Assembly (NCBI GenBank): GCA_023443625.1
Contig: JAEZTQ010000028.1
Location: 1 to 64,000, forward strand
DNA: 64,000 nt
Direction: 5' to 3'
DNA from: Bacillota bacterium
GTDB lineage: Bacteria > Bacillota_A > Clostridia > Lachnospirales > Lachnospiraceae
The notes under the pieces are model-generated. The model searched no databases and was not told the DNA's origin. It saw only the letters and a list, made by a program, of their open reading frames with translations. The position numbers were made by a program, and so were the translations under genes. Positions 1-64,000 of this stretch are shown piece by piece; the stretch's first letter is position 1; every line of letters starts with the position of its first letter.

Positions 1-116
1 TTTGAGCACCTGCAAAGATGCTCTATTTGTCATGCGGTTTTCAAGGTTCAAATTTACTCGAGATACATTTACGCAATTCATTCAAAAAATATCGATATTA
101 GCTTGACATTTAATAG

Positions 117-326
117 TTAGTCTTTCTTATTATTTGTAGTAGTTGTTGTGTCATCATCTCCACCTAATTGAGAGCCGATAGCCCCTAATATAAATAACAC
201 AGCTATGCCTGTGATTATTTTATGCTTCATAAAAAAATTCCTTTGGTCCTTTCCACAACTCGGACACTTTTTTACCCCTTTCGCAATTTCTTTACCACAT
301 GCTTTACATTTAACTAGATTTTCCAT
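117..326 (-). CDS. zinc-ribbon membrane protein, small
   Basis: A 69-residue protein. An N-terminal zinc ribbon is visible as two CxxC knuckles (C7/C10 and C21/C24). One membrane helix follows at about residues 34-54, then an Asp/Thr/Asn-rich tail. The start is supported by an AAGGAGGCG ribosome site just upstream on the minus strand. Zinc-ribbon plus one-helix proteins are common in Firmicutes and mostly uncharacterised; binding of one zinc in the cytoplasm is inferred from the cysteine pattern. A remnant with a C-terminal membrane helix lies immediately upstream on the same strand. No specific function can be assigned. Confidence 0.75.
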   Translation of the reverse strand: MENLVKCKACGKEIAKGVKKCPSCGKDQRNFFMKHKIITGIAVLFILGAIGSQLGGDDDTTTTTNNKKD

Positions 327-368
327 GTTAACGCCTCCTTACATTTTCCTAAATGTTTTACATTATTC

Positions 369-602
369 CTATATATTTGCATAACATAACAGTATTAATA
401 TCAATAGTAAAACACTGTAAATAATTGAAGAGAGGAAAAATAAGACAAGCCTGTTATACTTTGTTAAGATGTTATTGTCAGTTTTCATTCTTAACAGCTC
501 TTTATTGTTATCTTCAAAATTAAAAGTAATAAGTCCTCTTTCTTCCAGTTCATTCAGTATGTCATTGTAATCTAATGAATTGTTGTTGCTGTTGCTAGGC
601 TG
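369..602 (-). pseudogene. remnant of a small protein with a C-terminal membrane helix
   Basis: On the minus strand this stretch stays open for about 78 codons but has no start at its upstream end, where it meets a TAA. The translation looks coding: an Asn/Ser-rich part, an acidic segment (LNELEERGLITFNFEDNN) and a terminal hydrophobic helix (SVLLLILILLCYANI). A 39-residue version could begin at the internal ATG. It is probably the decayed 3' part of a gene once next to the zinc-ribbon gene. The rest of the 327-773 interval shows no other gene. Confidence 0.4.
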
Positions 603-773
603 TTATATCTCAGTATTATCCTACAGTATATCGCTCAAAAAACAACGTAGAAAACAACTCTTATACTATAAATATAATTTGTGTAAATTAAACTTATAAT
701 GTATAATAATTCCATGTAATATTATTACATTTCATATCTATGAAATAATTCACATAAATGGAGGAGAAGCAAA

Positions 774-1226
774 ATGACGATTTATTGGTTGCAAATTATA
801 TTTCTTATTATTTTATTCTTTTTTGTTGAAATAGTAATATATACCTTTTATTTGATAATCAAAGCATTAAAAATCTATATAAGAAAAAATAATGATAATA
901 ATTCTGTAGTACCTACAAAAGGATCAAACAGGAAAACTAAAGTTAGAGCTATAGGTATAGTTGTCTTTAATTTTATTTTTGTGGCATTTTTACTTGCTAT
1001 GCCATATATTCAAAGAAATCATGATATATATAATACTGAAAATGTTATTGTATGTAATCAGAAGGATATTGATGAATTCACAAAGCTTTTAGGTGATAAT
1101 AAAATCCAATATAAAATTATTGGTAAAACAAAAGTAAAAATGCAGAATAAAGATGACTTTGATAAAGCTGTAAAAATCGTTCAAGATCATACTATTAGTT
1201 ACAGTATTGTACATGTAGAACATTAA
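774..1226 (+). CDS. membrane protein of unknown function
   Basis: 150 residues, preceded by a good GGAGGAG ribosome site. Two predicted membrane helices (about residues 5-30 and 59-80) are separated by a basic, Asn-rich cytoplasmic linker. The C-terminal 60 residues (from ENVIVC onward) form a small soluble alpha/beta-looking domain with repeated Lys. The last part resembles the short ligand- or signal-binding tails of DUF2007-type proteins, but the likeness is weak. Not recognised; a membrane-anchored accessory protein is all that can be said. Confidence 0.65.
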   Translation: MTIYWLQIIFLIILFFFVEIVIYTFYLIIKALKIYIRKNNDNNSVVPTKGSNRKTKVRAIGIVVFNFIFVAFLLAMPYIQRNHDIYNTENVIVCNQKDIDEFTKLLGDNKIQYKIIGKTKVKMQNKDDFDKAVKIVQDHTISYSIVHVEH

Positions 1227-1284
1227 TAAGAGAGTCACCACTTCTATTAATGGAGATTTTTATAAGATTATATAACCCCCCTGA

Positions 1285-1557
1285 GTGTATCGAGTGTGTA
1301 TTCGCCGGAGGCTGTTGCATTCCGCAGTGCTGCATATCAATGACCAGCAGACTTTCTATATAGTTGCATACCTAGAGAAGGATAATAATAAGGGATATTA
1401 TTATTTGAGCACCATTGATGGAGGTGATTCCTGGGAAAAGAATGAAATGATAGCCGAAGGAGGTCCCGGATTCATCTACTTAAATCGAGAGGGTACTATT
1501 ATGACAATTTCTGACGAGAATGATAAAACGATCAGGGTATTCCAATATATACAATAA
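1285..1557 (+). pseudogene. C-terminal fragment of a beta-propeller/BNR-type protein
   Basis: 90 codons. From residue 20 the sequence reads like the end of a beta-propeller: the YYYLSTIDGGDSWEKN stretch matches the Asp-box pattern S-x-D-G-G-x-x-W of sialidase/BNR repeats. The first 18 residues (MYRVCIRRRLLHS...) look non-coding and overlap a dispersed intergenic repeat (CGCCGGAG). No convincing ribosome site is present. Most likely a 3' remnant of a larger secreted or regulatory propeller gene. Confidence 0.4.
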
Positions 1558-1580
1558 CCTTGTACCATTCACTTCACTAT

Positions 1581-1646
1581 AATACAAAGACAGGGGTTGT
1601 TACAAAACTAAGGAAATAGTTTTGCGACAGCCCCTGTCTTTGTATT
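1581..1646. terminator. 30-bp inverted repeat, possible bidirectional terminator or mini-repeat
   Basis: Arms at 1581-1610 and 1617-1646 pair along 30 bp with three differences, around a 6-nt AGGAAA loop. The arm starts AATACAAAGACAGGGG. There is no run of T directly after it, so terminator function is uncertain. The length and near-perfection suggest a small mobile or repetitive element. Confidence 0.55.
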
Positions 1647-2103
1647 ATGTGTTTATCCCCTCTTAGATTCTTATATTTCTTATCCTGGTAGGGAATTTAA
1701 AGCCTCCGACGGACAGATTTTCACTTCCTTTGTATGGAGATTTGTATGGAGATATGTATAAACAACAATTTAGTAACAGTATGTAGCGTCAGAGTTTTGG
1801 TATGTAATAATATAATTATCCTTTGCAATTTGAATATCTGAAGCATTTAATTTAATTACCAGCAATCCTCCGACATGTTTATTACTAATATAATATGATA
1901 CCCTTTGGAAATTGTTACAACATTGGAATAAAAATAAAAAATTATTAAATAGAGAAATGTAATAAGTTTTAATAAGATTCAGTAATTTTGGTACAATATA
2001 ATATTGTGCTGTTTTTTTTATGGAAAAACAGCCAAACTATATGAATAGTTATTCTCTGCAATTTTACTTATAGGGTAATAAAAATAATAAGGAGGAGTTA
2101 AAA
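1647..2103. other. intergenic leader of the glucan synthase gene
   Basis: No gene seen. It holds a TATAAT at 1997-2002 with no clear -35 box, and a perfect 9-bp hairpin at 2008-2032 (GCTGTTTTT / AAAAACAGC) in the probable 5' leader. The strong ribosome site AAGGAGGAG lies at about 2090-2098. Confidence 0.45.
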
Positions 2104-5100
2104 TTGCTGATTACATTGGAAAGTGTCCATTTTACTATAAATATGCCTGTAAGTATTTTAATTCTGTTAATTGTAATAGCGCTGATTTGGTGTATACTTT
2201 TGTTCTTATATTGTCGTTTCAGCCATTTCCACAGTAGAATTTATTTTACTATGGACAAGAAAGGCAATTCGGAGGTTTTAGGAAATAAAGAAATAGAGCA
2301 GCAGATGTATGATCTGGCACAAAAACATAAACAGGCTAAGCCCATGCGCTACAATTTTGTTCTTGATGACTACAGTCAGATTGCATATAAAAAATTAAAT
2401 AAGATACGCAATAACACTTCTGAGATCTCAACAGACATAATTGCTTTAATCCCATCAGCACGCTGGCTCTTTGATAATTTTCAAATGATGTATCGTGAGA
2501 TTAAGAAGGTTAGAACTTCTGGAACCAGCTATGAGATATTACCGATAATAAAGTCGAAGGAATATCGTGGATTTCCAAGAGTATATATTCTGGCAAAAAG
2601 AATGGTAGCTCTTTGTGGAGGTCATTTAGATGAAGAGATGATTTCTCATATGTTAAGAGCCTATCAAAAAGAAATACCACTTACGGACAAAGAACTATGG
2701 GTTCTTCCGGAAATGCTAGGCTTTTGTCTTCTTGAGAACATTATTGAGGTTGCAGAGGATATCATTCATATCATTAATGTAAAATCAAAAGCCGATGCCT
2801 TTGTTAAAGAAAAGCTGGGCAATACACAGAATATTTCTGATATCGGAGTGTTCTTAGAAGATACGGATATGGATTGCAAGGAAGATTTCTCCTATCATTC
2901 CCATGTTATTTATCTTTTAAAGAACATGTCTTTTGATGACTATTCTATACAGAAATATATTGATTATCATTTTGGGACTGATAAGAAAGTGATGAAGCCC
3001 TCCTTTATTTATCTTGAAGAGGGGAAAATAGAATCATTTTTAGAAACCAATATTAGAGCTCTGATTATTAGCTTAAGAGAAATAAATGAATTAGATGTAG
3101 AACATTTGTATGAACAATCCTCCTATCTTGAGCAGATATTATCTCTTGACCCCGATGGTATCTATCCCAAGATGGATTCTGAGAGCAAGAGCATGTATCG
3201 TGATGTTATTGTAAGACTCTCTCATAAGTATAAAATAAGTGAGCAGGAGATAGTGAATGATTGTTTGGAACTTGCTAAGGAGGGGAGAGATGATTTATAT
3301 TGCTCCCATCATGTAGGAGCCTATCTCCTAGGCAAGGGATTTCCCATTCTAAAAGAAAAGATTTTGAATAAACCCATTACTAGCAATGGAGTGAAGACTA
3401 GAAACTGGAAGGGTTTTGGTTATTTTTGCTGTGCTTTCTTGATCTTGTTTACCATTAGCCTGCTCACGATTACTCTGATAAGTAGTCTAGGAGGACTTAA
3501 TGAACTAAGATGGTATGTTGTAATTTTACTGCTGGCTATGCCCTTACTGATTGATATCGTACTGGAGATTAATAATTTTATTTTCACAAGAAATATCAAG
3601 GTAAAGAAAATACCTTCTCTGGATTACATTGAGATGATTCCCGATAAGGCAAGAACCTTTGTGGTTATGCCGGTAATTGTATCTACCAAGGAACAGGGGC
3701 TGGAGTACTTAGAACGGTTACAAAAGCACTATTTAGCGAATAGACAAGCCAATCTCTACTTTGGGTTATTGATAGACCATAAGGATTCACCGGATGAATA
3801 TATTCCTGAGGATGAAGTGATTGAAAATGCACTAATCAGTCGGATTAATGAATTAAATGAGCAATATTTTGCTGCTTATCCAAGATTTTCTCTCTTCATC
3901 AGATATCGTAAATGGAATAAGTCTGAGAATTGCTATATGGGTTGGGAAAGAAAGAGGGGAAAGCTGGAGGAGTTTAATAATCTTTTAAGTGGAACACCCC
4001 AGGAGTATACAAGCTTTTCCCTAGTATTATGCGATAAAGAGCTTCTTAGTTCCTTCAAGTATGTAATAACCTTGGATGCAGACACCAATTTAATTCGTGA
4101 CAATGCAGCTAAATTGGTAGGGCTTATAGATCACCCTTTAAATCAGCCAGTTATAGATTATGAGAAACGAAAGGTGAAGGAGGGTTATGTAATTATTCAA
4201 CCTTCTGTACGTAATCATATTGTGGATAAGAAGGGGAGTCGTTTTGCTGAAATCTTCGGGGGTCAGTCAGGTTTGGCTCACTATTCGGCGGTCATTTCCG
4301 ATATCTATCAGGATATCTTTGATGAAGGGATCTATACTGGCAAGGGTATATATGATGCAAAAGCCTTTCATATGCTTTTAAATAATGTGATTCCAGAAAA
4401 TCGGGTATTAAGCCACGATTTATTAGAGAGCTGTTATGCTAGAACAGCCTTTTCCAGTACAGCCAAAATAATGGACAACTTCCCTAGTAGTGTTATATCC
4501 TATGCAAAAAGGGAGCATCGTTGGATTAGAGGCGACTGGCAGTTATTACCTTGGATTTTTAAGAGGAAGGTTATAGATGGTAGAGCATTTTGTGCCTTAT
4601 CAAAATGGAAGATATTTGACAACCTAAGGAGAAGCCTTGTTCCCTTAAGTAAAACTATATTCATTATTCTTAACCTAGCTTTATTTCCAAAAGCTTTTTA
4701 TTTGTGGCTGCCCTTGGTGCTTTTTAGCTATCTCTTTAATACAATTATTTTATTAATTTCAATCCTGATGCAAAAACTCTTTAGATCAAGGCTGGTTCTG
4801 GTATATAAGGGACTTATTAAGGAATTAGGACTTATGATAAAAAGAGCCCTGATTGAACTGGTGCTCACTCCCTACAGAGCTTATATTGCCACAGATGCTA
4901 TGATCAGAACAATGTACCGACTAATAATCAGCAGGAAAAATCTTCTTCGTTGGAATACAGCAGAAAGTGTGGATGCTTCCATATTAAATACACAAAAAGG
5001 GTATTTTCTCACTATGTGGAGTTCTCTAATTCCTGCTCTGGTACTTGTATATTTACTTCTAGTCAAGAGAATACACCCAGTAGGTACAGTTTTATATGGG

Positions 5101-8100
5101 GTATTAATTATCGCCTGGATTATGGCCTATTATATTTCCTATCAAGTCAGTCAGCCGAAAGTAAAAATAGAAGAAATCAAGGATTTAGAGGATAAGGAAT
5201 TTATATTAGAAACAGCACGTAGAACCTGGAAATTCTTTAAAGCCATGTCCGCAAAGGAAAATAATTGGCTTTGTCCCGATAATTATCAGCTGTCTCGTGC
5301 AGAGAGGATGAGTGATAAGACATCACCTACAAATATTGGACTCCAGTTTCTTTCTATACTAACAGCAAGGGATCTGGGATTTGAAACCTTAAGCCAGACG
5401 GTCATTTATACAGAAAATCTAATGGATACAGTTGGTAGACTTCTCAAATGGAAAGGGCATCTATACAACTGGTACAATATCAGAACCCTGGACGTGCTTA
5501 ATCCGGCCTATATATCTACCGTTGACAGTGGTAATTATCTTGGACATCTGATTGCCTTAAAACATGGTCTATTAGAGCAGATCAATAGTCCTATTTATAC
5601 AATGTCTTTGCTTAATGAACTGAAGATATCCCTTGGGCACATTGATTCTCAAAGGAAACTGCAAGATAATTATAAAACAATTGGTGAGTTTATTGAGGAG
5701 CTTACAGATATCTGGGAGGATTTGAGCGGGCGTGAGCTTCAAGGTAATGAAGAGTATCACAATCATAGTGAAATCCTTGCAGGGATTGAGTCAATGGTTA
5801 AAGAGGCTTCTGATTATAAGCTAAAAGAATACAGCTTATCGCAATGTCCCTCTTTACAGCAACTGGCAGATAGGGAGAATAAGAAAGTCAATGCAATGAT
5901 TAACAGAATTAAAGTGTTGTGTAATAAAATTGATGATATTCATGCCAATGTAGATTTTAGCTTTCTGTTTAATAGTAAGCGAATGCTCTTTCATATTGGA
6001 TATCATGTCTCCTCAGGTGCTTTGGATGCAGGATGTTACGATTTAATAGCCTCTGAATCCTCATTAACCAGTTTCTTAGCCATCGCCAAAGGTGAAGTGC
6101 CACAAAGACACTGGCAGAAGCTGGGAAGACCTCTTACTTTAATCAAAGGTATTCCCTGCTTTGTGTCCTGGAGTGGTACCATGTTTGAATATCTAATGCC
6201 TAATCTGGTATTGCAAGAATATGATGATTCTGTTTTTGCAGAGACATCTAAGGCAGCAGTACTGCAGCAAATAGAGTATGCCAAAGAGGCTAATATACCT
6301 TGGGGAATATCAGAATCACAGTTCTACCGCTTTGATATGAATTCAAATTATCAATATAAGGCCTTTGGTGTACCCAAGCTAAGACTTCAGCCAGTACGCA
6401 AAAATTCACTAGTAGTAACACCCTATGCTACCTTCCTTGCTCTGGAGTATAAAGAAAAAGAATGCTTCCAAAACCTTAGAAGGCTACAAGAGCTGGGAAT
6501 GTATGGTGAGTATGGCTTTTATGAAGCCATAGATTTTAACCATCCTAATTCAGTTGAGATGACACCTTATTGCATTGTAAAATCCTACATGGCACATCAC
6601 CAGGGAATGAATTTGGTAGCAATCGATAATTATCTTAACCATGGAATTATGAGAAAAAGATTTCATTCGGAGGCAATAGTAAAGGCAACCGAGGTACTCC
6701 TAGAGGAGAAGCGTCAGACTCATCTCATATCCCTTGCTAAGAGGGGTTATACCATTCGAGTTGGAAAGATTAACTATAGTGAAGATATTTACAATAACCG
6801 CTATGTATACAGTGTAGCTCCGAAGTTCTTAGTAGCTAATTTGCTATCTAATAATAAGTACTCAGTGATGATGACCTCTGATGGGGACGGCTTTAGTAGT
6901 TATAAAAATATCATGTTATACAGGTGGAGAGCTGATAGATATGCTAATACAGGTAATTACATCTATATTAAGGATGTAAGTAAAGGAAGAATATGGAGTG
7001 CAACTTATAATCCTACAAAGGCAGAGCCAGATGAATATCAGGTAATATTTTCTCCCTATCGGGGTGAATTTAAAAGAAGAGACGGAGATATCTCTTCCCA
7101 AATGGCTATCAGTCTTTCTTCAGATCATAATATAGAAATTCGTAAATTGGTATTAACAAACCGTGGTAAAGAACCTAGGCAATTTGAAATAACTAGTTAT
7201 CTTGAGGTGGTTGATGATACTCATTTGGCAGAAATCAGTCATCCCGCCTTTAATAAATTATTTATTGAAAGTGAATTTTTGGAAGAGCAGTCCATCTTTC
7301 TTTCTAAGAGGAGGGGAAGTAATGCGAAGGGAAAACCCTATATACTTCATATGGTTAAGACCAGTGGTAAGCTCCAAGATAAGGTGGAATATGAAAATGA
7401 CAGACTTAAATTTATTGGAAGAAATAATACCCTTGAGAATCCAGAGATGGTGGTAAATAGCTTGGAGCCTTCAAATCGTTCTGGCTTCTGTAATGATCCA
7501 ATTATGAGTCTTAGAGTGAAGGTAGCCCTGGGCGTTGAAGAAAGCACAAGTATTTATTTTATCACAGGTGTCAGCCAGAATAAAGAGGAAGCTATACAGA
7601 TGGGAGAAGAATTACAAAACTCTTATCGGATTGAAGATGTTTGCGAAAAATTCAGCCTACAGCGGGATATTGAATTAAAGTATCTAGAAATCACAGGAGC
7701 TCAGCTAAATGCTTTCCAAGATTTAATTAGTCCAATTTATTATCCCAATGGATCCTTTAGAGGACCTAAGGAGAATATTAGACGTAATTCAAACAATCAA
7801 AGCTTCTTATGGAGGTTTGGTGTATCCGGAGATAACCCCATCATGCTACTCAAAGTAAAGTCCATTGATGAAGCAGGGATAATTAAAGATGTATTAAAGG
7901 CATACGAATATCTGAGAATTAACAGAGTTATGGTTGACCTTATCATCTTAAGCGAAGCAAAACATGGATATATGCAGGAGCTGGATGACTTAATCAATGA
8001 TTTGACCAGTTCCTTAAGGATTTATGATGCGAGTAAAGATAAACCCAGTTTGTTCATGCTTCATTCTTATGAGATGATACCTTCTGAGATAGACCTTCTC

Positions 8101-8196
8101 TATACCGTTGCGAGGATTGTATTTACAGAGAAAACCGGTATTTATTTTCAGAATGTGAAAGAGAAGCAGCATGTATTGATCGATGAGTGGAAATAA
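2104..8196 (+). CDS. cyclic beta-1,2-glucan synthase-like membrane protein (GT84 plus glycoamylase-like and GH94-N parts)
   Basis: 2030 residues from a TTG start with a strong ribosome site. In order: an N-terminal membrane helix (about 14-38), a long soluble segment, two helices (about 436-495), then the GT84 glycosyltransferase core with DAD at 658-660, SHDLLES at 770-776 and the HRWIRGDWQ motif at 805-813. More helices follow (about 845-890 and 975-1025), then a glycoamylase-like domain (DNYQ...TSPTNIGLQ, MAHHQGM at 1496-1502) and a sandwich domain typical of the front of GH94. NdvB/Cgs proteins of about 2800 residues polymerise UDP-glucose into beta-1,2-glucan and cyclise it. Here the GH94 catalytic part is on the next gene, so product control is probably in trans. 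Whether the product is cyclic is not shown. Confidence 0.85.
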   Translation: MLITLESVHFTINMPVSILILLIVIALIWCILLFLYCRFSHFHSRIYFTMDKKGNSEVLGNKEIEQQMYDLAQKHKQAKPMRYNFVLDDYSQIAYKKLNKIRNNTSEISTDIIALIPSARWLFDNFQMMYREIKKVRTSGTSYEILPIIKSKEYRGFPRVYILAKRMVALCGGHLDEEMISHMLRAYQKEIPLTDKELWVLPEMLGFCLLENIIEVAEDIIHIINVKSKADAFVKEKLGNTQNISDIGVFLEDTDMDCKEDFSYHSHVIYLLKNMSFDDYSIQKYIDYHFGTDKKVMKPSFIYLEEGKIESFLETNIRALIISLREINELDVEHLYEQSSYLEQILSLDPDGIYPKMDSESKSMYRDVIVRLSHKYKISEQEIVNDCLELAKEGRDDLYCSHHVGAYLLGKGFPILKEKILNKPITSNGVKTRNWKGFGYFCCAFLILFTISLLTITLISSLGGLNELRWYVVILLLAMPLLIDIVLEINNFIFTRNIKVKKIPSLDYIEMIPDKARTFVVMPVIVSTKEQGLEYLERLQKHYLANRQANLYFGLLIDHKDSPDEYIPEDEVIENALISRINELNEQYFAAYPRFSLFIRYRKWNKSENCYMGWERKRGKLEEFNNLLSGTPQEYTSFSLVLCDKELLSSFKYVITLDADTNLIRDNAAKLVGLIDHPLNQPVIDYEKRKVKEGYVIIQPSVRNHIVDKKGSRFAEIFGGQSGLAHYSAVISDIYQDIFDEGIYTGKGIYDAKAFHMLLNNVIPENRVLSHDLLESCYARTAFSSTAKIMDNFPSSVISYAKREHRWIRGDWQLLPWIFKRKVIDGRAFCALSKWKIFDNLRRSLVPLSKTIFIILNLALFPKAFYLWLPLVLFSYLFNTIILLISILMQKLFRSRLVLVYKGLIKELGLMIKRALIELVLTPYRAYIATDAMIRTMYRLIISRKNLLRWNTAESVDASILNTQKGYFLTMWSSLIPALVLVYLLLVKRIHPVGTVLYGVLIIAWIMAYYISYQVSQPKVKIEEIKDLEDKEFILETARRTWKFFKAMSAKENNWLCPDNYQLSRAERMSDKTSPTNIGLQFLSILTARDLGFETLSQTVIYTENLMDTVGRLLKWKGHLYNWYNIRTLDVLNPAYISTVDSGNYLGHLIALKHGLLEQINSPIYTMSLLNELKISLGHIDSQRKLQDNYKTIGEFIEELTDIWEDLSGRELQGNEEYHNHSEILAGIESMVKEASDYKLKEYSLSQCPSLQQLADRENKKVNAMINRIKVLCNKIDDIHANVDFSFLFNSKRMLFHIGYHVSSGALDAGCYDLIASESSLTSFLAIAKGEVPQRHWQKLGRPLTLIKGIPCFVSWSGTMFEYLMPNLVLQEYDDSVFAETSKAAVLQQIEYAKEANIPWGISESQFYRFDMNSNYQYKAFGVPKLRLQPVRKNSLVVTPYATFLALEYKEKECFQNLRRLQELGMYGEYGFYEAIDFNHPNSVEMTPYCIVKSYMAHHQGMNLVAIDNYLNHGIMRKRFHSEAIVKATEVLLEEKRQTHLISLAKRGYTIRVGKINYSEDIYNNRYVYSVAPKFLVANLLSNNKYSVMMTSDGDGFSSYKNIMLYRWRADRYANTGNYIYIKDVSKGRIWSATYNPTKAEPDEYQVIFSPYRGEFKRRDGDISSQMAISLSSDHNIEIRKLVLTNRGKEPRQFEITSYLEVVDDTHLAEISHPAFNKLFIESEFLEEQSIFLSKRRGSNAKGKPYILHMVKTSGKLQDKVEYENDRLKFIGRNNTLENPEMVVNSLEPSNRSGFCNDPIMSLRVKVALGVEESTSIYFITGVSQNKEEAIQMGEELQNSYRIEDVCEKFSLQRDIELKYLEITGAQLNAFQDLISPIYYPNGSFRGPKENIRRNSNNQSFLWRFGVSGDNPIMLLKVKSIDEAGIIKDVLKAYEYLRINRVMVDLIILSEAKHGYMQELDDLINDLTSSLRIYDASKDKPSLFMLHSYEMIPSEIDLLYTVARIVFTEKTGIYFQNVKEKQHVLIDEWK

Positions 8197-8255
8197 CAAG
8201 GAAACTAAATTTACTCGGTTTTTGGAAGCTTACTGTGAGGAAGGAGGAGAAGATT

Positions 8256-10691
8256 TTGGAAACTGTTAGCGTATCGAAGCAGCCCACTGCACAAGCTAAC
8301 CCATATTATGAATATTTTAATGGTTTTGGAGGCTTTATAGAGGAGGGGAAAGAATATGAGATTCTACTGGAAGGAAATAATAAGCCCCCTTCCCCCTGGA
8401 TTAATGTAATAGCAAATAAGAATTTTGGCTTTTATATATCCGAGTCAGGAGCAGGATTTACTTGGTCAATTAATAGTAGGGAGAATAAGCTGACCCCCTG
8501 GTCTAATGATCCCGTAAGTGACCCAGCTACGGAAGCAATTTATATTTTTGATGAAGTAACCGGTGAGATGATAACACCAATGTCTCTGGGTAGATCGGAT
8601 CACGGAATGTACCGTGTTAGACACGGCTTTGGATATTCTAGGTTTCTCCATGAGGAGGATAACCTAGAGCAGGAGCTTACGGTATTTACTCCTTTAGAGG
8701 AGGACTTAAAGCTATGGGAGCTAAAGCTTAATAATCAGTCGGATAATATGAAATATCTAAGCTTAACATACTATACAGAGTGGGTTTTGGGTACGCATAA
8801 GGAACATACGAATCCCTATATTCTCTCTTCCTATAGTAATGAGCATGAATATCTGAGTGCAGAGAATATTTATACCTTTCATTTTACCAATACCAAGGCC
8901 TTTATGTTCTCTAGTGAGATGATCAAGGGTTATACAGGAGATAGACAGGAATTTCTTGGGCGGAAGGGTTCTGTTCGTAATCCTCAGGGCATGGATATTA
9001 AATTATCCAATCGTACTGGTGTTAGCTATGACCCCTGTGGGGTAATACAAGTCTCTATTGCAATACCTCCCAAAGAGAGTAAAACTGTATTATTTGGATT
9101 GGGTATGAGCAGTGATGTGAACGAGATACAGAGGCTGAGGTATAAATATAAGGATGTAAAGAAGTTTCGTGAAGAATTAGATAAGGTAAATGCTTTTTGG
9201 GAGAAAAGGCTTGGTGTCATCAAAGTCAGTACATCAGATAGGGCAATGGATATTATGGTTAATGGCTGGCTTTTGTATCAGACAATATCTTGTAGAATCA
9301 ATGCCAGGGCGGCCTTTTACCAATGTGGTGGGGCTTATGGATACCGTGATCAACTTCAGGATACCTTATCCCTGGTATTTACGGACCCGGGTGCTCTAAG
9401 AAATCAAATCCTTATATCCTGCAGCAGACAATTTGAGGAGGGGGATGTTCAACACTGGTGGCATCCTCCCATGGGAATTGGTGTACGAACACGAATAACC
9501 GATGATTTATTATGGCTTCCCTATGCAGCAGCACTCTATATTCAAAGTACCGGAGACTACTCAGTATTAAAAGAAGTTGTTCCCTATATCAAGGGGCCGG
9601 TGTTAGAGGAGACACAGCATGAGGTGATGTTTACACCACAGGTCTCTGATAAAGTAGATAGCGTATATGAGCATTGTAAGAAAACCATTCTAATAACTAG
9701 ATTTGGTGAGCATGGACTTCCCCTAATCGGAGGTGGTGATTGGAATGATGGAATGAATGAAGTAGGTAAGGAGGGGAAAGGGGAAAGTGTTTGGCTGGCT
9801 TGGTTTTTTTATAACATGTTGGGTAAATTTATACCTCTCTGTCAACATGAAGGGGATGAAGCTTTTGCAAAGGAGTTAGAGCAAATACGAATAACACTCC
9901 TGCAAAATATTGAGAAGCATACCTGGGATGGGGAGTGGTACTTGAGAGCTTTTTATGATGATGGGACTAAGATAGGCTCAAAAGAATCTGATGAGTGTAA
10001 AATTGACTCTATCAGTCAGTCCTGGAGTATCATATCCAAAGGAGCAGCTAAGGATAGAGCTCTTATTGCAATACAGTCTGCCTGGAAATATCTTGTCAAG
10101 GAAGAGTACTCAATATCTCTGCTTTTGACACCACCCTTTGATAAGACCAGTAAAAATCCTGGCTATATTAAAAACTATATACCGGGAGTCAGGGAAAATG
10201 GAGGTCAGTATACTCATGCAGCCGTTTGGTTGGCCATAGCCACAACTATGGTTGGTGATTACAAAATGGCTCATACACTTTTTACTATGTTAAATCCCGT
10301 TCATATTACTTCCAATAAAAGAGATGCAATCCGCTATGAAAAAGAGCCCTATGTAATAGTTGCAGATATTTCCTTAAGTCCACCCTATACAGGGAGAGGA
10401 GGCTGGAGCTGGTACACCGGCTCTGCAGGCTGGACCTATCAAGGATTAGTAAATTGGTTTTTAGGAATACGCAAAGAAGTAGATCATTTAATCATTGACC
10501 CTGCCACTCCAGAAGGTTTTGGGGACTTTTCGGTGGAGTATAAATACGGATCATCCCTATATAACATTCGGGTTGAAAGCAGAAGTAAAGGGGTATTGCA
10601 GACTTCAGAAATAACAGTGGATGGAGAGAAGATTAAGGGTAACAGAGTCAAACTGAGGGATGACGGAAAAAGGCATGAGGTTATTGTATAG
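8256..10691 (+). CDS. GH94 family glycoside phosphorylase
   Basis: 811 residues. I place the start at TTG 8256, seven bases after AAGGAGGAG (8241-8249); a GTG at 8187 would overlap the previous gene but lacks a comparable site. The start YYEYFNGFGGF is the usual opening of GH94 proteins. The (alpha/alpha)6 barrel carries DDLLWLPYA and GGGDWNDGMN (DWND at 495-498), which holds the family's general-acid Asp. Known GH94 enzymes phosphorolyse cellobiose, chitobiose or beta-1,2-oligoglucans. Placement behind the GT84 gene suggests beta-1,2-glucan phosphorolysis that limits chain length. Together the two genes match one NdvB-type polypeptide cut in two. Confidence 0.85.
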   Translation: METVSVSKQPTAQANPYYEYFNGFGGFIEEGKEYEILLEGNNKPPSPWINVIANKNFGFYISESGAGFTWSINSRENKLTPWSNDPVSDPATEAIYIFDEVTGEMITPMSLGRSDHGMYRVRHGFGYSRFLHEEDNLEQELTVFTPLEEDLKLWELKLNNQSDNMKYLSLTYYTEWVLGTHKEHTNPYILSSYSNEHEYLSAENIYTFHFTNTKAFMFSSEMIKGYTGDRQEFLGRKGSVRNPQGMDIKLSNRTGVSYDPCGVIQVSIAIPPKESKTVLFGLGMSSDVNEIQRLRYKYKDVKKFREELDKVNAFWEKRLGVIKVSTSDRAMDIMVNGWLLYQTISCRINARAAFYQCGGAYGYRDQLQDTLSLVFTDPGALRNQILISCSRQFEEGDVQHWWHPPMGIGVRTRITDDLLWLPYAAALYIQSTGDYSVLKEVVPYIKGPVLEETQHEVMFTPQVSDKVDSVYEHCKKTILITRFGEHGLPLIGGGDWNDGMNEVGKEGKGESVWLAWFFYNMLGKFIPLCQHEGDEAFAKELEQIRITLLQNIEKHTWDGEWYLRAFYDDGTKIGSKESDECKIDSISQSWSIISKGAAKDRALIAIQSAWKYLVKEEYSISLLLTPPFDKTSKNPGYIKNYIPGVRENGGQYTHAAVWLAIATTMVGDYKMAHTLFTMLNPVHITSNKRDAIRYEKEPYVIVADISLSPPYTGRGGWSWYTGSAGWTYQGLVNWFLGIRKEVDHLIIDPATPEGFGDFSVEYKYGSSLYNIRVESRSKGVLQTSEITVDGEKIKGNRVKLRDDGKRHEVIV

Positions 10692-10698
10692 ATTAAGG

Positions 10699-10745
10699 AG
10701 CAATGAAAGCTGACTATGATTAAGTTGGAATTCATTGCTTTTTCT
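10699..10745 (+). terminator. rho-independent terminator after the GH94 gene
   Basis: A 9-bp stem (AGCAATGAA at 10699-10707 with TTCATTGCT at 10731-10739) with a 23-nt loop is followed by a run of T to 10745. Confidence 0.7.
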
Positions 10746-10747
10746 GC

Positions 10748-10780
10748 TTGACATATATATCGAGTATATATATACTGAGT
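10748..10780 (+). promoter_or_regulatory. promoter and palindromic operator of the padR-ABC operon
   Basis: TTGACA (10748-10753) and TATACT (10771-10776) are exactly 17 bp apart. The spacer and -10 box form a 14-bp perfect palindrome, AGTATATATATACT (10763-10776), flanked by two direct GAGTATATA copies. This is a natural binding site for the dimeric PadR protein encoded just downstream, implying autoregulation. Confidence 0.75.
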
Positions 10781-10804
10781 ATATAGCTATTGAAAGGAGA
10801 TCAT

Positions 10805-11317
10805 ATGGCAGTAAAACATATATTTCTTGCTATTTTAACAAAGAAGTCCATGCATGGATACGATTTGAAAAATACCTTTGAAGAGCTTGTATCAAAGCAA
10901 TGGAATTTAAATTTTGGACAGGTTTATACAACCTTAAGCCGTTTAGAACGGGATGGTTTGGTTTTAGTAGAAGAGGTAAAGCAGGAAGAAAAACCTGATA
11001 AAAAGATATACAGTCTGACTGCTGATGGAGAAGAACAGCTGAAAGCCTGGTTAAGACAGGAACCGGAATGGAGTGTATTTCATGATGAGCTTTCATTTCA
11101 ACTTGCTGCGCTGGAGTACTTGGACCCAAAGGAGGCACTAAGATTATTGACAGACTACCGTGTATATTTATTGGAGTTAATACGGGAATTGATTTCAAAG
11201 AAATCGGTTATAGCAGATGAAAATTCAATAACAGCCTGGATATTTGAAAGAAATATAATGAAAGCGGAGGCAGATTTAAAATGGGTAGAGAATTATATTC
11301 AGAACAAAGAGAAGTGA
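10805..11317 (+). CDS. PadR family transcriptional regulator
   Basis: 170 residues from ATG 10805, five bases after AAAGGAG. The N-terminal winged helix shows the PadR hallmarks MHGYDLKNTFEE and FGQVYTTLSRLERDGLV. A C-terminal helical part (about 95-170), used for dimerisation, follows. It is the first gene of a four-gene operon with an ABC exporter, and the next gene starts inside it. PadR regulators with such exporters usually repress until a drug or antimicrobial peptide binds; the ligand here is unknown. Confidence 0.9.
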   Translation: MAVKHIFLAILTKKSMHGYDLKNTFEELVSKQWNLNFGQVYTTLSRLERDGLVLVEEVKQEEKPDKKIYSLTADGEEQLKAWLRQEPEWSVFHDELSFQLAALEYLDPKEALRLLTDYRVYLLELIRELISKKSVIADENSITAWIFERNIMKAEADLKWVENYIQNKEK

Positions 11318-12051
11318 TTATTGACCTGAAGGGTATTGTCAGAAATTATTCCAGTGGAGATAGTATTGTTAAAGCATTAAAGCCATTGGATTTGCATGTG
11401 GCTAAAGGTGAATTCATTGGAATTATGGGACCTTCTGCATCTGGGAAATCAACACTGCTGAATATAATTGGCTGTCTGGATGCACCTACGGAGGGTGATT
11501 ATATATTAAATGGGTCAAATATAAACAATCTAACCGGAAGGGAAAAAGCTTCTATAAGAAATGAGATCTTCGGTTTTATATTTCAATCCTTTCATTTAAT
11601 CACCCAATTAGATGTTGCAGAAAATATAGCATTGCCTCTGAAATATAGCAAGGTACATAAACATGTCAGAAGCAGTATGGTTGACAAGGTACTTAATACA
11701 GTGGGATTAAATGAGATAGGAAGACGATATCCAGATCAGTTATCAGGAGGACAGCAGCAAAGAGTGGCAATAGCCCGTGCTCTCGTAAATAATCCGGATA
11801 TCATATTAGCAGATGAACCAACGGGAAATCTTGATTTGGCGACGGGTCAGAGTATCATGGAAGAACTTAAGAGACTAAATGAGGAAACTGGAAAAACAAT
11901 AATTGTAATAACACATGATTCAAGAATAGCAGGATATGCTAAAAGATTAATCCGGTTGGAGGATGGTATAATTAAGGAAGATATATACCTAAACAATCAT
12001 AATTCAGGTAACAGACTTAAGCCCTTTTTGGAAATAGAAGAAGGGGACTAG
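11281..12051 (+). CDS. ABC transporter ATP-binding protein, MacB/LolD type
   Basis: 256 residues. Walker A is GPSASGKST, the signature is LSGGQQQR and Walker B is [12 protein letters not shown], the last being typical of the MacB/LolD/FtsE branch. The start chosen is ATG 11281, ten bases after GGAGG and 37 nt inside padR; a GTG overlapping the padR stop (11314) is possible. It powers the two FtsX-type permeases that follow by mechanotransmission or export. Substrate unknown; peptide or drug export fits the PadR context. Confidence 0.9.
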
Positions 12052-12052
12052 T

Positions 12053-13231
12053 TTGCCTGCAGTCAAAGTTTGCAGGTTACGGAAAGGCATGGTTATTATT
12101 ATGAAGACATTTTATAAAAAGCTGCTTAGTATAGGAATTGCGATTGGTGTATTTTGTTCCCTCTTTGTGTTTACCGCAGGGCAAAGGCAATGGAGTGCTA
12201 TGAAGTTAAGAGATAAAATCCTTGATTCGAATATATACAAGATAGTGGAATCATCCTCAGATTATGTATACTTTATGGGACTGGATGAGGCAAGGCAAAT
12301 CATAAGTTTACTTCCGGAGGATTGCTTAACAGATTTACAAGCTCCAAGTCATACTACAGCGATTTCTTATGATAATGAGCCCATAGGTGGAAAAGTTATT
12401 GGAACAGAATTTAACTATAATCAACTTCTGGGAATGGAGACATTAGAGGGTAGATTTTTGTCAGAAGAAGATGTAAGGGAATACCGCAAGGTCTGTGTAG
12501 TAAATAGTAGTTTTTATGACCTCATACGAACCAGAAATGCCGATCATGTTGACATTAATGGTGAAGCCTATGAAATTATCGGGGTTGTATCTGAAAGCAG
12601 CAGTGGTTTACCCATGGATGGTGATATTATTGTTCCTGTTACAACCCTTTATAAATATATAGAAAAGACGGATGTAAAATCAGGTCTGATTTATCAAATT
12701 ATCTTCGATAAGGGAACTTATACAAAAGCAGAATTATTAGATATCATAAAGGCTGGAGCCGATTTGATTGACGCTGATACAAGGGATTTAAAGCTTATGC
12801 CCATGCAATATGATGAGTTCAGTAATAATAATGATTTTATAAAGATATTCTCTGCTATTTTACTGATTTCTTTATTAGTACTGACTATCGCAGCCTTCAA
12901 TATTATTCATATAGCAACGGCTTCCATAATGGACAGGGAACGAGAGATTGGTTTGAAAACTGCGCTGGGTGCAACAACTCGCCACATCATTGCACAAATA
13001 ACGGGTGAAATCTTACTTTGTTCCCTCAGGGGAGGATTAGCAGGTGTAGCACTTGCGTCAATTGTTAATACAATAATGAACCTACGCTCCAGTCAGCTAA
13101 CCTTAAGCTTCAATATTGTAACTATAATAACAGGAATCCTTCTTGCAACAATAGCGGGATTAATAACATCTTTAATTCCTGCAAGGAATGCAGCAAAGCT
13201 TGATCCATCTGCTGCACTGAGGGAGGAGTAA
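12053..13231 (+). CDS. MacB/FtsX-type ABC transporter permease
   Basis: 392 residues from TTG 12053, six bases after AAGGGG and directly behind the ATPase stop; ATG 12089 or 12101 are alternatives. There is one N-terminal helix (about 24-44), a large extracytoplasmic MacB-type domain, and a C-terminal FtsX block of three helices ending PARNAAKLDPSAALREE, the standard coupling-helix end of this family. It pairs with the next gene as a heterodimeric permease. A short spacer of about 70 bp separates them. Confidence 0.85.
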   Translation: MPAVKVCRLRKGMVIIMKTFYKKLLSIGIAIGVFCSLFVFTAGQRQWSAMKLRDKILDSNIYKIVESSSDYVYFMGLDEARQIISLLPEDCLTDLQAPSHTTAISYDNEPIGGKVIGTEFNYNQLLGMETLEGRFLSEEDVREYRKVCVVNSSFYDLIRTRNADHVDINGEAYEIIGVVSESSSGLPMDGDIIVPVTTLYKYIEKTDVKSGLIYQIIFDKGTYTKAELLDIIKAGADLIDADTRDLKLMPMQYDEFSNNNDFIKIFSAILLISLLVLTIAAFNIIHIATASIMDREREIGLKTALGATTRHIIAQITGEILLCSLRGGLAGVALASIVNTIMNLRSSQLTLSFNIVTIITGILLATIAGLITSLIPARNAAKLDPSAALREE

Positions 13232-13303
13232 TAGTTTTGCAGAAAGAATGCGAGCCAAGATTTATGCCCAAATTTACGATGCTTTGGCAGAAAGGAGATT
13301 ATA

Positions 13304-14410
13304 ATGAAAAAGTTGCTTAAAAATTATAAACTAAACCTGTTTACTTATATAGAATTAATATTCTCATTTATGGTAAGCAGTACAGTATTATCAATTGATT
13401 TAGGATATTTTTATAGAGTAAGGGCCAATACAGCTACGGGCTATGATACTTATTTACTCCTGATCCTGAATATTTTTACCTTTCTTGCGATAGTGGTAAC
13501 AGCCATCGGCATAATGGGAATTCAGCTGATCAATATATACCGCAGGACATATGAAATCGGATTACATAGAGCGGTTGGTGCAAATAATTTAGACATAATA
13601 CTACTAGTTCTTAAGGATACCTTTTTTCTTATATTAATTCCCGCTTTGGGAGGAACTCTGGCAGGAATTGCTTTAAGTAATATAATACCTTTTCATAAAA
13701 TCGGTTTAGAGGTGCATATTAACATAGGATTACTTCTCATGTGCACAGTTTTTCTAGTCCTATTCACTCTTTTATCAGGGCTTCTTCCGGCAGTAAAGGC
13801 AGTGCGAATGAAGCCAGTCGAGGTTCTAAGGAAGAATAGCCCTATATCATCCCAGCGGCAAAAGATGGTAAAGGTTTATACTAGGGGTTTTTACTTTGTT
13901 GCCGGTATTATCATTATTATCGGAATTGTAATAAATCATAAATTAGAAGCACAATATAAGGAAGATATTATAAATACTACAGGTTCACCTCCAGCAACAT
14001 CAAACGAGGTTCCGGGATTTACCTTTAGGAATGAAGAAGGAGAAATAATATCCTCAGATTCCTTAAAAGGTAAAAGCTATTGTCTAGTCATATGGGAGGT
14101 GGGATGTCCTGTATCTCCTGTGGTTTTTGAAGAATTGAATCGCCTGCTGACCGAAGAAACCATGAACAAAATGGATATCTATGCTGTGAATATTGATAAA
14201 ACCATGAGTGAAGTAAAAGAGTATAATCAGACCAACGCTGTCTTATTTGAACCATTTATCGATTATAAAAAGTCTACAAAATGGGCTTTTCATGCAAGTG
14301 CTGTTCCAGCTATCTATATTATAGATGAAAATGGGATTATTAAAGCTAGAAGCATCGGATGGTCCGAAGCAATGAAAGACTATATCACTCAAAAAATTGC
14401 AAAAGGCTGA
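13304..14410 (+). CDS. FtsX-type permease fused to a thioredoxin-like domain
   Basis: 368 residues, ATG after AAAGGAGA. Residues 1-190 are an FtsX permease half (four helices, ending LPAVKAVRMKPVEVLRKN). A fifth helix at about 200-218 leads to a TlpA/ResA-like thioredoxin fold at about 235-368, placed outside the membrane. The active-site equivalent reads W264-E-V-G-C268-P-V-S271, so the second catalytic Cys is Ser. The fold's cis-proline region (SAVPAIYIIDENG) is intact. A monothiol outward-facing domain on an ABC permease is unusual; it may bind or hold a thiol-containing substrate rather than reduce disulfides. The fusion is seen directly, the role is inference. Confidence 0.85.
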   Translation: MKKLLKNYKLNLFTYIELIFSFMVSSTVLSIDLGYFYRVRANTATGYDTYLLLILNIFTFLAIVVTAIGIMGIQLINIYRRTYEIGLHRAVGANNLDIILLVLKDTFFLILIPALGGTLAGIALSNIIPFHKIGLEVHINIGLLLMCTVFLVLFTLLSGLLPAVKAVRMKPVEVLRKNSPISSQRQKMVKVYTRGFYFVAGIIIIIGIVINHKLEAQYKEDIINTTGSPPATSNEVPGFTFRNEEGEIISSDSLKGKSYCLVIWEVGCPVSPVVFEELNRLLTEETMNKMDIYAVNIDKTMSEVKEYNQTNAVLFEPFIDYKKSTKWAFHASAVPAIYIIDENGIIKARSIGWSEAMKDYITQKIAKG

Positions 14411-14688
14411 TCTATCTCTTTGAATTTATTACTAACCCAAATTCTAATAGAATTGCCTAAAAATTCAAGTGTTTTAGCTATATATTAATTTTAATGCATT
14501 ATCCTTTGATGTTATTATTGATTTTACATATTTATTATGGTAAACTTTCTGACTATAATCCTTTATACAAGAGAAAATATAGTATTGAGATACATAAGTA
14601 CTTAGGGGTGCTTATATTCTCAAAGATATCTTAGTTATAACTGGTCACTTATGATTATTGCTTATAATATAGCTTAAGAGGGAAAAGA

Positions 14689-16017
14689 ATGTTTACTAGA
14701 AAAGATTTGATTAAGTTAATCATCCCATTGATAATCGAGCAATTATTAATGGTCACCATTGGTTTTGCGGATAGTATGATGGTTTCAACCGTTGGCGAAG
14801 CTGCCGTATCTGGAGTATCGCTTGTGGATACTCTTAATATACTGCTGATTGGCCTATTTGGAGCCTTAGCTACTGGTGGAGCAGTTGTATCGGCTCAGTT
14901 TTTGGGAAATAAGGATAGGAAATCCGCCTCAAAAGCTGGAGAACAATTGATTATGGCAATAATGGCACTTTCCTTAATTGTTATGGCAATATCCTTAGTA
15001 TTTGGTAAATCCATATTGGCGTTAATATTTGGACAGGTAGAAGCAGATGTAATGGGATTTTCAAGAACCTATCTATTCTATTCAGCACTTTCATTTCCCT
15101 TTATTGCTTTATATAATGCCTGTGCAGCCCTCTTTCGTTCCATGGGTAATTCAAAGATATCTATGTGGACCTCATTTGCTATGAATATCATCAATCTTAT
15201 ATTTAATTCTCTATTTATTTTTGGTTTTCATATGGGAGTAGCTGGTGCAGCTTTAGCAACCTTGTTTTCAAGAGGTTTTGGTGCAATTTTGTTATATATA
15301 CTCTTAAAGAATAAGAAGCTAGATATTCATATGGGTATGATTCGTAATTTTAGGTTAGATATGACCATGATTAAGCGAATCCTTCGTATTGGTGTTCCCA
15401 ATGGTTTGGAAAATAGTGTTTTTCAAGTTGGTAAGATACTTGTTCAAGGAGTGACTGCTAGCTTGGGAACTTCAGCTATTACAGCCAATGCAGTCTCAGG
15501 TACCATTGCTAATATGGGTGTACTGCCTGGTTCAGCCATGGGTCTGGCCTTAATTACGGTTGTAGGACAATGTATGGGTGCTAGAGATTATGAGGGTGTA
15601 AAACGATATACTTTTAATCTGATGAAATATACCTACATAATAATATCCATATGGAATTTGTTGATTGTTATATTCCTTCCTTTTATTTTAAAGTTATACA
15701 ACTTAACGCCGGCAACTTTAGAGATAACATCTAAGATTACAATATATCATTGTGTGCTAGCTAGTATTATTTGGCCTTTATCCTTTACCCTTCCTAATGC
15801 ACTTAGGGCAACCAATGATGTAAAGTATACTATGTGGATTTCTATGTTCTCCATGTGGTTGTTTAGAATAGCATTTAGTTATATATTAGCCCTTACTTTT
15901 GAATTAGGTGTTTTTGGTATATGGGTAGCTATGACTATTGATTGGGCCTTTCGTTCCATTTGTTTTGTCACAAGATTCCTGAAAGAAAAATATAAGAAAA
16001 ATGCCATGTTGCCATAA
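14689..16017 (+). CDS. MATE family efflux transporter
   Basis: 442 residues with about twelve membrane helices in two pseudo-symmetric halves. It starts MFTRKDLIKLIIPLIIEQLL with the family's typical FADSMMVSTVGEAAVSGVS in helix 1-2, and the second half has GVPNGLENSVFQVGK. MATE proteins export drugs or metabolites against Na+ or H+. The 278-bp upstream gap has a TATAAT at 14663-14668 but no clear -35. Substrate cannot be predicted. Confidence 0.9.
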   Translation: MFTRKDLIKLIIPLIIEQLLMVTIGFADSMMVSTVGEAAVSGVSLVDTLNILLIGLFGALATGGAVVSAQFLGNKDRKSASKAGEQLIMAIMALSLIVMAISLVFGKSILALIFGQVEADVMGFSRTYLFYSALSFPFIALYNACAALFRSMGNSKISMWTSFAMNIINLIFNSLFIFGFHMGVAGAALATLFSRGFGAILLYILLKNKKLDIHMGMIRNFRLDMTMIKRILRIGVPNGLENSVFQVGKILVQGVTASLGTSAITANAVSGTIANMGVLPGSAMGLALITVVGQCMGARDYEGVKRYTFNLMKYTYIIISIWNLLIVIFLPFILKLYNLTPATLEITSKITIYHCVLASIIWPLSFTLPNALRATNDVKYTMWISMFSMWLFRIAFSYILALTFELGVFGIWVAMTIDWAFRSICFVTRFLKEKYKKNAMLP

Positions 16018-16040
16018 ATTGGTATTATGAGCAATGTACT

Positions 16041-16087
16041 AAGTCGTTCAAACAATTGAGAAATTAATTGCTGAACGACTTCTTTTT
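16041..16087 (+). terminator. terminator after the MATE gene
   Basis: AAGTCGTTCA (16041-16050) pairs with TGAACGACTT (16072-16081), with a nested CAATT/AATTG, followed by TTCTTTTT. Confidence 0.8.
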
Positions 16088-16106
16088 AAATAAAAAAAAT
16101 ATAGTA

Positions 16107-16167
16107 TTGCATTTTATTAGTATCAAGCATATAATATATTCAAACAGTTGAACAATTACTCAACTGT
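16107..16167 (+). promoter_or_regulatory. promoter and ArsR/CadC-type operator
   Basis: TTGCAT (16107-16112) and TATAAT (16130-16135) are 17 bp apart. Just downstream, at the expected transcription start, is an inverted repeat ACAGTTGA (16144-16151) / TCAACTGT (16160-16167). ArsR-family repressors bind such sites near +1, so metal-responsive autoregulation of the arsR-cadA pair is likely. Confidence 0.7.
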
Positions 16168-16232
16168 ACAATTGATAAATGTTACATAAGATTAAGAATT
16201 ATTACAATTATAATAAGAGAGGATGTATTAGA

Positions 16233-16598
16233 ATGAGTCAGGAATATAAATCAGCCACCTGTGATTGTGATGTGATCCATGGGCATATAGTAGAGAAAGT
16301 TGAGAAGAGTATGCCTGATGAGGAGAAGCTTTATGATTTGGCAGACTTCTTTAAAATGTTTAGTGACAGCACAAGAATTAAAATCCTATGGGCTTTGGAC
16401 CAAGAGGAGATGTGTGTTTGTGATTTGGCAGTGCTTTTGAATATGACGAAATCAGCTATTTCCCATCAGTTAAAAAATTTACGACAAGAGAAGCTAGTGA
16501 AATATCGCAAAGAAGGCAAGACAGTAATCTATTCTTTGGATGACGAGCACGTTAAGAATATCTTAGAAATTGGGTTGGAGCATATTGAAGAGAGGTAA
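16233..16598 (+). CDS. ArsR/SmtB family metal-responsive repressor, CadC-like
   Basis: 121 residues from ATG 16233 (after AGAGAGGA); an upstream ATG at 16179 lacks a site and would add a non-conserved tail. It has a winged-helix fold with MTKSAISHQLKNLRQEKLV as recognition helix. Two cysteine sites are visible: C10/C12 in the N-terminal arm and C61/C63 in the alpha-3 motif EEMCVCDL, matching the CadC Cd/Pb/Zn site. The P-type ATPase gene begins 11 bp after its stop, so it most likely represses the pair until the metal binds. Confidence 0.9.
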   Translation: MSQEYKSATCDCDVIHGHIVEKVEKSMPDEEKLYDLADFFKMFSDSTRIKILWALDQEEMCVCDLAVLLNMTKSAISHQLKNLRQEKLVKYRKEGKTVIYSLDDEHVKNILEIGLEHIEER

Positions 16599-16609
16599 TG
16601 GGATGACAT

Positions 16610-18736
16610 ATGGAGCATAAGAAAGAGTATTTACTAGAAGGTCTTTGCTGTGCAAACTGTGCAGCCAAGATAGAAAAAGAAGTGGGGGATCTGTCGGAGG
16701 TCAAGGAGGCTAACATTAATTTAATGACTAGTAAGTTAAGCGTGTCCTTAGAAGGCTCCTCTGATAATATAACTGATAAAATTAAAACAATTGTTGCTCA
16801 ACATGAAGAGACAGTTGCAGTAAGGGATTTGTCTCAAGATGATAGAGAAGAAGGACACTCTCATCACCATGATTCCTCAGATAAGGGGTTAAAGGGTTAT
16901 ATGGTGTGTTTAATTGGGGCAGTATTACTACCCATCATCGTTACCTTAATAAATGTACCTGAGAGTGTTAAGTTTGCAGCCTTTATAATAGCTTATCTTC
17001 TGGCTGGTTATGAAATTCTGACAGTAGCTTTTAAAAATATCCTAAAAGGAAAGGTATTTGATGAAAATTTCCTTATGGCTATAGCTTCTTTGGGAGCTTT
17101 TGTTATCGGAGAACGGGTGGAAGCTATTGCTGTTTTGGTCTTTTACGGAATAGGGGAGATGCTTCAGGATATGGCTGTCCATAAGTCCCGGAGAAATATA
17201 GCTGGACTTATGGATATTCGTCCGGACTATGCTAATAAATTAACTGGTGAAACCACAACAGTTGTAGCACCCCAGGAGATTAATACAGGAGATAGAATTC
17301 TTGTAAAGCCTGGTGAGAAAATACCCTTAGATGGAGTTGTTGTTAAGGGAAGTAGTTTTATCGATACCAGAGCTTTGACCGGAGAGAGTGTTCCTAGAGA
17401 AGTCTACACTGGAGATGGAGTTTTATCAGGTACAATTAATACGAATGGTGTATTAGAGGTTGAAGTGACAAAGACCTTTGGTGAATCCACCGTCTCGAAG
17501 ATACTGGAATTGGTTCAAAATGCGGGAAGTAAAAAGGCAGAAAGTGAGAAATTTATTACTAGGTTTGCCAGATATTATACTCCTATTGTAGTGTTTTTAG
17601 CAGTAGCGGTTGCAGTTTTCCCTCCAATCTTTGGTTTTGGTACTTTTACAGACTGGTTATACCGAGGCCTTAGTTTCTTAATCATATCCTGTCCCTGTGC
17701 CTTGGTTATATCAATTCCACTTAGCTTCTTTGGAGGGATTGGCGGTGGAGCAAGACAGGGTGTCCTCATCAAAGGAGGTAATTACTTAGATGCCTTAAAG
17801 CATGTGGATACTGTAGTTTTTGATAAGACGGGTACACTGACACAGGGTGTTTTTGAAGTTACCAAGATAAATCCAGCCTTGAAAGTTAAGGAGGAGAAGC
17901 TTATTTCCTTAGCAATTATTGCTGAAAGCCATTCCACACATCCCATTGCCAAATCAATTCTATCCTATGCCCAGAAGAATAAGATAGGGATAGAGGATAG
18001 GGCAGATAAGATAACAGAAATAGCAGGGCAGGGTATTATTGCAACAATTAAAGAAGACATAATCTATGCAGGAAATGATAAATTAATGCAAGGGTACAAT
18101 ATTAATATTAGTGCAGAGCAGGAAGAAATATCTGGAACAATTGTTCATATAGCTTTAAATAAGAAATATATGGGCTATATAATGATTACAGATCAAATTA
18201 AGCCAGGTGTCACCCAGACTATGAAACAACTAAAACAGCTAGGAGTACGAAAGACTGTAATGTTGACAGGGGACCATTACAATACAGCTAGAGATATTGC
18301 AAAGCAGTGCGGGGTAGATGAATTTGAGGCAGAGCTTTTACCCCAGGATAAAGTATCCTCCTTTGAGAAATTAAAGAATACTATGGCAGGTAAGGGTAAG
18401 ATAGTATTTGTGGGTGATGGTATCAATGATGCTCCAGTACTAGCTGGTGCAGATATTGGAATTGCAATGGGAGGCATTGGTTCCGATGCAGCCATTGAGG
18501 CAGCAGATATTGTCATTATGAATGATGATATAAGTAAGATTGCCACAGCGATAAAGATTGCTCGCAAGACAAAGAAAATCGTATATCAAAATATTGCTTT
18601 TGCCTTAGGAATAAAATTAATAATTATGATTTTAGCCTTTATAGGAATAACCTCCATTTGGTTTGCCATCTTTGCAGATGTAGGTGTAGCTCTTTTGGCT
18701 TTGCTTAATGCAATGAGGGCTATGCGGGTGAAATAA
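16610..18736 (+). CDS. cadA: heavy-metal P1B-type ATPase (Cd/Zn/Pb efflux, CadA-like)
   Basis: 708 residues. An N-terminal HMA domain has C14-x-x-C17 (CCANC), followed by a His-rich linker (HSHHHD near 84-89), six to eight helices, the CPC transport motif at 361-363, the phosphorylated Asp in DKTGT at 405, and GDGINDAP near the C-terminus. The post-CPC sequence and final helix (FADVGVALLALLNAMRAMR) fit the Zn/Cd/Pb class rather than Cu. It pumps metal out of the cytoplasm and is co-transcribed with the CadC-like repressor. Confidence 0.9.
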   Translation: MEHKKEYLLEGLCCANCAAKIEKEVGDLSEVKEANINLMTSKLSVSLEGSSDNITDKIKTIVAQHEETVAVRDLSQDDREEGHSHHHDSSDKGLKGYMVCLIGAVLLPIIVTLINVPESVKFAAFIIAYLLAGYEILTVAFKNILKGKVFDENFLMAIASLGAFVIGERVEAIAVLVFYGIGEMLQDMAVHKSRRNIAGLMDIRPDYANKLTGETTTVVAPQEINTGDRILVKPGEKIPLDGVVVKGSSFIDTRALTGESVPREVYTGDGVLSGTINTNGVLEVEVTKTFGESTVSKILELVQNAGSKKAESEKFITRFARYYTPIVVFLAVAVAVFPPIFGFGTFTDWLYRGLSFLIISCPCALVISIPLSFFGGIGGGARQGVLIKGGNYLDALKHVDTVVFDKTGTLTQGVFEVTKINPALKVKEEKLISLAIIAESHSTHPIAKSILSYAQKNKIGIEDRADKITEIAGQGIIATIKEDIIYAGNDKLMQGYNINISAEQEEISGTIVHIALNKKYMGYIMITDQIKPGVTQTMKQLKQLGVRKTVMLTGDHYNTARDIAKQCGVDEFEAELLPQDKVSSFEKLKNTMAGKGKIVFVGDGINDAPVLAGADIGIAMGGIGSDAAIEAADIVIMNDDISKIATAIKIARKTKKIVYQNIAFALGIKLIIMILAFIGITSIWFAIFADVGVALLALLNAMRAMRVK

Positions 18737-18747
18737 GATTTATATAA

Positions 18748-18787
18748 GGATTACAGTAGGACATTATTATCACTGTAATCCTTTTTT
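18748..18787 (+). terminator. terminator after cadA
   Basis: GGATTACAGT (18748-18757) pairs perfectly with ACTGTAATCC (18772-18781), followed by six T. Confidence 0.85.
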
Positions 18788-18906
18788 GTATGGAAAAATG
18801 ACACATAAGTGACAAAATTTTTCATTAAAAATATAGTTAAGAGACTAATATAAATTATTCAGTTGCCGATATATTTTATATGATAAGGCTTTGGGAGGTT
18901 AAGCAG

Positions 18907-21900
18907 ATGATTCATACTAGAAAGATAAAGATTACCGTTGTAATGAGTATTCTTTTAACTATTGTTGCATTGCTGTTTGTGGTAGGTAGAGTAAAGGCAG
19001 AGACCTTTCCTGATTATACATTTAGAATAAGTGCACAGAAAATCAAGGATGGTACAGAATATGAACTAAAATCATCTGCCATTAATGTAAGTGTAGTAGC
19101 AGATGGTTGGGCTGCTCCTTCAACAGTTAAATGGACAAACTCTGAGCCGGGTGTTGTAAAGCTAAATTATATAGAAGGAACCCCTCATACTGTTAACCTG
19201 GTAAGGCAAGGTCCTGGTTTTTCAACGATTGTGGCTGAAATTACCCAAGGAGGATTTACTTATACCATCAGTTTTCTAGTTAGAGTTGGACTGGGTATTG
19301 ATTACAACAGGACAGGAACCAAAGATGCTACAACAAACCATGATCAGATACTTATTATGAATAGTATAGGGGAGTCAAAGCCCATTTACTTAAAATATGC
19401 AGATTATGGAACTGAAACTGGAACAGAGATTGTTAATTCAGCGGTTACCTTTACAAGCAGTAATGAAGGTGTGGTATCCGTTGATGAGAATGGTTTGGTA
19501 AAAGCGAAGGGAGCTGGAAGCTCCACAATAACCATAACAAGTGATACAATGTCTTCGAAGGATAGACCCATGGAAGTGGAATTGATAGTGGTAGTAAAGC
19601 CAAACTTTGAACTAGTTTATATGGATGGTGGGAATACGAATAAGCATTTATCATCCGATAGTAATATAGATGGTAGTGGTGTTTATAATGGAATACCCTC
19701 GAATTTCATCATAGATTCTAATGCAAATTATGGCACTGATTTAGAATGGGTTATTTATCATGTAGTAGATAAGAAGAAAACCAAGATTACTAATAATATA
19801 TCAAAGCATATGGAATATTCCATTAATGATGATGGTACCGTTACCTTTAGTAAGGTCAAAGCAGGTACATATGAGATTTATGCATTTACCAACAAGAAAT
19901 TTGATGAGAATACTAAGGCTCCCTATGCCTATATGAAAATATATGTACCTATTGATTTTTCGGATGTGAATATTGTAATGAATGTAGGAGATACCTACGA
20001 TATAATCGCAAATTCCAATATTCCCAGTAAGGACGTTTTTTTAACCCCAACAGGCTATGATTATAATGTGGTAAAATTGGATCCTACCTCCTTTGTTTTA
20101 TCAGCACAAAGGAAGGGACAAGTCAAAATTAAACTAGTCTATGATACGGGCCAAAAGCTATTTGAAGGAATTATTATTCCAGACATGGAGATTACAGTCA
20201 CTGTAATTGATGGAATATCGTTAAATACAACCAGTGCAACCTTGTTTACGAAAGGCACATTACAGTTGGAGGCTTTTGTAACAGACAATACAGTACCGAT
20301 TGTTTGGAGCTCAAATGATCCTAGTATTGCCAAGGTGGATAATGGATTGGTAACAGCTGCTAGTTCTGTAAAAGGTGAAAAGAAAGTTACAATTACAGCT
20401 TCCCAGACAATTAATGGTGTTGTAAAGAAAGCAACCTGTGAAATTACGGTTCAGCAATCCGTATCTGGAATAACGGTAGACCCTAAAGAAGTCACATTGG
20501 ACTTAAATGCATATAAGACCCTACATGCTACCATAGCACCTGATAATCTTATCGGTGTCAAATTACAATGGAAATCCTCTAATGAAAGTATTGTTAAGAT
20601 TGTTGAGAGCAGCGCATTAACAGTTACTATACAGGGTGTTGGCGGCGGACATGCTGTTATTTCCGCAATTAATCAGGATAATGTTGTAGTGGGCTATTCG
20701 GCTATTACCGTTCTACAGCCTGTTACAACGGTTACACTTTCAGAAACAGCGGCTACTTTAGATTTATCCGTGAAATATCTTCAGCTAAGAGCTTCGGTTA
20801 GCCCCGTGAATGCTGTGAATAAAGATGTAACTTGGAGTACAACAGATTCCACAAAGGCAACTGTTAATGCCAATGGTTTAGTCACCCTATTAAGACCAGG
20901 AACCGTGACTATTATTGCAACCTCAAAGGATAATCCGGCAGCCGTTGCTTATTGTAATTTAAATATACAAGTTCCTGTTACATCTGTAAGTTTGGATGAA
21001 AGCAATAAGACGATGTATGTAGGGCAAACAGCTAGACTTACCTATTTAGTAAATCCAACGAATGCTAGTAATAATTCTGTTATCTGGACATCTACCAATA
21101 CTTCAGTAGCTACAGTGGATGCAACAGGTAAGGTAACAGCAAAATCTGTAGGTACAGCAGTAATTATTTTAAAGTCAGTGAACGGAGGCAATTCTGTATA
21201 CTGTACAATTACAGTAAAACAGGTTGCAACTGGTATTAAATTTGATGTAGCACAACTTAATTTAAAAACCGGTGAAGTATATAATATAAATGTAAGCTTA
21301 ACGCCTAAAAACAGCACTGATGTAGGCATTGTGTGGAACTCTAGTGATACGAAAGTAGCTACGGTGGATGCCTATGGTAAGGTAATTGCTAAAAATGCAG
21401 GAACCACAATCATTATGGCAAGAACGGAAGCAGGGGGTGTTGCTTATTGTAGAGTAACAGTAACACAGGCTGTTAAGGGATTGATATTGAATTTTTCAGA
21501 AAAGACCATATTCAAAGGTGGAGAATTTACCCTAGATGCAACCATAAATCCCAGTACTGCAACCATGCTGGATGTAACTTGGAAGAGTTCTAACACTAAG
21601 ATTGCTACTGTAAGTAATAAAGGTGTGGTAAAAGGTCTAGAAGGCGGTGTTGCAGTCATTACCTGTACTTCTGTCGATGGAGGATTTAGCGCTACCTGCG
21701 TAGTAACTGTTAAGGAAAGTGTTTCATCAATTAAATTGAATTATGATACCTATAATCTAGGTGTTAAAAAGACAGTAATGTTGGTTGCAACAGTCACGAA
21801 TGAGACTGCGACCAATCAGAAGGTAACCTGGAAATCCAGTAATTCCAAAATTGCAACTGTTAATCAAAAGGGTAAGGTAACAGGTATTAAGGCGGGGTAT

Positions 21901-22698
21901 GCTACCATAACTGCAATTGCCCAGGATGGCAGTGAAGTAGAAGCAAGCTGCGAGATTAGAGTTGTAAAACCGGTTACTAGTATATCTCTTAGTAGATCAA
22001 CTATAACTATGTTTGTAGGAGATTCAAAGAAAATTACTGCAACAGTAAGACCTACCAGTGCCACCATTAAGACGGCAAAATGGTCATCCAGTGATGAAAG
22101 CGTAGCAATTGTTGATGTTGATGGTACAGTAATAGCGATGAAAGCAGGAAACACAATAATTACTGCAGAAGCAATGGATAGCAGTGGAAAGAAATCAATT
22201 TGTTATGTTACAGTATATGACCGGGTTGCCTCCACAGGAATAACCTTACAGGATAAGAAGCTTACAATGGTTCGGGGGGAAAGCAAAATAGTACCATCAG
22301 TAAAGATACCATCAAACTCCACCGATGGTGTAACCTGGAGTACAGATAATGCGGCAGTCGCTTCCGTTAATAAGAAGACAGGAAGGATAACTGCTAAATC
22401 CACAGGAGTAGCATATATCTCTGCTATGACCGAATCAGGTAAAACAGCTACAGTTGAAGTCATTGTAATCGGGTTGAATGTGTCCAAATTAGAGACGGAG
22501 CAATATACGACCTATAACCAGGCATTATCCGTAGAAGGAGCCACAGGCTCAGTAACCTGGCGTGTTGATAATCCTTTAGTAGCCGTTGTATATAGCGATG
22601 GTACGGTTAGTACAAGGGGAGTAGGTACAGCTACAATTACAGCGACCGTTAACGGAAGAAAGCTAACCTGTAAGATAACAGTGAAGAAAATGCAGTAA
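18907..22698 (+). CDS. secreted Ig-like (BIG2) repeat protein
   Basis: 1263 residues from ATG 18907, which follows GGGAGG; an in-frame ATG at 18880 lacks a site. A signal peptide ends at about VKA. The body is a chain of about ten clear bacterial Ig-like group 2 repeats of about 80-90 residues (from about residue 435 to the end), each with the pattern W-S-S-x...A-x-V-D-x-x-G-x-V-x-A...A-x-I-x-A. A less regular N-terminal half contains at least one more. No LPXTG, SLH or other anchor is seen, so it is released or held non-covalently. A surface adhesin or carbohydrate-related scaffold is likely; BIG2 repeats themselves are structural. Confidence 0.85.
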   Translation: MIHTRKIKITVVMSILLTIVALLFVVGRVKAETFPDYTFRISAQKIKDGTEYELKSSAINVSVVADGWAAPSTVKWTNSEPGVVKLNYIEGTPHTVNLVRQGPGFSTIVAEITQGGFTYTISFLVRVGLGIDYNRTGTKDATTNHDQILIMNSIGESKPIYLKYADYGTETGTEIVNSAVTFTSSNEGVVSVDENGLVKAKGAGSSTITITSDTMSSKDRPMEVELIVVVKPNFELVYMDGGNTNKHLSSDSNIDGSGVYNGIPSNFIIDSNANYGTDLEWVIYHVVDKKKTKITNNISKHMEYSINDDGTVTFSKVKAGTYEIYAFTNKKFDENTKAPYAYMKIYVPIDFSDVNIVMNVGDTYDIIANSNIPSKDVFLTPTGYDYNVVKLDPTSFVLSAQRKGQVKIKLVYDTGQKLFEGIIIPDMEITVTVIDGISLNTTSATLFTKGTLQLEAFVTDNTVPIVWSSNDPSIAKVDNGLVTAASSVKGEKKVTITASQTINGVVKKATCEITVQQSVSGITVDPKEVTLDLNAYKTLHATIAPDNLIGVKLQWKSSNESIVKIVESSALTVTIQGVGGGHAVISAINQDNVVVGYSAITVLQPVTTVTLSETAATLDLSVKYLQLRASVSPVNAVNKDVTWSTTDSTKATVNANGLVTLLRPGTVTIIATSKDNPAAVAYCNLNIQVPVTSVSLDESNKTMYVGQTARLTYLVNPTNASNNSVIWTSTNTSVATVDATGKVTAKSVGTAVIILKSVNGGNSVYCTITVKQVATGIKFDVAQLNLKTGEVYNINVSLTPKNSTDVGIVWNSSDTKVATVDAYGKVIAKNAGTTIIMARTEAGGVAYCRVTVTQAVKGLILNFSEKTIFKGGEFTLDATINPSTATMLDVTWKSSNTKIATVSNKGVVKGLEGGVAVITCTSVDGGFSATCVVTVKESVSSIKLNYDTYNLGVKKTVMLVATVTNETATNQKVTWKSSNSKIATVNQKGKVTGIKAGYATITAIAQDGSEVEASCEIRVVKPVTSISLSRSTITMFVGDSKKITATVRPTSATIKTAKWSSSDESVAIVDVDGTVIAMKAGNTIITAEAMDSSGKKSICYVTVYDRVASTGITLQDKKLTMVRGESKIVPSVKIPSNSTDGVTWSTDNAAVASVNKKTGRITAKSTGVAYISAMTESGKTATVEVIVIGLNVSKLETEQYTTYNQALSVEGATGSVTWRVDNPLVAVVYSDGTVSTRGVGTATITATVNGRKLTCKITVKKMQ

Positions 22699-22735
22699 TA
22701 ATAAAGTAGTTATTAATAATTAAGATGTGATAAAT

Positions 22736-22788
22736 ATCTGCCAGATTAGGGTGTTTTGGTTATAGACAAGATGCTAAGTCTGGCAGAT
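22736..22788 (+). terminator. probable terminator after the Ig-like gene
   Basis: A perfect 10-bp stem, ATCTGCCAGA (22736-22745) and TCTGGCAGAT (22779-22788), with a 33-nt loop, followed by an AT-rich tract rather than a pure T run. Confidence 0.55.
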
Positions 22789-22818
22789 TTATTATATAAA
22801 TTAAAATCCCATCAAAAC

Positions 22819-22862
22819 AAATAGATAAAATAGACTTATCAAATAGATAAAATAGACTTATT
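22819..22862. repeat. 22-bp tandem duplication
   Basis: Two adjacent copies (22819-22840 and 22841-22862) of a unit starting AAATAGATAAAATAGACTTA differ only in the last base. They lie in the 428-bp gap before recN, where nothing else stands out. Confidence 0.8.
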
Positions 22863-23126
22863 CCTTTGTTCATGTTGATGAAAGTATAGAGAAGTATTTG
22901 TAAATTCTCACAGTAAATAAAATTCAGATTGATTATGGAATTTTATTATGTTAAAATAAACACAGAACATATGTTTCACTTAGAAGGTTTCTGAGTGATT
23001 ATGTAGTCATGATTAAAAGTTTACCAAGGTCTTTATAAGAATAAATATTGATATTATTGAGTTGTTAATAAACTAATATTTTATATTCCTGAAGAAAGAA
23101 TTAATAAAGAGAAATGAGGGAAGATA

Positions 23127-24812
23127 TTGTTAGCTAGCCTACATGTTAAGAATTTTGCAATAATTAATGAAGTTGAAGTATATTTTAAAGATCATCTTAA
23201 TATTATGACAGGTGAGACAGGTGCAGGTAAATCTATCATTATAGGTTCCCTGAATGCTGCCCTTGGTGCTAAGATTAACAAAGACATTGTAAGAGCTGGT
23301 GCAGATTATGCTTTGATTGAATTGATCTTTGAATCCAAGAATGAAGCTGTATTTAATCTGATGAATGAGCTGGATATCCCCATAGAGGGTGAACAGATTA
23401 TCATTTCCAGAAAGATTATGTCAAGTCGTAGTGTATGTAAAATCAATGGAGAGAATGTTACTGCCTCAGCCCTGGCATCTGTAGCAGGACTTTTAATTGA
23501 TATTCACGGGCAGCACGAACATCAGTCTCTTTTACATAAACACAAGCATATGGAGATTGTTGACCGGTTCGCTAAAGATGAGATAGGATCACTAAAGCAA
23601 GAACTGGAAGTTAGTTTTAAAGAGTATATGAAATTTAAGCATGAATACGAACAATCGGGTATTGATGAAGAAAAACGTCTAAGAGAAATTTCTTTTTTAG
23701 AATACGAAATTAATGAAATTATAAGTGCGGCATTACTTCCTGATGAGGATGAAGAACTTACTGTTAGGTATAAGAAATTAGCTAATTCTAATACTATATT
23801 AGAAGGAATGCGGAATGTCTATCAATATACAGGATATGATGGTGCGGCTGCAGGTGATTTTATTGGACGAGCAATGAGGCAGCTAATCAAAATAGCTGAA
23901 TTTGATGACAAAATCAATGGGTTTCTTAATCAAGTATCGGACATAGATGGGCTTTTGAATGATTTAAACAGAGATCTTGCGCAGTATATCTCAGATATAG
24001 ATAATCCAGAGGAAGAGTTGATGGAGGTTACTAAGCGATTAGATCTCATTAATCATCTGAAAACAAAGTACGGTAATTCCACGCAGCAGATTCTAAATTA
24101 TTGTCGGACCTGTGAAGAAAAGCTAGCTAAATTTCGAGATTATGATGATTACATGGCTAAGCTTCGTGAACAATTAGAAGTTTCAGAAACTAAACTGCGT
24201 ACCTTATCCTATCAATTGTCCGAGATAAGAAAGAGAAAGGCGAAGGAACTTTCTGTAAAGATAACTGAGTCATTAGTAGCACTTAATTTCCTCGATGTGA
24301 GATTTGATATGAGGTTTGTTCAGAACGAGAACTATTCGGCAAATGGCTTTGATGATGGGGAGTTTATGATCTCAACAAACCCTGGGGAAGGATTAAAACC
24401 TTTGGTGGCAGTAGCCTCAGGAGGTGAGCTCTCAAGAATAATGCTTGGTATTAAATCTGTATTGGCGGATAAGGATGAAATTGAAACTTTAATTTTTGAT
24501 GAAATTGATGTTGGTATAAGCGGAAGAACAGCACAAAAGGTATCCGAGCAGCTTTCCAATATTGCAAAGCATCATCAGATTATTTGTATTACACATTTGG
24601 CTCAGATAGCTGCAATGGCAGATTCTCATTATATTATTGAGAAGACAACCGATGGAATTACTACCCAGACTACAATTAATAATTTATCAGAGGAAGAATC
24701 AATTGATGAATTGTCTCGTATTCTTGGTGGTGCTGAGATTACAGAACGTGTTAAAGATAATGCAAGAGAAATGAAAGAATTAGCTCTAGCTACTAAAAAA
24801 TACAAGCTTTAA
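23127..24812 (+). CDS. recN: DNA repair protein RecN
   Basis: 561 residues, the normal length, from TTG 23127 after GAGGGA. An SMC-like ATPase: Walker A GETGAGKS near residue 30, a central coiled coil (about 160-370), then SGGELSRIMLGIKSVL and Walker B LIFDEIDVGISG. RecN acts early in double-strand break repair, holding DNA ends or sister chromatids for RecA. In many Firmicutes recN sits next to argR or spoIVB, and spoIVB follows here. Confidence 0.95.
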   Translation: MLASLHVKNFAIINEVEVYFKDHLNIMTGETGAGKSIIIGSLNAALGAKINKDIVRAGADYALIELIFESKNEAVFNLMNELDIPIEGEQIIISRKIMSSRSVCKINGENVTASALASVAGLLIDIHGQHEHQSLLHKHKHMEIVDRFAKDEIGSLKQELEVSFKEYMKFKHEYEQSGIDEEKRLREISFLEYEINEIISAALLPDEDEELTVRYKKLANSNTILEGMRNVYQYTGYDGAAAGDFIGRAMRQLIKIAEFDDKINGFLNQVSDIDGLLNDLNRDLAQYISDIDNPEEELMEVTKRLDLINHLKTKYGNSTQQILNYCRTCEEKLAKFRDYDDYMAKLREQLEVSETKLRTLSYQLSEIRKRKAKELSVKITESLVALNFLDVRFDMRFVQNENYSANGFDDGEFMISTNPGEGLKPLVAVASGGELSRIMLGIKSVLADKDEIETLIFDEIDVGISGRTAQKVSEQLSNIAKHHQIICITHLAQIAAMADSHYIIEKTTDGITTQTTINNLSEEESIDELSRILGGAEITERVKDNAREMKELALATKKYKL

Positions 24813-24840
24813 AAATTAAAAAAAAGGTATACTAAAATTA

Positions 24841-24871
24841 AGGATATACAATACTATGTATATCCTTTTTT
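24841..24871 (+). terminator. terminator after recN
   Basis: AGGATATACA (24841-24850) pairs with TGTATATCCT (24857-24866) around a 6-nt loop, with T to 24871. Confidence 0.85.
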
Positions 24872-24976
24872 GATTCTTGAGAATGAAAACACATGTTTAT
24901 CACTATATCAATTCTGCTGCATTATTAAACTGTATGAAAAAAGGATATACGCATAAAAAAGGTATGAGGTGAAAGG

Positions 24977-26260
24977 ATGAGGAGCAAGAGAATATACAGA
25001 AGGGTATTAGTTTGCCTTTTTATAACAAATATGTTTTTTTGGGGTTTCTATTTTTATAATTATATAGATAAAAAAATTCCTGATGAGATTAAAATGTTGG
25101 TAGGAAAACAGGAGAATTTTGATTTTGGTATGCCAATGGAGGCAAAAATAGAAACCCAAGATATAGGTGTTATCAGCGTTAATGATTTAAGTGTACCATC
25201 TAATCAAATTAATATTAATATGAATGAGCCCTTTACATTAAAATCCTCACAAACAGGGGAATATGATATAAGTTTGAAGCTATTTGGTATATTTAAATTT
25301 AAAAATATATCCCTGGACATAATAGAATCTACTAAGTTAATACCATGTGGAAATCCAATTGGTATCTATGTTGAGACAGACGGTATATTGGTTCTTGGCG
25401 GTGGTAAAATAACTGGTGAGGATGGACTTAATTATGAGCCTGTGAGTAATAAATTAAAATCAGGTGATTATATTCTCAAGATAAATAATATTGATTTAAC
25501 CAAAAAAAAGGACTTGATCAATGAAATTCAAAAATGTAATGGTAAGAACATCACCTTATTAGTTAGAAGAAATGGTGAAAATATAACAGTAAGTATAACA
25601 CCTATTAAAACCGTAAGTGGAAGTTACAAAATAGGAGCGTGGATAAGGGATAATACTCAGGGAATTGGTACTATGACCTTTATTTCTCCAGATGGTCACT
25701 TTGGCGCTTTGGGACATGGTATCACAGATATTGATACAGGATTACTGATGGATGTGAAGCAAGGCTCAATTTATAAAGCAGAGATTATGTCTATCGTAAA
25801 AGGGAAGGAAGGAGAGCCTGGTGAATTAATAGGTATGATTCGCCAAAGCAAAAGATATAGAATAGGAAGCGTTGCTAATAACACATACCAAGGTATTTTT
25901 GGTGAGATTCAAAGGGATTTTACTAATGATTTTGATTCAACACCATTGGAAATTGGTTTAAAACAAGAAATAGAAAAAGGTAAAGCAATCATTCGTTGTA
26001 CGGTAGAGGACAAAATCGAAGATTTTGATATTGAAATTGTCAGTACCGATATCAGCAACAGTAATCATAGCAAGGGAATTGTACTTCGTATCACAGATCC
26101 AAGATTGCTTAATATGACAGGAGGTATAGTTCAGGGTATGAGTGGCAGCCCTATTATTCAAAATAATAAGATAATTGGTGCAGTTACGCATGTATTTATA
26201 CAGGATTCAACGAAAGGTTACGGGACATTTATAGAGAACATGGTAAATAATTTAGAATAA
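24977..26260 (+). CDS. spoIVB: SpoIVB sporulation peptidase
   Basis: 427 residues. An N-terminal signal anchor (about 9-29), a PDZ domain (about 125-205) and an S55 serine peptidase domain are present, with H247 in FGALGHGITD and S391 in GMSGSPII. Length and order match the family. In Bacillus, SpoIVB is made in the forespore, crosses into the intermembrane space and triggers pro-sigma-K processing in the mother cell. Its place right before spo0A is the conserved arrangement and marks the organism as a spore former. Confidence 0.95.
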   Translation: MRSKRIYRRVLVCLFITNMFFWGFYFYNYIDKKIPDEIKMLVGKQENFDFGMPMEAKIETQDIGVISVNDLSVPSNQININMNEPFTLKSSQTGEYDISLKLFGIFKFKNISLDIIESTKLIPCGNPIGIYVETDGILVLGGGKITGEDGLNYEPVSNKLKSGDYILKINNIDLTKKKDLINEIQKCNGKNITLLVRRNGENITVSITPIKTVSGSYKIGAWIRDNTQGIGTMTFISPDGHFGALGHGITDIDTGLLMDVKQGSIYKAEIMSIVKGKEGEPGELIGMIRQSKRYRIGSVANNTYQGIFGEIQRDFTNDFDSTPLEIGLKQEIEKGKAIIRCTVEDKIEDFDIEIVSTDISNSNHSKGIVLRITDPRLLNMTGGIVQGMSGSPIIQNNKIIGAVTHVFIQDSTKGYGTFIENMVNNLE

Positions 26261-26411
26261 ACAATTCTTTTGTTAGAAAAAATAATCGACGAAATATCTT
26301 AAAAAACCATGCATTTACTTTTAGTTTTACAGCACATAAATTGTTTAAAACTTCCAAATATACAAAATGTTGTGGTTACAGATTTTTCAACTAATAATAC
26401 CCTATTTTACC

Positions 26412-26428
26412 TGTCGAAAGGTGCGACA
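26412..26428. promoter_or_regulatory. candidate Spo0A box pair (0A boxes)
   Basis: TGTCGAA (26412-26418), the core 0A-box sequence, faces an imperfect inverted copy TGCGACA (26422-26428), giving TGTCG...CGACA symmetry. It lies about 200 bp upstream of the spo0A promoter, so autoregulation by phosphorylated Spo0A is plausible. Confidence 0.5.
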
Positions 26429-26617
26429 AGAAACATTTGATAGTTGAAGGTGATATAGATATAATTCATTTATGGCAAATATTTACAAACGCATTTAAGG
26501 TACAAAAGAGTAAAAATTGGGACATAATGTTGTATCGTGGTTAATAATGTAAATAATTAATAAGAAAAGTCATATTATGGTACATTTATTTTGTGTATTA
26601 TGCTAATTTGATATTTA

Positions 26618-26646
26618 TTGACGCACTGTTATAGCAGAGGTATAAT
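26618..26646 (+). promoter_or_regulatory. promoter of spo0A
   Basis: TTGACG (26618-26623) and TATAAT (26641-26646) with a 17-bp spacer fit a vegetative sigma-A promoter. It leaves a leader of about 155 nt. No gene is seen in the rest of the 26,261-26,810 gap. Confidence 0.65.
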
Positions 26647-26810
26647 ATAATAAAACAACATGAAACCCAAAAGGCTACAGTAAAACTCACAAAAAGAGAA
26701 ATTCAAGTACAGACAACCTAAAAAATGCGCAAGAGTTTACAAAAGGGAATTATAGAAGGAAGAGTTATTTAAACGGCGAAGAAATGAAAAAATGTTATGG
26801 AGGTTGGAAA

Positions 26811-27617
26811 ATGAGCAAAATTAATGTAGCTATTGTTGATGACAATGAAAGGATGGTAAATCTACTCGAGGATATTTTGAAAGAAGATGCGGATATCGAA
26901 GTAGTTGGTAAATCAGAAAATGGTATTGACGCTTTAGATATGATTAAAGAGAAAAAGCCAGATGTAGTTTTATTAGATCTAATTATGCCGAAGCTTGATG
27001 GTCTTGGTGTTATGGAGAAGGTTCGTAGAGATTCTGAATTCAAGAAAAATCCTTCATTTATTGTTATTACAGCCATTGGACAAGAAGGGGTTACCGAAAA
27101 TGCATTTGAGCTGGGAGCTAATTATTACATAATGAAACCCTTTGATAATAATGTGATATTATCAAGAATTAAACAAATAAAAGGGGATTATCACAGTAAA
27201 CTTATTGATAATCATAGCAGTAAGGTTAGCACCTTTGAGAATAAGAGTGCATATATTGAAAGAAATTTAGAATCCGATGTAACTAACATCATTCATGAAA
27301 TTGGTGTACCGGCACACATTAAAGGATATCAGTACTTACGCGATGCGATTATGATGTCAGTTAATGATGCGGAGATGTTAAATTCTATAACCAAATTATT
27401 ATATCCATCCATTGCAAAACGTCATAAAACTACACCCAGTAGAGTAGAAAGAGCTATTCGTCATGCAATTGAAGTTGCCTGGAGTAGAGGTAAGATGGAT
27501 ACCATAGATGAATTATTTGGTTATACAGTGAGTAATGGTAAAGGCAAGCCTACAAATTCAGAATTTGTTGCTTTGATAGCTGATAAAATTAGACTGGAAT
27601 ATAAGTTAAGAGCATAG
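26811..27617 (+). CDS. spo0A: sporulation master regulator Spo0A
   Basis: 268 residues from ATG 26811 after GGAGGTTGG; an in-frame ATG at 26784 has no site. The receiver domain has D10/D11, phosphorylated D56 in LLDLIMP and K in MKPFD. The C-terminal effector domain holds the family's DNA-contact helix, with [20 protein letters not shown] near-identical to the clostridial consensus. Phosphorylated Spo0A turns on sporulation and represses growth-phase genes. Normal length and intact residues. Confidence 0.98.
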
Positions 27618-27629
27618 AATATAATTGAT

Positions 27630-27670
27630 AAGGACATGCCGTATATAACTTTTATAAACGGCATGTCCTT
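27630..27670 (+). terminator. terminator after spo0A
   Basis: AAGGACATGCCGT (27630-27642) pairs with ACGGCATGTCCTT (27658-27670), 13 bp, with T at the end. Confidence 0.85.
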
Positions 27671-27680
27671 TCTAATGCTG

Positions 27681-27717
27681 TAGGAAAATGTGCGAAGTGT
27701 CAGCAAGCTGACGCCTT
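27681..27717. repeat. short copy of the dispersed GTCAGC/AGCTGAC repeat
   Basis: The stretch starts TAGGAAAATGTGCGAAG and holds the hairpin GTCAGCAAGCTGAC (27699-27712) followed by GCCTTTTT. It matches the tail of the larger repeats at 33.6 and 51.5 kb and could act as a second terminator. Confidence 0.7.
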
Positions 27718-27891
27718 TTTGTAGATAGACATGTATAAATTTTGAAGATTTGAGAACAATTAGTTCAGGGTATGTATCCATTCTCTGGAAGCCCTGCAAT
27801 ATAGCAGGTTTCAAAAGTGCACAAAAATGATAGTCTTTTAAAATGAATTATAAACATTATCATAATATTATAGAAATAAAGAATAAATCTC

Positions 27892-27920
27892 TTGATATTT
27901 TATCTTAAATTAGGTAAAAT
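27892..27920 (+). promoter_or_regulatory. promoter of gap
   Basis: TTGATA (27892-27897) and TAAAAT (27915-27920) are 17 bp apart, giving a leader of about 90 nt before the gap start. Confidence 0.6.
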
Positions 27921-28016
27921 AAATCTGCATTGAGAAATTTTTGTCAATGCATTAATTTAATTAATTGCTGTCTACGGACGGTAAATTATAAATTTATAAT
28001 TAGGAGGAATATTATA

Positions 28017-29030
28017 ATGGCAGTAAAAGTAGCAATTAATGGTTTTGGACGTATCGGCCGTCTTGCTTTCAGACAGATGTTCGGTGCAGAAGGTTATGAA
28101 GTTGTAGCAATTAACGATTTAACAGACGCAAAGATGTTAGCTCACTTATTAAAATACGATTCCGCACAAGGAAGATATGCTAAAGCTGATACAGTGGTTG
28201 CAAAAGATAGCTCAATTGTGGTTGATGGCAAAGAGATTCAAATCTATGCTCAGAAAAATCCCGCTGATTTACCTTGGGGTGAGCTCGGTGTAGATGTAGT
28301 TCTTGAGTGTACCGGATTCTTCACATCCAAAGCAAAGGCTCAAGCTCATATAGATGCAGGTGCTAAGAAGGTTGTTATTTCCGCTCCAGCTGGTGATGAT
28401 CTTCCTACTGTTGTATTCAGTGTTAATGAGAATACATTAAAGGCATCTGATACTATTATTTCAGCGGCATCTTGTACTACTAACTGTTTAGCTCCTATGG
28501 CTGACACATTAAATAAATTAGCTCCAATTGAAAGAGGATTTATGACAACTATCCATGCTTATACTGGTGATCAGATGACTCTTGATGGACCTCACTCCAA
28601 AGGTGACTTAAGAAGAGCTCGTGCTGCAGCTGTAAATATCGTTCCTAACTCCACAGGTGCTGCTAAGGCAATTGGTCTTGTTATCCCTGAGTTAAGCGGT
28701 AAATTAGACGGTGCTGCACAGAGAGTTCCTGTTCCTACAGGTTCTATAACAGAGTTAGTTGCTGTAGTTAACGGTAAAGTTTCTAAAGCTGATATCAACG
28801 CAGCAATGAAAGCAGCAGCTAGTGCATCCTATGGTTACACTGAAGATGAGATCGTATCTTCTGACGTAATTGGTATCACATATGGTTCTTTATTCGATGG
28901 TACACAGACTAAGGTTACTGATTTAGGCGAAGGTAAGACTCTCGTTAAGGTTGTTTCCTGGTATGATAATGAGAATTCATACACAAGCCAGATGGTTAGA
29001 ACAATCAAATACTTTGCTGAATTAGCATAA
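28017..29030 (+). CDS. gap: glyceraldehyde-3-phosphate dehydrogenase, type I
   Basis: 337 residues from ATG 28017 after TAGGAGGAA; the in-frame upstream ATG at 27930 is not supported. Rossmann NAD+ site [12 protein letters not shown], catalytic C153 in SCTTNC, and the substrate loop with [11 protein letters not shown]. It oxidises glyceraldehyde-3-phosphate to 1,3-bisphosphoglycerate in glycolysis. First of a glycolytic gene cluster, with its own terminator, so separately tunable. Confidence 0.98.
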
Positions 29031-29093
29031 TTTTAGTTCATGACAAGTGAATTAGCTTACTAATTTAAGAGTATGCTTATTTGATCCATCATG

Positions 29094-29124
29094 GGTCCGG
29101 TCTTTCAGGACCGGGCCTTTTTTT
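29094..29124 (+). terminator. terminator after gap
   Basis: GGTCCGGTC (from 29094) pairs with GGACCGGGCC (to 29117, one G-T), followed by seven T. Confidence 0.85.
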
Positions 29125-29126
29125 AA

Positions 29127-29152
29127 TCAATAGGAAAAGTGTGTCCTATTGA
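29127..29152. repeat. AATAGG/CCTATT hairpin, repeat-family module
   Basis: TCAATAGGA (29127-29135) and TCCTATTGA (29144-29152) form a perfect 9-bp stem. The same module heads the composite repeat at 51,449. Confidence 0.7.
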
Positions 29153-29235
29153 ATGAAAAGCCCTCTAGAAATTTATATTCGATGCTTTAAATAATTGATA
29201 TAGTAACTGCCCATAATGGCAGATTGGAGGTTCTT

Positions 29236-30429
29236 ATGTTAAATAAAAAATCTGTTGATGATATTGATGTAAAAGGGAAAAGAGTTTTAGTTAGATGTGA
29301 TTTCAATGTTCCTCTTCAAGAAGGAAAGATTACAGATGAGAATCGTCTTGTTCAGGCTCTTCCTACTATCCAAAAATTACTCAAAGATGGTGGTAAGGTT
29401 ATTCTTTGCTCCCATTTAGGTAAGCCAAAGGGTGAACCTAAGCCTGAATTATCTTTAGCACCAGTTGCTGAAAGATTAGCTGTATTATTAGGACAAGAAG
29501 TTAAATTTGCAAAAGATGATAATGTAGTTGGAGATAATGCAAAAGCTGCAGTTTCTGCAATGAAAGAAGGCGAAGTGGTTCTTCTTGAGAATACTCGTTA
29601 TAGAGCAGAAGAGACCAAGAATGGGGAAGCATTTAGCAAGGATTTAGCTTCACTTTGTGATGTATTTGTTAATGATGCTTTTGGTACTGCTCACAGAGCA
29701 CACTGCTCCAACGTAGGTATTACACAATTTGTTGACACTGCTGTTGTTGGTTACTTAATGCAGAAGGAGATCGAGTTCCTAGGTAATGCAGTAAATAATC
29801 CTCAGAGACCTTTTGTTGCTATCCTTGGTGGATCTAAGGTTTCCAGCAAGATTTCCGTAATAGAGAATCTTCTTGATAAGGTAGATACTTTAATTATCGG
29901 TGGAGGTATGGCTTATACCTTTATGAAATCTCTTGGAGAAGAAGTTGGTAAGTCTTTATTAGAGGCTGATTATATTGACTATGCTAAGAAAATGATGGAA
30001 AAAGCAGAGAAAAATGGCGTTAGACTGCTAATTCCTATTGATACAGTAGTTGCTAAAGACTTTAGTAATGATGTTCCATATAAGACCGTTGGTCGTGGAG
30101 AAATTGAAGCTGATTATGAAGGTCTTGATATCGGCGAGAAGACATGTGAACTCTATACAGATGCTATTAAAGATGCGAAGACCGTAGTATGGAATGGACC
30201 AATGGGTGTATTTGAATTATCAAATTTTTCCGCTGGTACAATCGCAGTAGCAAAGGCATTATCTGAGATTGATGCAACTACTATTATTGGTGGTGGAGAT
30301 TCAGCTGCAGCTGTAAATATTCTTGGTTTTGGTGATAAGATGTCTCACATATCTACCGGTGGTGGTGCTTCCCTTGAATTCTTAGAGGGTAAGGAACTCC
30401 CTGGTGTAGCTGCTGCTAATAACAAATAA
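29236..30429 (+). CDS. pgk: phosphoglycerate kinase
   Basis: 397 residues from ATG 29236, five bases after TTGGAGG. It opens with the N-domain substrate motif [12 protein letters not shown] and has [12 protein letters not shown], the nucleotide-side GGGMAYTF and the C-terminal GGGDSAAAV / [13 protein letters not shown]. It transfers phosphate from 1,3-bisphosphoglycerate to ADP. Lies between gap and tpiA. Confidence 0.98.
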
Positions 30430-30572
30430 TTTCATAATAAATATTAACTATTGTAGCAAGCTTTTCTAATGATTTTTTGGTGTGTTAAAGCAATACTATG
30501 AAAGTGAAGGTATTGTAAATCAATAAGGATACAGGAAAATCATGCTATAATATGGTAAACAGGAGGAAGATT

Positions 30573-31319
30573 ATGCGTAAGAAAATTATAGCTGGTAACT
30601 GGAAGATGAATAAGACACCTGCTGAGGCAGTTGCTTTAATTAATGAGTTAAAGCCCTTGGTAGCTACTGATGAGGCTGACGTAGTATTTTGCGTACCTAC
30701 TGTATCTTTAACAACTGCACTTGAGGCAGCAAAAGGTACAAATATTGAAATAGGTGCCCAGAATATGTACTATGAAGAAAGCGGTGCTTACACAGGAGAA
30801 ATTGCTCCCAATATGTTAACAAGCATTGGCATCAAATATGTAATCATCGGACATTCTGAAAGAAGAGAATATTTTGCAGAGACTGATGAAACTGTTAATA
30901 AGAAAGTTCTTAAGGCATTTGAACATGGCATTACACCAATCGTATGTTGTGGTGAAACTTTAACACAGAGAGAACAGGGTGTAACCATTGACTTTATCCG
31001 TCAACAGATTAAAATTGCTTTCTTAAATGTAACTCCTGATCAGGCAAAGTCAGCAGTAATTGCTTATGAGCCTATTTGGGCTATTGGTACAGGTAAGGTT
31101 GCTACAACAGAGCAGGCTGAAGAAGTGTGCAAAGCAATCCGTGAGTGCATTGCCGAAATCTATGATGATGCAACTGCAGCTGCTATCCGTATCCAATACG
31201 GCGGTAGTGTAACAGCAGCAAGTGCAGCAGATTTATTCTCCCAGGCAAATATTGATGGTGGTCTAGTTGGAGGCGCAAGCTTAAAAGCTGATTTTGGTAA
31301 GATTGTAAATTATAAGTAA
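30573..31319 (+). CDS. tpiA: triose-phosphate isomerase
   Basis: 248 residues from ATG 30573 after AGGAGGA. Catalytic elements: N-K of GNWKMNKT, the electrophilic His in IIGHSERR and the Glu in [12 protein letters not shown], plus the phosphate-gripping YGGSV and GGLVGGASL. It interconverts dihydroxyacetone phosphate and glyceraldehyde-3-phosphate. The gap of about 140 bp after pgk shows no terminator, so co-transcription is likely. Confidence 0.98.
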
Positions 31320-31328
31320 GATTAAATT

Positions 31329-31390
31329 ATAGTTTCATTCTGGTAAAAATATTCGATTAAGTCGAATTATTAGCCAGGATGAAACTATCT
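31329..31390 (+). terminator. branched hairpin after tpiA
   Basis: An outer stem AGTTTCAT...ATGAAACT (extended by CTGG/CCAG) encloses an inner hairpin ATTCGA/TCGAAT. The T run is weak (TCTTAAT), so it may be a processing or attenuation structure rather than a strong terminator. Confidence 0.5.
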
Positions 31391-31420
31391 TAATCCTAGG
31401 CTAAAATATATTACTATATA

Positions 31421-31554
31421 GACGCACCGAGGGAAGCCAGTGTGCATCCGCCGGAGACACCCTAACCTTGATAGTTAAGTTAAAAGTCTTGGATAGGTGA
31501 ATTTTGAGTATTTACTTTACCTCAAATATGGTGCATAATCTTATTTGAGGTTTT
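31421..31554. other. non-coding leader region before gpmI with dispersed motif and hairpin
   Basis: Contains a motif (GTGTGCATCCGCCGGAG, from about 31,440) that recurs in degenerate form near 1,294, and a terminator-like stem ACCTCAAAT (31519-31527) / ATTTGAGGT (31543-31551) followed by TTT. It could be a short RNA or an attenuated leader of gpmI. No ORF seen. Confidence 0.4.
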
Positions 31555-31667
31555 GCCAAAGAGCAGGCTTAGTTTAAAAACCTATTAATATAGAGAACAG
31601 GCATGTATTACTAGTATGTTTGAAAGGAATTTGTTTAAAAGAGTTCCTTAGGAAAAGGAGTATGATT

Positions 31668-33212
31668 ATGAGTTCTAAAAAACCTACAGTTTTAATGATA
31701 TTAGATGGATATGGTCTCAATGACAAAAAAGAAGCCAATGCCATAGCAGAAGCTAAAACCCCTGTTATGGACAAAATTATGGCGGAGTATCCTTTTGTAA
31801 AGGGCTATGCAAGTGGAATGGCGGTTGGTCTTCCTGAGGGACAGATGGGTAATTCTGAAGTAGGTCATATCAATATGGGCGCAGGGCGTATTGTATATCA
31901 GGAATTGACCAGAATTACCAAGGAAATAGAAGATGGTATATTCTATCAGAATGCAGCTTTTTTAGCTGCCATTGATAACTGCAAGAGAAATGGTTCAGCT
32001 CTTCATTTATTTGGTTTACTTTCTGATGGTGGAGTTCATAGCCACAATACTCATCTTTATGCATTACTTGAACTTGCCAAAAAGCAAGGTTTAAGCAATG
32101 TATATGTACATGCTTTTCTAGATGGCCGAGATACAGCTCCTACATCAGGAAAGGGCTTTGTTGAAGAACTTTGGGAAAAAATGCAGATACTGGGTGTTGG
32201 TAAGATCGCTTCTGTAATGGGTCGTTATTATGTAATGGACCGTGATAATCGCTGGGATCGTGTAGAGAAAGCATATCGTGCTATGGTTTATGGAGAAGGT
32301 GAAACAGCAGAAAGTGGTGTTCTCGCTGTCCAAAATTCCTATGAAGCAGAAAAATATGATGAATTTGTATTACCTACAGTAGTAATGGAAGAGGGCAAGC
32401 CTGTAGCAACCATTAAAGATAAAGATTCTGTAATCTTCTTCAACTTTAGACCGGATAGAGCAAGAGAAATTACAAGAGTTTTCTGTGATGATGAATTTAC
32501 AGGTTTTGAACGGGAGAAGAGACTCAATTTAACTTATGTATGCTTCTCTGAGTATGATATTACCATTCCTAATAAATTAGTGGCATTCCATAAGGTATCC
32601 ATTGAAAATACCTTTGGACAGTTTTTAGCAAAGAATAAAAAAACACAATTACGTATGGCTGAGACTGAGAAATATGCTCATGTTACTTTCTTCTTTAATG
32701 CTGGTATTGAGGTGCCCAACGAAGGAGAAGACCGTATCCTAATTAACTCTCCCAAGGTAGCAACCTATGATCTTCAACCAGAGATGAGTGCATTTTTGGT
32801 AGCTGATAAATTGGTAGAAGCCATTAAGTCTCAGAAATATGATGTAATCATTGTAAACTTTGCTAATCCGGATATGGTAGGACATACTGGAATTGAAGCT
32901 GCTGCAATTAAAGCGATTGAGGCTGTTGACAAATGTGTTGGTATGGCAGTGGATGCATTACTTGAAGTAGACGGGCAGATGTTTATCTGCGCTGACCATG
33001 GCAATGCAGAGCAGTTAGTAGATTATACAACAAATGAGCCCTTTACAGCGCATACGATTAATCCAGTTCCTTTTATCTTAGTAAATTATGATAAGGATTA
33101 TACTTTAGCTGAAGGTGGTCGTCTTGCGGATATCATTCCTACTATGATAGATATGATGCATATGACAAAGCCTGATGAAATGACAGGGAAATCCCTTTTG
33201 ATCAAAAAATAG
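31668..33212 (+). CDS. gpmI: 2,3-bisphosphoglycerate-independent phosphoglycerate mutase
   Basis: 514 residues; ATG 31668 sits seven bases after AAAAGGAG (ATG 31662 is too close). An alkaline-phosphatase-fold enzyme: metal site LMILDGYG, catalytic S63 in GQMGNSEVGH, DGRDTAP, and the second metal cluster NFANPDMVGHTG and CADHGNAEQ. It interconverts 3- and 2-phosphoglycerate using two Mn2+, completing the triose part of glycolysis in this cluster. Confidence 0.98.
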   Translation: MSSKKPTVLMILDGYGLNDKKEANAIAEAKTPVMDKIMAEYPFVKGYASGMAVGLPEGQMGNSEVGHINMGAGRIVYQELTRITKEIEDGIFYQNAAFLAAIDNCKRNGSALHLFGLLSDGGVHSHNTHLYALLELAKKQGLSNVYVHAFLDGRDTAPTSGKGFVEELWEKMQILGVGKIASVMGRYYVMDRDNRWDRVEKAYRAMVYGEGETAESGVLAVQNSYEAEKYDEFVLPTVVMEEGKPVATIKDKDSVIFFNFRPDRAREITRVFCDDEFTGFEREKRLNLTYVCFSEYDITIPNKLVAFHKVSIENTFGQFLAKNKKTQLRMAETEKYAHVTFFFNAGIEVPNEGEDRILINSPKVATYDLQPEMSAFLVADKLVEAIKSQKYDVIIVNFANPDMVGHTGIEAAAIKAIEAVDKCVGMAVDALLEVDGQMFICADHGNAEQLVDYTTNEPFTAHTINPVPFILVNYDKDYTLAEGGRLADIIPTMIDMMHMTKPDEMTGKSLLIKK

Positions 33213-33269
33213 GTTGTATTTATTTAAATAGTATGATATTATTAAGTTTAGTTTTTAGGAGGTGTAGCC

Positions 33270-33512
33270 ATGGATATTTTAAAGTTAGCCATTCAGATTG
33301 TATATGTTTTAGTTTGTATAGCATTAACGTTTATTGTATTAAGACAAGAAGGTAAAGTTGGAGGCTTATCAGGAGCACTTTCAGGGTCAAGTGAAACATA
33401 CTGGGCTAAGAATAAAGGCCGCTCTGCTGAAGGGAATTTAGACAAAGCAACAAAGATTTTAGCTGCTGCTTTTTTAATACTTTCTGTAGTACTTAATTTA
33501 AAAATTTGGTAA
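33270..33512 (+). CDS. secG: protein translocase subunit SecG
   Basis: 80 residues, ATG after AGGAGGTG. Two membrane helices (about 4-23 and 57-77) flank the SecG loop with GGLSGALSGSSETYWAKNKGR. It assists SecYE/SecA protein export. It sits between gpmI and rnr, the usual Firmicutes order, and has a very strong terminator after it. Confidence 0.95.
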   Translation: MDILKLAIQIVYVLVCIALTFIVLRQEGKVGGLSGALSGSSETYWAKNKGRSAEGNLDKATKILAAAFLILSVVLNLKIW

Positions 33513-33529
33513 TTAATGATTAATTTTAT

Positions 33530-33596
33530 GAGACTGATACAAGACATTTCTTTCTTGCTTTACATGAGATAAATGTTTTGTATCAGTCTCTTTTTT
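33530..33596 (+). terminator. strong terminator after secG
   Basis: A 20-bp stem with one mismatch (33530-33549 with 33571-33590, GAGACTGATACAA/TTGTATCAGTCTC) is followed by six T. Confidence 0.9.
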
Positions 33597-33597
33597 A

Positions 33598-33790
33598 TTT
33601 CATAGGAAAATTCTCGTTACTTTATAGTGTTAAATTATGACCCTATGAAAAAAAAAATCACTGCGTGAAGCATGCGCACCTCGCAGCAAGGAAGTATATT
33701 GCTTCGCAATCCCCTCGGGCGCGAAGTGTCAGCAAGCTGACACTTTCTTGTGTTGTAGGAAATTGCGCCAAGTGTCAGCTAGCTGACAAT
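33598..33790. repeat. composite dispersed repeat, copy A
   Basis: It begins with an inverted TTTCATAGG/CCTATGAAA pair (33598-33606, 33642-33650). It continues at about 33,674-33,748 with a block very similar to 51,497-51,574 (CTCGCxGCAAGGAAGTATA, TTGCTTCGCAATCC, CTCGGG). It ends in TGTCAGCAAGCTGACA (33727-33742) and a second hairpin TGTCAGCTAGCTGACA (33773-33788). No ORF; a non-autonomous mobile or REP-like element is likely. Confidence 0.75.
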
Positions 33791-33893
33791 TTGTATTCCC
33801 GTGTGTTTTAAAAGTAAGAAATATATGGTATACTAATAGTAGAAGTTGCTGGACTATTTTTGTTGCTTGTTAATATCACATTTAGGAGCTTAT

Positions 33894-36029
33894 ATGAAAG
33901 AGAAGGAATTATTAGAAGAAAAAAAAGCTATGCTGGAGGATTTGTTTGCCAGTAAAGAATATAAACCAATGCGTTTTAAGGAACTGGTGGGATTATTACA
34001 GGTTCCAAGATCTTCAAAGCATGAGTTAAAGGCAGTATTGGATCAGCTCATATCAAAAGGAACGATTATGATTGATCCTCAGGGACGTTATAAAAAGCCG
34101 GGTGATGATGTAAAAGTAGGTATATTCTCAGGGACTCAAAGAGGTTTTGGCTTTGTTGTTTTAGAAGGAGAGGAGCAGGATATTTTCATTCCCGGAGATG
34201 CTACAAAAGGAGCGCTTCATGGGGATAAGGTAGCAATCACAATTACAGATGAACAGACGGGTAAGAGAAGAGAAGGAAGAGTATTAACCATTCTGGAGCG
34301 TGGTAATACTGAGATTGTAGGAACCTTTGAAAAGAGTAAGAATTTTGGATTTGTAGTGCCTGATAACCAGAAATTTGCCAAAGATATCTTTATTCCTAAG
34401 GAATTTACCCAAGGTGCTGTTAGTGGACATAAAGTGGTAGTTAATATAACGAGCTATGGAGACACAACCCATAGCCCTGAGGGTAAGGTTGTGGAAATAC
34501 TTGGTCATGTTAATGATCCTGGAGTTGACATTATGTCTGTAATAAGGGCTTATGACCTGCCTGTGACATTTCCCGATGGAGTTATTCGCTCTTTAGATAA
34601 AGTACCCGAGGAGATAGATGAGAAAGAAATAGTTAACAGGCTAGATATCAGGGGTCTTCAAACAGTGACCATAGATGGAGAAGATGCGAAGGATTTAGAC
34701 GATGCCATCAGCATTACGAAAGAAGGGGATATCTATCATCTTGGAGTACACATTGCCGACGTTACTCATTATGTTAAAGAAGATGAACCTCTTGATAAGG
34801 AAGCTTTAAAGAGGGGAACCAGTGTCTATCTAGTCGACCGTGTTATCCCCATGTTACCTCATAAGCTTTCCAACGGAATATGTTCTCTCAATCCCGGAGT
34901 GGATCGTCTTGCTTTAAGCTGTTTTATGGACATTGACCAAAAAGGTAGCGTAATTGGTCATAGGATAGCAGAGACAGTAATTAGATCTGACCGTCGAATG
35001 ACCTATACCAATGTAGCTAAGATAGTTGAAGATAATGATGAAGAGGTAAAGAAGGAATACGAGGATCTAGTACCCATGTTTTTACTGATGCAGGAATTGG
35101 CGGATGTATTGAAGATAAGAAGACATAAACGTGGATCTATTAATTTTGACTTTCCAGAAAGTAAAATTATTGTAGATAAGATAGGTAGACCTTTAGAAAT
35201 CAAGCCCTATGAGAGGAATAAAGCCACCAAGATTATTGAAGAATTTATGTTAATCGCTAATGAGACAGTGGCAGAAGACTTCTTCTGGCAGGAGAAACCC
35301 TTCATATATCGTACCCATGATAATCCAGATGATGAGAAGATTAAAAAGCTTGCTATCTTCATCAATAATTTTGGTTATAGCATTAAGATTGGCCAGGAAG
35401 AGATACATCCAAAGGAATTACAAAAGCTTTTAAATAAGGTAGAGGATACACCAGAGGAAGCCCTCATTAGCAGGCTGACCTTACGATCTATGAAACAAGC
35501 GAAATATACAGTAACAAATACAGGACATTTCGGCTTATCCGCTAAATATTATTGCCATTTTACTTCACCAATTAGGCGTTATCCGGACTTACAGATACAC
35601 CGTATTATAAAAGAAAATCTTCGGGGTAGGCTAGAGGAGAAGAGAATAAAGCATTATGAGAAGATTCTTTTTGAAGTGGCAAACCATTCTAGTAAAACTG
35701 AGCGCAGGGCTGATGAATCTGAGCGTGAAGTGGAAAAACTCAAAAAGGTAGAATATATGATGAAGCATATTGGTGAAACCTTTGAAGGAGTAATCTCAGG
35801 AATAACCTCCTGGGGTATGTATGTGGAACTGCCCAACACCGTCGAGGGAATGATTAGAGTCAGTGAGATGCAGGATGATTATTACATTTATGATGAAGAG
35901 CATTACCAGATGGTAGGGGAGCACACCAAAAAAATATATAAATTAGGACAGATGGTCAAAGTGGTGGTAGAGAATGCAGACAAACTCCTACGAACCATAG
36001 ATTTTGTCCTTGTGGAGGAAGAAGAATAA
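33894..36029 (+). CDS. rnr: ribonuclease R
   Basis: 711 residues from ATG 33894, five bases after TTTAGGAGC. Domains: N-terminal winged helix (about 5-65), two cold-shock domains (about 70-210), the RNB catalytic domain with [12 protein letters not shown] near 263-274, and a C-terminal S1 domain (about 620-705). A 3'-5' exoribonuclease that degrades structured RNA; in bacteria it works with SmpB/tmRNA to clear defective mRNAs. smpB starts immediately after its stop. Confidence 0.97.
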
Positions 36030-36030
36030 A

Positions 36031-36495
36031 GTGGGGGAAAATACGAAGTTAATAGCGAATAATAAGAAGGCGTACTTTGATTATTTTATAGAAGAGAAGT
36101 ATGAGGCGGGCATCGCATTACATGGTACAGAGGTAAAATCCCTGCGAATGGGAAAATGTAGCGTCAAAGAATCCTTTCTAAGAATAGAGAAGGGTGAAGT
36201 ATTTATCTATGGTATGCATATCAGCCCTTATGAGAAAGGGAATATCTTTAACAAAGACCCCTTGAGGGTAAGAAAATTGCTGCTGCATAAATTTGAGATT
36301 AATAAAATAGCAGGAAAGTTGGCAGTTAAGGGCTTTACTCTTGTGCCTCTCTCTGTTTATTTTAAGGGCAGTCTTGTGAAGGTGGAGATAGGCCTAGCAC
36401 GAGGTAAGAAGCTTTATGATAAACGTGAGGATATAGCAAAGAAGGATATGAGACGAGAGGCGGAGAAGGATTTTAAAGTAAAGAATTTGTACTAA
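36031..36495 (+). CDS. smpB: SsrA-binding protein SmpB
   Basis: 154 residues from GTG 36031, one base after the rnr stop; an upstream in-frame TTG at 36004 lies inside rnr. Family motifs [41 protein letters not shown] and a basic C-terminal tail. SmpB delivers tmRNA to stalled ribosomes; the tail senses the empty mRNA channel. Its partner ssrA lies 4 kb downstream. Confidence 0.97.
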
Positions 36496-36704
36496 AGAAT
36501 ATATACTGGGTTTATACTTCTGCCCTAGCATTTGATAAGAGATATAGTATATGATAAATATTATATACTTAGAAGGGAACTATCTAAGTAAAAGGATGAA
36601 CCCTCCCCTTGCTTAAGTAGGATTTATATTTACTATGTGTATTGTACAAAGGTTTAAGAATAGGAAACATCTATATTAATCGACCTAAGAGAGGAGATAC
36701 TCAA

Positions 36705-37676
36705 ATGATTAAAATGGCTATCATAGGTCCTGGTTCCATAGCAGAGAAGATGGCAAATACCATTGCAGGCTTGGAGGAGGTTGAGGCTTATGCTGTCGCT
36801 TCCAGGGATTTGGAAAAGGCAAAGGCATTTGCAGACAAATTTGGATTTCAAAAAGCCTATGGTTCTTATAAGGAGATGTTGGAGGATAAGGAGGTAGAGC
36901 TGGTTTATGTTGCTACGCCCCACTCCCATCACTATCAACACGCCAAGCTATGCTTGGAACATAATAAACATGTTTTAGTTGAGAAGGCTTTTACTGTCAA
37001 TGGGAAGCAGGCTAAGGAATTAATTACCTTAGCAGAATCTAAGGGACTGTTGTTGTCAGAGGCAATCTGGACTAGATATATGCCTTCGAGAAAGATAATT
37101 GATGATATTATAGCAAGAGGGGAGATTGGTACTCCAACATCTCTTATGGCTAATCTGGGCTATAATAATTCCCATTTGGAACGGATGCAAAAACCAGAGC
37201 TAGCGGGTGGAGCTCTCCTTGATCTTGGTGTGTATTTACTGCATTTTGCAGGAATGGTATTCGGCAAGGAGGTAGATAAAATAGTATCCACTGCTACTAT
37301 GACGGATACGGGTGTAGACAGCAGGGATAGCATAACCTTGATATATAAGGATGGTAGGACAGCAGTAATGCATTGCAGTATGCTTGCTGTACTAGATCGC
37401 AGGGCAGTAGTATTTGGAACAGAAGGATATTTGGTAGTTCAAAATCTGAATAATCCAGAGAAAATCACAGTCTATAATAGTGAGCACCAGGAGGTAGCTG
37501 TCTATAATCCTCCTGAACAAATTACTGGTTTTGAATACCAGGTACTGGCATGTAAAGAAGCAATTGAACAGGGCAAAACAGAATGTGAAGCAATTCCTCA
37601 TAAAGAGATCCTACGAATCATGGAGATGATGGATGAGATGCGCACTCAGTGGGGATATGAGATACCAACTGTGTAA
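36705..37676 (+). CDS. Gfo/Idh/MocA family NAD(P)-dependent oxidoreductase
   Basis: 323 residues from ATG 36705 after GAGAGGAGA. N-terminal Rossmann fold (IIGPGSIAEKMA), the family's E-K motif as VEKAFTVN (about 92-99), then a C-terminal alpha/beta dimer domain. The family oxidises or reduces sugars and derived compounds such as dihydrodiols, inositols or 3-keto sugars; the substrate cannot be told. It stands alone with its own terminator. Confidence 0.9.
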   Translation: MIKMAIIGPGSIAEKMANTIAGLEEVEAYAVASRDLEKAKAFADKFGFQKAYGSYKEMLEDKEVELVYVATPHSHHYQHAKLCLEHNKHVLVEKAFTVNGKQAKELITLAESKGLLLSEAIWTRYMPSRKIIDDIIARGEIGTPTSLMANLGYNNSHLERMQKPELAGGALLDLGVYLLHFAGMVFGKEVDKIVSTATMTDTGVDSRDSITLIYKDGRTAVMHCSMLAVLDRRAVVFGTEGYLVVQNLNNPEKITVYNSEHQEVAVYNPPEQITGFEYQVLACKEAIEQGKTECEAIPHKEILRIMEMMDEMRTQWGYEIPTV

Positions 37677-37696
37677 CTTGGTTTTTAGATGAATAT

Positions 37697-37736
37697 GAGA
37701 AAGCTTGTAATCTTCATTTGGGTTACAAGCTTTCTC
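37697..37736. terminator. bidirectional terminator between convergent genes
   Basis: GAGAAAGCTTGTAA (37697-37710) pairs with TTACAAGCTTTCTC (37723-37736), 14 bp, with a T-rich tract on one side and A-rich on the other. It serves the oxidoreductase gene and the minus-strand gene that ends at 37,773. Confidence 0.8.
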
Positions 37737-37772
37737 TTTATTTTTGTTTGTGAATTAATATAGACTGGTTGA

Positions 37773-38189
37773 TTATAAATCAAAGCTTTTAGTTTTTAAA
37801 TCACAGTAATGCCGTCCTTTTACTGCTGTAAATTGAAGTACACAGTAATCTGGATCTGTAACTCCTTTTTTATAGAACATCGTATCTCCTGTTCTCCAAA
37901 TATCCTCCTTGGTTTGGGTATCTTCTAATACCTTCATAGTTCCCGTGAGCATAACACCTTCGTAACGAAAACGGCCTTTATTGAAGAAGTAGACACTTGC
38001 TTTTTCGTTATCTCTATACTGACTCACGCGCATTGACGAAGTGTTTGTTGAAAAGTAAAAGCAGTTGCCCTCTATCTTACGTGGCATAAGCATTGCTTTC
38101 ATATTTGGAAAGCCATTCTCGTCGACTGACGCAATAAAGGCAACTTTCTGCTTTTCAATAAATTCAAATATTTGTTCTTTTGTTTTCAT
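37773..38189 (-). CDS. pyridoxamine 5'-phosphate oxidase-like FMN-binding protein
   Basis: 138 residues forming a single split-barrel domain of the general stress protein 26 / PNPOx-like group. Typical are VAFIASVDENGFPNMKAMLM at the start, the FSTNTSSMRVSQYR loop that would contact FMN phosphate, and KASVYFFN. A flavin or heme-type cofactor is expected from the family; the reaction is unknown. It is divergent from the GntR gene, sharing a 150-bp intergenic region. Confidence 0.85.
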   Translation of the reverse strand: MKTKEQIFEFIEKQKVAFIASVDENGFPNMKAMLMPRKIEGNCFYFSTNTSSMRVSQYRDNEKASVYFFNKGRFRYEGVMLTGTMKVLEDTQTKEDIWRTGDTMFYKKGVTDPDYCVLQFTAVKGRHYCDLKTKSFDL

Positions 38190-38277
38190 ATGTGCGCCTT
38201 TCTCTTATGGATAGTTCTCATGGTAATATTTTACTACACTCATATGATTTTTTCCACTGTTTGTTTAGAAATAAGTG

Positions 38278-38306
38278 TTGACAATTTGCAGTACACAGTG
38301 TACTAT
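38278..38306 (+). promoter_or_regulatory. promoter with GntR operator inside the spacer
   Basis: TTGACA (38278-38283) and TACTAT (38301-38306) are 17 bp apart. The perfect palindrome GTACACAGTGTAC (38291-38303) lies between them and touches the -10 box. A dimer of the GntR protein encoded next would block RNA polymerase here, so autorepression is likely. Confidence 0.8.
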
Positions 38307-38339
38307 GTAACTAGAACACTAGGGAAGAGGAGGCTAAGG

Positions 38340-38702
38340 ATGGAATTTATTCATAATATCCCAATATATCTTCAAGTGATGCAAGATATAAAAAGAGATA
38401 TCGTAAATGGAACTATGCCTATGGGTGAGAAGATGCCTTCTAGTAGAGAACTGGCTATAAAATATAAGATAAATCCCAATACAGCAAGTCGCATCTATAA
38501 GGAATTAGAGTTAGAATTGGTTTGTTTTACAAAGCGAGGACTAGGTACCTATGTGACAGAAGATAAAGAGATTATTTTCCGGATTAGAGAGGAGATGGCT
38601 CAGGAATTCATCAGTAATTTTATTGCAGGGATGAAAGGACTTGGTTATAAGAAAGAAGAACTAAGACAAATTATTGCAGAACGATATGGAGAGGAAGAGT
38701 GA
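38340..38702 (+). CDS. GntR family regulator, YtrA subfamily
   Basis: 120 residues from ATG 38340, six bases after GAGGAGG. Winged helix with IPIYLQVMQDIKRDIVNG and KMPSSRELAIKYKINPNTASRIYKELE split across the domain, and a short two-helix C-terminus, which is the YtrA signature (no large ligand domain). Members control ABC transporter genes in the same operon and react to cell-envelope stress. The ABC genes follow 114 bp downstream. Confidence 0.9.
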   Translation: MEFIHNIPIYLQVMQDIKRDIVNGTMPMGEKMPSSRELAIKYKINPNTASRIYKELELELVCFTKRGLGTYVTEDKEIIFRIREEMAQEFISNFIAGMKGLGYKKEELRQIIAERYGEEE

Positions 38703-38816
38703 GAGATAAATCTTTCACTCACAAAGTATGCGCCTGGGTAACCAAATTGTGAAGGACACACTTGGTGCAAACTTATTAGGGTAGAAAGCTTGTCCAGGTC
38801 TGAGGAGGGAATATAT

Positions 38817-39506
38817 ATGTTATGTGAGATGAGGGAAGTAAGTAAAAATTTTGGAGAGAAAAATATTATTCAAAATGTAAATTTAACCTTGGAAGCAGGA
38901 AGTATTTATGCCTTGCTTGGGGAGAATGGAAGTGGTAAATCCACTTTGATGAAGATGATTGTTGGACTTGTCAAAGCAGATGGAGGAAAAGTTACCTATA
39001 AAGGGCAAGACATAGGGGTATCTTCAAAAAAGGAGGTAGCCTATATGCCTACAGAGACATACTTTTATTCTTATATGAAAGTAAAGGATGTAGGTAGATA
39101 TTATCAAGATTTTTTTGAAGATTTCAATTTGGTACGATTTATTGAATTACAAAAGAAAATGGAGTTGAATGATTTTGACCCAATTAGAGCCTTATCCTCA
39201 GGTCAAATTGCAAAACTTAAATTGGCTACAACCTTAGCACGAGATGCAAAGCTTTATCTACTAGATGAACCTCTTAGTGGCATTGATTTATTATCAAGAG
39301 ATGTAATTATTCGTACCATTTTAGAAGTATCAAAAGAGGATAACACCATAGTCATTGCAAGCCACTTAATAGAAGAGATAGAACAGATTGTTGATAGAGT
39401 AATATTTTTAAATAAAGGAAGTATAAAATTAACGGGAGATATGGAGGAAATCAGAGCACTTCATGGAATGTCCATGGCAGATACTTATAGGAAAGTAATG
39501 GTCTAA
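38817..39506 (+). CDS. ABC transporter ATP-binding protein
   Basis: 229 residues from ATG 38817 after GAGGAGG. Walker A GENGSGKST, a slightly degenerate signature LSSGQIAKLKLA, and Walker B LYLLDEPLSGID. Closest to YtrB/bacitracin-type ATPases paired with GntR YtrA regulators. The region before it (38,703-38,800) can fold (CCTGG...CCAGG, CCAA..TTGG), possibly a leader structure. Confidence 0.9.
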   Translation: MLCEMREVSKNFGEKNIIQNVNLTLEAGSIYALLGENGSGKSTLMKMIVGLVKADGGKVTYKGQDIGVSSKKEVAYMPTETYFYSYMKVKDVGRYYQDFFEDFNLVRFIELQKKMELNDFDPIRALSSGQIAKLKLATTLARDAKLYLLDEPLSGIDLLSRDVIIRTILEVSKEDNTIVIASHLIEEIEQIVDRVIFLNKGSIKLTGDMEEIRALHGMSMADTYRKVMV

Positions 39507-39543
39507 TAATGTAATCAGTCAAATAAACTGAGGGGTGAATATT

Positions 39544-40305
39544 ATGTTAAAAATAATGAAGTATGAGTTGAGAAAAGATATAATAACAAAGACGATATTG
39601 CTTGCGGTGACAATGGCTTTTGAATTGCTATTTCTTATAGCAATAGCAGCCAATACCATTAATGCAATAGAGATTTTAAGTACCATCATTTTTATATTAT
39701 TCCTAATTGGTATGGTTATAGCAGGACTGGAACCGGCAAATGTGTTTCATAAAGATATTAGCAAGAAGCAGGGCTACTTATTATTTATGACACCAAACAC
39801 TTATAGACGTATCTTATGTGCTAAGTTGATGTTAGCTGCTAGTCAGGTTGTTGCAACATTTTCCTTATTTATAGGGATATTGGCACTCAATCAAAAGTTA
39901 ATCTCAATTCGCTTTGGAATAGAAGTAAATCTAATAGACCAAGTTACCGATGTCTTTGGAGATGTGGGATTTAGCTTTGGGGAATATATTGTTACCACAT
40001 TCTCCACTTTACTTGTGATGACATCTCTTATAGCTTTGGCGTTCTTATCCATTAGCATAAGCTATACCCTTAATCCAAGTAGCAAACTTCATGTATGGTT
40101 TAGTATACTAATATTTATAGGATTGCTTTTGGTTGAAATGTCGATTATGTGTGCCATAGGTGTTGGGATAATAGATTCTATTAAAGTGGATGAGGGAAGT
40201 CTATCTTTACTCTTTCAACTATTCATTGCTATTATCTTCGGTATTCCTACCATAATTAATTACTTCATTACGGTCAATGTGTTGGAGAAAAAGTTGAGTA
40301 TGTAG
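39544..40305 (+). CDS. ABC-2 type transporter permease
   Basis: 253 residues from ATG 39544, eight bases after AGGGG. About six membrane helices; start MLKIMKYELRKDI is typical of ABC-2 permeases. It forms the channel with the preceding ATPase; the trio with the YtrA-type regulator suggests envelope-stress or antimicrobial-peptide defence. Substrate unknown. Confidence 0.85.
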   Translation: MLKIMKYELRKDIITKTILLAVTMAFELLFLIAIAANTINAIEILSTIIFILFLIGMVIAGLEPANVFHKDISKKQGYLLFMTPNTYRRILCAKLMLAASQVVATFSLFIGILALNQKLISIRFGIEVNLIDQVTDVFGDVGFSFGEYIVTTFSTLLVMTSLIALAFLSISISYTLNPSSKLHVWFSILIFIGLLLVEMSIMCAIGVGIIDSIKVDEGSLSLLFQLFIAIIFGIPTIINYFITVNVLEKKLSM

Positions 40306-40377
40306 GAGTGTGATCAAACTATTTCATTAACTGGAAAATCTGGAATAAGAAATTTTATTAAAATTAATTTACTTCCC

Positions 40378-40470
40378 TTGACGTGGCAGATTAAATATAT
40401 TAAGATAGATATGCGTCTGTGAACCGGATATGCAAATATAAACATTATGCTTTGAAGTAGATTTGCATAT
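40378..40470 (+). promoter_or_regulatory. ssrA promoter and leader hairpin
   Basis: TTGACG (40378-40383) and TAAGAT (40401-40406), 17-bp spacer. Between the predicted start and the mature tmRNA 5' end lies a perfect 10-bp inverted repeat ATATGCAAAT (40428-40437) / ATTTGCATAT (40461-40470), likely in the removed precursor leader. Confidence 0.65.
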
Positions 40471-40485
40471 AACAACTTATATAAC

Positions 40486-40843
40486 GGGGTTGTACTGGTT
40501 TCGACGGGGGTTTGGAAATTGTGGAAGCCATTCGCAGACTAGGACTGCGTCATCAACTTAGAATTAAAATTAAACGCAGACGATAATTTAGCGTACGCTG
40601 CCTAGTGGCAGCTGTCGACCTTGAGTAACTCGCGGCTTAAGAGCTCGGCATCAAATTAGCGGGGACCTTTATCTTCAAAGCTTTGAGAAGATAAAAGATT
40701 AATGAAGCTACTAAAATCTAAAGCCTGTCTGTCGGCGTTAGATGGAGGGAACAGCAGGTAAGACCTGCATAAAAGACCGACTGTAATGGGAGAAACTGCA
40801 ATGGATGGGCTTTCGGACAGGGGTTCAACTCCCCTCAGCTCCA
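40486..40843 (+). ncRNA. ssrA: transfer-messenger RNA
   Basis: The 5' end GGGGTTGTACTGGTTTCGAC is typical. GGGGTTG pairs with the 3' CAGCTCC (40836-40842) to make the tRNA-like acceptor stem, and GGGGTTCAACTCCCC is the T-arm. The tag frame starts at GCA 40576 and reads ADDNLAYAA then TAG (40603-40605). CCA is not encoded. With SmpB it rescues stalled ribosomes and tags the peptide for degradation. Its 3' end doubles as the integration site of the element that follows. Confidence 0.95.
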
Positions 40844-40844
40844 T
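40805..40844 (+). repeat. attachment site, left copy (overlaps ssrA 3' end)
   Basis: 40 bp beginning ATGGGCTTTCGGACAGG and ending CAGCTCCAT, covering the T-arm and 3' acceptor strand of tmRNA. Identical to 50252-50291. Confidence 0.9.
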
Positions 40845-40994
40845 CAGTTAAAACAAGTGAAAAGCCTGTAATTACAGGTGTTTGAACGGATAAGGGATAC
40901 TAACACAGATTAGAACACTGTGGGGGTATCCCTTTTTTTGCCCCTACATATCCATACTGTTCTGCTATCTAAAAAAATCATAGGAGATAGTAGT

Positions 40995-41972
40995 ATGGCA
41001 AAGACAACAGGCATCTATAGTGTGGAGGCTGATATTAAACTGTTCAAGCAGGGGATAGCTACAAATACACAGCCTACTTATGATGGAAAAAGTTTTGACA
41101 AAGCAATGGATGTAATTTTTAAACAAATGAAAGTTAGTGGCTATAGAGACAGAACAATAACAGACTATAGTTACTATATGGAAAAGCTCAGAAAGTTTGC
41201 AGATTTACAGTATCTTGAGGATATAACAGCTGATACTATATATAATTGGCTTGACTCAATGACTGTTTCTAATCAAAGTAAATTGATTAGACTTAAGAGT
41301 GTTGAAGCAGTATTGGGCAAATGTTTTAATAATGGTTGGTATAGCTCAAAATTTTGGCAGGACATAAATGTTAAAGTTGACAAAAAGGTCAAAAAAGGTA
41401 CAAAACCTGATGATATCAATATTCTATTGTCATTGCTAAACTTAAATACATTTGTTGGACTGAGGGATGCAGTAGCTGTTTTGGTATTGTACAGAACAGG
41501 AGTAAGAATAAATACCCTTGCCAAATTACAGGAGAAACACTTAGACCTTGACAATAAATTGCTGAGTATTGAGGGAGCAATATTAAAAAACCATAAGCTG
41601 TTAAAGCTCCCCTTAGATGATGAACTAATTCATTTGTTAAAGATATTAATTGCCCATAACAACAAGATAAGAAAATATTTTGGGCAAAATAACTCTTACC
41701 TTTTTATTAACAACAAGGGTCAATCTCTAGATACAAAGTCAACCAACAATGCAATATCTAAACAGTTAAACAAATATGCTAAAAAATATGGATTAGATAA
41801 TATCAACCCTCATGCAATGAGGAGAGGATATGCAAAGAACTTACTAGAAAAAGGAGCAAATGATGCATTGATTTCAAAGGCTTTAGGACATGCTAATCTA
41901 GAGGTCACAACTCAATATCTTGACTTGGATGTAGATGAGGTAGCAGGTAATTTAAGAGGTTTTTTGTCATGA
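40995..41972 (+). CDS. int: tyrosine recombinase (integrase)
   Basis: 325 residues from ATG 40995 after AGGAGAT. Core-binding domain (about 40-130) and catalytic domain with the full set R171 (TGVRINTL), H273-x-x-R276 (HAMRRG), H299 (LGHAN) and Y308 (QYL). Located right beside the ssrA end and reading inward, the classic place for the integrase of a tRNA/tmRNA-targeting element. All Arg codons are AGA/AGG because the gene has no CpG at all. Confidence 0.93.
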   Translation: MAKTTGIYSVEADIKLFKQGIATNTQPTYDGKSFDKAMDVIFKQMKVSGYRDRTITDYSYYMEKLRKFADLQYLEDITADTIYNWLDSMTVSNQSKLIRLKSVEAVLGKCFNNGWYSSKFWQDINVKVDKKVKKGTKPDDINILLSLLNLNTFVGLRDAVAVLVLYRTGVRINTLAKLQEKHLDLDNKLLSIEGAILKNHKLLKLPLDDELIHLLKILIAHNNKIRKYFGQNNSYLFINNKGQSLDTKSTNNAISKQLNKYAKKYGLDNINPHAMRRGYAKNLLEKGANDALISKALGHANLEVTTQYLDLDVDEVAGNLRGFLS

Positions 41973-42079
41973 TACAACTATTATCCAATTTATATATCAC
42001 TGAGTTTTTCAAGGTAGTTTGTGCAGAGTCTAATGAGAGTTGTATTGTTACACAGTATTAACAGCAGGGGAGGATTTAT

Positions 42080-42319
42080 ATGGCAATAGCAAATTTAAGT
42101 AATGCTGAGATTAGAATGTATCAGAACAGTGATGAGGGCAGGGCATACCTTGAATATCATGCTAAGACAGGAGGAGAGCCTTATGGATATTGCATAGGTA
42201 TCCCTTATGTAGATGATATTATAGGACTCTATAATAAGTGCATCAAAGAGGACAAGACATGGTATGAGGTTCTAGGAATAAGTCAGGATGCTAACTTTGA
42301 TGAGATACCTCTTGATTAA
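42080..42319 (+). CDS. hypothetical protein of the element
   Basis: 79 residues, ATG after GGGGAGG. Soluble, acidic, starts MAIANLSNAEIRMYQNSDEG and has an aromatic patch GEPYGYCIGIPY. Not recognised. Lies just after the integrase; directionality factors are often in this place, but no helix-turn-helix is obvious. Confidence 0.6.
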   Translation: MAIANLSNAEIRMYQNSDEGRAYLEYHAKTGGEPYGYCIGIPYVDDIIGLYNKCIKEDKTWYEVLGISQDANFDEIPLD

Positions 42320-42484
42320 TAGCCTGTATATTTAAGGGTTTACTGAGGGTGGATAGGGATAACCTATCTGCTCTTTTATGTAAATTACATTGGTAATAAA
42401 CATTTAAGTGATGTATAATAATGGAATATATAAGATGTCAGGGATAACTATTACTAAAGTAAATTACAAAAAGGAATTAATTGA

Positions 42485-42922
42485 ATGGAGATTATATTTT
42501 GGATTATTGTAGGTATTTTATTCTATTGCTTTGGACTATTTGTAGTATATATAGCAGACAATGATATAAATAGAATGATGAGAATGTCTAGGCTAGAGTT
42601 GTGTGTAGCAATGCTAATTTCCATTCTATTATGGATTTATGAGAGTTATAAAATGAATAATTGGAGCATTCTTACAGACAGATATTCAATTATCTTAATC
42701 TAATTTTTAGTCTTTAATGTTGTATTATTGTTGATAATTGGAAGCTTTTATAAGTGGAAAGAAAGAAAAAATAATAATTCATATTATGCACAATATCATA
42801 GAAAATCCAATGACTATTTCTCTCTAGAAAATGCAGCATTTAGAGTTTATACATTTTCTTTTGTGACTGTATTAGCAGGTACAATATGGATTACATATAG
42901 CATAATAACTAAATACAAATAG
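42485..42922 (+). pseudogene. three-helix membrane protein interrupted by an in-frame TAA
   Basis: Two open stretches, 42485-42703 (72 aa) and 42728-42922, are in the same frame with a single TAA (42701-42703) between them. Reading through gives one 145-residue protein with helices at about 4-25, 38-53, 72-92 and near the C-terminus; the TAA falls at the start of a hydrophobic helix (FLVFNVVLLLIIGSFYKW). A nonsense mutation in a formerly intact gene is the simplest reading. No family recognised. Confidence 0.6.
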
Positions 42923-42967
42923 TGGATATAATATTAATCAATATGCAATGGAGTTAGAGGAGGAGAT

Positions 42968-43600
42968 ATGCCAGCATACTTTTCAATTGAGGTTAGCTTT
43001 AAGAAGAATATATTAAACAAAACATTTGTAAAGGATATTTATAACACCCTAGATAAATCTGGTTTCAGATTTAAAAGTGGATATTGGTTTGGAGAAGATA
43101 TGTCTTTAGAGCAGATAATTGATTGGAACCAAAAACTACTTGAAAAAAAGTTTGAACTTGATTTTAAACAACATGTGAAATTTGATTATAAGCAAATACT
43201 GCTTGATACTTCTAGCTACAGTCATATGAGAGCTTTCTGGATGTATTTAAATAAAAGAATTAATTTATCCATCATCATTCCTGAATATGATGTCCTTTCA
43301 GATGAGAATAGCATAATGTTTTTAACAAATAAAATTAGTCCAATTATTGATTTATCCTGTAATATATGGGACACAGGAATGGTATCTAGTATTCAATCAT
43401 GTTTGGAACTAGATGCAGGAGTTGATTATGAAAGGTTGGATAAAGGTGAATTACCTACTATAAATCCATTTTGTATTATTGAGAAAGACATCTATCAAGA
43501 TATAAATCCTGCAAAAAAAGATAAATTTACTGTTAGTGAGATTAATAATAATGGGGTATTACTAGTTGATAATTGCAAAATAGATAAATTACATTCATGA
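42968..43600 (+). CDS. hypothetical protein of the element
   Basis: 210 residues, ATG after GAGGAGGAG. Soluble alpha/beta-type sequence with clusters such as SGYWFGEDMSLEQII and SSYSHMRAFWMYLNKRINLSIIIPEYD. No signal peptide or membrane helix. In composition it resembles standalone immunity-type proteins, but this is only an impression. Followed by two small genes. Confidence 0.7.
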   Translation: MPAYFSIEVSFKKNILNKTFVKDIYNTLDKSGFRFKSGYWFGEDMSLEQIIDWNQKLLEKKFELDFKQHVKFDYKQILLDTSSYSHMRAFWMYLNKRINLSIIIPEYDVLSDENSIMFLTNKISPIIDLSCNIWDTGMVSSIQSCLELDAGVDYERLDKGELPTINPFCIIEKDIYQDINPAKKDKFTVSEINNNGVLLVDNCKIDKLHS

Positions 43601-43739
43601 GTAAAGTCATAACAGAAACAATAATGGTGATTTTGCATTGATATTAAGAGGTTGGATTAGTTTATTATAGTGGGTGTAGAAATTAAAACAATCTGCTTTT
43701 CTTTAGTAATTTTATAATGTTTATACAAGGAGGTAAGAT

Positions 43740-43904
43740 ATGCAGGAATTAAATGAAATTCTGATAGAGGGATGTGTTGATGTAAGAGAAAACCCAATTT
43801 CAGCTGATGAATTTACTGATAAATTTATACACTGGATTGAAAGTAATGGATGGTATTTTGGTGGAGGTATTAATCCATTTAAAATAGATGAAGATATCAA
43901 GTAA
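43740..43904 (+). CDS. small acidic protein, DUF469/YggL-like flavour
   Basis: 54 residues, ATG 43740 seven bases after AAGGAGG. Sequence begins MQELNEILIEGCVDV and contains DEFTDKFIHWIESNGWYFGGG, reminiscent of the FIE...GL.FGGG pattern of YggL proteins. The next gene's ribosome site overlaps its stop, so the two are likely translated together. Function unknown. Confidence 0.6.
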   Translation: MQELNEILIEGCVDVRENPISADEFTDKFIHWIESNGWYFGGGINPFKIDEDIK

Positions 43905-43913
43905 GGAGTGACT

Positions 43914-44240
43914 ATGAATTATAAGTTGTATCATGGAATAAATATTGAGAAGTTAGTGAAAATTGTGCCTACTAAATATAAAAACTTAATAACAAAAGTT
44001 CCTTTAAATAGAGTTTCAGATGTAGTGATTTTTCCTGTTGATAAGGTGATTTTATCCAATAAGATTAAAAAAGCTATTGATAGTCTGGAAGAGTATCCAG
44101 AGAATAAAAGGATTTTCATAGGTTATAATTTTACAGCAGAGGCTAAAAGTATTATGGTAGAAAGTAATGTTGAATTTTTTGAATTTCACAATTTTTATTG
44201 GACAGATGAGTCCTACAATAACATTAGGCAAAACATCTAA
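43914..44240 (+). CDS. hypothetical protein of the element
   Basis: 108 residues from ATG 43914, five bases after AAGGAG; a GTG six bases earlier overlaps the site. Soluble, Lys-rich, with DVVIFPVDKVILSNKIKKAI and a C-terminal aromatic part FFEFHNFYWTDESY. Not recognised. Confidence 0.6.
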   Translation: MNYKLYHGINIEKLVKIVPTKYKNLITKVPLNRVSDVVIFPVDKVILSNKIKKAIDSLEEYPENKRIFIGYNFTAEAKSIMVESNVEFFEFHNFYWTDESYNNIRQNI

Positions 44241-44398
44241 AGATGAAAGTTGTACATATAGTTAGTGGATAGAGAAATCTATCTACTCTTTTTTTATAAG
44301 TTTATATGGATATATATTTATAATTATTGTATAATAATGGAACAAATTATAATGTATGTGTCTATTAAATAGTAACTATAGAAAGATTGGTGGAATAG

Positions 44399-44809
44399 GT
44401 GAGAAAAAGAATTTTAATATTAATTGCTATAATCTTAATTATTGGTATTTTATTTACATACTTTAAAATTTCTAGCCTAAAATTTAATTTGAATTCTAAT
44501 GAGATATACAGTATTGAATATAGCTTTGATTGTTATAGTAATGGCATTGGCTATATAAAAGGGGAGGTAACTGATAAAGAAATCTTAAATAATACAGTAT
44601 CATACCTCAATAAAATATCTCTACTAATATCTTTTACAAAAACTAAAGGAGCAACTCAATGGTTAGGTTTTAAGGATAAGAATGGTAATCTCATTAAAGG
44701 TTATGCATTTGGTTGTGGAGATTTATGGGTTGGAAATAAGACATATATGTTTGGAGATGCACAAATCAATAAAGTAAAAGAACTTCTGAATGTTAATGAT
44801 AAAAAATAA
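44399..44809 (+). CDS. membrane-anchored hypothetical protein
   Basis: 136 residues from a GTG with a weak site. N-terminal helix (about 4-22, ILILIAIILIIGILFTYF) as uncleaved anchor, then a small extracytoplasmic domain rich in Gly, Asn and aromatic residues (GATQWLGFKDKNG, GCGDLWVGNKTYMFG). Not recognised; could be a small surface or immunity protein. Confidence 0.6.
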   Translation: MRKRILILIAIILIIGILFTYFKISSLKFNLNSNEIYSIEYSFDCYSNGIGYIKGEVTDKEILNNTVSYLNKISLLISFTKTKGATQWLGFKDKNGNLIKGYAFGCGDLWVGNKTYMFGDAQINKVKELLNVNDKK

Positions 44810-44831
44810 TACTATATAGTTTGTTTTTACA

Positions 44832-45371
44832 ATGAAAGGAATTAATGTGGAAATTGGTTATGTTGCTGTAGAAACATTTTTAACAACAGAAAAATATAGA
44901 GAATGGAGCAAGTTACATCATGTGAAAGAAGTTGTTTCACTTGATTGTGCTTTATGTCCAAATGTACTAGATAATAATAATGAGGATGATTTAATATACT
45001 TGCAGAATGATGGTTTTTATTATGATATCGTGAATAATTTAGATAAGCTTATAAGCAAAGTTCAAAATGTTAAGGATAAACAAATCTTGGCAGTATCAAG
45101 AAATCCTGAAAATGATTGTTCTAATTTAATAATTGATGGTAGGTTTAAGTTCTATGGTTATGATTTACTTGAGGATGATACAAGAATAAGTGCTTTAGTA
45201 AACTGTGGTGGTTTTGATAAGGCATTTAATCCACAGGACATATCTGAGTATGGTCTTATTAAGGATTTTAAAAAAGCCAAAGAAGTCCAGTTTCTGCTGG
45301 CTAATGAATATCCTTATGAAAATCATGTATTTTGTACACTATGGGCTATCTGGAAGATGAAAGATATATAA
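44832..45371 (+). CDS. hypothetical soluble protein of the element
   Basis: 179 residues. Contains DCALCPNVL, a middle section VKDKQILAVSRNPENDCSN and GYDLLEDDTRISALVNCGGFDKAF. No membrane part. It holds one of only two CpGs of the element (45029). The reading resembles small immunity or SUKH-type proteins, without a firm match. Confidence 0.65.
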   Translation: MKGINVEIGYVAVETFLTTEKYREWSKLHHVKEVVSLDCALCPNVLDNNNEDDLIYLQNDGFYYDIVNNLDKLISKVQNVKDKQILAVSRNPENDCSNLIIDGRFKFYGYDLLEDDTRISALVNCGGFDKAFNPQDISEYGLIKDFKKAKEVQFLLANEYPYENHVFCTLWAIWKMKDI

Positions 45372-45559
45372 ATAATAATTTGACAGTAATGATTTTGTGT
45401 TACCATTATATTACATCCAAAGTATTTTTTATTGTGTATATTTTCCGTATGCCTCATCCCTGTTCCTCCTACCCCTCTCCCCCTGTACTCCCTTTAGCTT
45501 TAACTGCCAAGACTGCACAGAACCTAATCTATGAAAGTGATTTGTAAGAGTATCCAATC

Positions 45560-45625
45560 AAGTATACTATAATGGACAATGCTGTATTTACTGAGTTTGC
45601 AGGCTTTATAGTGTCCATTTATTGC
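45560..45625. promoter_or_regulatory. candidate resolution site of the serine recombinase
   Basis: Two inversely oriented copies of a TATA(A/G)TGGACA-like motif (near 45,567-45,578 and 45,606-45,620) lie about 45 bp before the recombinase ATG. Such repeats upstream of a resolvase are typical binding sites. The remaining 45,372-45,668 interval has a C-rich stretch at about 45,454-45,492 and no convincing gene. Confidence 0.35.
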
Positions 45626-45668
45626 TGATAATATAGTATATATAATTGAACAGCAAGGAGATGACAAA

Positions 45669-46244
45669 ATGATTATTGGTTATGCAAGAGTAAGCTCATC
45701 AAGTCAGGACTTATCTAGTCAAATTAAAGCCTTACAGGATGCAGGAGCAGAGCAGATACATCAGGATAAGCTCTCAGGTAAGGACTTACATAGGGCAGGT
45801 TTAAAGCAGACCTTAGAGAGTTTACAGCAGGGAGATACTCTGATAGTTACAAAGATGGACAGAATAGCAAGGAATGTTAAGCAGGGAATAGAGCTGATTG
45901 ATGAGCTGAACAGCAGGGGTATTATTCTATATGTCCTTAATATGGGCAGGTTTGACAGCTCCCCTACATCTAAGCTATTAAGAAATATATTGCTCTCTGT
46001 GGCAGAGTGGGAAAGAGAGATGATACTAGAGAGACAAAGAGAGGGCATAGAAATAGCCAAAGCTAATGGAAAATACTCTAATAAACCTAGAAAGTATCAT
46101 CCTAAACATAAGGGCATGGCTCATGCTATAGAGCTGTTAGCAGATAGAGCTAATAATAAAATGACTGTAAAGGACATCTGTGATATTTGCAAGGTAACAA
46201 GGAGTAGCCTTTATATGAAAGCTAAGGAGCAGGGAGTACTTTAG
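45669..46244 (+). CDS. serine recombinase (resolvase/invertase family)
   Basis: 191 residues, ATG after AAGGAGATGAC. Catalytic S9 in YARVSSSSQD, then DKLSGKDLHR, TKMDRIARN and the long E-helix, ending in a Hin-type helix-turn-helix (MTVKDICDICKVTRSSLYMKAKE). Full length for the small resolvase/invertase group. It probably resolves multimers or co-integrates of the excised element, or inverts a segment. Confidence 0.93.
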   Translation: MIIGYARVSSSSQDLSSQIKALQDAGAEQIHQDKLSGKDLHRAGLKQTLESLQQGDTLIVTKMDRIARNVKQGIELIDELNSRGIILYVLNMGRFDSSPTSKLLRNILLSVAEWEREMILERQREGIEIAKANGKYSNKPRKYHPKHKGMAHAIELLADRANNKMTVKDICDICKVTRSSLYMKAKEQGVL

Positions 46245-47670
46245 TAATTGATATGTTGAGCAGGGGGTATATCTCTGCTCTTTTTACTGTCTGATGCTAA
46301 GCTGTCCTTGATAAAGTTGTCAGGCTGTAAGCTCTCTCCTCTATACTGTTTCCTCTGCCTGTAGCTGATTAATAACAGCAGGAGGGAGGGATGCAGGAGC
46401 TGTATATCATAGGTATCTTATGTTATTCATATTGCTACAACAGATTACAACAATGCTATCAGAGGCTTATACTGTAAGGGTTTCAAGCCTTAGCCTGCTA
46501 CTTTATGTTATTAAAACTTTTATATCTTTCTGTATCCTGACAGGAATAAAAGATGGGTGTAATAGCCTCCTCTATCTGCCTACAAATATTATAACTATTT
46601 CCTATGCTACACTAAGAGCAATTACAGGAGGCTTAGTTACTGTCATTCTTGGATTAATCAGCCTGTTCCTGCCTTATTTCTGATATTTTTCAGGTTGTGC
46701 AGGCTCTGCATTTCTTGGACTTTTCAGCTTATAAAGAACTAAAATGTTCTCTGTATTAAAACAGCCTCAACCTGCTTATTTACAGCATTTTGAGTACTGA
46801 TTATAGCTGATATCTATAGAAATGTCTGACATCTAATAATCCAACATCAGCAATATTTCTAGAGGTATTTTCAGCAATTATTAACAGGAGATTATATCTC
46901 TGACAATCTTGGGTAAATAGCTACAGCAGGGATTATATGTACTTATTTCAGGGTATAAAAAAAGAGCCTCTACTATGGCACTAAGACCAAAGTAAAGGCA
47001 TTAATCAGGTACAATACAGCTCATACAAGGATACAACAGCTTAAAGTAAAGGAGAATATTTAGCCAAATTAAAAGCTTATTACCTTGGCTTATCTGCTTA
47101 ATAGTGCATCAGATGAGGCAGGAATAAAGTTACTGCTTAACTGTCTATATCTCTTTATTATTGTTTAATAACTACAATATCTATCTGTATTATTTTTACT
47201 GATGTCTGAGCTTTAGCTCAGTATGTTTTTATCTTTATGGTTTGATACAATAGTATCAGACAGACTTATCCTTAAATCCTTATCAGGATTACATCTTATT
47301 TAATTTAACTGAATTATTTACTTTCTTATTTTACAGTTTATATAACAGTTATTATAGCTCTTATTTATCTATATATATGTCTAACTACAAAACTGCTCTT
47401 AAAGTACTGATTAGCAGGTATTTGTTTCCACAATATAATTAACCTCTACAATGCACTGTTTATAAGGCTTACAGACATTTAGTTAATTGATGGTAATTAC
47501 ATAGTGGTACTTTAAGAAATTAATAGGTTATTGCTACTAATAAAATAGTGTTATCAAATTTGGTATAAGAAAATCATTTATCTATAGTTCTTAATATTAA
47601 GTGGATATTGATATTTGGAAATAAATGCTTTATGATATAATTAAATAAAACATTACAAAGGAAACAGAGT
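46245..47670. other. 1.4-kb gene-poor region of the element
   Basis: No ORF with a ribosome site. It is entirely free of CpG yet rich in CAG/CTG-type words. Small perfect hairpins: CTGAGCTTTAGCTCAG (47206-47221) and TGATAC/GTATCA (47243-47248, 47253-47258). Possible roles are replication origin, transfer origin or decayed genes; nothing decides between them. Confidence 0.45.
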
Positions 47671-48486
47671 ATGTATAATTGGATAAAAGATAACAAAAAA
47701 TTAAGTTGCTTGATTTTGATTATGTCTGTATTAGGGCTTACTTATATAATAAATATTTTATATAAAATAGATGCTTTGAATTATTGGTTTGAGGCAGAGT
47801 GGAGTCCTGGAGAATTTTTAACTTACTTTGGTAGTATATTAGCTTTTGTTGCTACTATTATATTGGGGTATTCAACCTTGGTAATAAATGAGAGGGCAAC
47901 AAATTTAAGTGAAAAGCTAGTAGAAATGCAAAAAAATAGTGAGAAAGCAATTGCTGTAATTAATGTTAATGAGAAATTATTGTTTTTCACTAAAAATAGA
48001 GATCCAATACTGATAAATAGGCTAGCACAGAATGGGGTTGACTTTTCTGTTGATTATATAGAAGATACATACTCAACTAGAGACATTATGATTATGGAAT
48101 TTTATTTAATTAATATGACTGATAATATTATTACTAATATTAACTTAAAACAATTTAATATAATTCTTGATGATGAAGAGGATACTGTAATAAAACCATT
48201 AAAATGTGATGATGGATGTGGAGTAATACTGGGTAAATTAGAAAGTATCAAAGTAAAAGTAATTCTTACTGGTTTAAAAGACCACCTTAATGCTGATAAG
48301 TTCAGATATTTTGATTATTATTATGGTTTTGATATTAATTGTGTTTTTAGTTTTCAAAACTTATATAATCAAGTAAATGAGATTAATATTACAATAGGAA
48401 CAGAAAAAATAGCAGATGTAAAACAACTAGGAAAAAATATATATAAAATATTTATTAGAGATTTTTCTGAAATAAAAAATAATTAA
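47671..48486 (+). CDS. two-helix membrane protein, unknown
   Basis: 271 residues. Two N-terminal helices (about 12-32 and 49-69: GSILAFVATIILGYSTLVI) lead into a coiled-coil stretch NLSEKLVEMQKNSEKAIA, then a beta-rich cytoplasmic domain of about 180 residues. The architecture occurs in many phage- and element-borne proteins with no known role; a defence or signalling sensor is possible but unproven. Followed by a good terminator. Confidence 0.7.
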   Translation: MYNWIKDNKKLSCLILIMSVLGLTYIINILYKIDALNYWFEAEWSPGEFLTYFGSILAFVATIILGYSTLVINERATNLSEKLVEMQKNSEKAIAVINVNEKLLFFTKNRDPILINRLAQNGVDFSVDYIEDTYSTRDIMIMEFYLINMTDNIITNINLKQFNIILDDEEDTVIKPLKCDDGCGVILGKLESIKVKVILTGLKDHLNADKFRYFDYYYGFDINCVFSFQNLYNQVNEINITIGTEKIADVKQLGKNIYKIFIRDFSEIKNN

Positions 48487-48523
48487 CTACCAGCTAATAT
48501 CATAAATAGTTGGTAGTTTTTTT
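48485..48523 (+). terminator. terminator inside the element
   Basis: AACTACCA (48485-48492) pairs with TGGTAGTT (48511-48518), running into seven T. Confidence 0.8.
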
Positions 48524-48739
48524 ATGCTCTAAATTCTGTCACAGCTTTTATCTGTACCTCAAATGTATATGTATGAATATATCAGCTATTTACCTGTACA
48601 GGGCAATATATAAGGATATTCCATCAATTCCCTCCTTGATTTTAACTATTGTAGATGGACATATATGTGAGGGGATAAGGGGGTAATCCTCTTTATGCAG
48701 ATAACAGACAGTATTATATTTTAAAGGAGTATGATTAAA

Positions 48740-49147
48740 ATGGCAGATTACACAGGAAAGACAATTCAACAGATGAACAAGGAGAATTTAAAGAGAATTA
48801 GTGAGCAAGTAGCCAAAAGACAGCAGGAAAGTGCAGAAAGATTTGCTAAACTTTCTAATGGTTTGGGTACAGCTTTTTCTAAGAATTATGATTTGGCTGA
48901 GGTGACAAATACTGCTAAAGGACTCTTAGAGGGTAAGATTGATGCAAAAAAGATGGGTAAAGATTGGTGTATAGAATATACTGCTATTTGTAAAATGGCA
49001 ATTAAAGACCAAGATTTAAAATTACTTGAATTAAAAACATCAGCAGGTATGGCTTATCTGCAAAACAGAATTGAGAGCTATAAAAAACTACAGCAAGAGT
49101 ATGAAAATGTTGATGCTACTATCAACCTTTTAAGGACATTTATTTAA
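48740..49147 (+). CDS. helical hypothetical protein
   Basis: 135 residues from ATG 48740, ten bases after AAAGGAG; ATG 48731 would be too close to the site. Almost wholly helical, with coiled-coil character at both ends (KRISEQVAKRQQESAERFAKL; YKKLQQEYENVDATINLL). No domain recognised. Perhaps a structural or regulatory partner of the next DNA-binding-type gene. Confidence 0.65.
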   Translation: MADYTGKTIQQMNKENLKRISEQVAKRQQESAERFAKLSNGLGTAFSKNYDLAEVTNTAKGLLEGKIDAKKMGKDWCIEYTAICKMAIKDQDLKLLELKTSAGMAYLQNRIESYKKLQQEYENVDATINLLRTFI

Positions 49148-49220
49148 TTTTATATCAACTGTGCAGGGGGGCAGATAATGCCTCCTTTATTTATCAGTAG
49201 TAAGGGAGGAGAGCTACCAG

Positions 49221-49652
49221 ATGGCTAAGGGAAATAAAAGTAGCAAAGATACTATTGAGGAAATAGAAGATAGACTTGACATAGTTTTGTTTGAGTGCCT
49301 TGAAATACTGAAAATGAACAGTAAAAAGAGGTTGACTAGAAAAGGTATTATTGACATTTACCCTGTTCCTGTTATTTCAAAGGATTGCCTTACAGTACTA
49401 GGTGTACAGTATCTTCCCAACAGAAACCTGTATCTACCTGATGAGATTTTTTGTAGGCTTGTCTATTGGGATGATTTCCTTGAGTCTACTGCTAAAAATG
49501 CTAAAAAGAGAGCTAGACCTACAGCAAAGGATGCTAAAAAGTGGGCAAGTATGAAAGATGCAGGAATGAAACTCAAAGAAATTGAGGAGCTTACAGGGAA
49601 AAAAAGCTCTACCATTTCATATTACATTAAAAAATATGCAAAGGCTGTATAG
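49221..49652 (+). CDS. helix-turn-helix protein of the element
   Basis: 143 residues, ATG after GGGAGGAG. The C-terminus (about 100-140: KWASMKDAGMKLKEIEELTG then SSTISYYIKKY) is a Hin/resolvase-like helix-turn-helix, preceded by a Lys/Arg-rich linker KNAKKRARPTAKDAKK. Likely a DNA-binding regulator or excision factor. The small gene at 49667 starts 14 bp downstream. Confidence 0.7.
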   Translation: MAKGNKSSKDTIEEIEDRLDIVLFECLEILKMNSKKRLTRKGIIDIYPVPVISKDCLTVLGVQYLPNRNLYLPDEIFCRLVYWDDFLESTAKNAKKRARPTAKDAKKWASMKDAGMKLKEIEELTGKKSSTISYYIKKYAKAV

Positions 49653-49666
49653 GAGGGATGCAGATA

Positions 49667-49813
49667 ATGAGTAAGTATAAGCAAGCAGATTTAAAGAGTG
49701 AGCTCAAGTCCTCAGGAGGATACAGCAAAAGTAAGGGTAAATCTCCACAGGAAAGAATAATCAGACCTTTAACAAACAAAGAGAATGGTAAAATGTCTAA
49801 GCTCAGCAGATAA
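49667..49813 (+). CDS. small basic protein
   Basis: 48 residues, ATG nine bases after AGGAGGG. Lys/Ser-rich (MSKYKQADLKSELKSSGGYS...), predicted disordered. Coupled to the preceding helix-turn-helix gene by position. Not recognised. The remaining 49,814-50,236 interval before the right end shows no gene. Confidence 0.5.
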   Translation: MSKYKQADLKSELKSSGGYSKSKGKSPQERIIRPLTNKENGKMSKLSR

Positions 49814-50251
49814 TAACAGGGGAGGCAGATGGCTTACAGAGAGCTACTGTCTCTCTTTTCTGCTATTTGTACAGAGATAACTTAAAAGTTTCCTCTTTAT
49901 CTTTCCAACAGATAGTTAATTCTACATAGTCATCAAATGTAAATATAACAACCTCTGAAAAGATAGAATGGCTAAATTTAGTAAGTAAAGTATTGGGTAA
50001 AACCTCCATATATAAGGGCTAGGGCACAGTGTGTCTTAGTCCTCTTTTTTAATAATCCTTGACTTTTGTTTCACTATTTATTAAGCTTAAGTTGATAATA
50101 GAACTGGTACAGGATTTGTTCTAATCTCTAACTAGGTATCTTACATGCATAGATTTTTTATGCATTTGTTCAAAAGCCTTAATATTACTGGTGTTTGACT
50201 GATAAGGGACAGTTATTAAAGGTATAAAACAATTTGGAGAAACTGCGATGA

Positions 50252-50291
50252 ATGGGCTTTCGGACAGGGGTTCAACTCCCCTCAGCTCCAT
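50252..50291 (+). repeat. attachment site, right copy (displaced ssrA 3' end)
   Basis: Identical to 40805-40844. Upstream similarity extends to 50237 with two differences. It is followed by the original ssrA downstream sequence. Confidence 0.9.
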
Positions 50292-50329
50292 TAATTAAGC
50301 CTTGTACATCAAGGATTTGCAGCATTTGT

Positions 50330-50401
50330 AAATTGTAGGAATGTGTCCGACTACCATCGGGTTAAGGTGGTGTCCGACAATGATTTCCTACAATTTTTTT
50401 A
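50330..50401 (+). terminator. original ssrA terminator, now beyond the element
   Basis: AAATTGTAGGAA (50330-50341) pairs with TTCCTACAATTT (50385-50396), 12 bp, with an inner ACTACC/GGTGGT hairpin and eight T. TGTCCGAC occurs twice inside. Confidence 0.8.
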
Positions 50402-50419
50402 TTTAAGGAGATGCTGAAA

Positions 50420-50587
50420 ATGGCTAAAAGACTTATGTTAGGAAATTATGTCACTCCGATTACCACTAGTGGCGAAATCAAAGCTGCTAAGTCTATCTTA
50501 TTATCGGCAGGGGTATCGAGGTATGGAAGGTATCAGCAATTTTCTAGTAGGAAACTCCTTCCGACCATTGTTTGCTATTACAGGTAA
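50420..50587 (+). CDS. short ORF after the integration site
   Basis: 55 residues, ATG nine bases after AAGGAG. MAKRLMLGNYVTPITTSGEIK then SILLSAGVSRYGRYQQ and RKLLPTIVCYYR. It looks coding but ends abruptly; it may be the 5' remnant of a longer gene cut by an old insertion. Not recognised. Confidence 0.4.
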   Translation: MAKRLMLGNYVTPITTSGEIKAAKSILLSAGVSRYGRYQQFSSRKLLPTIVCYYR

Positions 50588-50709
50588 CATATACCATAAT
50601 CAACCTAAGGCATAGCGTTTACATAGTCTTTCATGTGTGATAAACTATTTTCAAGGAAATCAGAAATTCAAGTCTCCATTAATTTGACTCCTATAAAGAT
50701 TTACTTATT

Positions 50710-51066
50710 CTAAAATATTAATCTGAACCATTTTGGTTTTTCAGGTTTGTTATTCATCAATTGCTTAATTTTATCATCATAAAGTTCAAGTAAAATTCTT
50801 AATAATTTTCTTTGTTCTGTTAACCAATCAGCCTCATTATCAGGATTAATCCCATTCTTTAATAAAAGTTTTTTTGGTTTCTTATGAACATAAATTACAT
50901 CATTATTCTCAACATCATAATCAATTCTATAAATATCATCTTTAATAAAAAACTTAAAAACTATACGCACATTATAATCTTTAATTTTCCACCATCTGTG
51001 CTTACAAGTAAGAACCTCCCAATATGGTTCCTCAATACTTGTTATATATTTAAATAGGATACTCAT
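50710..51066 (-). CDS. hypothetical protein
   Basis: 118 residues on the minus strand. Starts MSILFKYITSIEEPYWEVLTC and is rich in Lys, Trp and Tyr; no signal or membrane helix. CpG is present (for example in TACGCACATT), so it belongs to the chromosome side rather than to the CpG-free element. Not recognised. Confidence 0.6.
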   Translation of the reverse strand: MSILFKYITSIEEPYWEVLTCKHRWWKIKDYNVRIVFKFFIKDDIYRIDYDVENNDVIYVHKKPKKLLLKNGINPDNEADWLTEQRKLLRILLELYDDKIKQLMNNKPEKPKWFRLIF

Positions 51067-51655
51067 AGCTGTCCCCTTTTAGATAAAACTAATTATACAT
51101 TTATTAAAATGGATGTTAATTCATGACAATATTATACACCACTTATATACTTACCATCAATATCTTAATCTATAAAGACATAAAAAGTAGCATTAAAAAA
51201 AAAACAAATATTCTGCATTGGCTAGGACTCATTTTATGGAACAAGAGAAATTGTAAACAAAAAATATATATTGTCATATAATGTAATTAAAGGTAGAGTT
51301 TTAGTATAAGGAGGGAATGACCAAGTGCTGCTGTGTTTTACATTTGGCCATAGAATGTTAAAATTGCTTTGCAGTACTATAATCGTATGAAGCTGTTTTA
51401 TCTTATATTGTATACTTTAGTATCTACCATAAAAAGTAGATATTTTTTATTCAATAGGAAATTAACGTCCTATTGAATAAAAACGCGACCATATGGATGC
51501 ACACCTCGCGGCAAGGAAGTATATTGCTTCGCAATCCGCTCGGGTGCGAAGCGTCAGCAAGCTGACACTTTCTTATGAAACATACTAAAACCAAATCCAT
51601 TAATCATGACAGCGTAGTACTGTACTTATTTTTTCATAAAGAAGGGTGAATAATT
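51067..51655. other. intergenic region with terminator and composite repeat
   Basis: No gene seen. A hairpin TATCTAC/GTAGATA (51421-51427, 51436-51442) with six T forms a terminator, and the composite repeat copy B follows at 51,449-51,575. Confidence 0.6.
51449..51575. repeat. composite dispersed repeat, copy B
   Basis: Begins with a perfect hairpin ATTCAATAGGA (51449-51459) / TCCTATTGAAT (51468-51478). Then comes a block about 90% alike to 33,674-33,748 and the terminal hairpin GTCAGCAAGCTGAC (51553-51566). Confidence 0.75.
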
Positions 51656-52210
51656 ATGACAGCAAATGAAAAACGAAAAAAAGTAGTAGATCAATATAAA
51701 GTTATTATTGGGAGGAATCTATATTCACAAGATTCAATCAAACGGGAATGTGTATTTACTCCCCATTCAGATAAAAAACATTACTCCGATTGCAGCGCAA
51801 GTATAAGGTGGAGTTATAGGAAGGCTAATATTGGACTTGATAACATTGGCAGTAATACAATTGGTTTTTATACGTCTAAACTAGGTAAAAAAGTTGATGT
51901 TGAAATTAATAAGGGTGTAATTTCTGATATAAGCAAACTTAGAGTAGGGGATATTATGTTATTTGCTGGATATGATGAGGAGCGTGCTGCTTATGGCTAT
52001 TGCGGCCACGTTGAGATGGTGTATTCTATTAAGGGTGATAGAGTTACTATTTGTGGTCATGGCTCTGGTTGTCCTAGTTATAAGGATTTAAATGTATACT
52101 GTAAAAGTAGATATAATAAAAAGACTTCAACGAAGCTAGGTCATGCTGGGTTAATTAAAGTTGTTAGATTTATTGAAGATGATCCAGTAACTAAGAAATC
52201 ACTATATTGA
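51656..52210 (+). CDS. NlpC/P60-like cysteine peptidase or amidase
   Basis: 184 residues, no signal peptide. A Cys-His-His-like triad is suggested by YSDCSASIRWSYRKANIG (Cys at the start of a helix), YCGHVEMVYSI and TICGHGSGCPSY, with LRVGDIMLFAG in between, the usual NlpC/P60 order. Such enzymes cut peptidoglycan stem peptides; cytoplasmic location and phage-like sequence suggest a lysin or tail-associated relative. The ribosome site AAGGGTG is moderate. Confidence 0.7.
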   Translation: MTANEKRKKVVDQYKVIIGRNLYSQDSIKRECVFTPHSDKKHYSDCSASIRWSYRKANIGLDNIGSNTIGFYTSKLGKKVDVEINKGVISDISKLRVGDIMLFAGYDEERAAYGYCGHVEMVYSIKGDRVTICGHGSGCPSYKDLNVYCKSRYNKKTSTKLGHAGLIKVVRFIEDDPVTKKSLY

Positions 52211-52289
52211 TAGCTTAATCTAAGATAATAGCATTAGTAGAAAACTGAAATTTGATCAATTTATAAAGCTCTAATAAGAGATAGAGCAT

Positions 52290-52466
52290 ATGGAATATGT
52301 AATAGATTTATTTTGGGATGAAGAGGCTGAGGAGTGGATTGGAATTAACCATGATATATATTTGATTCTTGAATCTGATTCTATAGGTCTTTTGAAAGAT
52401 AGAATCAAGATCGTTGTGTCTGAAATGCTATCTAGACAAAGCATTCCCTGGGATTTACTTTTGTAA
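52290..52466 (+). CDS. DUF1902/HicB-like small protein
   Basis: 58 residues. VIDLFWDEEAEEWIGINHDIYLILESDS then LLKDRIKIVVSEML match the DUF1902 pattern, a half-HicB fold found in antitoxin-like proteins. No HicA partner is seen next to it. The promoter of the WYL operon overlaps its end. Confidence 0.6.
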   Translation: MEYVIDLFWDEEAEEWIGINHDIYLILESDSIGLLKDRIKIVVSEMLSRQSIPWDLLL

Positions 52467-52482
52467 AACATTACATTATAAT
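52454..52482 (+). promoter_or_regulatory. promoter of the WYL gene pair
   Basis: TTTACT (52454-52459) and TATAAT (52477-52482), 17-bp spacer, about 57 bp before the first WYL ATG. Confidence 0.5.
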
Positions 52483-52538
52483 GGGGACAATGATGAAATT
52501 ATCTATTGATAGAAGAAGTACTAGCGAGGTGACATAAA

Positions 52539-53785
52539 ATGAGTGAATACTCTGAATTAATTAAACGCTTTGATAAAATTCGAGACTATATGCGTGATTT
52601 TTATGTATATGGTTTTATGTCACGGGAAGCTTTCAAACATAAAAAAGTTTGCGTTCCTACGATAATGAAAAGAGAAGAATTGAAAGTTATCTTTCGGAGT
52701 ATATGTCATTTCGTGTGGATGAAAACGGTAAATCGGTATTTCTATCAGTTGACAGCTCGGATATTTCTCATAACCCGCTTTATCGTGCCTTTAAATCGAA
52801 GACCTTTACAAAGAATGATATTACTCTTAATTTTATAATTCTTGACATTCTGTATGATAAAGCAGCTGCATCTGCAGTAGAGATTGCGGATACCATCATG
52901 GTAGAATATTTAAGCTTCTTTGATTATCCTGTTATTCTGGACATATCGACAGTCCGTAACAAGCTTACTGAATACGAAACGCATGGAATTCTTGCTACTC
53001 AGAAGCAAGGGAAAAAACTTTTATACTCCTTAAATAATACAGTGATTGATTTGAACAATATATCTGATGCACTGATATTTTTTTCAGAGGTCAGCCCCCT
53101 TGGAGTAGTCGGAAGTTATCTTCTTGATAAATGTATCTATGATAATAAATTCATATTATACAAGCATCATTATATTATGCATGCTCTTGAAAGCGAAATT
53201 GTATATGAGTTGCTAAAGGCAATTCATAACAAGAGGAAAGTAGAGATTATAAATCACAGTAAACGATCTGTGGATCCGATTTCACTTGAAATAATTCCAC
53301 TTCGATTTATGATTAGTGTACAGGGTGGAAGACGTTATTTGGCTGCTTTTAGTTTTAGATCAAAAGCTATACTAAGTTTCCGATTAGACTATATAAAATC
53401 AGTAAAGTTAATGGAAGTATGTGATGATTATAATTTTCATGAGGACGGACTGAATGAGATTTTACCAAACACTTGGGGAGCATCGTTTGGCAGAGGAAGA
53501 AACCTGGAACATTTAACGATGCTTTTGGACATTGGGCTTAATGAGCGTTTTATTATAAGTCGTATTTTGAGAGAGGGCAGAAACGGTACCTTAACTAAAG
53601 TAGATGAGACTACATACAAGTATAAGGTTTCAGTATATGATACGACTGAAATGATACCTTGGTTAAGGACATTTACCGGAAGAATATTATCTCTTGAATG
53701 CAGTAATAAAGCAGTCGTCCGCACCTTTTATCATGATTTGAATGAACTCTATTCCATCTATGGAGGTGATTTTGATGTTGTTTAA
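52539..53785 (+). pseudogene. WYL-domain transcriptional regulator A, frameshifted
   Basis: Two frames are needed. From ATG 52539 the sequence reads MSEYSELIKRFDKIRDYMRDF...REAFKHK, then the other frame continues with RSYDNEKRRIESYLSEYMSF, the normal continuation in this family. The switch falls at AAAAAA (52641-52646): one extra A, or a -1 slip, restores one protein of about 415 residues. The restored protein has an N-terminal winged helix and a WYL domain (RRYLAAFSFRSKAILSFRLDYIKSV). Either a disabled gene, a phase-variable A tract, a slippage-expressed gene, or a sequence error. It overlaps regulator B by 11 bp. Confidence 0.75.
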
Positions 53786-54701
53786 CGAAATATATAGTGC
53801 TTATTATAATGCATTGGCGGTACTGATTAATAGGGCAATCGACGGAGAGCTGAATTCTCGAAATGCATATGAGTTTATTAAAACGGAGGCGTTTAGAGAA
53901 AGCTTTGTCTATATTATGGATGCAATACAAAAAGAACAGTGGCAGGTTATAACCAAAGAATTTAAAACTCCAATCAAAAATTATACAAGGATGCCTCTCA
54001 CAACGTTGCAAAAACAATTTCTAAAATCAATCAGTTTAGATAAAAGATTTGCACTTTTTACCAATGGTATCATAGAGGGCCTTGATGATGTGGAACCTCT
54101 TTATGAGGAAAAGGATTTTTACTGTTTTGATCTGATTAATGACGGAGATCCTTATGAAAGTCCGGAATACATTGAAGTTTTCAAAAAAGTATTAAGTGCT
54201 TTGAAAGAAAAGAGAAAGCTACATATAACCTTTACTGATGGCAAAGGGAACAATCAAAGAAAAGTATGTATCCCACGAAGGTTGGAATATTCTGAGAAGG
54301 ATGACAAATTCAGATTGCTTTGCTTAGGTGTTCATAGCTTATCAACGATTAATCTTGCAAGAATCAAAAGTTGTGAATTGTGGGATTACTTTGATGAAAT
54401 GGCTTTAAAACCGCTGACACGGAACAAAGAAAATATCGTTCTAGAAATAACGGATGAGCGTAATGCTCTGGAAAGATGCATGCTTCATTTCTCGAATTAT
54501 GAGAAAGTTACGACACAATTTGATGAGAAACATTATGAAATGAAATTGACCTTTCCTAAGGATGATGAAACAGAGGTCTTGATCAGAGTTTTATCTTTTG
54601 GTCCCTTAGTCAAGGTAAAATCCCCGGATCATTTTATTGGGTTAATAAAAGAAAGGTTAATGCGACAAAAAGAGTTAGTAAATCAAGTCATACCTAGTTA
54701 G
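53775..54701 (+). CDS. WYL-domain protein B
   Basis: 308 residues from ATG 53775 after GGAGGTG, inside the end of WYL A. A helical N-terminal half of about 150 residues without a clear helix-turn-helix, then a WYL domain (about 155-225, KLHITFTDGKGNNQRKVCIPRRLEY, FRLLCLGVHSLSTINLARI) and a C-terminal WCX-like region. WYL domains bind nucleotides or nucleic acids and control stress, defence and repair genes. With WYL A it probably controls the slipin-rtcB operon just downstream. Confidence 0.85.
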   Translation: MLFNEIYSAYYNALAVLINRAIDGELNSRNAYEFIKTEAFRESFVYIMDAIQKEQWQVITKEFKTPIKNYTRMPLTTLQKQFLKSISLDKRFALFTNGIIEGLDDVEPLYEEKDFYCFDLINDGDPYESPEYIEVFKKVLSALKEKRKLHITFTDGKGNNQRKVCIPRRLEYSEKDDKFRLLCLGVHSLSTINLARIKSCELWDYFDEMALKPLTRNKENIVLEITDERNALERCMLHFSNYEKVTTQFDEKHYEMKLTFPKDDETEVLIRVLSFGPLVKVKSPDHFIGLIKERLMRQKELVNQVIPS

Positions 54702-54719
54702 TCTGGGTATGATTTTTTT
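54688..54719 (+). terminator. terminator after the WYL pair
   Basis: TCATACC (54688-54694) pairs with GGTATGA (54706-54712), then seven T. It separates the regulator operon from the RNA/slipin/rtcB unit. Confidence 0.8.
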
Positions 54720-54725
54720 AGTTCG

Positions 54726-54770
54726 CAACTTTTTTTCAATGATACATGTAAAAAAAGGTTGTAATATAAT
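54726..54770 (+). promoter_or_regulatory. promoter and operator of the tRNA-like RNA and slipin-rtcB unit
   Basis: A good TATAAT (54765-54770) has only a poor -35 (ATACAT at 54742-54747). Over the -35 region lies an inverted repeat, CAACTTTTTTT (54726-54736) and AAAAAAAGGTTG (54750-54761). A weak -35 with a symmetric site suggests activation or repression by the WYL proteins. Confidence 0.6.
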
Positions 54771-54775
54771 CTTGC

Positions 54776-54973
54776 AAGGTTGCTTTTGCATGGAATTGCA
54801 AATTCCTGCGGTGCACAAGGCGATGCCGAAGTGTATGCCAAGAACAATTGCATGGGGTTCAACTCCCCGAACGAGCTGTAACTCGTCCATGGCATGGATA
54901 AATGCAGGTTCGAATCCTGCTCTGAGCATATTGCTTAGCCTTGGTTGGAAAATGACTTTGTAAAAAGTCTTTT
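54776..54973 (+). ncRNA. tRNA-like structured RNA upstream of slipin-rtcB
   Basis: Two tRNA T-arms are visible: TGGGG-TTCAACT-CCCCG (54853-54869) and GCAGG-TTCGAAT-CCTGC (54904-54920), the latter with a canonical TTCGAAT loop. Before the second come a D-arm-like hairpin ACGAG/CTCGT (54871-54886) and a short anticodon-arm-like stem CCAT-GGC-ATGG (54887-54897) with only three loop bases. Further hairpins are GGAATT-GCA-AATTCC (54792-54806) and GGC/GCC (54819-54827). The ends can pair: GCAA..TGCT (54774-54784) with AGCA..TTGC (54925-54934). A stem GACTTT/AAAGTC plus TTTT (54954-54973) may end it. No acceptor stem of a normal tRNA closes, so it is a tRNA mimic, comparable in idea to the tRNA-like module of bacterial Y RNAs linked to RtcB. 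Confidence 0.65.
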
Positions 54974-55200
54974 GTCAGGAACGGCCTAATAAGCCGGACA
55001 AATGAATGGAATAAGCAGATGTTTTTGGGAAAAGAAATAATACGTTTTCTTGAACCCAGTACAGCTTTTGCCCTGTCGGATCGTGGATACCGACCGATCG
55101 ATATGAGATTCAGAGCATGACTCCCAATCTCATACTTGATAGTCTAAAGCCTTCTGCCGCAAAAGCTGTATGAAACATTTGCTTGAACACGAAATTATTA
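54971..55200 (+). ncRNA. second structured RNA segment in the slipin leader
   Basis: Hairpins in order: TTTGTC..CGGC / GCCG-GACAAA (54971-55002); TGGG..AAGAAA / TTTCTT..CCCA (55026-55058); and a perfect 11-bp closing stem TACAGCTTTTG (55060-55070) / CAAAAGCTGTA (55160-55170) enclosing GTCGG/CCGAC and the 9-bp TATGAGATT/AATCTCATA (55102-55134). No ORF. It may be a separate RNA or the structured 5' leader of slipin. Confidence 0.55.
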
Positions 55201-55216
55201 TAGGGAGGATACATAG

Positions 55217-56314
55217 ATGAAAATGATAATTAATGAAAATCAAAGAGGACTACTTTTTAAAAACGGTAAATACGAAAAGATGCTGGGGCCGGGAAAACAT
55301 AGTTTTCTTTCACGAAATTTTACCGTAAAAATTATGAATATTGCAGATGAATTTAAGCTGGAAGATTTTGATTTGAATGTATTTTTGAAGGACAAAATTT
55401 TAAAAGGGCAACTGGAGATAGTGGATGTTGCTGATCAAACGATAGCACTTCACTACATAAATGGAAAATTCACCGATTGCCTGACCAGTGGCAGGTACGC
55501 TTATTGGAAAGTATTCCAAAACCATAAGTTTGAGACAATCGATATGAAAAATCCAGAGGTACCGGATGAATTTCCGAAATATATTTTTGATGTTTTGCCA
55601 AGAAGATTGTTCTTTAAGGTAGAGGTTGCCGGATATCAGAAGGCAAGGTTATACTATGACCAAAAATATGTTAAGCTTTTAAATGAAGGGACCTATTACT
55701 ATTGGAATAATGGAACAAAAATTAGTGCTAACCTAGTGGACACCCGTCTGTTGCAGATGGATATTACAGGACAGGAGATTCTGACCTTAGATAAGGTGGC
55801 ACTGCGTATTAATTTTGTAAGTCACTATAAAATCACGGATTATATTAAGATTTTCACGGAAATAGATAATTATGAGGAGCAGATGCATGTATCTCTGCAG
55901 CTCATACTTCGTGAATATATCGGAAAATACCGACTGGATGAAATACTTGAAAGTAGGGAACAAATCGCTGATTATGCATTCCAAAAACTAAAGGAGAAGG
56001 AAGAAGACTTTTATGTCAAGTTTTATGATGCCGGCGTAAAGGATATTATTCTTCCGGGCGAAATTCGTGATATTATGAACACAGTACTGATAGCTGAAAA
56101 AAAGGCTCAGGCAAATGTGATAGCACGCCGTGAGGAAGTGGCATCGACAAGAAGCTTGCTCAATACTGCCAAGTTGATGGACGAAAATCAAACATTATTT
56201 AAATTAAAGGAATTTGAGTATCTGGAAAAGATATGCGAAAATGTCGGTAATATTACAGTCAACGGAGGAACAGATCTGATTTCCCAGTTGACGAATATTT
56301 TAAAAGGAGCTTAG
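55217..56314 (+). CDS. slipin / SPFH (band 7) family protein
   Basis: 365 residues, ATG seven bases after GGGAGGA. No membrane helix. Two related N-terminal segments (about 1-60 and 75-175, each with the pattern RGLLFKNGKYEKMLGPGKHSF / KARLYYDQKYVKLLNEGTYYYW) precede the SPFH domain (about 185-290, LTLDKVALRINFVSHYKI, GVKDIILPGEIRDIMNTVLIAEKKAQAN) and a helical tail. SPFH proteins form membrane-associated rings; soluble slipins with this build are found next to rtcB. A scaffold role in the repair unit is inference. Confidence 0.9.
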   Translation: MKMIINENQRGLLFKNGKYEKMLGPGKHSFLSRNFTVKIMNIADEFKLEDFDLNVFLKDKILKGQLEIVDVADQTIALHYINGKFTDCLTSGRYAYWKVFQNHKFETIDMKNPEVPDEFPKYIFDVLPRRLFFKVEVAGYQKARLYYDQKYVKLLNEGTYYYWNNGTKISANLVDTRLLQMDITGQEILTLDKVALRINFVSHYKITDYIKIFTEIDNYEEQMHVSLQLILREYIGKYRLDEILESREQIADYAFQKLKEKEEDFYVKFYDAGVKDIILPGEIRDIMNTVLIAEKKAQANVIARREEVASTRSLLNTAKLMDENQTLFKLKEFEYLEKICENVGNITVNGGTDLISQLTNILKGA

Positions 56315-56536
56315 TGTGAATTATTAAAAAGCATAATTCACACCTAGAAGTTTGTGCCTGCGTAATCCTCGGCACAAACTAACTCAAAGGGAAGGCATGT
56401 ACTGTTAGTGTGAAAATACAAAGCAAACTTAACACTTTGAGAACCACGAAGCTCGCCCAGAAGGGCTCACCCTTGGTTCTCAAAGTGGTGAAAAAACATA
56501 ATCCATTTACGGGTTATTTAGGCCGCATCGAAGATG
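56314..56536 (+). other. hairpin cluster between slipin and rtcB
   Basis: Four perfect stems in about 220 bp: GTGTGAATTA/TAATTCACAC (56314-56323, 56334-56343); AGTTTGTGCC/GGCACAAACT (56349-56358, 56371-56380); CACTTTGAGAACCA/TGGTTCTCAAAGTG (56433-56446, 56474-56487) with inner GCCC/GGGC; and GCATC-GAA-GATGC (about 56524-56536). No poly-T follows any of them, so they look like an RNA processing or regulatory region rather than terminators. Confidence 0.6.
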
Positions 56537-56552
56537 CAGCAGGGAGGCTATT

Positions 56553-57755
56553 ATGATTGAAATAAAAGGAACTTACACCTCTGCAAAGGTGTTTACAGAT
56601 ACAATTGAAGAGGTTGCCATAGAGAAGATTAAGCAGCTGTGCGATATGGAATATACTGAAGGATCAAAAATTCGAATTATGCCGGATGTCCATGCCGGTG
56701 CCGGTTGTACGATCGGCACAACCATGACGATCTCTGATAAGATAGTCCCAAATCTTGTTGGTGTAGACATCGGCTGTGGAATGGAAACCATACGGATTAA
56801 AAATAAGCACATCGAGTTAGAAAAGTTAGATAAATTGATTTATGCTAAAATACCGTCCGGTATGAATATACGTGAAGCACCGCATAAATATAATGATGAG
56901 ATTGATTTAAGTGAACTACGCTGCTATAAAGAAATTCATGAACATCGGGCAATTCACTCTATTGGAACACTTGGAGGCGGTAATCATTTTATCGAGGCTG
57001 ATAAGGATGAAGAAGGTAATATCTACATCGTAATTCACTCGGGCAGCCGTTACCTCGGTAACGAGGTTGCAAAACTTTATCAAGAGATGGGATTTAATCG
57101 CCTGAATGGAAATGATAAAAGAGCTCTTGACAATTTAATTACGGAATATAAAGCAGCAGGTAGAGAGAAAGAAATTCAAACAGCAATCAAGGAATTAAAG
57201 AAACAGGTTCTTACGAATATTCCGTATCCTCTTGCCTATGTCAGTGAAGATTTATTTGAAGATTATATTCATGACATGCAAATTGTTCAGCACTTTGCTA
57301 CGCTTAATCGTAAAGCTATGGCGGATGAAATTATTCGTGGAATGAAATTGAATGTCGCAGAACAATTTACGACAATCCATAATTATATTGATACAGAAAA
57401 TATGATTTTACGCAAAGGTGCAGTATCTGCAAAGCTTGGAGAGAAACTTCTGATACCAATCAATATGCGTGACGGAAGCCTAATCTGTCTTGGGAAAGGG
57501 AATGAAGATTGGAACTGCTCTGCCCCACATGGCGCTGGAAGACTTATGAGCCGTACACAGGCCAAAAATACCTTTACTGTTTCTGAGTTCAAAAAGCAAA
57601 TGAAAGATATCTATACAACTTCGGTAAATAAGGAAACACTTGACGAATGCCCAATGGCCTATAAAGATATGACCGAAATTATTAAGGATATCACACCAAC
57701 AGCAGATATCTTAAAAATAATAAAGCCAATTTATAATTATAAAGCAAGTGAATGA
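56553..57755 (+). CDS. rtcB: RtcB RNA ligase
   Basis: 400 residues, ATG with GGGAGG upstream. All active-site elements are present: D72 and C75 in GVDIGCGM, H145 in GGGNHF, H162 in HSGSR, H276 in IHNYID and the guanylated H326 in SAPHGAGR. RtcB is a Mn2+/GTP-dependent ligase joining 2',3'-cyclic-phosphate or 3'-phosphate ends to 5'-OH ends, as left by ribotoxins and tRNA-cutting nucleases. It is the short bacterial form. No RtcA cyclase is seen. Association with WYL regulators, a tRNA-like RNA and slipin suggests repair of cleaved tRNA. Confidence 0.95.
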   Translation: MIEIKGTYTSAKVFTDTIEEVAIEKIKQLCDMEYTEGSKIRIMPDVHAGAGCTIGTTMTISDKIVPNLVGVDIGCGMETIRIKNKHIELEKLDKLIYAKIPSGMNIREAPHKYNDEIDLSELRCYKEIHEHRAIHSIGTLGGGNHFIEADKDEEGNIYIVIHSGSRYLGNEVAKLYQEMGFNRLNGNDKRALDNLITEYKAAGREKEIQTAIKELKKQVLTNIPYPLAYVSEDLFEDYIHDMQIVQHFATLNRKAMADEIIRGMKLNVAEQFTTIHNYIDTENMILRKGAVSAKLGEKLLIPINMRDGSLICLGKGNEDWNCSAPHGAGRLMSRTQAKNTFTVSEFKKQMKDIYTTSVNKETLDECPMAYKDMTEIIKDITPTADILKIIKPIYNYKASE

Positions 57756-58106
57756 TTTGAGATATTTAATTTCTAATATTTAAAATAAGTAAAAATGTAA
57801 TATATTTTATGAAAACAGCGAAAAATTTCTAAAGGACCTTTCAATTATTTTAGGTGTTATAGGTGTTTTGCTTATATTAATCAGTAAATACATATAATGT
57901 TATTTGGGGTAGGGTTTCAGAATAACCCCTACCTCTAGATTATCTGTCAGGAGAACTTCATTTTATATTTAATTATTTTACTTTGAGTATCATTATGCTA
58001 TTATAATAATTATACTAAAGAACGGATAGTAGACAAGTAGGAAATATGAAATCTAAATGTCCGATTCTTATACAATAACCAACCCCATATAGGAGGTGTT
58101 ATAAAT
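57756..58106. other. intergenic region after rtcB
   Basis: Contains a hairpin GGTAGGG (57909-57915) / CCCTACC (57928-57934) that may end the rtcB transcript, though no T run follows. Nothing else recognised before the Fic ribosome site AGGAGGTG. Confidence 0.4.
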
Positions 58107-58868
58107 ATGATAAAGCAAGAACTGTTTCAAAAAGCTGATTATTATAAAAATATGATTGACATGAATAGGCCATTTAAGGCAGAGCAGCTTCTAGAATTGG
58201 ACAATTACTTTAGAGTTGAACTTACCTATAGCAGTAATTTTATTGAAGGAAATACGTTAACGCATACAGAAACAAAGGTTTTATTAGAAGATGGTACCAC
58301 CCTTGGGGGAAAGCCTATAAAAGATTATTATGAAGCATCCGGACATGCACAAGCTTATGACTATATGTTAGCTATGGCTAGAACAGAACAACTTGATATT
58401 ACTGAAGATATCATTAAAAAATTACATTATTTATTCTATCATAAGCTTGATCATGAAGAGGCAGGTCAATATAGAAAAAACCAAGTTTATCTGTCAGGTA
58501 CAGAATATTTACCACCAAAGGCAGAGGAGGTATCGCATTTGATGGAGCATTTTATTAATCAGATGCAAAGCTCAAGAAGATTTATTCATCCCATTGAATT
58601 TGCTGCCATATGCCATAAGCGTTTGGTAGACATTCATCCATTCAAAGATGGGAATGGAAGAACCGCTAGGTTATTAATGAATCTAATCTTGGAAAATACA
58701 GGGTATGGGATTACTTCTATTCCTCCTGCACTTAAAAATGAATATATCAATGCATTAATATTATCTCAAAGAGAAAACAATCCCAATATTGATACCTTGA
58801 TAGAATTTATTGTGGAGTGTGTAATTGAAACAGAAAGAGATTATTGCAGATTATTAAGAATAAAATAG
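58107..58868 (+). CDS. Fic family protein (probable AMPylase), class II type
   Basis: 253 residues. The Fic core motif HPFKDGNGR starts at H177 and is intact. An N-terminal inhibitory helix motif S-x-x-x-E-G-N (SSNFIEGN, about residues 44-51) is present, as in class II Fic proteins, so activity would be switched off until the helix moves. The flap segment QYRKNQVYLSGTEYLPP is complete. Fic enzymes transfer AMP or other phosphate groups to target proteins. Target unknown; link with rtcB is by proximity only. Confidence 0.9.
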   Translation: MIKQELFQKADYYKNMIDMNRPFKAEQLLELDNYFRVELTYSSNFIEGNTLTHTETKVLLEDGTTLGGKPIKDYYEASGHAQAYDYMLAMARTEQLDITEDIIKKLHYLFYHKLDHEEAGQYRKNQVYLSGTEYLPPKAEEVSHLMEHFINQMQSSRRFIHPIEFAAICHKRLVDIHPFKDGNGRTARLLMNLILENTGYGITSIPPALKNEYINALILSQRENNPNIDTLIEFIVECVIETERDYCRLLRIK

Positions 58869-58996
58869 TTGGTATAGCCTATGAACAAGTTAACAGATTT
58901 TTGGAAATAAAACTACCCATAGGGGAACTACAAGAATTTTTGGTATTGCAAAACGATACGGCGAGTTAGCCTTTTGTATGCCCTTATATCGTGAAT

Positions 58997-59048
58997 AAAA
59001 GCGGGAAAACCTGAGAAAATCAAGGTTTTCCCGCTTTTGTTCATAAGA
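58997..59048. terminator. strong bidirectional terminator
   Basis: AAAAGCGGGAAAACC (58997-59011) pairs perfectly with GGTTTTCCCGCTTTT (59034-59048), 15 bp. The 58,869-58,996 gap holds a short coding-like scrap (FGIAKRYGELAFCMPLYRE), probably a gene remnant. Confidence 0.8.
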
Positions 59049-59164
59049 TAGGGTATTATCATGGACGTAATCAATTGTGATATTTATGTGAAATTATGCT
59101 TCTACATATTTTCTCCACATTCAATTGTTATTATGAAATAGAACTAAGAAAAGGGAGGATACTT

Positions 59165-60688
59165 ATGTCTTCAAATGTTATAGTGACATCTCTATACATT
59201 GATAACATGACATGTGTTAATTGTGAAAATACAATTGAACGTGCCCTAACAGGCATAGCAGGAATTGAAAAGGTTAAAGCCAGCTATTCGTCTGGAATAG
59301 TAAGTGTTACCTACAATCCAATAGAAATTGAACTGGAGAAAATTGAAGAACTGATTTCGGAACATGATTATCATGTTAAACGAGAAAAAATCACTGGCAA
59401 TGAAATCGAGATGAAGGATGAAAAATCAACAAAATCAGTGGACATCACGAATATCGTTGGAATAGGGATTATTATTTTCACTATATACACGATAGTAAAA
59501 CGCTTTGGGCTAACTAATATTTTTAACGCTTTCCCAATTGCAAAAGAGGGAATGGGCTACGGTATGCTATTTGTAATCGGATTACTTACCTCTGTACATT
59601 GTGTGGCGATGTGTGGTGGTATATGCATTACCCAATGTGCTGCAAAGGATAGTAATAATCTAGTTAAAACCAGTAAATTTGCAGCTATGAGACCAAGTTT
59701 ACTATATAACTTAGGTAGAGTTATTTCCTATACCGTGATAGGTGTACTTGTAGGGGCACTTGGTTCAGTGGTCAGTTTCTCCGGTACGATGAAGGGAATT
59801 GTTCAGATTTTGGCAGGGGTATTTATGGTTATTATGGGATTAAACATGTTTAATGTATTTCCTTGGCTTCGTAAGCTTAACCCCAGAATGCCAAAAGTAT
59901 TTGCAAAAAAGATATACAAGCAAAGAGCAAAAAATAATAGTCCTTTATTTATTGGACTACTTAATGGACTTATGCCTTGCGGACCTTTACAAGCAATGCA
60001 GCTCTATGCGCTGTCAACCGGAGATCCTCTTAAAGGTGCATTTTCAATGTTTTTATTCAGTGTGGGAACATTTCCATTAATGTTTGCTTTTGGAGCATTA
60101 AGTTCCTTCCTCAGTAATAAATTTACTGGAAAGATGATGAAAGCAAGTGCAGTATTAGTTCTTGTTTTAGGAGTATTTATGTTCAATAGTGGTGCGGTTC
60201 TTTCAGGATTTACCTTGCCGGTATTTCCTTCTACAACCAACACGGCGCAGGCTTCTAATATTGCAACCATTAAGGATGGAGTACAGACTGTTACAACTGG
60301 TCTTAATCCAGGCAGCTATGAACCAATTGTTGTACAAAAAGGGGTTCCTGTAAAATGGATCATACAGGCAGAAGCAGGTGATATTAATGGATGTAACAAC
60401 AGTATTGTAGTTCCCAAATTTAATATTCAACAGGATTTATCAGAAGGAGACACTGTGATTGAATTTACACCTACAAGCAGTGGTAGCTTTCCTTTCAGCT
60501 GCTGGATGGGTATGATTCGAAGTAAAATTACTGTAGTTGATGATTTAAATGCAGTAGATAATAGTACAAGTAATTCGGAAGATAATGGACTTGATAAGGT
60601 GGATGATTTGCCGGAGGTGGAGGATTACCTTCATGTCATTAAACCACAAGAAATATCAGAATTTAAAAAAGGAAGGACTAAATTATGA
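59165..60688 (+). CDS. HMA - SafE/DsbD-like - cupredoxin fusion, copper handling
   Basis: 507 residues from ATG 59165 after AGGGAGGA. Residues 5-70 are a heavy-metal-associated domain with C17-x-x-C20. A six-helix TauE/SafE-DsbD-like membrane part (about 130-365, LLTSVHCVAMCGGICITQC, LLNGLMPCGPLQAMQLYAL) follows, then a cupredoxin-like domain (about 395-465) with INGCNNSIVVP and FSCWMGMI (C446, M448 or M450). The cysteine-containing helices could move copper or electrons across the membrane. The gene overlaps the next by 4 bp and precedes csoR-copA, supporting a role in copper export or periplasm-side loading. Confidence 0.85.
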   Translation: MSSNVIVTSLYIDNMTCVNCENTIERALTGIAGIEKVKASYSSGIVSVTYNPIEIELEKIEELISEHDYHVKREKITGNEIEMKDEKSTKSVDITNIVGIGIIIFTIYTIVKRFGLTNIFNAFPIAKEGMGYGMLFVIGLLTSVHCVAMCGGICITQCAAKDSNNLVKTSKFAAMRPSLLYNLGRVISYTVIGVLVGALGSVVSFSGTMKGIVQILAGVFMVIMGLNMFNVFPWLRKLNPRMPKVFAKKIYKQRAKNNSPLFIGLLNGLMPCGPLQAMQLYALSTGDPLKGAFSMFLFSVGTFPLMFAFGALSSFLSNKFTGKMMKASAVLVLVLGVFMFNSGAVLSGFTLPVFPSTTNTAQASNIATIKDGVQTVTTGLNPGSYEPIVVQKGVPVKWIIQAEAGDINGCNNSIVVPKFNIQQDLSEGDTVIEFTPTSSGSFPFSCWMGMIRSKITVVDDLNAVDNSTSNSEDNGLDKVDDLPEVEDYLHVIKPQEISEFKKGRTKL

Positions 60689-61206
60689 GTAAACAGACAA
60701 ATAAAAAAAATAATATGAACAGATTAATTATTATTGCTTTATCTGCAATTGCAGTATTAGCGGTAGCATTCTCTATTAAAGTACCTGGTTCCTCGTCAGA
60801 TAAAAGCTCAAAGAAGGATGAACTCAGAGCGGAAAAGGTTATAGATGGTGACATCGTAATTCCTGTCAGTGAGATTTCCGAAACAGCTAAGTTTTATCCG
60901 GCAAAGATTGATGACATAGAACTTGAAGCCATGGCAGTAAAGGCACCGGATGGTTCAATACGAACAGCATTTAATACCTGTCAGGTTTGTTATACATCAG
61001 GTCGTGGGTATTACGTACAGGAGGGGGATGTATTAGTATGCCAAAACTGTGGTAATCGTTTCGCAATGGATGATGTGGAAGTGACCAGAGGAGGATGTAA
61101 TCCCGTTCCTATTTCTGAGGAGTATAAGACAGTTAGTGATGATTCAATTACCATTTCAAAAGACTTTTTAGCTGAGGCAACGATTATTTTCCAGAAATGG
61201 AAGTAG
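60685..61206 (+). CDS. DUF2318 membrane-anchored protein
   Basis: 173 residues, start overlapping the previous stop (ATGA). One N-terminal helix (about 13-30), then a domain with CQVCYTSGRGYY and VCQNCGNRF, the two CxxC pairs that define DUF2318, plus GGCNP. A metal or iron-sulfur/zinc site is likely from the cysteines. Members accompany FTR1/SafE-type metal transporters, consistent with the neighbour. Confidence 0.85.
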   Translation: MSKQTNKKNNMNRLIIIALSAIAVLAVAFSIKVPGSSSDKSSKKDELRAEKVIDGDIVIPVSEISETAKFYPAKIDDIELEAMAVKAPDGSIRTAFNTCQVCYTSGRGYYVQEGDVLVCQNCGNRFAMDDVEVTRGGCNPVPISEEYKTVSDDSITISKDFLAEATIIFQKWK

Positions 61207-61310
61207 TAATTTACTTTCATAAAATCTCCACATTTTAGGTATATAATAATTCAATATTTTATCTGATGGGAATGGAATATTAATCAATTCATCAAATGTA
61301 AAAAGTGCCC

Positions 61311-61371
61311 TTGACATATATGCTCAATTCATATATTCTATTATCTAACTATTGTCACCCCCCTGGGGGTG
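61311..61371 (+). promoter_or_regulatory. csoR promoter with CsoR operator
   Basis: TTGACA (61311-61316) and TATTCT (61334-61339), 17-bp spacer. At about +11 lies the G/C palindrome CACCCCC-CT-GGGGGTG (61356-61371), the usual CsoR-type operator. Confidence 0.8.
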
Positions 61372-61394
61372 TAGGGTAAGACTGGAGGTATACG

Positions 61395-61658
61395 ATGCGA
61401 TCTGATAAAACAAAAATAACAAAATTACTAAAAACAGCAAAAGGTCAAATTGATGGTTTACTTAAAATGGTGGAAGACGATAGATACTGTATAGATATAT
61501 CCAACCAGCTATTAGCTACAGAAGCCATTTTGCGAAAGGTTAATAAAGAAATTATTCACGATCACCTTGGATGTTGTGTTGAAGATGCATTTACTACAGA
61601 TGAGCAACGAAAGAAAATAGCAGAAATTATGACTATCGTTGATAAATTATCAAAATAA
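61395..61658 (+). CDS. csoR: CsoR family copper-sensing repressor
   Basis: 87 residues, four-helix-bundle family without a helix-turn-helix. The copper-binding set C32, H57, C61 has the exact 25/4 spacing of CsoR (x-Cys...His-x3-Cys). Apo-CsoR binds G/C-rich palindromes; Cu(I) releases it. Operators lie before both csoR and the following copA, so it should control both. Confidence 0.92.
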   Translation: MRSDKTKITKLLKTAKGQIDGLLKMVEDDRYCIDISNQLLATEAILRKVNKEIIHDHLGCCVEDAFTTDEQRKKIAEIMTIVDKLSK

Positions 61659-61721
61659 TATAAACTCTAAAAAAATGAATAGAATAAATTGATTTTGTAA
61701 AAATAATTATTAATATTACAC

Positions 61722-61776
61722 TTGACTTAGAAAGAATATAATCTTATAATTTAAGAACACCCCACAGGGGTGGGGT
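61722..61776 (+). promoter_or_regulatory. copA promoter with CsoR operator
   Basis: TTGACT (61722-61727) and TATAAT (61745-61750), 17-bp spacer; the palindrome ACCCCACAGGGGT (61759-61771, extended by GGGGT) sits at the predicted start site, like the site before csoR. Confidence 0.8.
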
Positions 61777-61824
61777 AATATTAAGGATAATTTTATAGCA
61801 GACTCATGATCTAAGGAGGACGAT

Positions 61825-64000
61825 ATGGTAAGTAAATCTATTCAAATACAAGGGATGACTTGTGCATCCTGTGCTAAGACGGTTGAAAAGGTCACCAGAA
61901 AACTGGAAGGAGTTAAAGAAGCCAATGTTAACTATGCAACTGAAAAACTTAATATAAGCTTTGATGAAGCAAAGGTTTCCGTCACAGATATTCAAGCCGT
62001 GGTTGAAAAAGCCGGATATAAAGCAATGTCAGATACTGTTAGCAAGACGTTAAAGATTCAGGGAATGACCTGTGCATCCTGTGCGAAAGCAGTGGAAAAA
62101 GCAGCAAGGAAGCTGGGAGGGGTAACAGATGCAAATGTTAACTTTGCAACTGAAAAATTAATCATTAGTTATGATCCGTCAACAGTAAAAATTTCTGAAA
62201 TAAAAGATACTGTTGCGAAAGCCGGATATAAAGCGGTTGGTGATGAAGTTGCAGTAGATGCAGATCGTGATAGAAAAGAGAAGGAAAGAAAAATGCTTTG
62301 GAGAAGATTTATCTTTTCTGCCATCTTCACTGTTCCATTATTATATATATCAATGGGGCATATGCTTATGTTCCCCTTACCGGATTTTGCACACCCAGAG
62401 ATGAATCCAATGAACTTTGCTGTAATTCAATTGATTTTAGTAATTCCTTCAATGATTGCAGGATATAAATTTTTCACAGTTGGCTTTTCATCTTTGTTTA
62501 GAAGAAGCCCTAATATGGATTCCTTAATAGCGATAGGAACCTCAGCTGCATTCATTTATGGTATATATGCAATCGTAGAGATTAGCGGTGGTAATAAAGA
62601 TTATGTTAACAACTTATATTTTGAGGCAGCTGGTGTTATCATTACACTAATTATGCTTGGTAAATATTTAGAGACAGTTACCAAAGGCAAAACATCGGAA
62701 GCTATAAAGAAGCTTATGGGTCTAGCACCTAAGACAGCGATTGTAGTTAAGGATGGTAAAGAGGTTGAGATTTCTATTGATGAAGTTGAAGTAGGAGATA
62801 TCATTTTAGTAAAACCCGGTGAGAAGATGCCTGTTGATGGAATAGTTGTGGAAGGTACTACAGCAGTTGATGAATCTATGTTAACTGGTGAAAGTATCCC
62901 GGTAGAGAAGAATACCGGTGACAATATCATTGGGGCTAGCATTAATAAAAACGGAAGTATTAAATATCGAGCTACAAAGGTTGGTAAGGATACAGCATTG
63001 GCTCAAATTATTAAATTGGTTGAAGATGCGCAGGGGTCGAAGGCTCCCATTGCTAAGATGGCAGATATTATTTCCGGATACTTTGTACCAATTGTTATTC
63101 TTCTAGCATTGGTTTCTGCTTTAGCCTGGTATTTCTTGGGCGGTGAAACTGTTGTATTTGCAATTACAATATTTATCTCAGTTCTTGTAATTGCATGTCC
63201 TTGTGCTTTAGGGCTTGCTACACCAACAGCTATCATGGTTGGTACAGGAAAAGGTGCAGAACATGGTGTTTTAATTAAAAGCGGTGTCGCATTAGAAACT
63301 ACTCACAAAGTTCAGACAATCGTATTTGATAAAACAGGTACTATTACAGAGGGCAAACCAAAAGTAACGGATATTATTACCAATGGTATTTCTGAAAATG
63401 AATTATTACAATTGACTGCATCGGCAGAAAAAGGTTCAGAACATCCCCTTGGTGAGGCTATTGTAAAAGGTGCTGAGAAAAAAGGCTTAGCCTTTAAGAA
63501 GCTAGACTCGTTTAAAGCAATACCTGGACATGGCATAGAGGTTACAATAGATAATATGAATATTTTAGCAGGTAACAGAAAGCTTATGGTAGAACGTAAT
63601 ATTTCATTAGAGTCTTTAGAAAGTACATCTGATAGACTAGCTGGTGAGGGAAAAACTCCAATGTATATTGCGATCGACAATAAGATAGCAGGTATTATTG
63701 CAGTTGCTGATACGGTAAAAGCAAATAGTAAAAAAGCCATTGATCGGTTGCATCGTATGGGAATAGAGGTTGCAATGATTACAGGTGATAATAAAAGAAC
63801 TGCAGATGCAATTGCAAAGCAGGTAGGTATTGATCGAATACTAGCAGAAGTTTTACCCCAGGATAAGGCGAATGAAGTGAAAAAACTTCAGGCAGAGGGT
63901 AAAAAAGTAGCAATGGTAGGTGACGGTATTAATGATGCTCCAGCATTGGCTCAAGCAGACATTGGAATAGCGATTGGTTCTGGAACAGATGTTGCCATGG
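61825..64000 (+). CDS. copA: copper-exporting P1B-type ATPase, partial at the right edge
   Basis: 725 codons are visible from ATG 61825 (AAGGAGGAC upstream); the gene runs off the window. Two N-terminal HMA domains with GMTCASC at C13/C16 and C83/C86 precede the membrane domain, the CPC motif at 458-460 with [18 protein letters not shown] (Cu class), D502 in DKTGT and [20 protein letters not shown] near the edge. It expels Cu(I) from the cytoplasm under CsoR control. Confidence 0.95.

Follow-up and report, generated by a model that had tools for sequence, protein, structure and literature searches.

The locus described here lies in a 64,000-nt stretch of DNA from a Bacillota bacterium of the Lachnospiraceae (positions 1 to 64,000 of the forward strand of contig JAEZTQ010000028.1, assembly GCA_023443625.1), hereafter the window. 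A Pfam scan of the window ORFs, together with a structure model for WYL2, places on the + strand, in the following order, genes for two WYL regulators (WYL1 and WYL2), a slipin (Band_7), RtcB, and Fic, as a prior reading made from the letters of the DNA (the sequence-only reading) had claimed. The genes and the elements flanking them are:

52539 to 53785, + strand: WYL1 regulator gene (Pfam WYL, E 1.1e-7; open frame 52649-53785)
53742 to 54701, + strand: WYL2 regulator gene (start by homology 53775; assigned by structure model)
54685 to 54715, + strand: terminator-like hairpin, an inverted repeat, at the end of WYL2
55217 to 56314, + strand: slipin (Band_7/SPFH; Pfam)
56315 to 56552, + strand: slipin-RtcB spacer with strong hairpins (folding energy)
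56553 to 57755, + strand: RtcB ligase (Pfam RtcB, E 6.9e-65; catalytic motifs)

The ligase retains the catalytic motifs DIGCG, GGGNHF, HSGSR, and HGAGR in an alignment to 1uc2, in agreement with its earlier description as intact, and no RtcA, Ro60/Rsr, or RtcR was recovered by Pfam among the 10 window ORFs scanned. The WYL1 frame is broken near 52640-52655, such that about 36 initial codons, spanning 52539 to about 52640, lie in a different frame, unlike the gene in the 20/20 aligned relatives, where it is uninterrupted. WYL2 gives no match in the Pfam scan; the 32 PDB matches of its predicted model at E<=1e-3 are DriD, PafBC, BrxR, CapW, and the CRISPR-related 6oaw, with TM-scores that are low (0.61 at most), and WYL2 is accordingly modeled as a WYL-activator fold of the DriD/PafBC type. 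Profiles of WYL1, WYL2, and DUF2828 run against sequences of solved structures yielded nothing firm, the best for WYL2 being PafBC at E 0.1. Since a direct profile comparison links WYL1 and WYL2 with a probability of only 7%, their kinship is argued from the WYL2 model and the WYL1 Pfam match. An integrated element was considered as the carrier of the locus and rejected: judging from a tyrosine integrase located after the tmRNA and a second copy, at 50252, of a 30-base segment of the tmRNA 3' end, that element seems to stop about 2.3 kb upstream of WYL1. A phage origin was likewise discarded, a tblastn search with the slipin against 50,697 phage records giving no match.

Using the slipin as the sole point of entry, we collected at least 80 related loci among the matches listed, mostly from Clostridia, in which the WYL1-WYL2-[RNA]-slipin-RtcB arrangement recurs. 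WYL2 (on either strand) is present in 47/60 loci with enough upstream sequence and RtcB in 41/67 with enough downstream sequence, both among the matches listed, and in the other 26 of these 67 assessable loci RtcB is absent within 900 bases past the slipin. RlaP, whose Pfam name refers to RNA repair, follows RtcB or the slipin in 5/80 loci among the matches listed. The Fic gene, which the sequence-only reading had counted in, was dropped as a member of the module, given that tblastn matches it in 0/80 related loci among the matches listed, some of which do not reach far downstream. The linkage of the other genes and a conserved intergenic structure supported by covariation (see below), the lack of which would have refuted the sequence-only reading, were both found in related genomes.

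A separate promoter region before the slipin had also been proposed correctly, and consists of the following elements:

54722 to 54742, + strand: operator TTCGCARCTTTTTTTCnRTGA (21 nt), the sole copy in the window at up to 3 mismatches
54762 to 54767, + strand: −10-like TAnnnT, 39 bases from the start of TCGCA

The inverted repeat earlier assigned to this promoter exists, but at 54685-54715 it is the terminator-like hairpin of WYL2, with the operator starting beyond it. The distance between the operator and the −10-like element is identical in 29/33 sites among the matches listed. The operator is situated upstream of the RNA in 56/56 sources with a same-strand upstream WYL2 and is still found in 8/16 loci without a WYL gene in reach (both among the matches listed), as scored with a matrix built from 33 of the sites that were later scored and at a threshold chosen by the analyst; the operator pattern has no match in 5 of 18 relatives' genomes. 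The occurrence before the RNA supports the suggestion that WYL proteins here take the place of RtcR, as does a relative in Citrobacter, in which RtcR is adjacent to the slipin and divergent from it. PafBC is a paired WYL activator that replaces the −35 contact (PMC11804915). PafBC and DriD are WYL activators like those proposed here, whereas their motif and targets differ. The fixed spacing of operator and −10-like element is the only trait of PafBC/DriD-type activation observed; activation by ssDNA and sigma adaptation would be further traits of that type.

The gap between WYL2 and the slipin encodes a large structured RNA, the parts of which outside its core are:

54772 to 55181, + strand: structured RNA of about 400 nt, with ends placed by conservation
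54788 to 54839, + strand: 5' domain helices (GGUGC..GUAUGCC), with 9/14 pairs changed on both sides
54854 to 54868, + strand: first T-arm-like hairpin, missing from some relatives
55052 to 55181, + strand: 3' domain of the RNA (covariation; model R2 at 93.7 bits, the window being in the R2 seed)

Covariation in the 5' domain, the core, and the 3' domain stands well above controls, for structures that were derived from the very sequences tested (by RNAalifold for alignments A5, with 39/41 sequences and L072 and L073 left out, and A6, with 39/42 and L002, L032, and L059 left out; by eye for A3). In the 3' domain compensatory changes on both sides affect 37/42 pairs, with a score of 0.630 versus 0.209 for shuffled alignments, and model R2 matches 40/42 slipin loci outside its seed among the matches listed. 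Its 7 distinct genome matches, one of which was already known from the slipin scan, all fall immediately before a slipin, and it has no match in the three proteobacterial loci L112-L114. A T-loop motif is present in 55/56 WYL2-slipin gaps, the window included, among the matches listed. The folding energy of 54755-54990 in the window is modestly low (z −2.22; 3/200 shuffles equally low). A chance or fossil tRNA is ruled out by the covariation, and a known Rfam RNA by the lack of any family at cut-off for the RNA in this gap; among the models of the library searched, no Y RNA family is listed for 54650-55230 at E<=10. The extension of the RNA to about 55180, the permuted order of its core, and the structured slipin-RtcB spacer (folding-energy z −5.03) all go beyond the sequence-only reading.

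The core of this RNA is tRNA-like, with its parts in a circularly permuted order, namely T arm, closed acceptor stem, and D arm:

54904 to 54920, + strand: T arm of the permuted core (Rfam tRNA match, model R1)
54921 to 54938, + strand: closed acceptor stem of 7 pairs with a 3-nt loop, directly 3' of the T arm
54939 to 54948, + strand: D-arm-like CC-UUGGUU-GG, with only 2 pairs in the window
54954 to 54969, + strand: hairpin past the D arm, with a GUAA tetraloop in the window

The T arm matches Rfam tRNA positions 43-63 with 15.2 bits (E 3.3), which falls short of the cut-off of 29, and it upholds the original proposal of a tRNA-like RNA in the gap; model R1, whose seed lacks the window, detects it at 36.9 bits (E 1.2e-7). 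Changes on both sides occur at 11/16 pairs of the core, and in alignment A3 (26 of the 54 cores in A2, those with MAFFT-aligned acceptor strands, and hence biased to that group) further pair types do not exceed shuffles, 190/500 being equally high. A2 itself holds 54/75 candidate cores, those with long acceptor loops and doubtful cores having been left out. An acceptor hairpin abutting the T arm with a score >=8 was found in 39/75 sources among the matches listed (200 shuffles: mean 4.85, max 10), a test that used all 75 cores, whereas the 57 sources with listed pair types were chosen for pairing. When the cores were closed into circles, ARAGORN reported a tRNA in 17/73 sources among the matches listed (20 shuffled sets: mean 2.3, max 6); on lines it finds none in 92 T-arm cores and only the tmRNA in the window, which rules out an ordinary tRNA. 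Alignment A4 comprises all 84 R1 matches fitted to the structure, including false ones such as some ordinary tRNA genes. R1 gives only 13.9-19.2 bits in L070, L074, L075, L077, and L078, approximately the score of a T arm alone. These loci are the most tRNA-like of the distant members. The hairpin past the D arm was dropped as an anticodon arm in the window, where a GUAA tetraloop fits better.

Several known systems share parts of this organization. Burroughs and Aravind reportedly proposed in 2016 a link between Band-7 proteins and a tRNA-like RNA in an RNA-repair module; that module reportedly likewise joins a Band-7 protein, a tRNA-like RNA, and a repair enzyme in one locus, and the WYL pair, the operator, the permuted order, and the 5' and 3' domains of the present locus may set it apart. 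The rsr-yrlBA-rtcBA operon (PMC7790460) comprises RtcB, a tRNA-mimicking RNA, and the inducible regulator RtcR; the ligase, the mimic, and an inducible regulator would be common to both, with the WYL pair here replacing RtcR, the slipin replacing Rsr/Ro60, and RtcA lacking from the ORFs scanned. In Pseudomonas aeruginosa the SPFH protein PaFlo8 is encoded in an rtc locus (PMC13086221), and there, as in enterobacterial slipin-nucleotidyltransferase loci, the slipin adjoins RNA-repair genes as it does here. The enterobacterial loci differ in the RtcR, rather than WYL, beside the slipin in Citrobacter and in the failure of R2 to match L112-L114; the two enterobacterial leaders read have a T arm and a hairpin upstream of the slipin. 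Circularly permuted tRNA genes also carry the 3' half ahead of the 5' half (PMC3978253), whereas the element described here is tRNA-like, often without an anticodon loop, embedded in a larger RNA, and bacterial.

Given this organization, we propose, at about even confidence, that the locus is an inducible WYL-activated tRNA-repair module in which the slipin and the RNA serve as a scaffold for RtcB. WYL1 and WYL2 would pair as a PafBC/DriD-like activator, a fold that the WYL2 model matches, bind 54722-54742 in the −35 area, and recruit RNA polymerase; a nucleic-acid fragment held in the WYL domains may serve as inducer. The transcript would open with the ~400-nt RNA and continue into the slipin and rtcB, a simple scan giving no intervening + strand terminator, and the RNA folds, as covariation shows, into the 5' domain, the permuted tRNA-like core, and the long 3' domain. 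The open side of the tRNA shape lies at the position of the anticodon arm, so that the RNA looks like a tRNA with a break in its anticodon. Slipin oligomers might hold it as a scaffold gathering damaged tRNA and RtcB, which would reseal the breaks; the locus would thus both sense tRNA cleavage and repair tRNA.

The RNA might instead be a bait: anticodon nucleases would cleave its hairpins that resemble anticodon arms rather than tRNA, and the RNA, once cut or resealed, would report the attack. Hairpins with CUGUNAN loops (20/81 sources versus 0.54 expected; max 3 in 100 shuffled sets) and canonical YUNNNRA loops (44/81 versus 15.4; max 24) speak for this among the matches listed. We regard it as unlikely, as the CUGUNAN hairpin is missing from 61/81 sources and the hairpin past the D arm has a GNRA or UNCG tetraloop in 13/74 and a canonical 7-nt anticodon-like loop in 8/74 (all among the matches listed). 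Where found, the RNA is always upstream of the slipin on the same strand among the matches listed, and a simple scan of the window gives no + strand terminator between the two, as would suit a cis-acting leader of slipin-rtcB whose expression is set by RNase P, RNase Z, or tRNA-binding proteins acting on the tRNA mimic. The cost of so big a multi-domain fold, the extra gene between RNA and slipin in L031, L036, L044, L059, L061, and L065, and the retention of the RNA in loci without RtcB make such a role doubtful. Finally, the adjoining RtcB and the permuted order of the core recall permuted pre-tRNAs of algae, which require junction ligation (PMC3978253), and could point to an RNA that is itself a substrate circularized or matured by RtcB or another ligase; with acceptor loops mostly of 3 to 8 nt (3 to 16 allowed) that leave little space for a CCA end, an anticodon loop missing in many copies, and no RtcB beside the slipin in the 26/67 assessable loci among the matches listed, we consider this very improbable.

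Besides the tRNA-repair module that we favor, some relatives have the same operator preceding a Ro60-like protein and an array of Y-RNA-like units, the array pattern having been composed after inspection of those leaders; the Ro60-like DUF2828 protein is found in 4/80 related loci among the matches listed. In some loci this protein and the Y-RNA-like units adjoin the tRNA-like RNA under that operator, and the suggestion that the tRNA-like RNA stands in for a Y RNA gains partial support. Tentatively, and with less confidence than the module itself, a single WYL operator family could control two RNA-guided repair particles in Clostridia, one of the slipin and the permuted tRNA-like RNA and the other of the Ro60-like (DUF2828) protein and a Y-RNA-like array showing different tRNA pieces. 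Their RNAs would be tRNA mimics that sense or capture cut tRNAs, with RtcB sealing the captured RNA and possibly the permuted RNA too.

A conserved, testable rotated-tRNA RNA tied to a slipin and a defined operator offers a handle on what bacterial Ro60 proteins and Y RNAs do and on the targets of RtcB in most bacteria. A relative of the slipin locus, with the leader-slipin-nucleotidyltransferase arrangement, has a match in 1,624/5,426 complete E. coli genomes, making tests feasible in ordinary laboratory strains. A bacterial RNA other than tmRNA with a permuted tRNA core would extend the repertoire of permuted RNAs known so far.

On its forward strand, the window carries two consecutive regulator genes (WYL1, WYL2), an interval holding an RNA of about 400 nucleotides, a slipin (Band_7/SPFH) gene, and genes for RtcB and Fic:

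52649-53785, + strand: WYL1 open frame, Pfam WYL
53742-54701, + strand: WYL2, no Pfam match
WYL2-slipin gap, + strand: 515 bases by ORF coordinates
55217-56314, + strand: slipin, Pfam Band_7
56315-56552, + strand: slipin-RtcB spacer, 238 bases by ORF coordinates
56553-57755, + strand: RtcB, Pfam RtcB
58107-58868, + strand: Fic, about 350 bases past RtcB, Pfam Fic

RtcB keeps its catalytic motifs in an alignment to the solved enzyme 1uc2. The WYL1 frame is broken near 52640-52655, its first ~36 codons lying in another frame; the gene is uninterrupted in 20/20 aligned relatives, and the break may be either a sequencing error or genuine. The slipin-RtcB spacer forms strong hairpins (fold z -5.03), matches no Rfam family at E up to 1, and is shorter in most relatives. 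Elsewhere in the window, 40486-50290 looks like an element integrated at a tmRNA gene, with that gene, a tyrosine integrase, and the tmRNA 3' end repeated at 50252.

Scanning a genome collection with a slipin alignment recovered at least 80 loci (47-66% identity), and the system as a whole is real and conserved. By record titles, most of the 80 loci listed, among which closer relatives may be lacking, are from Clostridia, the exceptions including Coriobacteriales (L003), Lentisphaerae (L041), an uncultured bacterium (L042), Kroppenstedtia (L075), and Paenibacillus (L078). WYL2 is present, on either strand, in 47 of the 60 listed loci having at least 3.6 kb upstream, and RtcB lies within 900 bases of slipin in 41 of the 67 having at least 0.9 kb downstream. 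Among the 80 listed, Fic has no match, RlaP follows RtcB or slipin in five (Pfam name from one RlaP protein), a DUF2828 protein occurs in four (Pfam name from two proteins), and a ~210-residue protein of an uncharacterised family, lacking a firm Pfam match in the two proteins scanned, adjoins slipin in eight (e.g., L031:5231-5977, L059:5340-5978). Slipins P0013, P0035, and P0050 have additional copies of the N-terminal half. A covariance model of the 3' domain of the RNA (R2) matched 40 of the 42 slipin loci not in its seed, some without WYL or RtcB; the L078 match is a weak one (E 0.004), and there was none in L057 or L075. With stricter filters, under which weak matches are lost, R2 was found in 2/299 genomes drawn from the family of one relative and 6/391 from its class (both sets include that relative); the matches fall in seven distinct genomes, one already known from the slipin scan, and all seven are directly upstream of slipin. 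The RNA goes with slipin, RtcB being a looser partner, and the locus is accessory and rare.

The structure of this RNA is well supported. The T-loop motif is present in 55/56 WYL2-slipin gaps, window included, and 39 aligned gaps shorter than 600 bases share conserved blocks along their entire length. The window gap matches no Rfam family at its cut-off, the best sensible match being the T arm of tRNA (15.2 bits, E 3.3), and 54755-54990 folded alone gives a modest z of -2.22. Both-side changes occur at 37/42 pairs of the 3' domain (seen in one or more of 39 sequences), 9/14 of the 5' helices, and 11/16 of the tRNA-like core (26 sequences), with covariation scores of 0.630, 0.290, and 0.418, respectively, versus 0.209, 0.134, and 0.214 when shuffled and at most 0.171, 0.097, and 0.123 for slid controls, over which the tested structures have an advantage since they were derived from the same sequences. 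Further pair types in the core do not exceed shuffles (190/500 as high).

The core consists of a T arm, a hairpin abutting it without a gap, and then a D-arm-like CCAGUGGUUUGG; this order is that of a tRNA opened between the anticodon and T arms or between the D and anticodon arms, with its acceptor end closed by a loop. Among 75 sources (loci) with a strict T arm, the abutting hairpin scores at least 8 in 39 (mean 4.85, maximum 10 in 200 shuffles of the 40 bases downstream of the T arm) and at least 6.5 in 57 (15.4, maximum 25); these 57, selected for pairing, show several Watson-Crick pair types at 6/6 positions. ARAGORN, given T-arm segments as circles, called tRNAs with their ends in the acceptor loop in 17/73 sources (mean 2.3, maximum 6 over 20 flank-shuffled sets), and none with the same segments as lines. 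A covariance model of the core (R1), built from 26 sequences excluding the window, has its sole window match at 54903-54951 (36.9 bits, E 1.2e-7), where the acceptor has 7 pairs and the D stem only 2. At E <1e-4 it matches 58/81 sources (the 26 seeds and 32/55 others), weaker matches including ordinary tRNA genes. Scores are at most 19.2 bits in L070, L074, L075, L077, and L078, and the permuted reading there therefore rests on inspection and ARAGORN, which supports L074, L075, and L077 in the main run and L078 only in a looser one. L077, by eye the clearest case, combines an acceptor with a canonical D arm and a GUU anticodon arm.

Hairpins in which 4 or more pairs close a CUGUNAN loop occur in 20/81 sources, against an expectation of 0.54 (no more than 3 in any of 100 shuffled sets); by eye, they precede the T arm, sit on the acceptor loop, or follow the D arm. 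At the last position, 74 sources have a canonical 7-nt loop in 8, a GNRA/UNCG tetraloop in 13 (GUAA in the window), other loops in 48, and no hairpin in 5; so few canonical loops indicate that an anticodon is not a constant part of the RNA, which argues against a main function as bait cut by anticodon nucleases in place of tRNA.

An operator, TTCGCARCTTTTTTTCCGTGA, precedes the RNA, an arrangement that is well supported. It is single in the window at up to 3 mismatches (0.03 expected) and, scored with a matrix made from 33 of the same sites, is present in 56/56 sources whose WYL2 lies upstream in the same orientation, 8/16 without WYL in reach, 2/3 with it divergent, and 3/6 with the contig cut. 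TAnnnT stands at a constant distance from it in 29/33 sites. Of the five loci in which WYL2 and slipin share a strand but lie over 2 kb apart, four (L025, L056, L061, L069) carry two operators, one before the extra gene(s) and one before the RNA; the fifth, L068, has one. In L056, a DUF3825 gene lies between WYL2 and the RNA (3750-5519, - strand), with the second operator copy upstream of this stretch. At up to 1 mismatch, 18 relatives' genomes (~62 Mb) hold 18 matches, in 13 genomes, versus 0 for the reversed pattern; 16 adjoin WYL2, slipin, or DUF2828, the exceptions being L102 and L106, and since the genomes were picked for holding the system, what matters is how few sites lie elsewhere. 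The L102 operator stands alone (- strand, 1520) before an ORF without a match to module proteins, the system being elsewhere in that genome. The WYL2 model is confident (pLDDT 85.9), its best PDB matches being DriD and PafBC with low TM-scores. PafBC is a heterodimer activated by ssDNA that takes over the usual -35 contact (passages of PMC11804915); by analogy, the WYL1-WYL2 pair may act likewise.

The gene for the Ro60-like DUF2828 protein is preceded by arrays of Y-RNA-like units (2 to 5 per array), which contain tRNA pieces and have end stems that covary:

L025:3383-3905, Y-RNA-like array before DUF2828
L036:108-635, Y-RNA-like array before DUF2828
L061:2906-3166, Y-RNA-like array before DUF2828
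L069:3682-3828, Y-RNA-like array before DUF2828
L083:1061-1434, Y-RNA-like array before DUF2828

The operator is upstream of the array in L025, L061, L069, and L083.

Outside Firmicutes, slipin is accompanied by a nucleotidyltransferase in E. coli (L112, L116) and Citrobacter (L113, with divergent RtcR). The L116 locus lies between yjbD and lysC with a T arm in its leader, and this E. coli locus has a match in 1,624/5,426 complete E. coli genomes. The L112 and L113 leaders have a T arm followed within 1-2 bases by a 6-pair hairpin, differing, by eye, by a compensatory change (ATTCAT/ATGAAT and TTTCAT/ATGAAA); R1 matches them weakly (14.4 and 13.5 bits), and neither R2 nor ARAGORN on circles found anything in them. 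In Burkholderia (L114), a tRNA-like RNA is readable, by eye, in normal order.

Judged from titles, abstract openings, and passages, the literature searched showed nothing on this arrangement, with no paper joining RtcB, slipin, and WYL, or DUF2828 and TROVE. A 2016 abstract by Burroughs and Aravind reportedly describes a novel tRNA-like molecule in SPFH/Band-7 modules; the link of Band-7 to a tRNA-like RNA is probably theirs. As far as can be told, what is new here is the permutation of the core, how far the RNA extends, the operator linked to WYL, and the array next to DUF2828. We infer that the system would serve in repair, by a scaffold mechanism.
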